Source: a virus
Length of the DNA: 41,129 bases
Strand: one strand, 5' to 3'
Virus record (IMG/VR): IMGVR_UViG_3300036829_000041
Location: 1-41,129 of that record
Part shown: positions 1 through 41,129 of the stretch, piece after piece
How positions within the stretch are numbered: position 1 is the first letter of the stretch
Layout of the letters: every line of letters starts with the position of its first letter
Notes under the pieces: model-generated
Database searches by the model: none
Seen by the model: only the letters and a program-made list of their open reading frames with translations
Told to the model about the DNA's origin: nothing
Program-made: the position numbers and the translations under genes

Positions 1-2233
1 CGCCACCCGGGCCGATCGACGGGGAGGACCCGTTCTTAGGCGAACCCGAGGACCGGCCGCCGTCGCCGCCAGGGCCGCCGCCAGTCGGCGCCGCCGCACC
101 CCGGTAGGAGTCGCCGTCACCAGGGTTGCCACCCGAGGCCGAACCACCCGAGCTGCCGCCGCCGCCACCGAACCCATCCCCGTTGGCGTTGGACTGGTGC
201 CCGTTGCCGCCGGGGAAGTGAATCCGGTTCGAGCTGCCCGTACCGCCCTTGCCACCGCCCCACGTAGACGACTGCCAGCCGCCACGGCCGCCGTTGGCGT
301 ACACAGTCGGGCCGGACTGCCCAGCCCAGTGCGAGTCGGTGCCGCTGGCGCCCTGTGAACCGGCCGCCCCACCCGCGCCACCGGAACCGACGAACGGCGG
401 GTAGCTCGTGGAAGCATTGACCGGGATAGCTGTCTCGGCCGCATATTCGGTTCCGCCACCGCCGCCGCCACCGGGGTTGCCGACGTTCGAGCTGCGCCCC
501 GCACCGCCGCCGCCGCCGCTCCACACCTCGGACTTGTCCACCACCGTCAGACCCACAGGCGTGGTGAACGCGTTGCTGCCCGGCGTGGTGAACTCGGACA
601 CGGTGGAGAACGAGCCGACACCAGGCGTGGCCTGGATGGCCAGCGGCGCCCGCGCGCTGCCGACGATCCCCGGCATGGTGCCGAAGAACCCGCGCGTCAG
701 CGCCGACCCGGTGGCCGTCGCGGCAGCGATCACCTCCGCCAGGTAGGCACCGGACTGGAGCACCGGCTGGCCGATCGTCGTCAGGCCACCCGGCACCAGC
801 GCCGCGTTCCACAGGTTCCAGGCGGCAATCGAGTACCGGGCCACGTGGGTGTAATCGAACCCCGACTGCGCCTGGGCGATCGGCACCGAGATCAGTTGCC
901 AGTGCGGCTGAGAGTCGATCTTGGAGGCGGTGCACTGCTGCCGCCCGGAGAACGAGATCTGGGCGCCAGTGTTGTCCGTCAGCGTGACGGCGAACGTCAC
1001 CGTGCCCTTAGTCCACACCGTTGGCGTGGACGTGCCGAGCCCAAGCCAGAACGTCCACTTGCCCCGGTTCGTGATGTCGATCGCCGCCGGGAGGATGTGG
1101 TCGTAGACCGGGTAGTCCTGGGCCGTCTGAATCCACTTCGCCGAGTGGTGCCCCGTCACCGGGGTCAGCGACGACAGCAGCCATTGGTTGCTGTCGGTGT
1201 AGGAATAGACGGCGCCGCCGTCCAGCGACACATCGTCCAGGTAGTGAAGCTCGCCGCCAGCGGCCGTGGACACCACCTGCGGATGCACCCGCGCCCAAGC
1301 GGCCGTGGCCGGTGCGACGATCGACGCCGTGGCCTGGGTGAACCCCGTGGTGGTGTCGGTGATGTTCGAGCCAGCCAGCCTGGCCCCGACCTGGACGCCC
1401 TGCGGGTCGTAGAAGTCAAGGCCGACGTTGCAGCTCCGCCCGGCTGTGGCCGCCCGGAACCAGCCGGACAGGGTATAGGTGCGGCCCGGGGAGACGGCAA
1501 ACATGAGCGTCCCGAACGCGCCCGCGCTACACGAGATCGCCTCCATGTTCCCGGCCGCCGAGCTGGTGATGCCCAGCGACGCGGTACCCGAATGCGCCTG
1601 CGCCGTCGTACGCGCCACGGCGCAGTTCACCGCCGCCAGCCAGTTGCCCACCGTGGCCTCGAACCCGGCATCGTCGCCCTGAAGGAAGTTCGATGCCGTG
1701 CCGAAGATGTCAACGCTGACCGGGCTGGCTGGCTGGTTGAACGTCTGGGACGGCGCCGGGAACTCCAGCACCTCGGGCTGATCGCTGCGGCCGTACGGGA
1801 GCGCCTGGAACGACACCTGAATAAGGCTGACCAACTGCTGTTCGGTGAGCACGTCCGACTGCGCCACGGCCGGGGCCGCGCGGAAGCAGTCCAGCACCAT
1901 CGGCAGCCCGCCGTCACGGGTCCACACGAGCTGCCAGTAGTCCTCGTCAATGGTGGACAGCAGGAACTCCCGCGCCGCCGCCAGCGTCGTCCGGTCCGGC
2001 GCGGTCAGCTTGATAGGCAAGGTGATCGTCCGGTTGCTGGCACGGCGCCCAATCGGGACCTCGCCGTCTAGCAGCCCAGCGGCCAGAATGTCCACCACGG
2101 TCTGCGGCGCAGACAGGTCGTAACCGGGTGCGAGCAGGAACGTGGCACCCGCACACTGCGGCACCTGGGACGGCATGCCCCCGTCGGGGCCGAGCAGTTC
2201 AATCTGCCCGGCGATCGTCAGCGACTCGGCCAT
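1..2233 (-). CDS. Tail-tip minor tail protein with CBM-like and glycine-rich adhesin domains (3' end off window)
   Basis: Open frame from an ATG at 2233, after a GAGGGGG ribosome site and one base after the tape measure stop, to the window edge with no stop. The N-terminal ~180 residues look like a distal-tail/minor tail domain (motifs GRRASNRTITLPI, DEDYWQLVWTRDGG). Next comes a carbohydrate-binding-like beta-sandwich (GFEATVGNW then SGTASLGI, TYTLSGWFRA). After about residue 530 there is a 'FTTPVGLTVV' strand leading into a glycine-rich domain with many GGGGG runs, typical of phage adhesins. Its position just after the tape measure fits a baseplate/tail-tip protein that contacts host wall glycans. 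Receptor binding is inferred. The remaining C-terminus is not visible. Confidence 0.85.
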   Translation of the reverse strand, partial: MAESLTIAGQIELLGPDGGMPSQVPQCAGATFLLAPGYDLSAPQTVVDILAAGLLDGEVPIGRRASNRTITLPIKLTAPDRTTLAAAREFLLSTIDEDYWQLVWTRDGGLPMVLDCFRAAPAVAQSDVLTEQQLVSLIQVSFQALPYGRSDQPEVLEFPAPSQTFNQPASPVSVDIFGTASNFLQGDDAGFEATVGNWLAAVNCAVARTTAQAHSGTASLGITSSAAGNMEAISCSAGAFGTLMFAVSPGRTYTLSGWFRAATAGRSCNVGLDFYDPQGVQVGARLAGSNITDTTTGFTQATASIVAPATAAWARVHPQVVSTAAGGELHYLDDVSLDGGAVYSYTDSNQWLLSSLTPVTGHHSAKWIQTAQDYPVYDHILPAAIDITNRGKWTFWLGLGTSTPTVWTKGTVTFAVTLTDNTGAQISFSGRQQCTASKIDSQPHWQLISVPIAQAQSGFDYTHVARYSIAAWNLWNAALVPGGLTTIGQPVLQSGAYLAEVIAAATATGSALTRGFFGTMPGIVGSARAPLAIQATPGVGSFSTVSEFTTPGSNAFTTPVGLTVVDKSEVWSGGGGGAGRSSNVGNPGGGGGGGTEYAAETAIPVNASTSYPPFVGSGGAGGAAGSQGASGTDSHWAGQSGPTVYANGGRGGWQSSTWGGGKGGTGSSNRIHFPGGNGHQSNANGDGFGGGGGSSGGSASGGNPGDGDSYRGAAAPTGGGPGGDGGRSSGSPKNGSSPSIGPGG

Positions 2234-2234
2234 G

Positions 2235-5123
2235 TCACCCCCTCACCGCGATAGCCCGGGTAGTCGAGTTGAGCGCCTTGGACACAGCCGCACCCGTCCT
2301 GTCCGGGTTAGCTGCGTGGGTCCGGCCCTGCCGGATCAGCTCGGAATGGATCGACGCCAGCAGCGCCGCCACGTCCCGCATGGATGCCTGGCTGGACACG
2401 TACTCGCCCCCGGCCTCGCCGAAGCCGTAACCGCGCCCGGAGCGCATGCCGAGGCCGATCACCGGTTCGTCAATCGGGCCGCCGCCCGCATACCAGTTGA
2501 AAGCCCGTTCGTGGGCAGCCGCGTTGACCGGGTTGCCATAGCGCTGGCGGATGTAGTTGAACATGCCGATCAACTGGCCAGAAGCCGTGGACGGGTTGCC
2601 GCCGTACTGGAAATATTCGCTCGGCCCGTTAATGAACTGGGCCATGCCGTAGGCGCCCGAGCTAGGGTTGCGCGCCGTCAGCGAGTAGCCCGCCTCGCGC
2701 ATCTCCAGGTAGTCAAACGCGCCGAACATCGACGCGGGCCACGGGAACATCTTCATCGCCAGCGTCCGGTTAGCCGACGGCGGGCCGCCGCCACCGCCGC
2801 CGAACAGGTTCTTGAAGAACCCGCCGACGGCACCGAGGGCCTTAAGCGCCCGGGAGCCGAGCGAGCCGAACCCGATCAGGCCCTTTTCCACCAGGTGCCC
2901 GAGCGCCGCAGGCATGGAGCCGAACACCTTCTTGATCACGGCCACCGGGTTGGCGTCCACGATGCCCTTGATCAGGCCGCCGACCAGGTGGCCGCCGATC
3001 CCGGCCATGACGGTGGACGGCGAGTTGATGCCGAAGAAGTGCTTCACGGCGTTGACCAGCGGGTCCACAATGTTGCCCTTGACCCAGGAACCGATCCCGG
3101 CCATGAAGCTGCGGATGCCGGTCAGCAGCCCGTGCACCACGTTCTGCCCGGTGGCGAACAGGGTGCGGGTCAGGTTGCCCACCGCGTTGCGGATGCGGCC
3201 ACCGACACCGGACAGCCACGGCCGGGCGGTGCCGTTCCAGAAGAACTGCCCGGCGTTCAGCAGGCCCCGGATGGATTGCAGCCCGTTGTTCCATAGGGTG
3301 CGGCCCAGGTTGCCTACGGCCGTCGTCACCCGGTCCGAGGTGCGGTTCAGCCATTGCCGCACCGTCACCCACGCGTGCGTGGCCCCGTTGTTGAACGAGT
3401 TGATCATGTTGGCGCCGCCGCGCAGCATGGACTTGTTGAGCGCGCCCCCCGGGCTGAAAGCGGACCCGACGGCCGAGGTGAGCCCGTGCACCATGTGATC
3501 CCAGCCGTGCAGCAGCGACTTGTTCAGCGCCCCACCGGGGGTGAACGCCGACCCGAGCGCGGGCACAACGGCGTTCCACGCCTTCTTCAGCGGCGTGGTG
3601 AAGTTGTCCTGGAACGACTGGATGTCCGAGTGGAGAACGTTCTTATCGAACCCGGGCAGCTTGATCTTGGAGGTGGCGAACAGGGGCAGCCCGATCTCAC
3701 CGAGCGCGCCCAGCCCGAGCTTGCCCGCCTTGGACAAGATGCCGCGCAGCCCGCCGCCACCAGCCGCGCCCGCCGCAGCCTCCCCCGCCGCGCCGCCAGC
3801 CGCAGCCTTGCCGCCGCTGGCGGCGGCCATCGTGTCGGCCGCTTTCTGCATGTTCCGCGACGCGGCCAGCATCGTGTCCCCGGCCGACTGCATACCGGTG
3901 CCGATCTTGCCGCCGGTCAGCTTGTTGACAACGTTCGAGAGGGTGCCCCATCCGGTCTTCAGCCCATCGAACGCCGTCTTAAGCTGCCCCCCGCCCTTGG
4001 ACAGCAGCACCAGGTACGCCAGCGCCGTCACCAGCGCCGGATGGCTTGACAGCCGCAGCGCCAGCGCGAGGAGCGGGTTAGCGATCTGCCACAGCGCCTT
4101 GGAGTTAGACGGCGTGGCCATCGACGCCAGGTCCGCGACAACGTTCTTGAAGATCTTCAGCAGGTTCTCCAGCACCGGCTTGATCACCGGCCAGTCCTGC
4201 TTCCACTGCGCCACGATGGCGTGGAACCCGGAGTGCCCGGACAGGGTGGTCCCCCAGTCGCGGAACTTCCTTGTGATCTTGTCCAGGCCGAACACCATGC
4301 TGTCGCTGAACGGAAGAAACGCCTTCAGCACCCCGCCGATGCCGACCACGATGTTCCCGATGGCCTGCGCCATGCCGATGATCACCGGCTGGACATGAGG
4401 CAAGATCGTCTGCACGATCCGCTCCAGGCCGCCGTTGTGGATCGGCGCCGCGAGCTGCCCCACCACCACCGTCAGCGCCCCGGCAGCCGCCTTCACCAGC
4501 GGCGAAATCGCCTTCAGCAGCGGGTTCACCGCCCCGAGGGCGATCTGGAGTGGCTTCAGCACCGGCCGGGCCAGCTTGTCCGCCCACGACGTGTAGGCGG
4601 TCTGCGCGTCCTTCAGCGACTTAGCGAACCGCACCACCACAGGCGGCGTCGTCTTGAGGGCCTGCTGAAGCTGCTTCTGCGCCGCCTTCGACCCGTTGGC
4701 GGCCTGCTGCTGCAACTTCATGATGGTGCCGATTTGCGTCGCCAGCGGCTTGAACGCCACCCCGTACGCGGCCAGGCCAGCCCCGCCCGCTACCAGCGCC
4801 GACGACAAAGCGACGGTGGACACCACCAGCGAGGAGATCAGCGGCTCCGCCAGCCCGGTGGCCAGGTTCAGCCCGGCCAGCACCCGGGTCATCACCGACG
4901 CCTTGCTAGAGGCGACAGTGAACGCCGAACCCGTCCCGGTCACCTCGCCAGCCAGCCGGGTGAAACTCATAGCCGCAGTGGCGAGCCCCTTTTGCTGCGC
5001 CTTCAGTTGCGCGTTCGAGCGGGTTACCGCCTGGTTGGACCGTTCGACCGACTTGGCGAACTTGTCAAACGCCCTGGACGCCTGATCGTCGCCTAGGAGG
5101 ATGAACCGCAGCGTGGTTGCCAC
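2235..5123 (-). CDS. Tape measure protein with C-terminal lytic transglycosylase-like domain
   Basis: 962 residues. It sets tail length and lies in the tail lumen. The GTG start at 5123 is chosen because AGGAGG precedes it closely; the frame extends 31 codons further but without sense. The N-terminus (ATTLRFILLGDDQASRAFDK) and helical/coiled-coil stretch are typical. Hydrophobic segments around residues 95-135 may be membrane-active. Residues ~785-880 resemble the SLT/lysozyme-like domain found at the end of many actinophage tape measures, with a likely catalytic Glu near residue 810 (MREAGY), then SGAYGMAQF and an FNWYAGG motif. By the usual rule of about 0.15 nm per residue, a tail of roughly 140 nm is expected. 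The peptidoglycan-cleaving role is inferred from motif and place. Confidence 0.93.
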   Translation of the reverse strand: MATTLRFILLGDDQASRAFDKFAKSVERSNQAVTRSNAQLKAQQKGLATAAMSFTRLAGEVTGTGSAFTVASSKASVMTRVLAGLNLATGLAEPLISSLVVSTVALSSALVAGGAGLAAYGVAFKPLATQIGTIMKLQQQAANGSKAAQKQLQQALKTTPPVVVRFAKSLKDAQTAYTSWADKLARPVLKPLQIALGAVNPLLKAISPLVKAAAGALTVVVGQLAAPIHNGGLERIVQTILPHVQPVIIGMAQAIGNIVVGIGGVLKAFLPFSDSMVFGLDKITRKFRDWGTTLSGHSGFHAIVAQWKQDWPVIKPVLENLLKIFKNVVADLASMATPSNSKALWQIANPLLALALRLSSHPALVTALAYLVLLSKGGGQLKTAFDGLKTGWGTLSNVVNKLTGGKIGTGMQSAGDTMLAASRNMQKAADTMAAASGGKAAAGGAAGEAAAGAAGGGGLRGILSKAGKLGLGALGEIGLPLFATSKIKLPGFDKNVLHSDIQSFQDNFTTPLKKAWNAVVPALGSAFTPGGALNKSLLHGWDHMVHGLTSAVGSAFSPGGALNKSMLRGGANMINSFNNGATHAWVTVRQWLNRTSDRVTTAVGNLGRTLWNNGLQSIRGLLNAGQFFWNGTARPWLSGVGGRIRNAVGNLTRTLFATGQNVVHGLLTGIRSFMAGIGSWVKGNIVDPLVNAVKHFFGINSPSTVMAGIGGHLVGGLIKGIVDANPVAVIKKVFGSMPAALGHLVEKGLIGFGSLGSRALKALGAVGGFFKNLFGGGGGGPPSANRTLAMKMFPWPASMFGAFDYLEMREAGYSLTARNPSSGAYGMAQFINGPSEYFQYGGNPSTASGQLIGMFNYIRQRYGNPVNAAAHERAFNWYAGGGPIDEPVIGLGMRSGRGYGFGEAGGEYVSSQASMRDVAALLASIHSELIRQGRTHAANPDRTGAAVSKALNSTTRAIAVRG

Positions 5124-5223
5124 GCGCCCTCCTGTATGAGTCGTGAAGCGGTTACACGTCCCCCCACGGGGCACGTCAGAACGGCTCCTGCGGCGTGGCC
5201 GCCAGAGCCCATACACAGGACGT

Positions 5224-5254
5224 GGCCCCCCACCCGTCAGGCGGGCAGGGGGCC
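5224..5254. terminator. GC-rich two-step hairpin upstream of the tape measure
   Basis: GGCCCCC (5224-5230) pairs with GGGGGCC (5248-5254), and the inner CCCG (5233-5236) pairs with CGGG (5242-5245) around a TCAGG loop; a CA/CA mismatch separates the two stems. There is no U tract. It lies in the 179-bp gap between the divergent tape measure and SLOG-like genes, so it could attenuate leftward read-through or act as a structured leader. The rest of the gap shows no clear gene. Confidence 0.5.
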
Positions 5255-5289
5255 GCAGAGCGTCACAGGAGGCGGATGGCCGGGCCGCC

Positions 5290-5295
5290 TAGTAT
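5290..5295 (+). promoter_or_regulatory. Putative -10 box (TAGTAT) of a leaderless transcript
   Basis: TAGTAT fits the actinobacterial TANNNT -10 consensus and ends 7 nt before the GTG at 5303, so transcription would begin at or next to the start codon. No -35 was recognised. A competing reading is that AGGAGG at 5267-5272 serves an in-frame ATG at 5276, only 3 nt downstream, which is shorter than usual spacing. Confidence 0.4.
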
Positions 5296-5302
5296 CCGGG
5301 GT

Positions 5303-5701
5303 GTGGCTATCAGGCTGGCGATCATCGGAACCCGGGTGCTGGACTGCCCCGGCGACCCCGAACGCGCCCGCGCCCGAGCCGATCTCGCCATTGCCCGGCT
5401 CCGCCCGGACGTGGTGATCTCCGGGGGAGCCGACGGCGCCGACGCGATCGGCCAGGCCGCCGCCGAGGCCGCCGGGTACAGCGAGGCCGACGGCACGCTG
5501 ATCATCCACGAGCCCAAGGTGCGCCGCTTCCACGGCGAGGGCGGGTTCCGCTGGCGGGATGAACTGATCGCCGAGGGATGCACCCACCTGCTGCGGCTGC
5601 ACTGCCGCCAGGCAACCACCTACGGGTCCGGCTGGACAGCCGACCGGGCCAGCCAGCTAGGTGCCGTCGTTGTCCGCCACCAGGTGTGCCAGGACAGCTA
5701 G
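5303..5701 (+). CDS. SLOG/DUF2493-type nucleotide-binding protein
   Basis: 132 residues, on the opposite strand to the tail operon. The N-terminal strand AIRLAIIGTR, the motif VVISGGADGADAIG at about residues 38-51 and a Rossmann-like alternation match the SLOG superfamily (DprA/LOG/YspA-DUF2493 relatives), which bind nucleotides or nucleotide-derived ligands. The GTG at 5303 is preferred because the fold's first strand starts right there and a TAGTAT box sits 7 nt upstream. An ATG at 5276 in the same frame is the alternative. It is followed after 11 nt by a second plus-strand gene. SLOG proteins can sense ligands in defence and signalling systems, but its role here is unknown. Confidence 0.85.
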   Translation: MAIRLAIIGTRVLDCPGDPERARARADLAIARLRPDVVISGGADGADAIGQAAAEAAGYSEADGTLIIHEPKVRRFHGEGGFRWRDELIAEGCTHLLRLHCRQATTYGSGWTADRASQLGAVVVRHQVCQDS

Positions 5702-5704
5702 GCT
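5699..5704 (+). promoter_or_regulatory. Putative -10 box (TAGGCT) overlapping the preceding stop codon
   Basis: TAGGCT begins with the stop codon of the SLOG-like gene and ends 8 nt before the ATG at 5713. No Shine-Dalgarno sequence is present in that gap, so leaderless expression is plausible. The same hexamer, again containing the previous gene's stop, precedes the gene that starts at 38165 on the minus strand. Confidence 0.4.
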
Positions 5705-5712
5705 CGCCAAGT

Positions 5713-5937
5713 ATGAGCGGTGTACAGGTGACCCGGGTCTGGCGCTGGGACGTGCACGAGCAGCTACCCGACGGCACCACCCGCGAAATGTCCTACTACC
5801 CGCAGCCCGGCCCCGGGTGGATGCACATCGAATGGGACGAACGCGGCGTATTCACCATGTCCGCCTCGCACGTCCCCGACACCCGCCAGCCAGACGACCC
5901 GCCGCCCTACCGGGGCGATGAAACACTGTCCGGCTAG
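5713..5937 (+). CDS. Small protein paired with the SLOG-like gene
   Basis: 74 residues, family not recognised. It begins MSGVQVTRVWRWDVHEQ and holds several aromatic beta-strand-like segments (MSYYPQPGPGWMHIEW) with a Pro/Asp-rich tail; no transmembrane or Cys motif is seen. It sits 11 nt behind the SLOG-like gene on the same strand, suggesting a two-gene unit. Its TAG stop overlaps the TAG stop of the convergent minus-strand gene within one CTAG palindrome (5934-5937). The ATG lacks a ribosome site. Confidence 0.7.
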   Translation: MSGVQVTRVWRWDVHEQLPDGTTREMSYYPQPGPGWMHIEWDERGVFTMSASHVPDTRQPDDPPPYRGDETLSG

Positions 5938-6500
5938 GCGCCGAGTTTCCGCTTGACCGACTCGATAGCGGCCTGCGCCGCGTCCCGCCCCTCGAACCCG
6001 GCGCGGGCCTCCAGCGGCCCCTCGAACCAGCCCGGCTTACCCACCTGCTTGACCCACGTCCAGCTACCGCGCTTCACCAGCGGGCGCAGCACCGCCGGGC
6101 GGAACCGGAACTTGCGTGCCCGCGACCGGCCCAGATGGAACCGTTCACCGTGCGCGAACACCGGGTGCGACCAGCCCTGCGGCTGATCCAGGTACGCCGG
6201 GATGTTCCTCATCCCCTCAGGCATCCGGTTGCCGTTGGACACGATGTCCACCCGCACACCGGTCTTGGTGATCCCCACCGACGCATACACCGTCTTGGCC
6301 ACCTCGGCCCGCAGATGCGGCGGCGCATCCTCATCCTTAGCTGGCATCGACATGATCGACTGCCGCGCCGACTCGGCCAGCGGGTTGGCGATCTGCCGGA
6401 ACTGGCGGCGTAGCTCCCGCTGGAGCGCCGGGTCGGCCGCCCGCAGCTTCACCGCAAGCGCCTTCATCTCAGGCACCCCGGTGCCGGTGATCTCAGCCAT
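5934..6500 (-). CDS. HK97 gp10-like/tail completion-like protein
   Basis: 188 residues, basic, with an N-terminal helix (LRRQFRQIANPLAESARQSI), a conserved-looking middle (VGITKTGVRVDIVSNGNRMP) and an Arg-rich 'YLDQPQGWSHPVFAHG' segment. These features recall HK97 gp10-like proteins that work at the head-tail junction or tail terminus. The ATG directly follows the TAG of the tail chaperone frameshift product. Its position between chaperones and tape measure is less common than a place beside the connectors. The family assignment is moderate and the role inferred. Confidence 0.7.
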   Translation of the reverse strand: MAEITGTGVPEMKALAVKLRAADPALQRELRRQFRQIANPLAESARQSIMSMPAKDEDAPPHLRAEVAKTVYASVGITKTGVRVDIVSNGNRMPEGMRNIPAYLDQPQGWSHPVFAHGERFHLGRSRARKFRFRPAVLRPLVKRGSWTWVKQVGKPGWFEGPLEARAGFEGRDAAQAAIESVKRKLGA

Positions 6501-7099
6501 CTACAGCCCCCGTGTGTTGATCTTCGGCTTGCCGTCCCTGTCGCCGGGCTTGCGGTCGCGCTGCCGCTTGGCCTCCTCGGCTTCCAGCTCGTAGAACAGC
6601 CACCACTCGGACAGCTCCCGTGAGGAGATCCGCGACAGCAGCTCGGCCTTGGTGCAGCCGAGATCCCGCGCCAGCGCCAGGTAGAAGATCAGCTCGGGAT
6701 GATCTCCCCGCCTGAGGCTTTTCCCAGTTCTTCCATGTCCTCGTTGTCCAGGCCGGACAGCTTCAGCGCCACCTCATACACCCGGTTCAGCGCCGCCCCG
6801 GACTTCTCGCCGAGCGCCCACACCTCCTGCGGGGTGAACATCAGCGCCTTGCGGTCGGGGTCGTCGGGGTCCAGGATGCACCGGGCCACCAGCTTGGATG
6901 TGGCGCTCTCGGCGTTCATGCCCATCTGCGGCGCCTTCCCGGGCCGCTGCCGCATGACGGCCATCGACGCGAAATACTCATCGCGGCCGTTGCCGTCCAT
7001 GCCCGCCACCAGAACAGAGCCGCCCCACTCGGGCACCTCCACCTCTTCGATCTGGCGGTCGTCAACCTTGAGAATCTGATCATGAGTAAGCAGAGCCAT
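6501..7099 (-). CDS. Tail assembly chaperone, long -1 frameshift product
   Basis: A second frame without its own start continues from the short chaperone gene. Slipping -1 on GGGAAAA (6719-6725) yields a 199-residue fusion whose extension includes HPELIFYLALARDLG, SSRELSEWWLFYELEAEEAK and a charged tail ending at the TAG at 6501-6503. Siphophages commonly make a short chaperone and a longer gpG-gpGT-type fusion that coats the tape measure during tail assembly. The location between tail tube and tape measure genes and the extension's sequence both fit. The frameshift is inferred, not measured. Confidence 0.85.
6689..7099 (-). CDS. Tail assembly chaperone, short in-frame product
   Basis: 136 residues. 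It begins MALLTHDQILKVDDRQIEEV, followed by a segment with WGGSVLVAGMDGNGRDEYFAS and a C-terminal helix around DNEDMEELGKASGG, ending at a TGA (6689-6691). This is the usual actinophage gpG-type chaperone, the more abundant of the two forms. The ATG at 7099 has only a weak ribosome site and lies downstream of a strong hairpin after the tail tube gene, consistent with lower expression than the tube protein. Confidence 0.88.
   Translation of the reverse strand: MALLTHDQILKVDDRQIEEVEVPEWGGSVLVAGMDGNGRDEYFASMAVMRQRPGKAPQMGMNAESATSKLVARCILDPDDPDRKALMFTPQEVWALGEKSGAALNRVYEVALKLSGLDNEDMEELGKASGGEIIPS
6719..6725 (-). other. Programmed -1 frameshift site GGGAAAA
   Basis: In the chaperone frame the codons read CTG GGA AAA GCC, so the heptamer G GGA AAA fits the X XXY YYZ slippery rule. 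It lies 28 nt before the zero-frame stop, and the -1 frame stays open for a further ~65 codons with chaperone-like sequence. Confidence 0.82.
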
Positions 7100-7160
7100 C
7101 GGGGGGGCGGTCCCTTCGAGTAGGGTGGATTCGCTGGTGCTTTAGCAGGGCACCCCAGCA

Positions 7161-7188
7161 CGCGGGCCGCCTGGTCAGGCGGCCCGCG
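7161..7188 (-). terminator. Strong hairpin downstream of the tail tube gene
   Basis: A perfect inverted repeat: CGCGGGCCGCCTG (7161-7173) pairs with CAGGCGGCCCGCG (7176-7188). In practice it is an ~11-13 bp stem with a tiny loop. It begins 4 nt after the tail tube stop codon. It has no U tract, as is usual for high-GC hosts. It likely terminates or stabilises the abundant tail tube message and lowers chaperone expression. Confidence 0.8.
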
Positions 7189-7192
7189 TTGT

Positions 7193-7672
7193 CTACGGGA
7201 TAGTGACGTTCTGCGCCGGGACCTTGGTGACGGTGAACCCGACCAGGATCGACGCCGGATCGTCAATCACCGTCTGCACCGACGAGGCCGTGACCTTCAC
7301 CGGCCACACGTCCATCTTCTGGGTGGACACATCGCCCTCCCACAAGGTGACGATGTAGCCCGCCGTATCCCGGGGGAGCACGGTGCGCACGTCCGCCGAA
7401 GTCTGGGACGCGTAGAACCGGATGGACGAGTCGTCGGCGGTGATCCGCCCGGGGATCTTGGCTGTGAAGCGCCCGCTCATGTCCGGCACGTCCTGGGTGT
7501 CCGAGGAGACGGTGAACCCGGACATCTCGGCGATCTCGTTGGTGAGGTCGATCCCGGCGTTCAGCTCACCCCGCGTCGGAGCCAGGTAGTTGGCCGTCGT
7601 GGACATGAAGTAGATCTTCCGAACGCCCTCGGAGACGTACCGCGAGGTGGCAGTCAGTGGCGACGGGGGCAT
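7193..7672 (-). CDS. Major tail (tube) protein
   Basis: 159 residues that polymerise into the tail tube. Features typical of actinophage tube proteins are the start region with EGVRKIYFMSTTANY, AGIDLTNEIAEMSGF at about 40-54 and FTAKIPGRITADDSSIRFYA in the middle, followed by beta-rich sequence (TAGYIVTLWEGD, KMDVWPVKVTASS). GGGAGAG before the ATG is a good ribosome site. It lies directly ahead of a strong hairpin and the chaperone pair, the canonical tail order. Confidence 0.9.
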   Translation of the reverse strand: MPPSPLTATSRYVSEGVRKIYFMSTTANYLAPTRGELNAGIDLTNEIAEMSGFTVSSDTQDVPDMSGRFTAKIPGRITADDSSIRFYASQTSADVRTVLPRDTAGYIVTLWEGDVSTQKMDVWPVKVTASSVQTVIDDPASILVGFTVTKVPAQNVTIP

Positions 7673-7675
7673 TGC

Positions 7676-7960
7676 TCACTCTCCCTTGCTGGCCTTGCCA
7701 GCCTTGGCCGCTGGCTTCGCTGGGCTGTCCTCCGCTGCCGCCTCGGCGGCTTGGGCGGCGGTTATGGGCTGCGGAGGCTCGGCCGGTGCCTCCTCGGGCG
7801 GGGCGTTCTCCTCAGTGAGGGGCACCCACCCGGACGCGTACCACTGGCCCACGCCAGCGGCGGGCACCTCGGCCACCTGGCCGCCGATGCCGGGGTGGAT
7901 GAGCTTCACCATCGGGGTGATCTCTGCGGTAGCAGCGACGGGCGCGGCTGGCTCGGTCAC
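7676..7960 (-). CDS. Small head-tail region protein with acidic/Ala tail
   Basis: 94 residues from a GTG at 7960 with GAGGGAG upstream; longer in-frame starts lie inside the neighbour. The core 'MVKLIHPGIGGQVAEVPAAG' followed by 'WYASGWVPL' resembles a short phage domain often seen next to connector and tail genes. The rest is Pro/Ala/Glu-rich and ends in a Lys-rich helix. Three nucleotides separate it from the tube gene. Function unknown; a small virion or assembly protein is likely. Confidence 0.72.
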   Translation of the reverse strand: MTEPAAPVAATAEITPMVKLIHPGIGGQVAEVPAAGVGQWYASGWVPLTEENAPPEEAPAEPPQPITAAQAAEAAAEDSPAKPAAKAGKASKGE

Positions 7961-7971
7961 GGGTAGCTCCC

Positions 7972-8331
7972 TCAGTTCGTGGAGATGACGGCCGCCGACA
8001 CCGAGGTGACGGTGGAGAACCCGACGGTGCCCAGACCGGACACCGGGTCCTGGTACCTGGCCGCCGGGAGCGGATAGATCGCATCTGCGCCCGTAGCGAT
8101 CGTCGGCGCGTACGGCGTGGTGAGCGGCAGGCCGTCCACGGTGATCCCCGCCGGAACCGTGAAGTTCACGGTCAGCGTGCCGCCGGACCCGTTCTTCACC
8201 AGCAGCGCGAGCCCCTGGCCGCACGGGAACGTGTTGTTCGTGGTGGCCAGCGGCGTGCCGGACCCCGACGTGGTGTAGGTGATCGCCGCACCGTTGTGCG
8301 GGAATGACTGTGCCGCCAGGGCAGCGCCCAT
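7972..8331 (-). CDS. Beta-rich virion protein of unknown role
   Basis: 119 residues. Alternating hydrophobic/Thr strands (AAITYTTSGSGTPLATTNNTF, LTVNFTVPAGITVDGL) suggest an immunoglobulin-like or jelly-roll domain. The tail GTVGFSTVTSVSAAVISTN is also beta. It lies between the tail terminator-like gene and the tube gene, so a connector, tube-associated or decoration role is possible. No specific family was recognised. Confidence 0.7.
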   Translation of the reverse strand: MGAALAAQSFPHNGAAITYTTSGSGTPLATTNNTFPCGQGLALLVKNGSGGTLTVNFTVPAGITVDGLPLTTPYAPTIATGADAIYPLPAARYQDPVSGLGTVGFSTVTSVSAAVISTN

Positions 8332-8341
8332 CTGGCCCCTC

Positions 8342-8800
8342 CTAAATCGGTGCGGTGAACGCTTCTACGTGCACGTCGAAGCGGATGCGGCAGTACGCGC
8401 CGCCCGTGGTTGAGTCATCGCGCAGCGTCCAGGTGGAGATCCGCGCCGACATCACGGCGCCGCCCAGGTTCCGGCTGCGGCGCAGCCAGTCGCCGCACTG
8501 GCCGAGCAGGGCGAACGCCCGCACCCGAGCCCCGGCCGTCCCCTCATCGCCGATCAGGACCGCCGTGGCGCAATGGATGTCGTAGGACTCTTTGTCCCGA
8601 GCCCCGCCCATGTCGCCGCGCACCTCGGCCGCCTCGGCCGCCGTGTCATCGTCGGGGCCGACATAGCCGACCGTGATCACCTCACGGGCCGAACTGTCGC
8701 CCACGTCGGGGCCGTCGCGCACCTCGCCGTCCAGGCTGATCGTCTGGAACAGGGACAGGAGCCCGGCTATCGCGGCCGGGCACGTCGATGCGTACGGCAC
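8342..8800 (-). CDS. Tail terminator-like (tail completion) protein
   Basis: 152 residues, starting with GTG immediately after the TGA of the upstream 41-residue gene (TGAGTG). Alternation of an N-terminal helix (AAIAGLLSLFQTI), beta-strands (REVITVGYVG), a Cys-containing strand (YDIHCATAVLIG) and a final RIRFDVHVEAFTAPI strand matches phage tail terminator/completion proteins, which cap the tube at the head side. Its place between adaptor and tube supports this. Confidence 0.75.
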   Translation of the reverse strand: MPYASTCPAAIAGLLSLFQTISLDGEVRDGPDVGDSSAREVITVGYVGPDDDTAAEAAEVRGDMGGARDKESYDIHCATAVLIGDEGTAGARVRAFALLGQCGDWLRRSRNLGGAVMSARISTWTLRDDSTTGGAYCRIRFDVHVEAFTAPI

Positions 8801-8926
8801 TCAGTGCCCCTTTCCCCGGCCCATCACGGCCGCGACAATCCCGAGCGCGAGCGCCGTCAGACAGGCAGACAGCACCGCACGCAGCCACCACGGGAACGGC
8901 TCGGCCACCAGAACGGCGGCGATCAT
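8801..8926 (-). CDS. 41-residue membrane microprotein
   Basis: A tiny gene with ATG at 8926 overlapping the adaptor's TGA (ATGA) and its own TGA directly abutting the next GTG, so it is translationally coupled on both sides. The product is almost all one hydrophobic span: MIAAVLVAEPFPWWLRAVLS followed by an Ala/Leu-rich helix and a basic GRGKGH end. Role unknown. Its position inside the connector module is odd for a membrane protein. Confidence 0.62.
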   Translation of the reverse strand: MIAAVLVAEPFPWWLRAVLSACLTALALGIVAAVMGRGKGH

Positions 8927-9744
8927 GACGACGGAACGGTGTCCTGCTCCAGCAGTTCGAGCACCCGCCGGGGCACGCTGAACGTAAAGCCCGTGGTGGA
9001 GGTGTAGACCTCCTCGCCCTGCAGCACGGTCGGCGGCTGGCTACCGCGCTGCGTCTCCCACAGATGCCGCACCTGTTCCTTGACGGCGTGGATGAACCGC
9101 TCATCCACCACCTGCCGCCCGCACGTGTAGGCCACATCCCACGGCCCCCACCAGAACTGGAACCCTGACGGCTGGTAGATCAGCCCCGCCTCGGTGTCCG
9201 CCGCGAGCACCCCCGGCGAGGCCACGTTGTCCCACACCGGGCCACCGGCCAGCGCCGACGCCACCGACTGCACCGACAGCACCGGCCGCTGCGGCACCAC
9301 AAGCTGCATCGGGTGACGGCTGCCCTCCACCCGGTCGGTGAACGCCCGGGGGACGATGATCCCCACCTTGTTTTCCACCAGCTCGGTGGAGGCCATCATG
9401 AAGCTGGCCAGTTCGTCATCGTCGGTGAGCGACTTCTTGTTGAGGTGGTTCTTCATCTCGTTCAGCCCCACGGCCGAGATGTAGAACCGCACGTTCTCGA
9501 AGATCGGCGTCGGCGCCGTGCCCGGCCCGGTCGTCACCCACGCGAACCTGAACAGCCCCGGGGTCGGCAGCGTGTAGTCAAAGAACGTCTGCCACTGGCC
9601 CGGCGAAATCTGCGTCCATGTCCACGGCCCGGACTGCGCCACCGTAGTGGCGTCCGGCTTGGTGATCGTCAGCACTGCTGTAGACGGGGAGGAGCCGCTG
9701 GCGACCGTGACCGTGGCCCGGTACACCTGCCCAGCACTGAGCAC
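8923..9744 (-). CDS. Head-tail adaptor (gp6-like connector) with N-terminal beta domain
   Basis: 273 residues. The N-terminal ~90 residues form an extra beta-sandwich (YRATVTVASGSSPSTAVLTI). The rest is the helical connector: VGLNEMKNHLNKKSLTDDDE at about 94-113 and MMASTELVENKVGIIV, followed by a strand-rich part and a last helix with VKEQVRHLWETQRG. This is the usual actinophage head-tail connector of the HK97 gp6 type that sits under the portal. The N-terminal extension is longer than in basic members. Confidence 0.85.
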   Translation of the reverse strand: MLSAGQVYRATVTVASGSSPSTAVLTITKPDATTVAQSGPWTWTQISPGQWQTFFDYTLPTPGLFRFAWVTTGPGTAPTPIFENVRFYISAVGLNEMKNHLNKKSLTDDDELASFMMASTELVENKVGIIVPRAFTDRVEGSRHPMQLVVPQRPVLSVQSVASALAGGPVWDNVASPGVLAADTEAGLIYQPSGFQFWWGPWDVAYTCGRQVVDERFIHAVKEQVRHLWETQRGSQPPTVLQGEEVYTSTTGFTFSVPRRVLELLEQDTVPSS

Positions 9745-9754
9745 GCCGCCTCCC

Positions 9755-10795
9755 TCAGTTAAGGACCTGGAACAGTTGCGCCCCGGCCGAGCCAGCCGAA
9801 CCGGCCGCGCCCGTGCCCACGCCCGAGCCCGCGCCGCCGGGCGCCACGTTCACCGAACCCGAACCCGTCACCGCCGTCAGCGTGTAAACCAGCACCAGGC
9901 CACCCGAGCCGCCACCCCCGCCACCGCAGTTCCCCGTCGCCGGGGTACCGCCAGCACCGCCCGGCGCCTGAATCGTGCCGTTGTTCACCAGCGCCCAAGC
10001 GACGACGAAGATCGGCCCGCCACCGGCTCCGCCGCCGCCGCCCTTGTTGGTGTTGTCACCAGTCCCGCCGCCGCCGCCTGGGCCGCCGCCGACCACAAAG
10101 ACGTTGGCGAACACCGCCGCCACGCCCAGGACCGGCGGCACCGCCATGTTCGCCACCGAGGCGACGTTCGTCACCGTGCCCGCCGCGCCACCAGCCCCCG
10201 CCGAACCCGCGCCACCAGCCCCCGCGCTGCCGAGCCCAATCGCGTTGGCCTGGCTCGTGCCCGCCGACCCGGCCCCGGTGTTCCCCGCACCACCGGCCCG
10301 GCCACCGGCCAGGGTGCCGCTGCCCTGGGACGCGCCCGCTGTCCCGTTCGCCTGCCCGGCCCCGCCCGAGGCGTCGATGATGCCGCCCGGGTTGATCGTG
10401 ACAGTGCCCCGGCAGAACACCAGCCACCGGCCCGGCCCCGTGTTCAGCGTCACACCGTTATTGATCGTCAGGCTGGTCAGCTTCGCGTTGCGGGTCAGCG
10501 TGTAAACCGATCCGGCCTTGGACGCCCAAGCCACCGTGGCCACCCCGTCCAGGGTGGCCACCCCGTCGGAGCCGTCGCCGAACAGGTTGCCGTAGTTCAC
10601 CTCCGGGAACACCGGCAGCGCCAGCACCGACCGCACGTAATCCATCGCCGCCGACGCGGACAGCCCCGGCGAGCCGAGCGCCGCCGCCAGCGCTTGCGCC
10701 AGTTGCCCGCCCGCGCCGTAGGTGTTCGCCAGGTCGGCCAGCTCGCCCGTGCCCTGATCCACCGGGCGTGTGGGAAGCGGCCAGTACCAGGTCAC
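9755..10795 (-). CDS. Glycine-rich adhesin-like protein
   Basis: 346 residues. The N-terminal 70 residues are helical (LAQALAAALGSPGLSASAAM). Next come parallel-beta-like strands (KLTSLTINNGVTLNTG, TVTINPGGIIDASGG). The remainder is long Gly/Ala-rich sequence with GGGPGGGGG-type runs, of the kind forming polyglycine-II bundles in phage tail-fibre adhesins. Its ATG overlaps the stop of the repeat protein upstream (ATGA). It lies in the head/connector gene block rather than near the tail tip, so a head-attached fibre or decoration is possible. Confidence 0.75.
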   Translation of the reverse strand: MTWYWPLPTRPVDQGTGELADLANTYGAGGQLAQALAAALGSPGLSASAAMDYVRSVLALPVFPEVNYGNLFGDGSDGVATLDGVATVAWASKAGSVYTLTRNAKLTSLTINNGVTLNTGPGRWLVFCRGTVTINPGGIIDASGGAGQANGTAGASQGSGTLAGGRAGGAGNTGAGSAGTSQANAIGLGSAGAGGAGSAGAGGAAGTVTNVASVANMAVPPVLGVAAVFANVFVVGGGPGGGGGTGDNTNKGGGGGAGGGPIFVVAWALVNNGTIQAPGGAGGTPATGNCGGGGGGSGGLVLVYTLTAVTGSGSVNVAPGGAGSGVGTGAAGSAGSAGAQLFQVLN

Positions 10796-12909
10796 GGCTG
10801 GCCGCCCCCTCTCGCCCCGTTGCCCGCGCCGCCGCCCGCCGCGCCGGTCGTCACGTCATCGTGGTAGGTGTCGCCGTAGATGTCGCTGTAGCTGCCACCC
10901 ACCTCAGTCCGGCCGCCCGCAGCAACACTGGCGGCGGAGCCGCCCGCAGCCGCCTGGGAAGGCAAGCCACCGCCGACGGCCGCCGCCGCCAGAGGACCGC
11001 CCCCGGCCAGGGCGGTCCCGAATACGGACGGGATGACAGACAGCACCGCCGCCGTCATCGCCTGCCCGGATGCCAGCGCCGCCACCACAGACGGCAGGGC
11101 AGCCAGGGCCAGGGCAGGCCCCGGAGCGGTACCCGTGCCGTCGGCCCGGCCAGCCTGGTAGAAGTTCGCACCCTGACCGGCTGGCGTCGGCGCCGCCCCA
11201 GATGCCGACGCCAGCCCGGCCACGCCACGGCTCGCCAGCGAGAGAGCAGGCCCCGGAGCGACCCCGGTTCCCGTGGCGAGCCCAGCGGCGACGGTGGCTG
11301 CCACCGCCGGGGTGCGGGCCGCGCCCGTCGCGGACGCGAGCCCGAGCGCGGCCGAGGCCGCGAGGCTGATAGCGGGTGCTGTGCCGGTTGCCGACGCCAC
11401 ACCAGCGCTGGCCTGGGTAGCTGGCACTGTGGACGCGGTGACGGGCGGAGCCGAGCCCGCAGCCGAGGCGAGCCCCACCAGGGCCGCCGCAGCAGCGGTG
11501 ACCGTGGCACCCGGAGCCGAACCGGTGCTGCTGGCCAGCCCCGCCTTGACTGACGCAGCCAGCCCGGTGGCCGGTGCCTGGCCGGTAGCGGAGGCCAGCC
11601 CAGCCGTCACCGACGCAGCCAGGCTCACCGCCGGGGCCGACCCGGTGGCCGACGCCAGACCCGCGATGGCGTTCGTGGCGCCCGCCGTGGACGCCGTGAC
11701 CCCCGGCGCGCTCCCGGTGCCTGAGGCGAGGCCGAGCACAGCCGTAGCGGCCAGGCCGACCGGCGCAGCCGCCCCGGTGCCACTGGCCAGCCCGGCCTTA
11801 ACCGACGCAGCCAGCGTCACACCAAGGGCGGAGCCGGTGCCGTTCGCCAGGCCCGCCGCCGCCGTAGCGGCCAGAGACACCGTAGGCGCAGCGCCCGTAC
11901 CCGAGGCAAGCCCCGCCGCTGGCGACGCCGCAGCCGTGGCCGTGCCCCCCGGCGCGGTGCCCGTAGCTGCCGCCAGCCCGGCTTGCACCGTGACAGCCGC
12001 ACCCACCGTGAACGCCGAACCTGTACCTGACGCCAGGCCCGCCGCCGCCGCGACGATCGCCTGCACCGTGGCATCCGGTGCCGAGCCCGTGGCCGACGCG
12101 AGCCCCGCCGCAGCCGAAGTCGCCGGGGCGCCGCCAGCCGACTTCAGCACCAGCGTGACGGTCTGGCTGTTACACGCCACCGACCCCGACGATGGGGTGA
12201 TCGTCGCCGTCTGGGCGCCCGTCGCCGCGTTCGACGCCAGCGCCAGGCTGGCGGCCATCATGCCCGCGTCAGTAGACGCAGCGAGGGCGCTCGACGCCTG
12301 CGCCACCAGCGTCATCCCCGCCGGCTGCGTGAACGTCATCGCCACGTTCGCCGTCGTCGGATCACCAGCGCCGAAGAAGCAAAGCAGCAAGTCGTTGGAC
12401 CCGGCCTGGGTGACTGAATCAGCTACCGGACTGTTGGTCGCCGCCGACTGCGCGTCCTCAACCGGCGTCACCCCATCTTCGGGGGTCGTCCCGTCAGCGC
12501 CCTGGACGGCAACCGCCACCGCCGAGAACCGTGCCGACGCGCCCGTGAATACCACCGGGTCGGTGTCACCGGCCTGCAAGACGCGGCGCATCACGGCCAT
12601 CGCCGTGTTCGTCACCCCGACCGGGTTAAACGTCGGCCCGACTGCTGTAAAACCGGTTGGTGTGCTGATCGTCGCACCGGTGCCACGCGACTCGACCGCG
12701 ATGTAGCAGACGTCGCCTGGCTGCCAGCCCGACGGCAGCGCGATGCTGAACGTGGTTTCGCTGACCGCGCTCGCATAGGTGGACGACGACCGGACGGTGG
12801 GGGTGGCGCCCCCCCCACCGGTCTGCGGCGGCGGGGGGATGGCCGGGGTCAGCCGCTTGCGCCACTTGCGGTTCCGCCGCCAGTACCGTCCGCCGTGCGG
12901 GGTGGTCAC
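10792..12909 (-). CDS. Virion-type protein with 16 imperfect ~20-residue Ala/Gly repeats
   Basis: 705 residues from a GTG at 12909 behind GGAGG. Residues 1-30 are Arg/Trp/Pro-rich. Residues ~35-258 look like a two-part beta-sandwich (TFSIALPSGWQPGDVCYIAV, ending SQTVTLVLK), as in phage surface proteins. Residues ~266-606 are repeats built around AGLASGTGSAP followed by a small hydrophobic strand. The C-terminus is Gly/Ala-rich with SYSDIYGDTYHDD. It is coupled to the Gly-rich gene downstream. A fibre or decoration protein is inferred; no known family was matched for the repeats. Confidence 0.78.
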   Translation of the reverse strand: MTTPHGGRYWRRNRKWRKRLTPAIPPPPQTGGGGATPTVRSSSTYASAVSETTFSIALPSGWQPGDVCYIAVESRGTGATISTPTGFTAVGPTFNPVGVTNTAMAVMRRVLQAGDTDPVVFTGASARFSAVAVAVQGADGTTPEDGVTPVEDAQSAATNSPVADSVTQAGSNDLLLCFFGAGDPTTANVAMTFTQPAGMTLVAQASSALAASTDAGMMAASLALASNAATGAQTATITPSSGSVACNSQTVTLVLKSAGGAPATSAAAGLASATGSAPDATVQAIVAAAAGLASGTGSAFTVGAAVTVQAGLAAATGTAPGGTATAAASPAAGLASGTGAAPTVSLAATAAAGLANGTGSALGVTLAASVKAGLASGTGAAAPVGLAATAVLGLASGTGSAPGVTASTAGATNAIAGLASATGSAPAVSLAASVTAGLASATGQAPATGLAASVKAGLASSTGSAPGATVTAAAAALVGLASAAGSAPPVTASTVPATQASAGVASATGTAPAISLAASAALGLASATGAARTPAVAATVAAGLATGTGVAPGPALSLASRGVAGLASASGAAPTPAGQGANFYQAGRADGTGTAPGPALALAALPSVVAALASGQAMTAAVLSVIPSVFGTALAGGGPLAAAAVGGGLPSQAAAGGSAASVAAGGRTEVGGSYSDIYGDTYHDDVTTGAAGGGAGNGARGGGQP
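11092..12114 (-). repeat. Coding tandem repeat, period about 60-72 bp, 16 copies
   Basis: Sixteen degenerate copies of A-G-L-A-S-x-T-G-x-A-P plus 9-13 variable residues, at spacings of 20-24 residues. The 20-residue spacing is the commonest. Copies differ at the nucleotide level, so the array is old or under diversifying pressure rather than a fresh expansion. Confidence 0.88.
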
Positions 12910-12950
12910 GGGGTGACACCTCCCTGCGCGTCAGACCTCCGGGGGGAGCG

Positions 12951-13541
12951 TCAGTTCTCGCCGTACAGCTTGTAGCGCTGGAGGTTGATCAGGTTGGCGG
13001 CGTTGGAGGTGTTGCAGGCCACGCCGATGTGCAGGTCATACGTCGCCCATGCATCAAAGGTGGTGGCCAGGTTCGTCGTGACATTGTTGTCAGGCAGTGT
13101 GACAGCGAACGGCGTAGTGAACCCCTTGGGCGAGGTGATCTTCCCGAACGTGGAGAAGTTCGACGTTGCGCCCTCGTTCGGGTTGTCCATCCACATATCT
13201 AGCTCAATGTCGTACGGAGCCAGGGTCTGCGAGGCCGCCATGATCAGGGTGGCGAACGTCCCGAGGAGGATGCCGCCGCCCGCGCTAAAAGCTGTCCCGT
13301 GGGTGAACAGGCGCGGCGTGATAGTGAAAATCGGGCCAGTAGTGGTGGAGCCCATCTTGCCGTAGCCCTTGAACTTCAGCGTGCGGCCAACCGAGCTGTT
13401 GTTGAAGAAATAGCCACCCGGGATCTTCGGCACAAGGATGCCACCCATCAGCGATGCCTCAGTGGTGAACGTCGCAAGCTGGGTGCCAGCAGCGATCGAC
13501 GCCGACAGAACCTCGACCTTGGTCGGGGTGTAGTCAGACAC
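12951..13541 (-). CDS. Beta-rich virion/decoration protein
   Basis: 196 residues from a GTG at 13541 (VSDYTPTKVEVLSASIAAG). It reads as a jelly-roll-like structural protein: LKFKGYGKMGSTTTGPIFTI, PYDIELDMWMDNPNEG and a C-terminal TYDLHIGVACNTSN strand. Spacing to the start is unusual: an 11-G run fills the ribosome-site position, 3 nt before the GTG. The frame continues through the G run to an upstream ATG (13592), so slippage would change which starts connect. A capsid decoration or fibre role is inferred. Confidence 0.75.
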   Translation of the reverse strand: MSDYTPTKVEVLSASIAAGTQLATFTTEASLMGGILVPKIPGGYFFNNSSVGRTLKFKGYGKMGSTTTGPIFTITPRLFTHGTAFSAGGGILLGTFATLIMAASQTLAPYDIELDMWMDNPNEGATSNFSTFGKITSPKGFTTPFAVTLPDNNVTTNLATTFDAWATYDLHIGVACNTSNAANLINLQRYKLYGEN

Positions 13542-13544
13542 AGG

Positions 13545-13555
13545 CCCCCCCCCCC
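13545..13555 (-). repeat. Homopolymeric G11 tract (C11 on + strand) at a ribosome-binding position
   Basis: Eleven consecutive C on the plus strand lie exactly between the TAA of one structural gene (13556-13558) and 3 nt before the next GTG start. It is the longest single-base run noticed in the window. It could act as a degenerate Shine-Dalgarno sequence whose length affects translation. Confidence 0.85.
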
Positions 13556-14041
13556 TTACAGGGTGTAGCGGAAGATTCCCAGCGCGTCCCACACGACGGT
13601 GAACGTCCCGGCCGTCACCCCGGCTGGCTGGGTGGAGAACGCGTGGTAGGACATGCCGAGGTCGGCCACCGGGGTGGTGATCGTGTCGTCATAGACGAGC
13701 ACCCCGTAAACGTTGGCCACGGTCACGTTCCCGGCCCCGGCGGTGTCGGCGGCGTCATACCAGACGACCCCCGCCGTGTCCGCGAAGTGGGTTGTGATCC
13801 CGGACAGAGCCCGGCCGCCAGCGGCCCAGTTCGTGTCGGTCACCTCGTTGGCCGTCACCCACGCGCCGCCTGCACCGTTGTAGGCGTTGTGGGCGGCGGT
13901 GTCGTCCTGGTTCGGGGTGCCGGTGTTCCCATAGAGGGCCACCTTGGGCACGTCGGTGTCCAGGTCGATCGCCGAGGTGACGTTGGACATCAGGTCGCCG
14001 AGCCAGTTGCGGAAGATCTTGGATGAGGTGCCGAACGCCAT
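13556..14041 (-). CDS. Conserved-type phage structural protein
   Basis: 161 residues. The pattern GTSSKIFRNWLGDLMSN, then IDLDTDVPKVALYGNTGTP, W.AGG.ALSG, NVTVANVYGVLVYDDTITTP and GTFTVVWDALGIFRY is familiar from many actinophage proteins encoded between capsid and tail genes; no function is assigned to them here. Beta-rich with a short N-terminal helix. It is followed immediately by the G11 tract and the next structural gene. Confidence 0.78.
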   Translation of the reverse strand: MAFGTSSKIFRNWLGDLMSNVTSAIDLDTDVPKVALYGNTGTPNQDDTAAHNAYNGAGGAWVTANEVTDTNWAAGGRALSGITTHFADTAGVVWYDAADTAGAGNVTVANVYGVLVYDDTITTPVADLGMSYHAFSTQPAGVTAGTFTVVWDALGIFRYTL

Positions 14042-14043
14042 CG

Positions 14044-14403
14044 CTAGCTCCCGTTCTGCGCGGCCTGGATAGCGGCCAGCGCCTCCTGATGACGGGCCGT
14101 CTCGGCCGCCACCATCGACGCGAGCGCGCCCACGTCCACCTCGTCACCGAACTGGGCCTTAGCCGCAGCCTCGGCCGCCTCCAGCGCAGCGGACGCCTCG
14201 GACAGGTTCTCCACGGCCGTGGCCGCCAGGTCGGCCGCCTGCTGCTCGGCCTTGCCCGACTTGTCCACCGCCCGCTGATACCGCTCGGACGCCAGCGCCA
14301 GTTCCGCCAGCGCCAGCGCAGCCGCCTGGGCATCCCCGACCGGCGGCCCCGTCTCCGCCGTCACCGGGAGAGCTTCACCAGCCCCCGCCGCCGCGTTGGT
14401 CAT
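14044..14403 (-). CDS. Alanine-rich coiled-coil protein
   Basis: 119 residues, mostly one long Ala/Glu-rich helix (residues ~25-110: LALAELALASERYQRAVDKS, SEASAALEAAEAAAKAQFGD). It overlaps the stop of the upstream zinc-ribbon-like gene by four bases (ATGA). It may be a scaffold or assembly cofactor, but nothing specific was recognised. Confidence 0.7.
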   Translation of the reverse strand: MTNAAAGAGEALPVTAETGPPVGDAQAAALALAELALASERYQRAVDKSGKAEQQAADLAATAVENLSEASAALEAAEAAAKAQFGDEVDVGALASMVAAETARHQEALAAIQAAQNGS

Positions 14404-14729
14404 CGGTGCCCCATCTCTTCCGCGCTCGCCTGCGCGAGCGGTGCGAACATGAACAGGTCGTTCGAGCCGTCGGACCGCTCCACCTTCACGCCCCCATACG
14501 GGCGCCCGGCCTCATCGGTGCGCTGCACCTCGCCGCCCAGATAGTCCTCACGCGGCAGCGCGGTGATCTTGCAATCGGTCCCGGCGCGCACCAGCGGCGC
14601 GAGCAGGCCGCGCAGCCCCGGGCACGGGTGGTACCGGTTCGGGATCAGCAGCGGCGTGGTGTCCCGCGTCTGGCAGTTCGGGCACTCCCAGTCGATGTGA
14701 CCGGTGATCAGCGCCGCCGCGCCCCTCAT
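14400..14729 (-). CDS. Small zinc-ribbon-like protein
   Basis: 109 residues with CPNCQTRD at about 16-23 and a later H-P-C-P (YHPCPGLRGLLAPLV), which could complete a zinc site. The C-terminal half (GGVKVERSDGSNDLFMFAPL) is beta-like. Similar short proteins occur in actinophage capsid regions. It is coupled to its neighbours by overlaps on both sides. Confidence 0.7.
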   Translation of the reverse strand: MRGAAALITGHIDWECPNCQTRDTTPLLIPNRYHPCPGLRGLLAPLVRAGTDCKITALPREDYLGGEVQRTDEAGRPYGGVKVERSDGSNDLFMFAPLAQASAEEMGHR

Positions 14730-14962
14730 GCCTTCCCGCCAGCCTTCCCCCCGGCGGACTGGTGCCCACCGACGGAGCTAGCCCCGCCAGGGCCGCCCTT
14801 GTCCTCGCCCTCGTCCTTGGCGGCGGCCTTCTTGGCCTTGGCCTTCTCGGCCTTCTCGGCGGCCTCGGCCGCCACCACCGAACCAGGCCGGTCGTCGGCG
14901 GAGGCATGCGGGTTCGCGCCCTCGCTGTACTCAGGCTGGGTGAACGCTGGGTGCTCGGACAT
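14726..14962 (-). CDS. Lys/Ala/Glu-rich disordered small protein
   Basis: 78 residues. The N-terminus MSEHPAFTQPEYSEGANPHA is followed by a charged helix (AAEAAEKAEKAKAKKAAAKD) and a Gly/Ser-rich tail; composition suggests disorder. It overlaps the 3' end of the methyltransferase gene by 32 nt and has a GGAGGACCGGCG ribosome site. Role unknown. Confidence 0.6.
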   Translation of the reverse strand: MSEHPAFTQPEYSEGANPHASADDRPGSVVAAEAAEKAEKAKAKKAAAKDEGEDKGGPGGASSVGGHQSAGGKAGGKA

Positions 14963-15590
14963 CGCCGGTCCTCCTGAATGAGTCGCTTACCTGCCTGCGG
15001 ATCACTCCCCAGCCGGGGCCGCCCGCATGGATCTCGGAAGTGTCATAGGCCGCCGCCACGCACTCCGCCCACACCCTCGGCACGTCCAGCCGGAACTCCG
15101 GGTGAGGAGGTACCGAGTGGATGTCATGCAGCAAGATGAGGCCGCCTGGCTTCACCAGCGGGCCGTACATCTCCAGGTCGGCCCACACGCCCTCGTAGGT
15201 GTGGTCGCCGTCGATCGCCAGCACGTCCACTAGCGGGCACCAGCGGTCCAGGTTCGTGGCGTACAGGTGGTTGCACAGCCACGCCCGCGCCGCCGGGCTG
15301 TGGGAGTCGCCGACATGCACCTGCGCGCCGTGCCGCTCCAGCGGCAGGCCCGAGCCCCCCGCGTCCTGGCCGTTGTCGGCCAGGGTGATCCCGTACACCT
15401 CGCGGCAGATCTGCCGCCACGCATACAGGGTGCCGCCCCGGTCACAGCCGATCTCCACAATGATCAGCGGCCTGGCCGAGCGGGCCAGCTCCACCACGGC
15501 GGCGAGTTCTTCCGGGTGCTGGCTCGCGCCGTAGGCGAGCGCCTGCCGCGTCACCGGATCATCACCCGAGCCGCCCCACCAGCCGGTCAC
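14931..15590 (-). CDS. SAM-dependent methyltransferase (CmcI/Methyltransf_24-like)
   Basis: 219 residues from a GTG at 15590 that overlaps the TGA of the 57-residue gene before it, with GAGG upstream. Rossmann motif I is LIIVEIGCDRGGTLYAW at about 48-64, and the acidic motif VDVLAIDGDHTYEGVWADLE at about 126-145 is followed by LVKPGGLILLHDIH. This matches the cephalosporin-hydroxylase-type (CmcI) methyltransferase family, whose DGDHTY motif binds metal; members methylate sugars and small molecules. Next to a glycosyltransferase-FkbM fusion, it probably modifies a glycan. The substrate is unknown. Confidence 0.85.
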   Translation of the reverse strand: MTGWWGGSGDDPVTRQALAYGASQHPEELAAVVELARSARPLIIVEIGCDRGGTLYAWRQICREVYGITLADNGQDAGGSGLPLERHGAQVHVGDSHSPAARAWLCNHLYATNLDRWCPLVDVLAIDGDHTYEGVWADLEMYGPLVKPGGLILLHDIHSVPPHPEFRLDVPRVWAECVAAAYDTSEIHAGGPGWGVIRRQVSDSFRRTGDVRAPSVHPA

Positions 15591-15760
15591 AGATCCTCGT
15601 TCCGGCCGCAGCAGAAACTCAGTTGCATCGGGTAGCAGCAGATCTGCCAGCGGTGCATCCGCCCATGCCGGTCCAGGCGGCCGAGGCCGACAACCAGAAT
15701 CCGGTGCCCGCCGAGCGGCAGGTTCATACACGGCGGCCAGAAGAACCGCAGGTGCTCCAC
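15587..15760 (-). CDS. 57-residue protein between the two glycan-modification genes
   Basis: Starts with a GTG at 15760 behind GGAGG, five bases after the stop of the glycosyltransferase, and its TGA overlaps the methyltransferase GTG. Sequence features are an aromatic start (VEHLRFFWPPCMNLPLGG), a basic middle (LGRLDRHGRMHRWQICC) and four Cys in all. No family was recognised. Tight coupling on both sides suggests a partner of these enzymes. Confidence 0.6.
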   Translation of the reverse strand: MEHLRFFWPPCMNLPLGGHRILVVGLGRLDRHGRMHRWQICCYPMQLSFCCGRNEDL

Positions 15761-15764
15761 CGTT

Positions 15765-17678
15765 TCACACCTCCGCTTTCGGCCGGGCAATCGCATACGG
15801 CGCCACCCGGTCCCCGGCCAGGTGCGCGGTGAACGGCTGCACGTCATAGCCCAGTTCTTCGAGCAGGTCGTAAAGCTCGGCCTGGGTGTAGTAGCCGTAA
15901 ATCGAGTGATCTTCGATGAACAGGACCGGGCGCAGCCGGGCCAGCGTCTCCCGCATCCCCCACAGGGCCTTCAGGTCGGCGCCCTCCACGTCCAGCTTGA
16001 CCAGGTCGATCCGCTCCACCTCGTCAAGCAGCGCGTCCAGCGGTATCGCCTCAACCTGCACGCCCTCGCCGTCGGGAACCTCGTCACGCTCGAACGCCTT
16101 GGTCGACCCGCCGGTCACCCGCCGGTTCTTGTCCGCCATGATCAGCTTGTCCGGCACGTCCCACGCGGCTACCTCCATCACCGCGACGTTCTCAATGCCG
16201 TTCAGGGCGATGTGGTAGCGCAGCGACGCGGCCGTGTCCGGCATCGCCTCCACCGCGATGACCTGGCTAGCCCGCCCGGCCAGCCGCAGCGCCCACCGGC
16301 CGACGTGCGCGCCCACGTCCAGCAGCACCCCGTCAGATGGGAACAGCGCGGCGAGCACCGGGGCCAGCGTGTCCTCGTGCCCGACCGAAATCCAGTCGTC
16401 GGTGTGCGGCCCCCTGGCCAGCCACCGCAGCCCGTCCGATTCCACCGTGGGCAGCGGCACCGCCGCCTTGGCAGGTGGCCGCACCAGCGCCGCGCCGCAC
16501 AGTTGCTCCAGCATTTCGAGCGCGGGCTTCCAGTACGTGTTCATCACCAGGTCGGCGTCGTAGCCCTCCGCGAACGCGCGTGCCCGCCGGGCCAGCTTGT
16601 CCCGCTGCGCTGGCTGCCGCGACACCCGGTAAGCCTTCTCCAGCGCCTTCTCAATGGAGGCGATGAACGGCACATACCAGTTCGCCTCATCGCGGGGATG
16701 CCAGTACGGCTGGCAGTCCACCAGCCACCCGGAGCCGCACAGCTCAGTCTGGGCCGAGTTGTCGCCGACGATCACCGGCACGCCGCACGCCTGCGCCTGC
16801 ACCGGGCCGAGGCCGAACCCTTCCCCGTAGGACGGGTTCAGGAACACGTCAGCCAGGCCGGTGATCCGCGACACATACCCCTGCGTGTAGAAGTTGGCAA
16901 CCTGCCCGTAGTCGTCGCTGAACAGCACCGCATCGCCGAGCCCGTAGTGGCGGATCAGCGGGCGCAAGTCCAGGCCGTACCCGTCCGGCGTCGCGGCCAG
17001 AGTGTGCGCGAACAGCAGCGAGTCCGGGTGCCGGTCGTGGAACGCGGCGAACGCCGCCATGACTTCGCCCCACGCCTTACGCGGCGGGTCGGTGCCCTTG
17101 TTCGCGGCCACCATCCCCACCACGAACGTCTCCGGGGAGATCCCGAACCGTTCCCGGGCCGCCTGCCGCTCCTCCGGGGACTGTGGCCGGAACAGCGACG
17201 TGTCCACACCGTGCGGCACATAGGCGGGCTCCAGCCCAGCCGCCTGCATCATCCGCACACCGTGCAGGCTGTAGGAGATCGGGTAGGCGCCGGACAGCCG
17301 GTAAAACAGCTTGTCCCCCCGGCTCATCCCGTGCGAGTGCACCGGGGACCACGCGGCGCAGGCCAGCCCGGCCACGGCCTCCGGGCCGATCGCCCACGCG
17401 TCATAGTGCACCAGCACCAGACCCGGGTCACGGCCGAAATGGTGCACAGCGTGAGAGGCGAGGATGTCAGTGGAGAACGGCGTCATCCCCGGTGGCAGGC
17501 AGGTGATGCCCTCCCACTCGTGCGGGCCGTACCCGCCGCCCATGCACGACAGCACGATGTCCCACCCGGCGTCGCGGATGCGCGGCGCGAACAGCGCCGT
17601 TTCCACCCCGTAACCGGTGTCCGACTGGGGGTCGTTGCTGTGCCACAGCATCTTGGGACGCTGCTTGATCAGTTCCAT
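15765..17678 (-). CDS. Fused GT4 glycosyltransferase - FkbM methyltransferase
   Basis: 637 residues; ATG at 17678 with AGGAG eight bases upstream. Residues ~1-400 are a GT-B fold, family-4-like glycosyltransferase: MLWHSNDPQSDTGYG, FVVGMVAANKG and the donor-site region NPSYGEGFGLGPVQAQACGV. Residues ~415-635 are an FkbM methyltransferase: LLDVGAHVGRWAL, IAVEAMPD and DLVKLDVEGADLKALWG. Together they would add a sugar and O-methylate it. The gene sits between the major capsid gene and the connector genes, so virion proteins are the likely target; some mycobacteriophages are known to glycosylate virion proteins. Target and sugar are inferred. Confidence 0.9.
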   Translation of the reverse strand: MELIKQRPKMLWHSNDPQSDTGYGVETALFAPRIRDAGWDIVLSCMGGGYGPHEWEGITCLPPGMTPFSTDILASHAVHHFGRDPGLVLVHYDAWAIGPEAVAGLACAAWSPVHSHGMSRGDKLFYRLSGAYPISYSLHGVRMMQAAGLEPAYVPHGVDTSLFRPQSPEERQAARERFGISPETFVVGMVAANKGTDPPRKAWGEVMAAFAAFHDRHPDSLLFAHTLAATPDGYGLDLRPLIRHYGLGDAVLFSDDYGQVANFYTQGYVSRITGLADVFLNPSYGEGFGLGPVQAQACGVPVIVGDNSAQTELCGSGWLVDCQPYWHPRDEANWYVPFIASIEKALEKAYRVSRQPAQRDKLARRARAFAEGYDADLVMNTYWKPALEMLEQLCGAALVRPPAKAAVPLPTVESDGLRWLARGPHTDDWISVGHEDTLAPVLAALFPSDGVLLDVGAHVGRWALRLAGRASQVIAVEAMPDTAASLRYHIALNGIENVAVMEVAAWDVPDKLIMADKNRRVTGGSTKAFERDEVPDGEGVQVEAIPLDALLDEVERIDLVKLDVEGADLKALWGMRETLARLRPVLFIEDHSIYGYYTQAELYDLLEELGYDVQPFTAHLAGDRVAPYAIARPKAEV

Positions 17679-17795
17679 CTGCTTGATCTCCTGGCCGGGG
17701 GGAGAGGGAATGTGGGTGCCCCGTGGATCACGGCCGGGGCCACGCCGTCGCGGGAGCCGATCCCCGCACACTCGGCGGTGTAGCTAGGGGTTTGG
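17679..17795 (-). other. Intergenic region after the major capsid gene
   Basis: 117 bp between the capsid stop and the glycosyltransferase start. It holds the AGGAG ribosome site of the next gene and only short imperfect stems (for example GTAGC...GCTAC at about 17779-17798, overlapping the capsid stop). No convincing terminator or promoter was seen. Confidence 0.4.
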
Positions 17796-19304
17796 CTACG
17801 CGGTGCCGCCAGTGCTCCACCGGAAGGCGTTCGCCGCAGCAACATCGCTGCCGACCCTCCAGTAGTAGAACCAGCCCTGGTTGCCGGTCGGCATGTTCGC
17901 CGTACCGGCGCCCTTCAGGAGCGGGTCGAACAGCATCGTGGACCCGATCCTGTCCACGATGTAGAACTTGCTCCAGTCGCCGAACACGGCCGACGCCGCA
18001 ACCAGCGCGGTGCCCGTACCCGGGGTCTGGGTGATCGACGGCGATTCCCTGATCTGCTTGTCCAGCAGGGTCGGCGGGGTGCCCTGGCCCAGGTTGGCCC
18101 AGAACGAGCCGCCGCCGAACTGGTCGATCGTGCGGATGCGGTTGATGTTGGTGATGTTCATGACCCAGCCGACCCGGTCCGACAGGCGGAACCTCGGGCC
18201 GAGCGCCGCGTTCAGCGCCATCACGTCCGCGACACCGCCGCCGTTGGCGCCGCCCGAACCGGCGGTGCCGGTGAACGCCGGAACGGCCGAACCGCCCGCG
18301 AGCACCTTTTGCGCAGTGCCCAGCCGGGTGATGATCCCGAACGGCTGCCCGGCGTTGGCCACGCCACCCGTTCCCCGGGCGAAAGCCGTCTCCTCCAGGA
18401 TGTCCTTGGAGTCCGCGAGCAGGCGGGGAAGCTGGTCGGCGAAGTTCGTGTCAGCGTTCGACTCGAACGACGCGATCACCCACGCCGCAGCCTTCTTCGG
18501 GAACACCTGGATCTGCCCGGCCGTCGGGGTGTTGTCGATGGCCTGGCCGCCTTCATCCAGCCAGCCCATCTGCACACCCGCCGAGTTCACTCCCTGCCAC
18601 GCGTTGGACGTGGTGGTCTTGATCTCGGCCATCGCCCGGTACGGGTTGGTGCTCCCATCCGAGGTCAACACGATGGTCGGGTCAAGCACGTAGGGCAACA
18701 AAAACCCCCCCGACGCGGTACCCAGAGTGAGCGACCGCTGCGCGGCGCGGAGCCCCTCACCCATCGGGTCGTTCAGGTACATCCTGAACGCCTCCACGTA
18801 CTCATCGTGGCCGGTGAGCAGCGCGTGCCGGGCGATCAGCGGGTCGGACATCACCTTGCGCGTGGCCTCTTCCGCCCGCTCGGGCAGCAGCATGCCCCGC
18901 TTGTTGTGCATATCGATGACCGACATCGACCGGGCCACCATGTCGCTGCCGCGCACCAGGCCGTCGCGCACCTTGTCCAGCTCGGCGAACGGGTCCAGGC
19001 GCGTCATGAACTCAGGCGTTCCGCCGCCGCCCCACGACGACCGCGACGCCTGGCCGGTGGCACCCGGGTCGTAGCCGGACTCGCGCGAGCCGCCAGCGGT
19101 GCCGCCGTCGGACCGCTGGATGAGCTTGATCTTCTCCATCCGCTGAAGCACCGGCTCCTTCAGCTTCTCGATCTGCTCATACTCGTCAATGAGCGTGTCC
19201 CGGATGTTGCCGTCGCCCTCCTCGGTGGTCGTCGGGTCGGCGTCCATCTCGGACAGTTCGTTGCGGATCGCGCTCTGGCGGTCCAGCATTTCCTGGAGCC
19301 TCAC
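17796..19304 (-). CDS. Major capsid protein (HK97 fold) with N-terminal scaffold domain
   Basis: 502 residues from a GTG at 19304 after GAGGGGGAG. The first ~70 residues are a charged coiled coil (LQEMLDRQSAIRNELSEM), typical of the delta scaffold domain, presumably removed by the protease encoded just upstream. Hallmarks of the HK97 family are SLTLGTASGGFLLPYVLDP at about 193-211, FPKKAAAWVIASFESNAD, QLPRLLADSKDILEETAFAR and a C-terminal FGDWSKFYIVDRIGSTM. A local GGGGGGGTTTTTG stretch (plus 18700-18711) uses codons unlike the rest of the gene. Confidence 0.95.
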   Translation of the reverse strand: MRLQEMLDRQSAIRNELSEMDADPTTTEEGDGNIRDTLIDEYEQIEKLKEPVLQRMEKIKLIQRSDGGTAGGSRESGYDPGATGQASRSSWGGGGTPEFMTRLDPFAELDKVRDGLVRGSDMVARSMSVIDMHNKRGMLLPERAEEATRKVMSDPLIARHALLTGHDEYVEAFRMYLNDPMGEGLRAAQRSLTLGTASGGFLLPYVLDPTIVLTSDGSTNPYRAMAEIKTTTSNAWQGVNSAGVQMGWLDEGGQAIDNTPTAGQIQVFPKKAAAWVIASFESNADTNFADQLPRLLADSKDILEETAFARGTGGVANAGQPFGIITRLGTAQKVLAGGSAVPAFTGTAGSGGANGGGVADVMALNAALGPRFRLSDRVGWVMNITNINRIRTIDQFGGGSFWANLGQGTPPTLLDKQIRESPSITQTPGTGTALVAASAVFGDWSKFYIVDRIGSTMLFDPLLKGAGTANMPTGNQGWFYYWRVGSDVAAANAFRWSTGGTA

Positions 19305-19361
19305 GGCTCCCCCTCTCAGTTGGCGGCTCCCTGCCGCGATTGACTGACGCCCTGAGGCCGG

Positions 19362-21272
19362 TCAGGACAGTTCGATACCGGCGGCCCGCAGCGCCTCCTC
19401 GGCGCGGAGGCGGTACAGCCGGTTACCGGTGGAACGGGACACGTTCTCCTCTTCGGGGGAGCCGCCGTGGCCTGTGTCGGCCGACGTGTCCTCCTCCTCC
19501 CACTCCTCCTCGGTGAGGAGAGAGCCGGGAAGCTGCATGCGGACGCCCAGCACTTCAGCGCCCGAGTACGCCGCGAACGGCGTAAGCCCGTACTCGCGCA
19601 GGCCCAGCACCAGCCGCTTGACCCGCTGGAGCGCGCCGCCGTAGGCGCGGCGGTACTTGTCACCGGGGCCGCGCAGCGTCGGGTCCGAGCGGACGATGCC
19701 ACCCGTGAACGACTGGCTGCGCAGCGCGCCCATGTTGACCAGCTCCAGCAGCTCCTCACCGAGCGGCGTGTTCGCGTACTCGGTGCGGGTGAGCAGGCCC
19801 TTGGACTCGGACGAGATGTGCTTGGCCACGCCCGCCGGGAGGGAGAACCGTTCGGCCGGGGTGCCGTGCACGGTCATGCCGTGGTTGTAGAGGCAGGTGG
19901 CGTTCCAGAATCCACGGTTGCGCTCGGGGGAGATCGCCCGCAGCACGTCGCTGAACGCACCCCGGTCGATCTCCTCCTCGTAGTGGCCCTCGTGGTCCTT
20001 GATCTCCGCCGGGGTGTTGTAGATCGCTGCGTACGCCTCCACCACCCGGCCCGAGGCGTACTCGCCGCCCTCGGAACGGGACATGATGCGGCACTCCTCC
20101 AGCGGCCAGTACCGGAAGATCTCACCGGCCGTGGCCGCCCGCATCGCCGGGGCCGGGCCGCCCTTGCCCTTGCGGGCACGCTGCGCCAGCGCACCGAACT
20201 TGCTCTTGCCGTACTTGGCGCGGCCGATCTTCGCCGCCAGAGCGCCCGGGTTGTTGATCCCCTTCGCGGCCAGCTTCGCCTTGAGGGCGGCGAACCGGGC
20301 ACCAGAGCCCAGCTTGGCGGCACGGGACACCTCCCCGGCGTGCCAGTCATTGAAGCCGCTGCCCTCGCTGGCCGCAGCGTCCAGATCTTCAAGCTGAACC
20401 CCGGACAGGTCCGGCAGGTCGTCCAGGCGGTCCCACTCCTGGCTCAGGCCGTCGGCGTCGTACTGGTCGTCCGCCATTGCTGAACTCCTCGCTGCCCCAT
20501 GTCGGGTGCGTGCCTTCATCGCGTCCCATTGCGCGATGTTTTTCGCCGCCGCTGCCTGCACCTCGGCGCTGACCTTGTTGCCCTTGCCGTCGTGGCCCTC
20601 GCTCCAGTTGCGGACGATGCCCACGGCCATCTCGATAGCCCGCGACTCGCCGACCTTGGCCTTCAGGTCATTGGCGAGATGCTGGATATACGGCGGAAGC
20701 TGCCACGTCTTGTGCTTCCACAGCCCCGGCCCGCCGGGCGTGCCCACCGGCTCGTGCACCGTGGACGCCGTGGCCGTCTCCGCCGTCCGCGTCGCGGACG
20801 CGTAGGCACCGACCAGGCCAGGCGCCACCGGCTTGCCCCTCAGCCGCCCCTGGTGCACGCCGAGCGAACTCGGCACAGCCGGGCGGCCTGGCTCGGTCAC
20901 CGCACCCTTGGGGACCCGTGCCAGGCTCTTGCGGATCGCCTCAATGTCGTTCCGGTTGGAGCCGCCCGCGTAGATGCTGTCCAGGTAGGCGGCACCGTCC
21001 AGGTGCCGGTTCGCCGCCGCCAGGTCCCGCCGGGCCACGGCCTTGCCCGCGTTGCGGACATCCGTCGCCGCGTCGGCCATCCCCGGCTGCTGGCCGATCA
21101 CATCAGCCGCCGACATGATCGCCCGCACATGCCCGTCGCCACCGGCCGGGCCGTCAAACGTGAAGTCCGACCCGCCGACATGCACCCACTTGCCACCGAA
21201 GCCCCGGGCCTCGCGCGGGTTGAACGCGCGCTCCATCTGCGCCAGCCGGTAGGCCAGCATGTCGTCAGCCAC
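19362..21272 (-). CDS. Prohead protease (HK97/S78 type) fused to long N-terminal helical and GKW modules
   Basis: 636 residues from a GTG at 21272; an ATG at 21290 is the alternative. Basic family proteases have ~200-250 residues, so this is strongly extended. Visible in order: GKW module (residues ~17-34, NPREARGFGGKWVHVGG); helical segment with VARRDLAAANRHLDGA; helical domain at ~165-250 (LPPYIQHLANDLKAKVGES, AAAKNIAQWDAMKAR); an LGS/AKYGKSKFGAL segment; S78 protease at ~403-570 with GRVVEAYAAIYNTP, catalytic-type His in LYNHGMTVHG (near 464) and Ser in RSQSFTGGI (near 520); acidic C-terminus. It cleaves capsid and probably packaged proteins during maturation. Confidence 0.9.
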   Translation of the reverse strand: MADDMLAYRLAQMERAFNPREARGFGGKWVHVGGSDFTFDGPAGGDGHVRAIMSAADVIGQQPGMADAATDVRNAGKAVARRDLAAANRHLDGAAYLDSIYAGGSNRNDIEAIRKSLARVPKGAVTEPGRPAVPSSLGVHQGRLRGKPVAPGLVGAYASATRTAETATASTVHEPVGTPGGPGLWKHKTWQLPPYIQHLANDLKAKVGESRAIEMAVGIVRNWSEGHDGKGNKVSAEVQAAAAKNIAQWDAMKARTRHGAARSSAMADDQYDADGLSQEWDRLDDLPDLSGVQLEDLDAAASEGSGFNDWHAGEVSRAAKLGSGARFAALKAKLAAKGINNPGALAAKIGRAKYGKSKFGALAQRARKGKGGPAPAMRAATAGEIFRYWPLEECRIMSRSEGGEYASGRVVEAYAAIYNTPAEIKDHEGHYEEEIDRGAFSDVLRAISPERNRGFWNATCLYNHGMTVHGTPAERFSLPAGVAKHISSESKGLLTRTEYANTPLGEELLELVNMGALRSQSFTGGIVRSDPTLRGPGDKYRRAYGGALQRVKRLVLGLREYGLTPFAAYSGAEVLGVRMQLPGSLLTEEEWEEEDTSADTGHGGSPEEENVSRSTGNRLYRLRAEEALRAAGIELS

Positions 21273-21522
21273 CGGCAGCCCGCCTGACATGAGTCACCGG
21301 AACCGGCTTGCCCCCCTGCCCGGTCACCGTTGCCGTGTCCGCGTCGTACCGGCCGAAATAGGACTGGCTGATCGTGTGGCGGCCCGCCGCGCCCTCCACC
21401 CATATGCCGTGCAGGTGCCGGGCGATCCCCACATCGGTCCATGGACCGGCGGCCCGGTAGTGGTGCTGGCTGTAGCCGCGCGAGACGGCCTCCAGCCGGT
21501 GCGTCAGCATGTCGTCGGCCAC
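21265..21522 (-). CDS. 85-residue protein, partial paralogue of the protease N-terminus
   Basis: Starts at a GTG (21522) behind AGGGAGG. The first residues VADDMLTHRLEAV closely match the start of the following protease (VADDMLAYRLAQM), and the ribosome-site DNA is also similar, so one arose by duplication. The rest (GIARHLHGIWVEGAAGRHTI, SQSYFGRYDADTATVTG) is beta-rich and not recognised. Its end overlaps the protease start. Confidence 0.68.
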   Translation of the reverse strand: MADDMLTHRLEAVSRGYSQHHYRAAGPWTDVGIARHLHGIWVEGAAGRHTISQSYFGRYDADTATVTGQGGKPVPVTHVRRAAGG

Positions 21523-21668
21523 GGCCGCAGCCCTCCCTGATAGGTGAATCACCGTCCCCGGTGGGGGGACGCTGTAAGGGCCGCAGACGGCCTGGGGGGG
21601 CTCAGCCCACCGATGACACATAGAAGTACCTGAACGCCCGGGAGCGGCCCACAGGGCTAGGCGCAGCC
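21523..21668 (-). promoter_or_regulatory. 146-bp gap with two hairpins ahead of the protease-capsid genes
   Basis: CGTCCCC (21553-21559) pairs perfectly with GGGGACG (21565-21571) around a 5-nt loop. A second stem, AGGGCT paired with AGCCCT around AGGCGC (about 21653-21670), overlaps the stop of the upstream gene. The place suggests termination after the polyproteins and possibly a new promoter for protease and capsid. No convincing -10/-35 pair was found. Confidence 0.45.
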
Positions 21669-23423
21669 CTACGCGGACTGGACCTGGCCCTCGGCCGCCG
21701 ACACCAGCGACTCGGCCGCACGGGCGGCCACATCGGCGCCAACACCGCACACCTTGGCCACCAGCGTCGTCATCGCCTCCACCACCTGATCCCGCACCGA
21801 CGCCATGTCCGCCCGGCCGATGCTCTCGGCCGCCTTCTTCCGCGCCCGGTGCTCGCCGATAGCCGAGATCAACTCGCCGCCGATCAGCGGCCCAACCGCC
21901 ACCCCGGCCTCGGCCAGCGGCGGAACCGCCATCCCGGCCGTGGCGACGATCAGCACACCGACCGCCACCAGGCCCAGCACCGTGGCCACCGTGCGGATGA
22001 TCGCCTTGCGCCGCTCAGCCTTCAGTTCCTCCGCCGTCTTGCCCGCAATCTTCTCGGCGGCGATCCGGTGCTCCTCGGCGCGCATCTGCTCCACCACATC
22101 CCGCAGCTTCGACGCCTGCTCGGACCGCAGCCGCGTGTCGTTGACCGAGATCTGGGCGCGCAGGTCGGAGATCATGTTCATGAGTTGCGCCGTGGACGGC
22201 TCACCCTGCGCCGGGGACTGCGGCAGATGGCTCGTACCGATCAGGCCAGCCACCGGGGACGCGCCGTGAATCCACTTGCCGTCCGGGCCGCGCCGCTCAC
22301 CAGGGTCGTACGCCCGCAGCAGGTACTCCAGCGGCTCCCAGTCCAGGCCGCGCGACACCGGGTTGTCCCCCGCGTCCCCGGGCACGTCCGGGTTCGAGCC
22401 CACCGCGCTGCCGTCGGCCGTGCCGTCGTCCCCATCGAACGGTTCCTGGGCCGCGTCCGCCGCCGACCGCCACTGGCCAGGCCCAGCCCAGTGCACGCCC
22501 TCACCCAGGTCCGGCAGGTCGGCTGTCATCCGGCTAGCTCCCTCGGCCACGTGCGGCGCGAAGAACCCATCGCCGCTCTTGAAGTGGTAGGCGCCGCCGA
22601 TCGCGTGGGTGTAGGCGCCGATCTGCTCCACCTCGGGCACGGAGTCCACAACCACCACCGGGTCGATGTCTACCCGGTTGTTGTCGTCGTCGTGGAAGAT
22701 CCCGAGGTAATGCTGGGCCTTGTCCAGTTCGCCCCGGAACTCCACCCGAGCCCGGTCCATCGCCGCCCCGAAATCGGCCTGGGACGCGTCCTCAGGCACC
22801 GAGATGGTGTGGATGCCGGGCGGCTTCACCGACAGCGCATACCGGTCCGCGTCGGAAGCGAGCGGCTTGCCCGTGGCGGCGTCAATCGTCATGCCGCCCC
22901 ACGGCTTGCGTACCTCCGCGAACGCGGCAGCCTTCAGGGTCGGCCAGTTCCGGTCCAGGCCCTCCACGCCGTCCCGCCGCCGGGCCAGCCCGGCCAGCTT
23001 GCCCCGCCCCGCCTGGGCGATCGTCTGGAACTCCGACAGGGACACGGCCCGCGAGTTGCCCCGCGCCTCGGCCGCCGTGATCGGCTTCACTCGCGGCGCC
23101 AGCTTGCGGACGGACGGCAGCCCGGCCATCCCGCCACGGGTCCACTTCCCCGACGGGTCGCGCAGCTCGTTCACATCGAACCGCCGCGCCTGCCCACCGA
23201 ACACGACCGGGTTAGCTGCGCTGGTGGAGTAGATCACGTAGCCGTTCGTCCACCCGTCCAGTTGGCTGACCGCCTCATCCGGGGTCGCGCCCTGGGCGAT
23301 CACCTGCTGAACGAACCGCAGCATCACCGGATCGCCGCCCGGCTGAAGCTCCCCACCCGAGACGGTGACCTGGCCGCGCAGCGGCCTGCCGCCGCCCACC
23401 GGGAACGCGCGCAAAGTCGCCAT
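21669..23423 (-). CDS. Multi-domain virion-type protein with two GKW modules and a membrane segment
   Basis: 584 residues; its start overlaps the stop of the kinase-bearing gene. Order: N-terminal domain (1-80); GKW module at ~81-98 (RFDVNELRDPSGKWTRGG); domain at ~165-300 with GGMTIDAATGKPL, YLGIFHDDDNNRVDIDPVVV and IGAYTHAIGGAYHF, resembling a small domain recurrent in actinophage proteins; acidic linker; second GKW module at ~371-389 (AYDPGERRGPDGKWIHGAS); coiled coil at ~415-470; hydrophobic membrane-like span at ~476-500; Ala-rich C-terminal helices. Location between portal and protease suggests an internal or injected virion protein. Function unknown. Confidence 0.78.
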   Translation of the reverse strand: MATLRAFPVGGGRPLRGQVTVSGGELQPGGDPVMLRFVQQVIAQGATPDEAVSQLDGWTNGYVIYSTSAANPVVFGGQARRFDVNELRDPSGKWTRGGMAGLPSVRKLAPRVKPITAAEARGNSRAVSLSEFQTIAQAGRGKLAGLARRRDGVEGLDRNWPTLKAAAFAEVRKPWGGMTIDAATGKPLASDADRYALSVKPPGIHTISVPEDASQADFGAAMDRARVEFRGELDKAQHYLGIFHDDDNNRVDIDPVVVVDSVPEVEQIGAYTHAIGGAYHFKSGDGFFAPHVAEGASRMTADLPDLGEGVHWAGPGQWRSAADAAQEPFDGDDGTADGSAVGSNPDVPGDAGDNPVSRGLDWEPLEYLLRAYDPGERRGPDGKWIHGASPVAGLIGTSHLPQSPAQGEPSTAQLMNMISDLRAQISVNDTRLRSEQASKLRDVVEQMRAEEHRIAAEKIAGKTAEELKAERRKAIIRTVATVLGLVAVGVLIVATAGMAVPPLAEAGVAVGPLIGGELISAIGEHRARKKAAESIGRADMASVRDQVVEAMTTLVAKVCGVGADVAARAAESLVSAAEGQVQSA

Positions 23424-26263
23424 CAGAACTGCCCCGTCTCGGTCGCCCGCCGGAACTCGGCCAGCCGCGACAGCACGCCGTTGTACCAGTCGCCCCGGCC
23501 CGCGTCAGTGAACTGGCCCTTCACGTGCTCCAGCCGCTTGCCGATCTCGTCCAGCTCAGCCACCGAGATGGCGTCGCTGCGGTGATGCTCCAGCGCCGTA
23601 TCGGCCGCCTGAAGGAACGGCGAATCCCAGCCGCCGCCCTGGATGCCGAACGTGGACGAGTGGTCGATCGGCACCGGGTTGCCGTCGGCATCGAACCCGT
23701 AGTTGTGGTAGTGCCGGTCGCTGTTCTGCGTCAGGTAGTCCAGCAGGCCGATCCGGTACGACTGCGGATTCATGAACGTGTCAGGCGACGAACTGAACGG
23801 GTCGCCGTAGTCGATACCCCGGTCCGACAGCCAGTTAGCGGCTATCTCCATGTCCTTGAACTGCATGTAGATGTCATCCGGCGTATCACCGCGCACCACC
23901 GCAGGCGCCCCGGTGCCGCCGATCACATCCGCCACCTGCCCAGACAGGTACTCGGCGTCCGCCAGGTCCGCTGGGGAGAAGTCCCCGCCCTGATCCCAGG
24001 ACAGGTAGGACTTGTGCATCACCCGCTCGCCGTCGTTCAGCGTCAGGAACTCCGCCTCGGACTGCGCCCCGCCGACACCCTCCTCATCGGTGCTCCTGAC
24101 CCCCGATTCAATCGAGTGAATCAGGGACACCTCTTCAGGGGTGACACCTTTCCCGAGCACCTGCACCCGCGACTCGCCCTCAGGCGCAAGCGCAGACGAG
24201 GGCACCTGGACGTGCGGCGCCGAGCCCGGCGGCAGGGAGTCCCCGGCCAGCAGCCTGGCGTTATCCGACTCCACCACCCAGCCGAACTGGCTGTTCCACA
24301 CCAGCCCAGCGGCCTTGGCCCACTCCGGGCGGTGATCCGGCTCAGGCCCAGCCGCGAACTGCGCACCGAGGCCGCCCGCGCCGACCCGGGCGCGGCCGCG
24401 CGCCACCTCCGCGCCGTCCTTGAAATCCTTCGGCGTCATCGCCGCGAGCCGGTTGCGGTAATCCACCGGGGACTCGGACACGTGCGGCGGCCAGAACCTC
24501 AGCATCTCGGCCGCGTTCGGGTAGTCGCCTAGCGGGCCTTGCGCGTTGCGGATCAACCCGAACGCGATCTGCGTCACCGCCTCGTCCATGTCCTTCGGCT
24601 GCGGCCCGTTCATCGCCGGGTCGGCCGGGGTCATGAGCGGCTGAAGCTGCCGGTCCGGCTTCACATTCGTTATGTGCGGCGGCTTCCCCGGCGTCGCCAG
24701 GCTCGGGATCGTCCCGCCGCCGATGGCGTGGTTCCCATGCCCCGGGCGGGCCGTGGTGGTGGACACCAGGTTGTGCGGCATCGACATGCCATAGATCCGC
24801 CGCCGGTACGCCCCCGCGCTCTCACCCGGCCGTGGCGGGAACCGGTCATAGATCTGCGCACCGTTCAGCGGGCGCGTCTCCCCCGGGCCGATCACACCGG
24901 GCAGGCTCGCCGCCAGATCGTCGGCCGCGCGCTGGTGCTGCGCGAACGCTGACGAGAACAGGTCGACCTTGGCCGCGCCGCCCAGCACCTCGCCCTTGCC
25001 CGTCACCGTCTGCACACCGACGATCCCCGGGCCGATCATCTTGTGCTGATGCACCCTGGCCGTGGCGTAATGCTTCACCCCGGACTCGGGGAAGATGCTG
25101 CTGCCAGCGATCGGCCGCAGATACACGCCGCTGCCCTTGTCCGGCGGCAGGTTCACCCGCCCAGCCTGGCCAGGCGCCTGAAGCACCATGTGCTTGTGGC
25201 CCCGGAACTCCACCACATCACCCGGCTGAAGATCACCCGGCTGCTTGAAGTACGGGGCAACCGGAATCCACCCGTGCCGGTAGTGGTACGGCGTCCCCGG
25301 GATGTGGTGCCCGCCAGCCGCCGCCCGGACGGCCTCACCTTTTGGGTCGGCGTCCGCCAGGTCGGCCAGCCGCTCCGCCAGCCCCCACCGCGAGAACCGG
25401 GCAACGCCACCGGTCCACACCCGTGGCGGCTTAGGCTCAGCCGCCAGCATCGCGGCCAGGTCCCCCGGTCCGCCTTCAAGCCCGAGCATCGCCAGCCCCA
25501 CATGAGTGGCAGGCGCCTCCATCCCCGGCGGGATATGCCCAGCCAGGCTGGCCAGCTCCTCCGGGGTCATCGGCTGCGGCTCCATCAGCCCAGCCAGGTG
25601 CCGGTCAATCGCCACCACGTGACGCTCGCCGCCGCGCATCGTGGCCGCCTGCCGGTGCGCCGACGCCAGATGCCGGATCGCGCCCTCACGGTCGCCGTGC
25701 CGCAGCGCCGACGCAGCCCGCCTCGCTGCTACCGCGCTCGGGTGATGCCCGATCTCAGACGCCAGCTTGTCCAGGTGCCCCGCCACCGCAACCCACTTGC
25801 CGGTGTGCGGGTCACGCGGCTGGCGCGGGTTGAACGCCCGTGCCGCAAGGGCACCGGCCAGCTCCCCCGCCAGGGACTCACCGAACGAGCTGCCCCCGTT
25901 GTACTTGCGCAGGTGGTGGTGGTGGCCCTTGATCTTGTGGTGATGGCCCTTCATCCGCTTGCCGGGCATCGCCGCCGCGTGCCGCTCCGCCTCGGCCAGG
26001 TTGGCCTCCGCGCCGTGCGTGTCACCCTTGCGCAACGCGTCCGCCGCATCGTGCAGATGGGCTGCCGCCGGGGCCAGCGCGCCCGCATCGTCCACCTTGG
26101 CCGTGCCGCCCAGGAACGCGTTCACAAAGTGCTCGTGCTGCACCTCGTTGGCCAGCGCGTCCAGCTCGCCAGCCTTGGCCGCCCACTTGCCCCCGGGGTC
26201 GCGGGGATGCAGGCGCGGGTTCCAGAACGCCCGCTCAGCCTCATCCCACGCGATCCCGTGCAC
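23423..26263 (-). CDS. Portal-adjacent polyprotein with C-terminal PI3/4-kinase/HipA-like kinase domain
   Basis: 946 residues from a GTG at 26263 behind GAGGGAGGG. Two GKW modules: residues ~13-30 (WNPRLHPRDPGGKWAA) and ~144-162 (FNPRQPRDPHTGKWVAVAG), each followed by a helical hairpin of the pattern A..ALR.GD..GA..HLA.A. A His-rich linker (~105-118) lies between. The middle has PYHYRHGWIPVAPYF and QPGDVVEFRGHKHMVLQAP. Residues ~735-935 look like an atypical kinase: strand Lys in VMHKSYLS (751), Glu in LADAEYLSG (771), catalytic loop NSDRHYHN (D849, N854) and metal-site IDHSSTF (D867), i.e. the PI3K/PI4K DRHxxN plus IDx signature. The portal-adjacent position usually holds packaged MuF-like proteins. 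Substrate unknown. Confidence 0.82.
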   Translation of the reverse strand: MHGIAWDEAERAFWNPRLHPRDPGGKWAAKAGELDALANEVQHEHFVNAFLGGTAKVDDAGALAPAAAHLHDAADALRKGDTHGAEANLAEAERHAAAMPGKRMKGHHHKIKGHHHHLRKYNGGSSFGESLAGELAGALAARAFNPRQPRDPHTGKWVAVAGHLDKLASEIGHHPSAVAARRAASALRHGDREGAIRHLASAHRQAATMRGGERHVVAIDRHLAGLMEPQPMTPEELASLAGHIPPGMEAPATHVGLAMLGLEGGPGDLAAMLAAEPKPPRVWTGGVARFSRWGLAERLADLADADPKGEAVRAAAGGHHIPGTPYHYRHGWIPVAPYFKQPGDLQPGDVVEFRGHKHMVLQAPGQAGRVNLPPDKGSGVYLRPIAGSSIFPESGVKHYATARVHQHKMIGPGIVGVQTVTGKGEVLGGAAKVDLFSSAFAQHQRAADDLAASLPGVIGPGETRPLNGAQIYDRFPPRPGESAGAYRRRIYGMSMPHNLVSTTTARPGHGNHAIGGGTIPSLATPGKPPHITNVKPDRQLQPLMTPADPAMNGPQPKDMDEAVTQIAFGLIRNAQGPLGDYPNAAEMLRFWPPHVSESPVDYRNRLAAMTPKDFKDGAEVARGRARVGAGGLGAQFAAGPEPDHRPEWAKAAGLVWNSQFGWVVESDNARLLAGDSLPPGSAPHVQVPSSALAPEGESRVQVLGKGVTPEEVSLIHSIESGVRSTDEEGVGGAQSEAEFLTLNDGERVMHKSYLSWDQGGDFSPADLADAEYLSGQVADVIGGTGAPAVVRGDTPDDIYMQFKDMEIAANWLSDRGIDYGDPFSSSPDTFMNPQSYRIGLLDYLTQNSDRHYHNYGFDADGNPVPIDHSSTFGIQGGGWDSPFLQAADTALEHHRSDAISVAELDEIGKRLEHVKGQFTDAGRGDWYNGVLSRLAEFRRATETGQF

Positions 26264-26273
26264 AAGCCCTCCC

Positions 26274-27773
26274 TCACTTCTTCGGACTCCCGTTGGCGTT
26301 CGCGTTCCCGGTACCGCCGCGCGCCCCCAGCGGCAGCGACGGCAGCGCCGCCGCCGCACCCGGCTTGGCATTCGGCACGTTCGGGGCCGTCGCCCCGGCA
26401 AGCTGCTGCGGCCTGCCACCCTGCGGCGGCCTCCCGGCCGTGTTCCCAGCCGGGCCGCCGGTCGGCGGCTGCTGCATCTGCCCGCCCGGCCCCAGCCGCT
26501 CGGTAGCGGTCTCCCGCCCCGACACACCCGGAGGCGGCGCATCCGGCGACGGCACCAGCAGCGCCAGGTCGCCCGTCTCGGCCGCCTTGACCGCCGACTG
26601 CCGGGTGAACCCCGCCGCCACCGACGACGCGAGCCCCTGCGCCTTGACCAGGAACGCCTGTGCCCGCTGCAACTCGCCCTCGCGCAGCGCGGCGATGCCG
26701 CCCACGTCGTACCACAGGCGCACCGGCACCTCGGGATTCGCCATCGGCCCCGGGATCAGGTGCTCCAGCGACGCGCACAGCATCCGCCAGTTCGGCCGCG
26801 CCCACAGGTCCGCCAGCTCGCGGATCGCCTCCTGGTAGCCGCCCTTGTCGAACCCGCAGATCACCAGCAGGCCCGGCCCCGCCGCCGCGCACACGCGCCG
26901 CTCACCGGCCTTGGACACCGCGTCGTACTGCAACTGTTCGAGCGTCGATCCGGCCACCGCCAGGTCGGCGCCCTCGTCCAGCACCAGCACGTTCCCCGCG
27001 TTCTCCGCGCCGCCGTACTTCGCCCGCACCCGCTTGCGCAGCGTGTCGATCGTCTTGTTTGACAGCTTCACCGCGTACTTGATCACCAGGCCCGGCATGG
27101 CGCCGTTGTCCAGGTGGAACGTCTTGTACTCGGTCAGCTTGGCGTCCGACCGGACATCGGACAGGATCGGCGTCAGCCACGACATGCCCCGCCACGCCGC
27201 ATCCGGGTCCACCAGCGGCGCAAAATGCCCCACCTCTTCGGTGGTGAACATCTGCGGCTCGCGGCCCGGCCCCATGTCCTCCAGGTAGCCGATGGGCTGC
27301 TTCCACGTCCGGCCCAGATCGTCGGCCAGCTCTTGGCTGATGATCGTCACCTTTTCCGGCACCATCCGCACCAGCACCGGATCGCCGCCCCCAGCCGGGA
27401 CCGCCTTGCGGAAGTAACAGTTGCCCATGCTGCCGTCGTTGCACGCCCGGCCGAGCAGGTTCCCGCTGTCACCGTTCGGCCACGGGTGCTCCAGCAGCCG
27501 CAGCGACGTGTCGCCGAAAATGTGCCCGTCGTCCAGCGCCTCGAACTGGAACCGGGCCTCGGAGAACAGCCATTGCTTGACGGCCTCGCACGCGAACACG
27601 ATCCCGTTCTGCCGGTACGCCTGCCGGGCCAGCCGCACGATCCCCTGCGGCGAGCCCTCCCGGCCTTGGCCGGACACGTCCAGCCCGGTGGCGTACTCCG
27701 CCCCGGTGTAGTAGTTCTCGTTGTAGCCAGGCTGGTCGGCGCGCGACAGCCAGCGGTCGATCAGCCGCGTCAC
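26274..27773 (-). CDS. Portal protein
   Basis: 499 residues. The dodecameric portal forms the vertex through which DNA enters and leaves the capsid. HK97/actinophage-type features are IVRLARQAYRQNGIVFACEAV near the N-terminus, LLEHPWPNGDSGNLL, VRMVPEKVTIISQELADD, EVGHFAPLVDPDAAWRGMSW, the helical stem region KLSNKTIDTLRKRVRAKYGG and AVSKAGERRVCAAAG. The last ~100 residues are Pro/Gly/Ala-rich and disordered, longer than in many portals. Ten bases separate it from the polyprotein. Confidence 0.93.
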   Translation of the reverse strand: MTRLIDRWLSRADQPGYNENYYTGAEYATGLDVSGQGREGSPQGIVRLARQAYRQNGIVFACEAVKQWLFSEARFQFEALDDGHIFGDTSLRLLEHPWPNGDSGNLLGRACNDGSMGNCYFRKAVPAGGGDPVLVRMVPEKVTIISQELADDLGRTWKQPIGYLEDMGPGREPQMFTTEEVGHFAPLVDPDAAWRGMSWLTPILSDVRSDAKLTEYKTFHLDNGAMPGLVIKYAVKLSNKTIDTLRKRVRAKYGGAENAGNVLVLDEGADLAVAGSTLEQLQYDAVSKAGERRVCAAAGPGLLVICGFDKGGYQEAIRELADLWARPNWRMLCASLEHLIPGPMANPEVPVRLWYDVGGIAALREGELQRAQAFLVKAQGLASSVAAGFTRQSAVKAAETGDLALLVPSPDAPPPGVSGRETATERLGPGGQMQQPPTGGPAGNTAGRPPQGGRPQQLAGATAPNVPNAKPGAAAALPSLPLGARGGTGNANANGSPKK

Positions 27774-27785
27774 GGCCCCTCCTCG

Positions 27786-28115
27786 CTACTCGTCCGGGCG
27801 GTACCTCTCGTCCTCAAGCACCTGCGCCACGGTGCGGGCACCGCGTATCGGCATGTCGGTGCCGTCGTCACGGTTCAGCCCCACATAGATGGCGAACACC
27901 GACTCGGCGATGAGCACCAGGCCGAGGCACCAGCGGCCGATCAGCCAGCCCCCGGCGAGCGCCCCGAGCCCGCCCGCGAGCACCAGCACCACCGCTGAAT
28001 GGGCGGACAGGTAGCGCCGCAGCTTCCACCGCCGCTCATGCACCTGGCCGCGCACATACCCGCGCCAGGCATGCACCTGCGCCCGCACGGCGATGAGGGC
28101 GGCTGCCTGGGTCAT
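27786..28115 (-). CDS. Small two-helix membrane protein upstream of the portal
   Basis: 109 residues. A basic N-terminal helix (RGYVRGQVHERRWKLRRYL) is followed by two hydrophobic spans at ~42-60 (AVVLVLAGGLGALAGGWLIG) and ~63-80 (CLGLVLIAESVFAIYVGL), then a charged tail. Role unknown. Sitting between HNH and portal genes is unusual for a membrane protein. Confidence 0.72.
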   Translation of the reverse strand: MTQAAALIAVRAQVHAWRGYVRGQVHERRWKLRRYLSAHSAVVLVLAGGLGALAGGWLIGRWCLGLVLIAESVFAIYVGLNRDDGTDMPIRGARTVAQVLEDERYRPDE

Positions 28116-28124
28116 CGGTCCCTC

Positions 28125-28514
28125 CTACAGGGTCAGCGCCGGGGTGAGCCCCGCCGCCTCGGCGCCAGCGATCCCCTCCCGCGCCAGCACCACGCACCGG
28201 GGCGGCAGCAGGCCCACGTCCAGCCCGCGCAAAATCCCGTCTAGCGCCACGTGGGTGGAGTAGTGGCAGTTCGGGCAAAGCAGCTTCATCGGCGACGCGA
28301 CCGGCTTGCCTGCCTTCACCCACCACGACTCGGGCACTACGTGATGCTTCTCAGGCATCGGGTGGAAATGGGAGGCGTACAGGCCGCACGGCTGAAGCTC
28401 CACCACACCGCTGGTGATCACCAGCCGCACCCGCTCACCCGCGACCGGCGCAGCTAGCCCGGTAACCGGTGGGGGTGTCCACTCCACGTAGGGCAGCGGC
28501 CCGGCGTCACTCAT
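28125..28514 (-). CDS. HNH endonuclease, packaging-associated
   Basis: 129 residues. The ASHFHPMPEKHHVVPESWW segment supplies the HH of the HNH motif, and MKLLCPNCHYSTHVALDGIL supplies a CxxC zinc pair and the terminal H, together forming the beta-beta-alpha-metal nuclease. HNH proteins encoded next to terminase are known to assist cos cleavage and packaging, so the same is inferred here. Start ATG at 28514 overlaps the preceding small gene. Confidence 0.85.
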   Translation of the reverse strand: MSDAGPLPYVEWTPPPVTGLAAPVAGERVRLVITSGVVELQPCGLYASHFHPMPEKHHVVPESWWVKAGKPVASPMKLLCPNCHYSTHVALDGILRGLDVGLLPPRCVVLAREGIAGAEAAGLTPALTL

Positions 28515-28662
28515 CGGTGGTGGACTTCAGCCACAACTGCTCAGCCACCCCGTATACCTTGCGGGCACCGAACTCTGCCACCAGCGCCGCAACGAGCCGC
28601 TTCAGGTTCTCCTCCCGCTCCACGGCCCGGCTGTTGCTATCACCTGCACCACCTGCGCTCAC
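28507..28662 (-). CDS. 51-residue helical protein between terminase and HNH
   Basis: A GTG at 28662 overlaps the TGA of the large terminase (GTGA), and the stop overlaps the HNH start. The product has a small Gly/Ser N-terminus and an amphipathic helix (NLKRLVAALVAEFGARKVYG) ending LWLKSTTDE. Unrecognised; coupling suggests a packaging accessory. Confidence 0.6.
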   Translation of the reverse strand: MSAGGAGDSNSRAVEREENLKRLVAALVAEFGARKVYGVAEQLWLKSTTDE

Positions 28663-30173
28663 AGCGCCCACGCTCCCGGTTCGCTCACCTCGTCCGGCGC
28701 CTCACGGTCATGCAGCCACCGGGCGTTCGTTACTGCCACAATCGGGGCGATCTCGATACCGGAGATCCGCCGCCCCCACGCCTCCCCGGCGTCGCCCACC
28801 GTACGGGTGGACGCGCCCATGAGCGCGAGAGTCAGGTCATCCTGGCCACGGTGGAACAGGTCATGCCCGGCCATCACCGAGTTGTAGAACCCCGAGTAGG
28901 CCGCCGCCACCTCGGCCGTGCCCATCCGCACCACCGGCAGATGCGCCCGCTCCAGCGACGGGATGCACTCGGCCTCGAACGCGCCCCGGTCGACCGCGAT
29001 ACCGCAGCATGTGCGCCCCCGCTTGCGCGCCTTCGCAATGATCGCCTTCAGCCGTGGCAGCAGCGCCGTGGTGTCCAGCAGGTCGGCGATCTCCACATGC
29101 CAGCCGTGGTCCCTCGGCCGCCGCCCCGCCAGGCCGATCGCCGCCCGCTTCTTGTCCCACGTGTAGACGACGGACAGGGCAAACGTAGACCCCGGGTTGG
29201 ACTTGGCGTCCAGGCCAGCCGCCCACTCCAGCAGCGGGATCACCTGGCCCTGCCCCGGCGGCTTGTCATGCCAGCCCATCCGCTCGCGGCCGAACTCGTG
29301 CGGCGGCATATCCCGCCGCTCAGCCGTCTGGATGAACTCCAGGTCGATCCGCCGGTCCAGCGCCGGGTTCCCCATGCGGATGAACTCGGGCTTGTCACAG
29401 CCGCAGCCCGGTGTGTCGAGGTCATGCGTGCACCGGCTCCCACGATCGCAGGCGATCTCCGGGGGCGGAGCGCACCACTCGGCGAACATCAGCCGCCGCT
29501 CCAGCAGCGCCGCACGTGGATCTGTCGCCGCCGCCCGCCCGCGCTCAATCAGCGGGTGCAGCACCTCGGAATCCTCATGCGCCGCGCTGGAGCCGTAGAC
29601 GATCTGCGGATCGCCCGTGATCGACCGGGCGCTCATCGTGGGCGTCAGCGACCCGACATGCGTCGCCCGCAGCTTCCACGCCTCGTCCAGGATCACCTTT
29701 TCCCCGGTAAGGCCACGGCCGCCGCCCGGCGTCCTCGTCTTGAACAGCATCCGCCCGCCACGGCGGGTCACGATCTCCATGTCCCGCTGCGCCCGGTTGA
29801 TGCTGCGCATCTGCCGCGACAGATACGGCGAACCGGCAATGATCTCGTCCAGGCCGCGGAACGACTCGGTGACCTGATCCCACTCGTGCGAAGTCCAGAT
29901 GATCGGGTCGATGTGGAACAGGAACAGCCACCCGAGCGCCGCCATCTTCTCAGTGGATGTCTTGATGTTCTGGCGGCACGCCAGGATCGCAATGGCGAAC
30001 GCCACGCTCTTACCCGCAGCCGTCTTGGCGAAGATCCCGTCCAGGAGCATCCGCTGCTCGCCGTCCGGCGAGTAGCTGGCCCCGTCGCACAGGTCCGCTA
30101 CCGCAGGCCCCTCGGTGCGGAACGACTCGGCCAGATGCCAGTAGGCAGGCTCAACTAGCTGAAGCGTTGCCAT
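28659..30173 (-). CDS. Terminase large subunit
   Basis: 504 residues, the packaging ATPase and nuclease. The ATG at 30173 (MATLQLVEPAYWHLAESF) has GAGAAG upstream. Walker A-like FAKTAAGKSV at ~48-57, Walker B GEKVILDEAW at ~157-166, then the nuclease half with STFALSVVYTWDKKRAAIGL, an acidic CCGIAVDRGAFEAEC strand and a C-terminal GQDDLTLALMGAS. Length and motif order fit actinophage large terminases. It is coupled to the small terminase-like gene and flanked by HNH. Confidence 0.93.
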   Translation of the reverse strand: MATLQLVEPAYWHLAESFRTEGPAVADLCDGASYSPDGEQRMLLDGIFAKTAAGKSVAFAIAILACRQNIKTSTEKMAALGWLFLFHIDPIIWTSHEWDQVTESFRGLDEIIAGSPYLSRQMRSINRAQRDMEIVTRRGGRMLFKTRTPGGGRGLTGEKVILDEAWKLRATHVGSLTPTMSARSITGDPQIVYGSSAAHEDSEVLHPLIERGRAAATDPRAALLERRLMFAEWCAPPPEIACDRGSRCTHDLDTPGCGCDKPEFIRMGNPALDRRIDLEFIQTAERRDMPPHEFGRERMGWHDKPPGQGQVIPLLEWAAGLDAKSNPGSTFALSVVYTWDKKRAAIGLAGRRPRDHGWHVEIADLLDTTALLPRLKAIIAKARKRGRTCCGIAVDRGAFEAECIPSLERAHLPVVRMGTAEVAAAYSGFYNSVMAGHDLFHRGQDDLTLALMGASTRTVGDAGEAWGRRISGIEIAPIVAVTNARWLHDREAPDEVSEPGAWAL

Positions 30174-30609
30174 GCTTCTCGCGCTGCCTGGCCACATCGT
30201 CGGCGGCCCGCTTGGCCACCCCGTCCTGAAGCGCCTCCACCGGGTCGCCCTGCCGGGCCTCGGCCAGCGCCCGGTCCATCGCCAGCGCATGTTCCTTGAT
30301 CATCGACGCGAGAGCCGAGCCCGTCTCCGCGCCGCCCCGGTCGATCCGCGCCGCGAGCACGAGCGCCGCCTGCCCGGCCCACGTGTCCACCCGGTCCACC
30401 GCCTCAAGCGCCCGCCGCGTCGTCCGCCCTAGCTCGGACGCCACCGCCACCGGCACCCGCCTGCCACGGCCCGGCCCAGCCGGGGTCGCCTCACCCAGCC
30501 GACCGGCGCGGCTGGCCCGGACAGAGCATGCCTTGTCGTGGTACTTCGCGTTCTTCCGCTTCGCCTCGAACACGATCCCGCAGTCAGGCCCCTGGCAGAT
30601 CATCTCCAT
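30151..30609 (-). CDS. Putative terminase small subunit with N-terminal zinc finger
   Basis: 152 residues overlapping the large terminase start. The N-terminus MEMICQGPDCGIVFEAKRKN continues to YHDKACSVRASR, giving a C-x4-C...H-x3-C zinc-finger-like cluster. The rest is helical (RRALEAVDRVDTWAGQAALVL, SMIKEHALAMDRALAEARQG). Position directly before the large terminase suggests DNA recognition for packaging. The zinc finger replaces the usual helix-turn-helix, so the assignment is mainly by context. Confidence 0.7.
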   Translation of the reverse strand: MEMICQGPDCGIVFEAKRKNAKYHDKACSVRASRAGRLGEATPAGPGRGRRVPVAVASELGRTTRRALEAVDRVDTWAGQAALVLAARIDRGGAETGSALASMIKEHALAMDRALAEARQGDPVEALQDGVAKRAADDVARQREKHGNASAS

Positions 30610-30634
30610 GCCCCGTCTCCCTTCAGCCGGAATG

Positions 30635-30671
30635 CTGACGGCCCCGGGGGAGCGGACACCGGGGCCGTCAG
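30635..30671 (-). terminator. Perfect 13-bp stem hairpin just upstream of the small terminase gene
   Basis: CTGACGGCCCCGG (30635-30647) is an exact reverse complement of CCGGGGCCGTCAG (30659-30671), with an 11-nt loop. It lies between the gene ending at 30687 and the ATG at 30609. It has no U tract. It could separate the terminase operon from genes upstream, or be part of a packaging or regulatory site. Confidence 0.75.
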
Positions 30672-30686
30672 TTCGTGCGGGTGGTG

Positions 30687-30932
30687 CTACGGGGTCAAGA
30701 ACGTGCGGAACGAGTTCCCGCCGATCACCGTGGGGGGACGCTCCCGCAGTATCCGCTGCCCATCTTCCAGGCAGCCGATCAGCGCCCCCATGATGCCCGG
30801 CTCACCCATCGTCGCCTTATCGCCGATCGTCCAGCAGATCGCCCCATCGTCGCCGCAGATCGCCAGCACAACCTGATCCGGCCCCGGCTTGGGCACCAGC
30901 ATCCGCTCGGCGTCCGCCACGATCTCAGGCAT
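30687..30932 (-). CDS. Small phage protein of unknown function
   Basis: 81 residues from the ATG at 30932 within the end of the preceding gene; a TTG two codons earlier is the alternative. Sequence begins MPEIVADAERMLVPKPG, followed by VVLAICGDDGAICWTIGDKA and a short C-terminal part. Its strand-helix composition is globular. No family recognised. Followed by a strong hairpin. Confidence 0.65.
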   Translation of the reverse strand: MPEIVADAERMLVPKPGPDQVVLAICGDDGAICWTIGDKATMGEPGIMGALIGCLEDGQRILRERPPTVIGGNSFRTFLTP

Positions 30933-31155
30933 CGTCAATCACCGCCAAGTCCATCCCGCCGTCAAGAATCAGCACCGGGTAATCCGGGCCGAACACCGCC
31001 GCGCAGCGATCCCGGAGCTGGCCCCGCTGCTGCACGGTGATCTTCTCAGGCACCATCACCACCAGCCGGTCATGCGGGCCGAGCGACACCCGCCGCACCT
31101 CGCCGATCTCCGGGATGACGTTCACCTTGACCGAGATCTCCTGCTCTCTAGGCAT
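30925..31155 (-). CDS. Small phage protein with 'LVVMVPEKIT...VLILDGGMDLAVI' signature
   Basis: 76 residues. The first half has VSLGPHDRLVVMVPEKITV, the middle a helix QQRGQLRDRCAAVFG and the end YPVLILDGGMDLAVIDD. This beta-alpha-beta layout (a hydrophobic strand, a helix with QxxxLRD, then a 'vLvLsGG.dL.vi' strand) is familiar from many Streptomyces-type phages, where it has no assigned function. It overlaps both neighbours. Confidence 0.72.
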   Translation of the reverse strand: MPREQEISVKVNVIPEIGEVRRVSLGPHDRLVVMVPEKITVQQRGQLRDRCAAVFGPDYPVLILDGGMDLAVIDDA

Positions 31156-31412
31156 GCGGATCGATCCACTCCCCGATCTCGTGCGTCTCCGCTACCTCCT
31201 GATCTGCGGTTTGCCCTCGGATCGGTCTCACGGGGCATTCCGAGTACCGCTTTCACGTGCGTGAGTGGGCCTTTCTTGACCGACAGAAATGTCATGTCGT
31301 AGTTGCCATGCTCTGGACAATAAAGCTCTGGCATAAACCAGCCGCAACCCTCATGCGGGCTGGGCCGGTCAGCAGCCGGGTGGTCTGCATCCACCTGCCC
31401 GATCTCAGTCAC
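31122..31412 (-). CDS. Small Cys/His-containing protein in a lower-GC patch
   Basis: 96 residues from a GTG at 31412 that overlaps the TGA of the hydrolase gene; a GTG at 31421 is also in frame. CGWFMPELYCPEHGNYDM could bind a metal. The DNA at about 31230-31350 is visibly AT-richer than its surroundings. The Arg/Ser-rich C-terminus overlaps the next gene by 34 nt and may not be functional. Origin by transfer is possible. Confidence 0.5.
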   Translation of the reverse strand: MTEIGQVDADHPAADRPSPHEGCGWFMPELYCPEHGNYDMTFLSVKKGPLTHVKAVLGMPRETDPRANRRSGGSGDARDRGVDRSACLESRRSRSR

Positions 31413-32125
31413 GGCCGCCACGGCGGGCGGCCCGCCGACTCCGCCACCCGGCGCAGCGCCGAGATCGTCGGCCAGTCATCATCTACCCACGGCCCCGACA
31501 GCGGCCCTGACGGCAGCCAGAACGTCTCCAGCGCAATCCCGTGGTTCCCAGCCAGCCACTCATACACCGCCTTGAACCACGACGGCCGGTGCCCCTTCAC
31601 CGACGAGTTGGTCTCCGCCACCACCCGGTACCCAGTGTCCGGCATCTTCGCCGACCAGGCCGACAGCGCCGCCTTCGGATCAGTGGTGCCGTGCAGGTCG
31701 TACAGATCCACGCCGTAGAAGTCCATCCCCGGAACCACCCAGCCACGCCCGGAGCCCATCGTCGTCACCGGCCCATACAGCACATCGGACCGGGTGTCGT
31801 GCACCAGGTGGTGCAGGTAGGTGTGGATGCCGTGCACCCACGCCTGCTGCTGCGCCACCGTGCCCGGCAGGTCGGCGTGCTCGGCCTCGTGCCAGCCCGT
31901 CAGCAGCGAACCCGGCGGCGCCTCCCCCAGCAGCGACACCAGGCCAGCGTCCAGCTCGCCCGCCAGCAGCGCGTCACGATCCGGGCGGATCGACCAGTGC
32001 GCCACCTGCCCGTCCGGCATCACCGGCCAGCCCAGAGCCATCGGCTTATACGAGCGCTGCACACTCATCCCGTGGACCCTAGCGGCCATCTCCGGGTAGT
32101 GGTTCTGATTCGCCCCGAACAGCAC
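31409..32125 (-). CDS. Putative TIM-barrel glycoside hydrolase
   Basis: 238 residues without signal peptide. SLLTGWHEAEHADLPG at ~93-108 could carry the acid/base Glu, GMDFYGVDLYDLHG the substrate-loop strand, and YRVVAETNSSVKGHRPSW at ~183-200 the nucleophile Glu, followed by an aromatic ALETFWLPSGPLSGPW strand. The spacing of two Glu on beta-strand ends fits clan GH-A-like (GH5/GH26-type) enzymes. It could degrade a host surface polysaccharide. The fold call is by pattern only. Confidence 0.65.
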   Translation of the reverse strand: MLFGANQNHYPEMAARVHGMSVQRSYKPMALGWPVMPDGQVAHWSIRPDRDALLAGELDAGLVSLLGEAPPGSLLTGWHEAEHADLPGTVAQQQAWVHGIHTYLHHLVHDTRSDVLYGPVTTMGSGRGWVVPGMDFYGVDLYDLHGTTDPKAALSAWSAKMPDTGYRVVAETNSSVKGHRPSWFKAVYEWLAGNHGIALETFWLPSGPLSGPWVDDDWPTISALRRVAESAGRPPWRP

Positions 32126-32127
32126 AG

Positions 32128-32508
32128 CTACGGCGTCGCCGGGTTCTCGGCGTCCAGCTCGCCCGCGTCGGCCACCTGCCCGCCGAGCGTCCCCACCGCC
32201 GCCTCGGCCGCCGCCACGTTGGCCGACAGCGACGACAGGTCCAGGGCCGGGTTGGCGTTCTTCAGGTCGCTGATGTCCTGGCGGATGCCAGCCAGCGAGG
32301 TTTTCAGCGCCCCCACGCCCGTGTTTACCGCGTCGGTGAGCACCTGCACACGCCCGGACAGCGCATCCACATCCGCCTGAGTAGCCAACGTACCCACCTT
32401 GTCTGTGAGGTTCGATAGAGCCGTCAAGATCGTAGCCTGGTTCGCCAGGATCGACCGCTGCCCAGCCAGCACCTCAGACAGGTCAACGTCGATCGTCAGC
32501 GCGGCCAC
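32128..32508 (-). CDS. Coiled-coil phage protein
   Basis: 126 residues from a GTG at 32508. Long amphipathic helices with heptad pattern (ILANQATILTALSNLTDKVG, VQVLTDAVNTGVGALKTSLA, LSSLSANVAAAEAAVGTLGG). Such short coiled coils are common in Streptomyces phages and may be fibre-like or oligomerisation parts. Function unknown. Confidence 0.72.
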   Translation of the reverse strand: MAALTIDVDLSEVLAGQRSILANQATILTALSNLTDKVGTLATQADVDALSGRVQVLTDAVNTGVGALKTSLAGIRQDISDLKNANPALDLSSLSANVAAAEAAVGTLGGQVADAGELDAENPATP

Positions 32509-32519
32509 GGCTCGCCACC

Positions 32520-32657
32520 CTACAGGCCGCAGCCCACAGCCAGGGCAAGAGCCAGCAAACAGCAGCTAGCAGCAACCCAGGCAGCCGCCCTGGCCAGCCT
32601 GCCCCGCCAGATCAGCCACAAAGCCCGGGACGGCAGCATCACACATGCCTCGCTCAC
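32520..32657 (-). CDS. 45-residue membrane or lipoprotein-like microprotein
   Basis: A GTG at 32657 overlaps the TGA of the Lys/Ala-rich gene. The product has a basic N-terminal part (LWLIWRGRLARAAAWVAA) and a hydrophobic C-terminal span ending LALALAVGCGL. The late Cys in a hydrophobic context resembles a lipobox but sits too near the C-terminus for a standard lipoprotein. Function unknown. Confidence 0.5.
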   Translation of the reverse strand: MSEACVMLPSRALWLIWRGRLARAAAWVAASCCLLALALAVGCGL

Positions 32658-33286
32658 AGCGAGTTCGCCTTCGCGTCCAGCCGGTCCGCCTGCGCCCGCA
32701 GCTCCCGGATGCGATGCCGCAAACCCAAGATCCGCTTATGCAGCACCACCACCCGGCCAGCCGCCTTCGCCGCCGCCGACTGCGCGGCCCTGTGATGCAC
32801 CGTCTTGGCCTTCGCCTTCGCCGCGTTCTGCCCCGGCTTCGCGTTCTTCGCCGCCTTCGCGCCCTTCGCCGCCGACGCCGCCGCCCGCTTCGAAGCCGCA
32901 TGCGTCGCCTTCGCCGCCTTCGAAGCCCGCGCCGCCCCCCGCAGCTCCTTCACCAGGCCAGCTATCTGGGCCGCGAGTTCCCGCGCCTGCTCCCGGAGAT
33001 GCGCCGCCTCCCGGTGAAGCCGACGCTTGCGCGTCGCCGTACCCGGCGCGTCACTTCGCCCGCCAGGGCCGCCCCCGCCAGTAGTGAACTGGCCACCCGC
33101 CGCCGAGCCAGGCGGGGCATGGTTCGGGTTGAACCTCGCAAGCTCGCTAACCTCCTGCGCCATCTCCTCCGCGTCAGCGACCAGGCCATCCTCATCCACC
33201 TCGCCCACAAACGAGGGCAGGTCGTCATCGTCCTGCCTAGGCGCCAGGCCCAGCGCCGCCCGCTGCACAGCCACCCACTCGTCCAC
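32654..33286 (-). CDS. GGQF-module protein with histone H1-like Lys/Ala-rich domain
   Basis: 210 residues from a GTG at 33286; a TTG at 33298 is also in frame. The acidic N-terminus (RQDDDDLPSFVGEVDEDG) leads to FNPNHAPPGSAAGGQFTTGG at ~52-71, a relative of the GKW module. A coiled coil follows (LHREAAHLREQARELAAQIA), then a Lys/Ala/His-rich stretch at ~110-165 resembling eukaryotic H1 or bacterial histone-like tails, and a final coiled coil. Nucleic acid binding is inferred from composition. It is the first gene after a noncoding region. Confidence 0.7.
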   Translation of the reverse strand: MDEWVAVQRAALGLAPRQDDDDLPSFVGEVDEDGLVADAEEMAQEVSELARFNPNHAPPGSAAGGQFTTGGGGPGGRSDAPGTATRKRRLHREAAHLREQARELAAQIAGLVKELRGAARASKAAKATHAASKRAAASAAKGAKAAKNAKPGQNAAKAKAKTVHHRAAQSAAAKAAGRVVVLHKRILGLRHRIRELRAQADRLDAKANSL

Positions 33287-33298
33287 TATTGGCCCCAA

Positions 33299-33529
33299 AC
33301 TGTCTCAAGTGTTTTCACAGCGCGTGACGAGCAACGCCAACGCGTGAACACACGCACACACTGGCTGCGGCGCGGAGTCGTACGCGGGATGGTGACCGGG
33401 CTATCTGCTGGCCCTGCCAGCGGGGCCGGGTGCCACCGTGCGGGGTGGGTGGAGTCCCTTGGCACTCCACCATCGCGGTGCTAGGAGTCCCGGCACAGCC
33501 GGGCGGGGGCGGGGGTGGTAGATCAGACC
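33299..33529 (-). promoter_or_regulatory. 231-bp noncoding region with hairpins and direct repeats
   Basis: No gene is seen. CGCGTGA occurs at 33321-33327 and 33341-33347, exactly 20 bp apart, near TTTTCAC. GGTGGAGT (33448-33455) pairs with ACTCCACC (33464-33471), and CCCGGC (33489-33494) pairs with GCCGGG (33498-33503). This divides the small-gene block from the packaging block and probably holds a terminator for the former and a promoter or operator for the latter. No firm -10/-35 pair was identified. Confidence 0.5.
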
Positions 33530-33883
33530 CTAGATAGGGAGGACCCTGCATGTGTCGCCTACGCGTACCTCTAGCCACTGGCTTGCGATGCTGCCCTGGT
33601 GCCTGACCCTGAAGCTCATACCCTCGGCCAGTGTCCCTGCTGGGATGGGCCTGTCTATCTCTACGCTCGCCACCAGGCCCGCCTCTGTGACGCGCACGCC
33701 AGTGCACCTGCCCACCTGCGGCCCCCAGTCCCAGGTGACTGGGATCTGTGCCCCGTCGTACACCAGGCGCCCAGCACGCCAGATCTGGTGGGGGCAGCGC
33801 CCCCCGCGCCTGTGCCACGCCCGTGGGGGGCGGTTCACCTGTAGCTCCAGGCGTTCCACATCCTTGCCGCCTGTGCACTTCAT
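33530..33883 (-). CDS. Unrecognised 117-residue protein
   Basis: ATG at 33883 overlaps the TGA of the gene before it. It starts MKCTGGKDVERLELQVNRPP, has a Cys/His segment (RCPHQIWRAG), then beta-rich sequence (TGVRVTEAGLVASVEIDRPI, GMSFRVRHQG, LEVRVGDTCRVLPI). It is the last gene of the small-gene block. Function unknown. Confidence 0.65.
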   Translation of the reverse strand: MKCTGGKDVERLELQVNRPPRAWHRRGGRCPHQIWRAGRLVYDGAQIPVTWDWGPQVGRCTGVRVTEAGLVASVEIDRPIPAGTLAEGMSFRVRHQGSIASQWLEVRVGDTCRVLPI

Positions 33884-34074
33884 AGCCGCACCACCTTGAC
33901 AGGGGACAGGCCGTGGCGTCTCCACTCCGTCTTGCACGCCTGGCACAGGTCGATGTACCCAGGTTCGTGGGGCAGGGTTTGCCCAGCAGGGAAGTGCCAG
34001 CGCCACTCAGCCAGGGCACCGCACCCATCTGGGCCGTGCAGTGAGCTATGGCACTCACATGCGCTAGCCGCCAT
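33880..34074 (-). CDS. Cys-rich small protein (zinc-ribbon-like)
   Basis: 64 residues with CECHSSLHGPDGC near the N-terminus and YIDLCQACKTEWRRHG near the C-terminus, two Cys pairs that could bind zinc. Overlaps both neighbours. Unknown role. Confidence 0.62.
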   Translation of the reverse strand: MAASACECHSSLHGPDGCGALAEWRWHFPAGQTLPHEPGYIDLCQACKTEWRRHGLSPVKVVRL

Positions 34075-34366
34075 CGGGCCAGCGTTTGAGCGCTTCCATC
34101 ATCGTCAGGTCCGGGACCACTGTCCCGCTGTACTCCCCGGTGGTGGCGTGCGCGGCGACCCGGATGTAGCACCACATGATCAGGCGCCTCGGCAGATGCC
34201 AGGCGATCTTGCGCAGGAACGTGTCCCGTGCCTTGGCCGCCCGGTACCGGCGATCCCGCCACAGGTTCACGTGCGCTGCGCGGCCAGGTGACCGATAGGC
34301 GCACCTCGCCACGGACCAATGAACCCTCAGCCGGGCGGTCTCTGGTGATCTCCAGCGCGTGATCAT
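34064..34366 (-). CDS. Small phage protein with Trp/Arg-rich helices
   Basis: 100 residues from the ATG at 34366 with GAGGCGGGG upstream (the frame's earlier TTG at 34384 is less likely). The C-terminal half (LPRRLIMWCYIRVAAHATTG, then EYSGTVVPDLTMMEALKRW) looks like a conserved small protein seen in Streptomyces phages with no function assigned. No membrane span is certain. Confidence 0.68.
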   Translation of the reverse strand: MITRWRSPETARLRVHWSVARCAYRSPGRAAHVNLWRDRRYRAAKARDTFLRKIAWHLPRRLIMWCYIRVAAHATTGEYSGTVVPDLTMMEALKRWPDGG

Positions 34367-34380
34367 GATTCCCCGCCTCG

Positions 34381-34560
34381 TCAACCATCGCCAGGCGGCT
34401 GACCGGCGCCGCCCATAGTCCCCATCCAGGTGCCGAGCATGACAGCGACGTGATGCGCCGGTATGCCCGCCTTGCAGTAGGAGGCGAACATCTCAGCCAC
34501 GGAGGCGGCCATCTCGTCAAGCTCGCCGATCGGGTCGGCCGGATCGTCAGGACTGGCCAT
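34381..34560 (-). CDS. Unrecognised 59-residue helical protein
   Basis: ATG at 34560 with GGTGGAG upstream, overlapping the previous gene. Acidic N-terminus (DPADPIGELDEM), helix AASVAEMFASYCKAG and a Met/Gly-rich end. Unknown. Confidence 0.62.
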   Translation of the reverse strand: MASPDDPADPIGELDEMAASVAEMFASYCKAGIPAHHVAVMLGTWMGTMGGAGQPPGDG

Positions 34561-34861
34561 CGCGCTCCACCTTGCCGGGCGCCACCCTGTGCGGCTCACC
34601 ATCAGTGTGGTCGCACGGCACCGGGTGAACCGCGAACGGCTCCCCGCAGTAGACGCAGCGTATCCCTACCGTATCGGCCGGGTAGTGGATGTGGGGCAGC
34701 GCGGGAACGCCCTTGAGGGGGCACCAGCACAGGTAGCCCTGTCCCACCCGGGTACGCCAGGTGTACTCGTTCTGCGTCAGGTCGGCCACCTCGGACGCGG
34801 CCGAGGCGTGCTGCTCATGCGTCCACATGATCGCCGTAGTGGAGGCGACGCCTTCGCTCAT
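34547..34861 (-). CDS. Zinc-binding-like phage protein
   Basis: 104 residues from the ATG at 34861. It has GYLCWCP, then IRCVYCGEPFAVHPVPCDH, giving several Cys/His ligands (CVYC...H..PC.H). A typical short phage zinc protein; function unknown. Overlaps genes on both sides. Confidence 0.66.
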   Translation of the reverse strand: MSEGVASTTAIMWTHEQHASAASEVADLTQNEYTWRTRVGQGYLCWCPLKGVPALPHIHYPADTVGIRCVYCGEPFAVHPVPCDHTDGEPHRVAPGKVERDGQS

Positions 34862-34917
34862 CGGGCCACCTCGCAGGCGACGTGGACGGCTGCGGCGACG
34901 ATCTCGGTGTCCGTCAT
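34858..34917 (-). CDS. Possible 19-residue coupled micro-ORF
   Basis: ATG at 34917 overlaps the stop of the preceding gene (ATGA), and its TGA overlaps the next ATG (ATGA). It would encode MTDTEIVAAAVHVACEVAR. It may be a real microprotein or a bridge that keeps ribosomes coupled. Confidence 0.35.
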   Translation of the reverse strand: MTDTEIVAAAVHVACEVAR

Positions 34918-35117
34918 GACGGCCGCCCCCAGCGGGCTGGCCGGGGATCCACCTGGCTCGAAGGCTCGTCAGCCAGTGTCCTGCCAGGGTTACCCGGCCA
35001 GCCCTTCTTTTGGGGGGAACTTGGGCTGCACTCTGGGCATGCGCGAAAGTCGTTGTCACAATCCAGGGTGCCGCAGTGGCCCCGCCAGGGTGGGGCGAGC
35101 CACCAGTCAGGTCCCAT
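34914..35117 (-). CDS. Small Cys/Trp-containing protein
   Basis: 67 residues: MGPDWWLAPPWRGHCGTLDC followed by DNDFRACPECSPSS, i.e. C-x4-C and C-x2-C pairs fit for zinc; the rest is Pro/Gly-rich. Overlaps its neighbours. Unknown. Confidence 0.5.
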   Translation of the reverse strand: MGPDWWLAPPWRGHCGTLDCDNDFRACPECSPSSPQKKGWPGNPGRTLADEPSSQVDPRPARWGRPS

Positions 35118-35298
35118 CGGCCTGGCCGCCTTCGGGGTCGGTGAGCGGTGCGAGTTGCCGCCGCCGCTCGCGGTGATAGCACCACATGCGGCAGGTCAGC
35201 GCGAGCACGTCAGGCTGCTCGCCATCGTCTATCGACAGCAGCTCGGCGGTCAGCCTCACGGCACCGTCCCGGGCGGCGGGTGAGAAATCACGGGCCAT
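35107..35298 (-). CDS. Unrecognised 63-residue protein
   Basis: MARDFSPAARDGAVRLTAEL is a helical start, followed by IDDGEQPDVLALTCRMWCYH and a basic/polar tail. Starts within the end of the preceding short gene. Unknown role. Confidence 0.58.
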   Translation of the reverse strand: MARDFSPAARDGAVRLTAELLSIDDGEQPDVLALTCRMWCYHRERRRQLAPLTDPEGGQADGT

Positions 35299-35404
35299 GG
35301 GGGCCGTCCATCGCCCATATGCCAGCGATTAGGTCCAGGGCTTCGCCCCGCCAGGGCTTGTCCAACAGGGCAGCCAGCTTCACCAGGTACGAGGCGTCCA
35401 TCAT
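35288..35404 (-). CDS. 38-residue helical microprotein
   Basis: ATG at 35404 overlaps the TGA of the upstream gene (ATGA). Encodes MMDASYLVKLAALLDKPWRG and then EALDLIAGIWAMDGPHGP. No membrane span long enough; a short amphipathic helix pair. Unknown. Confidence 0.55.
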   Translation of the reverse strand: MMDASYLVKLAALLDKPWRGEALDLIAGIWAMDGPHGP

Positions 35405-35679
35405 GGGTGCGGCCGGTCCGAGGAGATCCGCATGGTGGCCGAGCTAGCCCAGTTGTGGTCGGGCTCCTCGGTAGCAGGCAGCGGCCGGGATGGCCGGAAA
35501 TGGTCAGCCGAGGTGACGGTGACCGTATCCACCCGCACATCCTCGGCGTCTATGGCCACCATCGTCAGCGAGTCCAGCGAGTCCAGCGACACCCGCACCA
35601 GGCTGCCCACCCTCGCCAGGGCCGCCATCATCGATGACGTATCCACCCACAGCATGTGGTGCACCCGCCCGGTAGCCAT
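35401..35679 (-). CDS. Unrecognised 92-residue protein, probably leaderless
   Basis: Begins MATGRVHHMLWVDTSSMMAA with strand/helix alternation (GSLVRVSLDSLDSLTMVAID, DVRVDTVTVTSADHF) and a polar tail. The ATG at 35679 has no ribosome site, but TACGAT lies 7 nt upstream; an ATG at 35688 is in frame but would overlap that box. It heads the leftward run of small genes to 33530. Function unknown. Confidence 0.6.
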   Translation of the reverse strand: MATGRVHHMLWVDTSSMMAALARVGSLVRVSLDSLDSLTMVAIDAEDVRVDTVTVTSADHFRPSRPLPATEEPDHNWASSATMRISSDRPHP

Positions 35680-35686
35680 GCAGACC

Positions 35687-35692
35687 ATCGTA
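35687..35692 (-). promoter_or_regulatory. Putative -10 box (TACGAT) of a leaderless transcript
   Basis: On the minus strand TACGAT is followed by seven bases and the ATG at 35679, the same geometry as the plus-strand genes at 5303 and 39058. No clear -35 was seen. Confidence 0.38.
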
Positions 35693-35713
35693 GTGGCCGC
35701 ACGCTACCCCCCG

Positions 35714-35884
35714 TCAGTACCAGCGGCGCCGGTACCACGGCCGCGCGTTCGCCGACGGCGCCGGGACGAACGACAGCGCCATGAGCACGACCCCGATCAC
35801 CAGCAGCACCAGGCCGAGGGTCACCAGCAGGCCGAGGCCGAGCACCAGGCCGAGCACCAGCAAGATCACGCCGAGCACGATCAT
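35714..35884 (-). CDS. Small two-span membrane protein (DUF6131-like)
   Basis: 56 residues: MIVLGVILLVLGLVLGLGLL followed by VTLGLVLLVIGVVLMALSFV and a basic Trp/Tyr/Arg tail. This matches the layout of DUF6131-type small membrane proteins common in actinomycetes and their phages. AGAGGAG precedes the ATG. Function unknown. Confidence 0.7.
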   Translation of the reverse strand: MIVLGVILLVLGLVLGLGLLVTLGLVLLVIGVVLMALSFVPAPSANARPWYRRRWY

Positions 35885-35895
35885 GGTTGGCTCCT

Positions 35896-36063
35896 CTACG
35901 GGATCAGGCTGAGCAGGACAGCCAGCGCGAGCGCCAGCACCGACGCTGGCGCCACCCATGATGGTGCCGCGAACCCGGAAGTGACAACCGACAGCAGCCA
36001 CACCAGCGCCAGCACCAGCGCCGCGATCACACACACCCAGCAGGCCCGCAGCTTGCCACCCAT
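35896..36063 (-). CDS. 55-residue membrane protein
   Basis: Two hydrophobic spans, WVCVIAALVLALVWLLSVV and PASVLALALAVLLSLIP, behind a short basic start (MGGKLRAC). AGGAAG upstream of the ATG. Belongs to a run of three membrane proteins (35714-36396). Unknown role. Confidence 0.65.
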   Translation of the reverse strand: MGGKLRACWVCVIAALVLALVWLLSVVTSGFAAPSWVAPASVLALALAVLLSLIP

Positions 36064-36078
36064 GATGGTCCCAGCTTC

Positions 36079-36396
36079 CTAGTGAGGTTCCGCACCATGA
36101 CGCTGAACGCGCCAGAGCACTATCCCGCGCCATGCCAGGATCGGCGGCACCATCAGCAGCGCACCCACCGACACCCATCCCAGCCAGTCCGACTGGGTGA
36201 ACGTGTTCCGCCCGAACCAGTAGATGAACATGGCGGGCATCACCGCGAGCGCCAGCGCCGCCGACTTGGCAATGATCGTCCAGCCAAGCTGCGTACGCCA
36301 CCACGGCCAGAACGTCGAAACCGCCGCAATGAACAGCACCGAGCCGTAGAAAATCGCTTGCACCGCGATCTCGGCGACCAAGCGCTGCGCGTGCAC
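36079..36396 (-). CDS. Phage membrane protein (three spans)
   Basis: 105 residues from a GTG at 36396. Spans near residues 10-28 (AVQAIFYGSVLFIAAVSTF), 39-60 (WTIIAKSAALALAVMPAMFI) and 72-88 (LGWVSVGALLMVPPILAW). Tail VQRHGAEPH. A holin-like or accessory membrane role is possible, but no lysin gene lies next to it. This arrangement is common in Streptomyces-type phages. Confidence 0.7.
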   Translation of the reverse strand: MHAQRLVAEIAVQAIFYGSVLFIAAVSTFWPWWRTQLGWTIIAKSAALALAVMPAMFIYWFGRNTFTQSDWLGWVSVGALLMVPPILAWRGIVLWRVQRHGAEPH

Positions 36397-36400
36397 TCTC

Positions 36401-36559
36401 TTAGCCGTCCTCCCGCGAACGCCACTTGATCATCTCGGCCTGGATCACCTCGACCAGGTGGTTGCGCTGCCGCATGTCCCGCAACGGGACCACAAGCTGT
36501 GTCTGAACCCGCTCGTTGGCGGCCTCGGACTGTTCCGCTTCGATTCTGGCTGCGCGCAC
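36401..36559 (-). CDS. Short coiled-coil protein
   Basis: 52 residues from a GTG at 36559 with GGAGG eight bases upstream. VRAARIEAEQSEAANERVQT then VPLRDMRQRNHLVEVIQAEM is one charged helix. A longer frame from a GTG at 36610 that overlaps the previous stop would add a strange Arg/Trp-rich N-terminus; the short form is preferred. Unknown role. Confidence 0.6.
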   Translation of the reverse strand: MRAARIEAEQSEAANERVQTQLVVPLRDMRQRNHLVEVIQAEMIKWRSREDG

Positions 36560-36606
36560 GATCGGCCACCTCCAGCCGCGCCATTGCCAACGCCACGGCC
36601 GCCACC

Positions 36607-36840
36607 TCACAACCCGTCGCCACCATCAGGCTGCACCGGCAGCCGTCCCCCGGTGATAGCCCTGATGACGGCCAGCGTGCTACGCGCGGCCTCTTCGGAG
36701 GCATCCCCCCGCCTGCGCTCAGCCTCCAGCGCACGGCGCAGGTCAGCTATGTCTTTGCGCTGCATCCAGACCACCCAGATCAGCACCGCCACGGCCGCAG
36801 CCGGGCCGGAAATCAGTGGCAGGATGTCTGCCGCTGTCAC
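36607..36840 (-). CDS. Single-span membrane protein with coiled coil
   Basis: 77 residues from a GTG at 36840. LPLISGPAAAVAVLIWVVWM is a membrane helix, followed by a charged coiled coil (KDIADLRRALEAERRRGDAS). This layout is frequent among small actinophage membrane proteins near holins. Function unknown. An 11-codon ATG frame (from about 36877) precedes it. Confidence 0.68.
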   Translation of the reverse strand: MTAADILPLISGPAAAVAVLIWVVWMQRKDIADLRRALEAERRRGDASEEAARSTLAVIRAITGGRLPVQPDGGDGL

Positions 36841-36941
36841 GGCCGCACCATCACGGTGGGCACGGGTAGCTGCATGGGGCCTCTCCGCAGGTCAGCTACG
36901 CCGCACAGCCCAAGCCTGGCCCTCGGACGGCTAGCAGTCGA

Positions 36942-36951
36942 GTGATATCAC
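36942..36951. promoter_or_regulatory. 10-bp perfect palindrome GTGATATCAC
   Basis: Self-complementary, AT-centred and lying in noncoding DNA downstream of a strong hairpin and upstream of a gene run. It could bind a dimeric regulator such as the HTH protein encoded at 40525-40797. Inferred from symmetry only. Confidence 0.4.
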
Positions 36952-36979
36952 CGGAAACGCCCTAAGTGGCTACATGGAT

Positions 36980-37005
36980 GGGCCGGGGCGACGCAGCCCC
37001 GGCCC
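36980..37005 (-). terminator. Perfect 10-bp GC hairpin
   Basis: GGGCCGGGGC (36980-36989) pairs exactly with GCCCCGGCCC (36996-37005) around a 6-nt loop, 39 bp after the stop of the gene at 37045. No U tract. A transcription terminator for the leftward run is likely. Confidence 0.78.
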
Positions 37006-37044
37006 AGTGGTCACCCCCTGTTCATCGTTGGGAGATGATCACGC

Positions 37045-37233
37045 TTAGAAGTCTGCTGCCTTCCCCCCGGGCTGGAACTCGGCGGGCATCGCCGCCTCCA
37101 GATGTGCGGCGTCACGGGCGGATCTGATCCGGTGCCGGGCCGCCTGCACCGCCTGATCAGGCCCAGCGCTGGCCAGCAGCAGGTCCACGCCATCGGCCAG
37201 GGCCGCCAGCAGTTCCGCCAGTTCCGGGTACAT
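37045..37233 (-). CDS. Unrecognised 62-residue helical protein
   Basis: ATG at 37233 shares its A with the TGA of the preceding gene (TGATG). MYPELAELLAALADGVDLLL then a helix with QAVQAARHRIRSARDAAHLE and a polar end. Followed by a strong terminator. Unknown. Confidence 0.65.
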   Translation of the reverse strand: MYPELAELLAALADGVDLLLASAGPDQAVQAARHRIRSARDAAHLEAAMPAEFQPGGKAADF

Positions 37234-37337
37234 CAGACTACCGCCGCCACCATCAGCACGATCGCCACCGCCAGCAGGCCACCGAGCACCGTCAGCATGC
37301 CGCGTCTCCACTGAACACCTTGCCGCGTCTCGTCCAC
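37233..37337 (-). CDS. 34-residue single-span membrane microprotein
   Basis: GTG at 37337 behind GGGAGGTG. VDETRQGVQWRRGMLTVLGG then LLAVAIVLMVAAVV forms one membrane helix. Its stop is coupled to the next ATG. Role unknown. Confidence 0.6.
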   Translation of the reverse strand: MDETRQGVQWRRGMLTVLGGLLAVAIVLMVAAVV

Positions 37338-37391
37338 GGCGCACCTCCCTGGCTTTCCCCTATGGGTGCACAGAGTAGACGATGCCCATGG

Positions 37392-37475
37392 TCACGTGCA
37401 GGCCACCACTAGCAGCAGCGAGCCGACGGCGTACGCGATGAACGCGGCCACCGGCCAGATCAGATCCCGCCTCAT
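37392..37475 (-). CDS. 27-residue single-span membrane microprotein
   Basis: MRRDLIWPVAAFIAYAVGSL then LLVVACT: a basic start and one hydrophobic helix. Its ribosome site (AGGA, 11 nt upstream) is weak. It may be real given neighbouring tiny membrane genes. Confidence 0.45.
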   Translation of the reverse strand: MRRDLIWPVAAFIAYAVGSLLLVVACT

Positions 37476-37495
37476 GTAGACGACAGTCCTGGCGT

Positions 37496-37642
37496 CTAGT
37501 AGCTGGTCGGGCTGACGGGCTTGCCCATGCCGTCCTGGTTGCGGCACTGCTTGCACGCACCGGTCTTGCCATGCGGGCATGTCTTGCCCGAGCCGTGCGG
37601 GGGCACGGGAATGCCGGGCTGCGGTGCGTCCTGGTCAGCCAT
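37496..37642 (-). CDS. 48-residue Cys/His zinc-type protein
   Basis: ATG at 37642 with GGGAGAT upstream, overlapping the previous stop. Pro-rich start, then KTCPHGKTGACKQCRNQDG, a compact C-x2-H...C-x2-C site. Likely a mini zinc ribbon. Unknown role. Confidence 0.62.
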   Translation of the reverse strand: MADQDAPQPGIPVPPHGSGKTCPHGKTGACKQCRNQDGMGKPVSPTSY

Positions 37643-38165
37643 TGAAATCTCCCGGGAAGGGGGTCAGCGCGTAGACCGTCCGGCCCCCACGCATGGTGGA
37701 TGTGCGGCGGTACAGGCCCTCGCTATACCCCCGGATCTGGAACGTGGTCACGTCGTCGGGGATGAACACCAGCCGCGTGTCATAGTGGCCGCCCTCCAGG
37801 ACGGCGTTGGCCACCTCGGGGCTGGTGACCGGCAGCTCGGGTAGTTCCGCGTCTGGCCGCAGCGGCTCAGGATCGGCCGGGTCGCCGACCCAGTCGGCCC
37901 CGCTCACCACCTGCGATGTGGCACGCTGCTGCACGTTCAGCATGTCGCGCTCACCACCGCCGGGGAGCATCTGGCTGGTATCCAAACCAGGCCCCCAGTC
38001 GAACCCCGACCATGCCGCGTTCACGGCCTTGCACCTGGCGCAGATCGCCTTGACCGTGGCGCCACCATCGGCGAGCACCACGTGGAACGTCTCGTTCAGG
38101 CAGGCGCACACCATCTGCTGCATGCCGTCGTCAGCGGGCGGCAGGTCATCGGGAGTAAGGCTCAT
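37635..38165 (-). CDS. Unrecognised 176-residue protein with Cys motif
   Basis: Begins MSLTPDDLPPADDGMQQMVC and has VCACLNETFHVVL and AICARCKAVNAAW, two Cys pairs. The C-terminal half is beta-like (EGGHYDTRLVFIPDDVTTFQ, RGGRTVYALTPFPGD). The ATG lacks a Shine-Dalgarno but has TAGGCT six bases upstream. Function unknown. Confidence 0.66.
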   Translation of the reverse strand: MSLTPDDLPPADDGMQQMVCACLNETFHVVLADGGATVKAICARCKAVNAAWSGFDWGPGLDTSQMLPGGGERDMLNVQQRATSQVVSGADWVGDPADPEPLRPDAELPELPVTSPEVANAVLEGGHYDTRLVFIPDDVTTFQIRGYSEGLYRRTSTMRGGRTVYALTPFPGDFNG

Positions 38166-38171
38166 CCGCCC

Positions 38172-38177
38172 AGCCTA
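38172..38177 (-). promoter_or_regulatory. Putative internal -10 box (TAGGCT) overlapping a stop codon
   Basis: On the minus strand TAGGCT contains the TAG stop of the preceding gene and ends 6 nt before the ATG at 38165. It is identical to the box at 5699-5704. Confidence 0.32.
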
Positions 38178-38531
38178 AGTACCAAGGCAGACAGCCAGGC
38201 GCGCTAGCCGGTCGTACTTCTCTTCCACCGTGTGCCCATCCCAGTGGCCAGCCAGCACCCGCAGATGACCGAACCAGCCGCGCTCACTGTCGTGCACATG
38301 CCAGGTCGCCTGCCCCGTCGGCAGGTGCACGCACACGATGGTGCGCCAGCCCTCTTCCCACTCGCCCTCATGTTCGGCGAGGTGCGCCGGGAACACCTTG
38401 GACAGTGCCGCCACCAGCATGTCCCGCTCGCTGTAGGCGGCGTCCTTGGCCGCCGTCACCAGGGCCAGTTCCGACGGCTCCTCAGGCGGCCGTGGCGGAA
38501 AGCGCATGCCCAGATCGTAATAGTCCGGCAT
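38175..38531 (-). CDS. Small conserved-type phage protein
   Basis: 118 residues from the ATG at 38531. MPDYYDLGMRFPPRPPEEPS, then a helix AAYSERDMLVAALSKVFPAH, EEGWRTIVCVHLPTGQATWH and HWDGHTVEEKYDRLARL. This pattern (helix, VHLPTGQ strand pair, WDGH..EEK.RR helix) is frequent in actinophages, where it has no known function. Confidence 0.74.
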   Translation of the reverse strand: MPDYYDLGMRFPPRPPEEPSELALVTAAKDAAYSERDMLVAALSKVFPAHLAEHEGEWEEGWRTIVCVHLPTGQATWHVHDSERGWFGHLRVLAGHWDGHTVEEKYDRLARLAVCLGT

Positions 38532-38535
38532 CGTC

Positions 38536-38691
38536 TTACAGGTACATTCCCGGCCAGGGCTTGTCATCGTCGGCCTGCACCCGCACCACGATGGTCGTCG
38601 TCTCCGACACCAGCTTGCCCGCGTCGTCGTACTGGCGGGTCGTCGTCTCCGTCTTGGTGCCCTTGCTGGGCTCGGCCACGCTGTCAGCCAC
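38536..38691 (-). CDS. Unrecognised 51-residue beta-type protein
   Basis: GTG at 38691. Thr-rich strands: SKGTKTETTTRQYDDAGKL, ETTTIVVRVQADDD and a PWPGMYL end. Coupled in the leftward run. Unknown. Confidence 0.58.
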   Translation of the reverse strand: MADSVAEPSKGTKTETTTRQYDDAGKLVSETTTIVVRVQADDDKPWPGMYL

Positions 38692-38695
38692 GGGG

Positions 38696-39040
38696 TCACC
38701 ACCTGGTGTACTTGGCCGGTGTAGCTGGCCTGGTCAAAGCCCTCAGCCTATTGCCCAGCGACGCCCCCGCGCTGCGGTTACAGCGACGGTAGGACAAGCG
38801 CTTGACCTGAGGCCCGCCGAACACGCGCCCCGGAAAGTCGTCCAGATCCAGCAGCGGCGCCACCAGCCGCCCATCGGGCCGCCTCGTCACCAGCGACCGC
38901 CACATGTAGTGCACCCGGCCGCGCAGCTCACACCGGGCGCACAGATCCATGTCCTGAAGATCCCGCAGCGCCGTCTGCCGCTTGGACTGATGGCCCCCAG
39001 CGAGGCCGCGCTGCTTGGTGCTGCCGCGTGTCCGGGCCAC
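38696..39040 (-). CDS. Unrecognised 114-residue basic protein
   Basis: GTG at 39040 has GGAG eight bases upstream; a GTG at 39049 is the longer choice but overlaps the opposite promoter. It contains TALRDLQDMDLCARCELRGR, VHYMWRSLV and LDLDDFPGRVFGGPQVKRLS. C-x2-C suggests metal binding. Divergently arranged with the plus-strand pair at 39058. Confidence 0.62.
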   Translation of the reverse strand: MARTRGSTKQRGLAGGHQSKRQTALRDLQDMDLCARCELRGRVHYMWRSLVTRRPDGRLVAPLLDLDDFPGRVFGGPQVKRLSYRRCNRSAGASLGNRLRALTRPATPAKYTRW

Positions 39041-39044
39041 CTCG

Positions 39045-39050
39045 TACACT
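39045..39050 (+). promoter_or_regulatory. Putative -10 box (TACACT) of a leaderless transcript
   Basis: TACACT ends 7 nt before the ATG at 39058, with no ribosome site in between. It overlaps the possible long start of the divergent gene (39049), so the two directions may compete. Confidence 0.42.
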
Positions 39051-39057
39051 CCGGTGT

Positions 39058-39372
39058 ATGCGCTGGATACAGGTCGATTGGGGCGACGCCTGTTTTCAGA
39101 TCGGCACCCAGGACGGCGTATGCGTGGAAGTGCCGCCGCTGGTGAAGTGGGGCAAGGGCAAACCCGAGTCGCTGGTAGCCGGATGGCTGAAGGCCAAGGG
39201 CGCCCGGTTCACCCCGCTGCCCGACGGCGCCACCCGCGCCGCGAGCCCCCACCAGGACCCGGCCGCGCTCTGGTATTGCGAGCAGTGCAAGGGCCGCCAC
39301 ACCATCGCCGGGATGCAGTGGCTCCGCGAACGGGACTGGACGTGCCGTGCTGGTGCTATGCCGCCCCGGTAA
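39058..39372 (+). CDS. Plus-strand protein with Cys pair, probably leaderless
   Basis: 104 residues: MRWIQVDWGDACFQIGTQDG start, then VEVPPLVKWGKGKPESLVAG, a basic middle and ALWYCEQCKGRHTIAGMQWL with C-x2-C near the C-terminus. Opposite to surrounding genes. Family not recognised. It is followed by an overlapping second gene, giving a two-gene unit like that at 5303-5937. Confidence 0.68.
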   Translation: MRWIQVDWGDACFQIGTQDGVCVEVPPLVKWGKGKPESLVAGWLKAKGARFTPLPDGATRAASPHQDPAALWYCEQCKGRHTIAGMQWLRERDWTCRAGAMPPR

Positions 39373-39529
39373 ACGCTGCGGGCAGGACACCTGCCCCGCC
39401 TGCCACCCGGAAGGCCCCTCAGCCGATCAGCGGGCCGTGGCCCTGATACTCGAAAGGATCGGCGGGCAGGTGCGCGAGGTGCGCGTCTCCACAGACCGAT
39501 CCAAGGGCAAGATATCCGCCGCAAACTGA
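39347..39529 (+). CDS. Plus-strand 60-residue Cys-rich protein
   Basis: GTG at 39347 lies 26 nt inside the end of the previous gene. CRPGKRCGQDTCPACHPEG gives several Cys for a zinc knuckle, then a helix ADQRAVALILERIGG and a strand VREVRVSTDRSKGK. It converges with the minus-strand gene ending at 39540. No terminator is visible in the 10-bp gap. Confidence 0.58.
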   Translation: MLVLCRPGKRCGQDTCPACHPEGPSADQRAVALILERIGGQVREVRVSTDRSKGKISAAN

Positions 39530-39539
39530 TCTTGGCAAG

Positions 39540-40064
39540 TCAGGGCGTCTCTTCAGTCACCAGGCGGGGCGAGCCCACCGTCACCCGCACCTCGGCGCCC
39601 AGCAGCACATCCCCCGGGTTCGGCCCGTCGTCCAGGCCGTAGATCCCCGCCGCACGGCGGATCGCCGTGAACCACTCCATGCTCATCTCCCAGTGCGCGC
39701 GCTGCCGGTCCCACGGCGGCACCCGTGCCGACTCTGCCATCAGCAGGTGCAGCGCCGTGTCCGGGTCCGCAGGCGGCTCCCCGTCGTAACGGCCGCACCA
39801 CCACAGCACCAGCGTGCCGTCCCGCAACTGGCCGTTCGCCCGGTAGAGGTGCTGGACGAACACCGACTCGGGAACCGGCGCCCGCTCAGGCGGCACCCAG
39901 TGGAGCCAGCCCAGCGGGTCACGCCACCATCGCGGCCTCGGCGGGATGCGCGACCACAGCGAGTGCACCGGCACCGACGCCACCACGCCCAGATGCTCGC
40001 CCGCCGCCTCGTCAAGCCGTTTGCCGTGCAGCGGCCCACCGGCCAGGATTCCCCGCGCCATCAC
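39540..40064 (-). CDS. Unrecognised 174-residue phage protein
   Basis: GTG at 40064 (or ATG at 40061) overlaps the previous stop. Start ARGILAGGPLHGKRLDE, then Trp-rich strands (SLWSRIPPRPRWWRDPLGWL, LVLWWCGRYDGEPP) and AHWEMSMEWFTAIRRAAGIY. The first part resembles a small GGPLHG.. motif common in Streptomyces phages. Function unknown. Confidence 0.68.
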   Translation of the reverse strand: MMARGILAGGPLHGKRLDEAAGEHLGVVASVPVHSLWSRIPPRPRWWRDPLGWLHWVPPERAPVPESVFVQHLYRANGQLRDGTLVLWWCGRYDGEPPADPDTALHLLMAESARVPPWDRQRAHWEMSMEWFTAIRRAAGIYGLDDGPNPGDVLLGAEVRVTVGSPRLVTEETP

Positions 40065-40549
40065 ACGCCGTCGTTATGGGACACTGGCCAGTCCGGCATC
40101 CGGGCCGGTGTGGAGGCCATCTCCCCGGTGTAGCGCATCTGCTGGTCAGCCTCGGTGCCCACCTCGAACACGATGTACGGATCATGGCCAGGCCCGTGGT
40201 GCGGCGCGTACGGCTTCACCCCGGCGATGGTGAAGAACTCACACGCCTCGTGCCGCTCCACCATCAAGAACCGTTCCAGCAGCCAGCGGCGCCACGACTG
40301 GGCATCGTAGGCTGCCGGGGGCACCGGGAAGTAATGGTTCACCCGGTACGTCTGCCCGTTCTCCGGGTGGTAGGAGTCATAGCCCAGCGTCGTGATGATC
40401 AGCGTCAGGCCCTCAGAGCCCTGGCCCCGGTCGATGTGCCCGAGCTTTACAGCCCAGCCGGGCCGGTAGGTGCAGTCCCGCACCAGCATGGCCAGCTCCG
40501 TCGGCCACTCGGCCGTCTGCGTCATCATCCCCACGGGCGGGCCGTCCAT
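40061..40549 (-). CDS. Unrecognised 162-residue phage protein
   Basis: ATG at 40549 chosen for the GGAGGTGG ribosome site; earlier and later ATGs are in frame. TELAMLVRDCTYRPGWAVKL, LTLIITTLGYDSYHPENGQT, VNHYFPVPPAAYDAQSWRRW, then a helix LLERFLMVERHEACEFF. Such short 'tYrpGW...l.i...t.Ds' proteins are widespread in actinophages with no known function. Confidence 0.7.
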   Translation of the reverse strand: MDGPPVGMMTQTAEWPTELAMLVRDCTYRPGWAVKLGHIDRGQGSEGLTLIITTLGYDSYHPENGQTYRVNHYFPVPPAAYDAQSWRRWLLERFLMVERHEACEFFTIAGVKPYAPHHGPGHDPYIVFEVGTEADQQMRYTGEMASTPARMPDWPVSHNDGV

Positions 40550-40797
40550 AAGAGCCACCTCCGGTTCGCTGCATGCCATTCCTGTACCGTGGCCGCGTCG
40601 TACACGTCCACCGGGCGGCCACGGCCGGAAGAGTTCGGGCTGGTGCCCACCGGGTTCAGCCCGGGTAGCTGGGCGAAGATCCGCCGTAGCTGCTCCTCGC
40701 TCACACGCGGATGCAGGTAGCCAGCCAGGTCAGCCAGGCTCATCACCACCGGCCCGGTGAGGCTGTTCGCCACAGCCGTCCCCGACGCCTGGCTCAT
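40525..40797 (-). CDS. Helix-turn-helix DNA-binding protein
   Basis: 90 residues. MSLADLAGYLHPRVSEEQLR followed by RIFAQLPGLNPVGTSPN and GRGRPVDVYDAATVQEWHAA is the layout of a MerR/excisionase-like winged helix-turn-helix: helix pair, recognition helix, GR.RP.Y wing and a final helix. It may regulate or bend phage DNA. The palindrome at 36942-36951 is one candidate site. A 12-codon frame (MDDDPTTAGDTE, 40799-40837) precedes it. Confidence 0.72.
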   Translation of the reverse strand: MSQASGTAVANSLTGPVVMSLADLAGYLHPRVSEEQLRRIFAQLPGLNPVGTSPNSSGRGRPVDVYDAATVQEWHAANRRWLLWTARPWG

Positions 40798-40831
40798 TCA
40801 GTGTCCCCGGCGGTAGTCGGATCATCGTCCA

Positions 40832-41129
40832 TCAAGGCTGCACCATCCCGTCCCGCCAGCGCCAGCGAAGCTGGCCGCGCTTAGACCCCACCTCGGCCCA
40901 CGGCCGCACACCATCAGTGATCGCCGGGCAGTTCAGGAACAGGCATGCGACGATCCCGAGCGCTTCATGGTGACGCAGGTTCGGTGTGTGGCAGTACGGG
41001 CAATCCGGCGGCGAGCGCATCGGCAGAGCTTGCCACTGCGGCAGCCGGTCGACAGACGGCAAGGCTAGCGCCATCTGAGCCCACTTATCTAGCTGCCGCG
41101 CATAGAACGCTTGCGACTCACCCGCCAGG
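40832..41129 (-). CDS. Zinc-finger-like protein, 5' end off window
   Basis: The frame is open to the right edge, so the true start probably lies outside; an internal ATG is at 41074. Sequence before it (ESQAFYARQLDKWAQ) looks coding. DCPYCHTPNLRHHEALGIVA and CLFLNC give a C-x2-C...C-x5-C zinc site. C-terminal Trp/Arg-rich. Function unknown. Confidence 0.68.
   Translation of the reverse strand, partial: LAGESQAFYARQLDKWAQMALALPSVDRLPQWQALPMRSPPDCPYCHTPNLRHHEALGIVACLFLNCPAITDGVRPWAEVGSKRGQLRWRWRDGMVQP

What the first reader, a model, noticed from the sequence alone, without database searches (positions are those of the whole stretch)
23423..24070. PI3/4-kinase or HipA-like kinase domain at the end of a portal-adjacent virion polyprotein
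The last ~200 residues of the 946-residue protein carry a strand lysine (VMHKSYLS), a following Glu (LADAEYLSG), a catalytic loop NSDRHYHN and a metal-binding IDHSSTF, in the order and spacing of PI3K/PI4K and HipA/SelO-type kinases (DRHxxN ... IDx). Genes directly after the portal often encode proteins packaged and injected with DNA. A kinase delivered this way could modify host or virion targets at entry. I know of no standard actinophage structural gene with this layout.
Basis: partly seen in the sequence, partly recalled or inferred. Interest (0 to 1): 0.8.

Follow-up and report, generated by a model that had tools for sequence, protein, structure and literature searches.

The report
Kinase effector beside a phage portal
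A phage carries, at the end of a head protein made right after its DNA-entry portal, an intact enzyme domain of the PI4-kinase type; the same domain recurs in many unrelated phages, sometimes fused to the portal itself, so it is probably a weapon packed in the virus particle and injected into the host.

Summary
Residues ~697-946 of the 946-aa minus-strand ORF (23423-26263), directly after the portal gene, form a complete atypical kinase domain. A 23-sequence viral alignment gives a confident AlphaFold model (pLDDT 90.7, pTM 0.89). Best solved matches are type II PI4-kinases (Z 16.3) and the Helicobacter kinase CtkA (Z 16.0); HipA is lower (Z 10.7). K751 and E771 are at least 90% conserved; N847, D849, R850, N854 and D867 are invariant in 23 divergent copies. 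A profile built without the window finds it at 150 bits (best of 1000 shuffles: 5).

The layout recurs. In other phages the domain is fused to the portal, to MuF/VG15/Phage_min_cap2 minor capsid proteins, or follows portals of four families. It sits beside an ADP-ribosyltransferase toxin gene (L073), in one polypeptide with a zeta toxin (L071), and at the C-terminus of giant WXG100-like actinomycete proteins. Best reading: a mobile effector module carried in the head and injected with DNA.

Shown: fold, intact active site, context, module sharing. Inferred: packaging, injection, kinase activity, protein target. Substrate unknown. New variant of a known kind (MuF/polyvalent virion effectors).

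The parts
23423..26263 (-). 946-aa ORF, first gene after the portal; C-terminal kinase, long variable N-terminal part
   Evidence: ORF and translation; SD and GTG start; TGATG overlap with the next gene
23423..24193 (-). kinase domain (residues 691-946 modelled; fold from ~697) plus stop codon
   Evidence: AlphaFold pLDDT 90.7; PDB matches; family alignment A6
24011..24013 (-). K751, N-lobe strand lysine
   Evidence: at least 90% conserved in 23 viral copies, position checked
23951..23953 (-). E771, helix-C glutamate
   Evidence: at least 90% conserved, position checked
23702..23725 (-). catalytic loop NSDRHYHN (N847-N854)
   Evidence: N847, D849, R850, N854 invariant
23663..23665 (-). D867, metal-binding Asp of PIDHSSTF
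   Evidence: I866 and D867 invariant
26183..26203 (-). tag 1, RDPGGKW, near the N-terminus of the 946-aa protein
25793..25816 (-). tag 2, RDPHTGKW
21669..23423 (-). 584-aa partner gene overlapping the kinase gene stop; two copies of the same tag (22272-22292, 23142-23162), no known domain
21186..21206 (-). tag 5, RGFGGKW, at the N-terminus of the S78 prohead protease ORF
19362..21290 (-). S78 prohead protease
   Evidence: PF04586 3e-6, phrog_80 1e-12
26274..27773 (-). portal protein
   Evidence: PF04860 7e-15, phrog_12 1e-16
28659..30290 (-). terminase large subunit
   Evidence: phrog_9 4e-38
17796..19304 (-). major capsid protein, HK97 type
   Evidence: PF05065 2e-25

Best explanation
The C-terminal domain is a catalytically intact atypical kinase of the type II PI4K/CtkA structural class, used as an effector module. 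The 946-aa protein is made with the head proteins, is taken into the head near the portal, travels in the particle and enters the cell with or just ahead of the DNA. There the kinase phosphorylates a host target, most likely a protein as CtkA and HipA do, to favour early infection. Shown: fold, full active site, place in the head operon, recurrence as C-terminal module of portal and minor capsid proteins, sharing with giant WXG100-like proteins. Inferred: packaging, injection, enzyme activity, protein substrate.
For: Confident kinase model; Z 16 to PI4KII and CtkA; sequence profile best hit PI4K2A at 1.6e-5. Active-site residues conserved in 23 viral copies with 19-32% identity to the window. 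Same domain fused to portals in L058 and L063, to MuF in L054 and to VG15/Phage_min_cap2 in L052, L055, L059 and pMLP1. A portal lies one or two genes upstream in 8 of 10 loci tested, from four portal families. Neighbours or co-domains are known effectors: ADP-ribosyltransferase exoenzyme in L073, zeta toxin in L071. The same domain ends giant actinomycete proteins, one with a WXG100_2-like start. The gene is accessory: the kin virus L001 (portal 54% identical) has no kinase in the 38 kb held.
Against: No proteomics shows any member in a particle. No activity has been measured. In the window itself no MuF, portal or minor-capsid domain is detectable in the 946-aa protein, so its virion status rests on position, tag and relatives. 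L001 may be an incomplete contig, so absence there is of limited weight. Some chromosomal copies have lost catalytic residues (L050, L086).
Confidence: 0.62

Rival explanations
1. It is a virion-borne lipid kinase that phosphorylates phosphatidylinositol of the host membrane; actinobacteria, unlike most bacteria, have this lipid.
For: Closest sequence and fold matches are type II PI4-kinases; pMLP1 and Pumpernickel infect actinobacteria. That actinobacteria contain phosphatidylinositol is general knowledge, not tested here.
Against: CtkA, with the same Z, is a protein kinase (own knowledge); identity to PI4KII is about 14%; the related halovirus proteins bear the name phosphatidylinositol kinase only by annotation.
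Confidence: 0.2
2. It is an exported antibacterial toxin of the MuF polymorphic-toxin kind: particles deliver it to competitors of the lysogen rather than to help infection.
For: Same domain at the C-terminus of giant WXG100-like proteins; MuF toxins are known in temperate phages (PMC5576092).
Against: No immunity gene recognised next to it; the window protein has no detected MuF domain; whether this phage is temperate was not established.
Confidence: 0.15
3. It acts in the particle itself, phosphorylating head or tail proteins during assembly or maturation.
For: It is fused to portal and minor capsid proteins in relatives and sits in the head operon.
Against: It is absent from the kin L001, changes portal family 7 times among 12 rows on a weak tree and keeps company with toxins, which fits cargo better than assembly.
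Confidence: 0.12
4. Chance resemblance or a dead remnant.
For: The single-sequence Pfam score is below the curated cut-off.
Against: 150 bits in the leave-out profile test, pLDDT 90.7, complete active site.
Confidence: 0.02

Closest known systems
Type II phosphatidylinositol 4-kinases (PI4K2A/B)
   Same: Fold (Z 16.3, 4.1 A over 220 residues), motif RLxxLDxxxxNxDRxxxNW...IDxGLAF, K, E, D, N, D set
   Different: About 14% identity; phage head context; substrate unknown
Helicobacter pylori CtkA
   Same: Fold (Z 16.0), small bacterial kinase that acts outside its maker (own knowledge)
   Different: Stand-alone protein; here a C-terminal module of phage head proteins
HipA kinases
   Same: General atypical kinase fold (Z 10.7)
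   Different: No HipA Pfam family matched any of 23 members at 0.01; no recognised HipB-like partner gene
MuF polymorphic toxins and polyvalent proteins of phages (PMC5576092, PMC5512222)
   Same: Portal-side head protein with C-terminal effector; relatives L054, L052, pMLP1 have MuF, VG15 or Phage_min_cap2
   Different: The kinases described in PMC5512222 are other groups (shortened protein kinases of Verrucomicrobia/Chlamydia and Bacteroidetes phages, zeta toxins); no PI4K-type effector is mentioned in the passages read
Halovirus 'phosphatidylinositol kinase' (HCTV-6 gp16, HSTV-2 gp16)
   Same: Catalytic residues align; gene lies between head and tail genes
   Different: Very divergent (22% identity), other virus group

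Membership tests
PF00454 PI3/PI4 kinase | Whole-protein score at or above the curated cut-off of 27.1 bits | tested here: not met
   Window domain 21.2 bits, E 3e-4; some relatives pass, e.g. pMLP1 29.7 and L059 30.8; 19 of 23 match at E<=0.01
Type II PI4K/CtkA-like atypical kinase fold | Bilobal kinase fold aligning over the whole domain | tested here: met
   Model pLDDT 90.7; Z 16.3 to PI4KIIbeta and 16.0 to CtkA, about 220 residues aligned
Type II PI4K/CtkA-like atypical kinase fold | Catalytic set: strand Lys, helix-C Glu, NxDRxxxN loop, metal-binding ID | tested here: met
   K751, E771, N847, D849, N854, D867
Type II PI4K/CtkA-like atypical kinase fold | Phosphotransfer activity, on lipid or protein | not testable with these tools
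   Needs purified protein
HipA | HipA Pfam domains | tested here: not met
   No HipA family among matches at 0.01 in 23 members
HipA | HipB-like partner gene | tested here: not met
   Neighbours are a portal gene and a 584-aa ORF without known domain
MuF polymorphic toxin | N-terminal MuF domain | tested here: not met
   Not found in the window protein; present in relative L054
Virion-delivered phage effector | Encoded in the head operon next to or fused with portal/minor capsid protein | tested here: met
   Window order terminase-portal-946 aa-584 aa-protease-capsid; fusions in relatives
Virion-delivered phage effector | Present in particles and injected | not testable with these tools
   Needs proteomics and injection assays

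The most novel reading that the evidence does not exclude
A widespread family of head-borne phosphoinositide kinases lets phages rewrite host membrane phosphatidylinositol at entry, and the short RDPxGKW-like element in front of modules is a general loading or cleavage signal by which the head takes up interchangeable effectors.
Probability: 0.12. Interest if true: 0.88.

Novelty: new variant of a known kind. Interest (0 to 1): 0.66.

Why it matters
Injected phage effectors are known mainly as ADP-ribosyltransferases, nucleases and a few kinases. This adds a recurring PI4K/CtkA-type kinase module, shared between phage heads and giant bacterial proteins built like polymorphic toxins, with cultured examples (Pumpernickel, pMLP1) in which packaging and activity can be tested at once. 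If the tag is a loading signal, it gives a simple handle on how tailed phages choose head cargo.

Tried and rejected
Pattern scans with the window domain alone found no relative in IMG/VR or in 84,980 genomes; window-Pumpernickel and Pumpernickel queries also found none. The first structure job with 4 sequences failed (pLDDT 37); the 23-sequence one succeeded. Single-sequence PDB search gave only chance hits. Weak YfdX and HRDC Pfam matches in the N-terminal part were not pursued; they are below cut-off in an alanine-rich helical stretch. PADLOC found nothing for the window. No match in plasmids with the window query. Literature searches found no account of this family as virion effector, but the library lacks most subscription papers. 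HSTV-2 virion proteomics could not be found. RIO, PRPK and Fam20 folds also match but with lower Z or partial coverage. The genomes and loci of IMG/VR bear no host names, so the hosts of most relatives are unknown.

Full report
Setting. The window is a linear IMG/VR virus record of 41,129 bases, 69.5% G+C. The head operon runs on the minus strand: terminase (28659-30290), portal (26274-27773), the 946-aa ORF (23423-26263), a 584-aa ORF (21669-23423), S78 protease (19362-21290), HK97-type capsid (17796-19304). The 946-aa gene starts with GTG, 10 bases after the portal stop codon and behind a GGGAGGG stretch, and its TGA overlaps the next ATG, so the three genes look translationally coupled.

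The observation. The quoted residues are exact: K751, E771, D849, N854, D867. Single-sequence statistics are modest: PF00454 E=3e-4, below the curated cut-off. The decisive support is comparative.

Relatives. tblastn of the last 221 residues gave Pumpernickel gp82 at 3e-11, a 2235-aa protein two genes after that phage's portal, and the weakly related halovirus 'phosphatidylinositol kinases'. From Pumpernickel the search led to Micromonospora phage pMLP1, where the ORF directly after the presumed portal ORF is Phage_min_cap2 (1.7e-75) followed by PF00454 (29.7 bits, above cut-off) (that upstream ORF's copy was not itself scored as portal). From there came further viral contigs and, with an eight-sequence alignment, 26 IMG/VR loci. 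The alignment of 23 viral copies has eight invariant columns, among them N847, D849, R850, N854, I866 and D867, with K751 and E771 in at least 90%. A profile made without the window scored it at 150 bits against a maximum of 5.1 in 1000 shuffles.

Structure. With 23 sequences AlphaFold2 gave pLDDT 90.7 and pTM 0.89. Foldseek and VIA-align 2 place it among atypical kinases: PI4KIIbeta Z 16.3, CtkA 16.0, Fam20 13.5, actin-fragmin kinase 12.0, VPS34 11.3, HipA 10.7. A sequence profile agrees: PI4K2A at 1.6e-5. In the viral library the fold also matches proteins of Gordonia phages GodonK and Sixama, Mycobacterium phage Onyinye (annotated ADP-ribosyltransferase), HHTV-1 and an uncultured 'portal protein'; these were not examined further.

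Context across phages. The nearest large upstream gene, or the second, is a portal in 8 of 10 loci tested, from PHROG portal families 104, 533, 12/2662 and 776 (in L057 a small gene lies between; in L062 the directly upstream gene also matches portal/virion structural families; L071 and L075 gave no portal). L058 is a portal with the kinase as its own C-terminus; L063 is portal + NUDIX + minor-head + kinase; L054 is MuF + kinase. L052 and L059 carry VG15 and L055 Phage_min_cap2 in front of the kinase (VG15 in L059 is below its cut-off). L064 repeats the window's order portal, kinase, protease. Known effectors share the neighbourhood: an ADP-ribosyltransferase exoenzyme encoded next to the kinase in L073, a zeta toxin in the same 1751-aa protein in L071. 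On a weakly supported tree the portal family changes 7 times among 12 kinases, in keeping with a mobile module.

Beyond phages. In 395 actinomycete-class genomes the profile found the domain as the last ~240 residues of giant frames of 1447 to 9001 codons. The one scanned whole (2451 aa) starts with a WXG100_2-like domain at E 9e-5, below that family's cut-off. In other genomes the domain is internal in giant frames, sometimes twice, sometimes with catalytic residues lost. Use at the variable C-terminus of a long carrier protein is the habit of polymorphic toxins (PMC3482391).

The tag. A short element, [FY][ND]....R(D/G)..GKW, occurs five times in the window: twice in the 946-aa protein, twice in its 584-aa partner, once at the start of the protease; shuffled proteins give 0.007 on average. 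Similar elements open the kinase proteins of L062, L064, L071 and Pumpernickel, and as GPGGGRFR or a variant those of L065, L066, L068, L070, L073, L076 and L077; in L071 one stands before most modules. I read it as a possible head-loading or cleavage signal; this is a hypothesis. The pattern was chosen after seeing the data, so both the window count and the cross-phage comparison are descriptive.

Mechanism. Most likely the protein enters the head with the portal or through its tag, is carried in the particle and injected, and the kinase modifies a host target early in infection. The nearest bacterial precedents of the fold, CtkA and HipA, act on proteins (own knowledge), so a protein target is favoured over lipid, although the sequence is closest to lipid kinases. 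Packaging, injection and activity are not shown.

Novelty. Phage head proteins with C-terminal effectors are known (PMC5512222, PMC5576092), and a few phage genes bear PI3/4-kinase names. I found no description of this kinase family as a recurring portal-side module; most subscription papers could not be searched. I therefore file it as a new variant of a known kind.

Noticed in passing
window 21186-21206, 22272-22292, 23142-23162, 25793-25816, 26183-26203: The same short element R(D/G)xxGKW occurs five times in three consecutive head-operon proteins, including the S78 protease; possible head-loading or cleavage signal.
   Followed up: partly
L066, L068, L070, L073, L076, L077: Runs of consecutive ORFs that share an N-terminal RWPxGTPVAPxGxGPGGGRFR element but differ in C-terminal domain (kinases, an ADP-ribosyltransferase, unknowns): looks like a cassette array of head cargo.
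   Followed up: partly
L071:6543-11798: 1751-aa protein after a portal-sized ORF with a kinase, DUF7178 and a zeta toxin, with four RDxxGRW-like elements between or before the modules.
   Followed up: partly
L086 (G593:C1:2523175), L088 (G111:C82:62143), L087 (G652:C22): Kinase domains lie inside uninterrupted frames of 33,513, 20,955 and 8,166 codons in actinomycete genomes; if these are genes they are among the largest bacterial proteins. One frame holds two kinase copies.
   Followed up: partly
window 15765-17771 and 14931-15731: A glycosyltransferase-FkbM methyltransferase fusion and a methyltransferase-like ORF lie between capsid and tail genes; the kin virus L001 also has glycosyltransferase- and aminotransferase-like ORFs after its capsid gene, suggesting virion glycosylation.
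   Followed up: no
window 10792-12909: 705-aa protein with many degenerate AGLASxTGxAP repeats (60-base DNA repeat at 11511-11647).
   Followed up: no
window 2235-5216: Tape-measure-like 993-aa ORF ends in a stretch resembling a lytic transglycosylase (EMREAGYSLTARNPSSGAYGMAQF), by eye only.
   Followed up: no
window 21669-23423: 584-aa partner gene with two tags and no recognised domain; contains LGIFHDDDNNRVDIDPVVVVDSVPEVEQIGAYTHAIGGAYHF.
   Followed up: no
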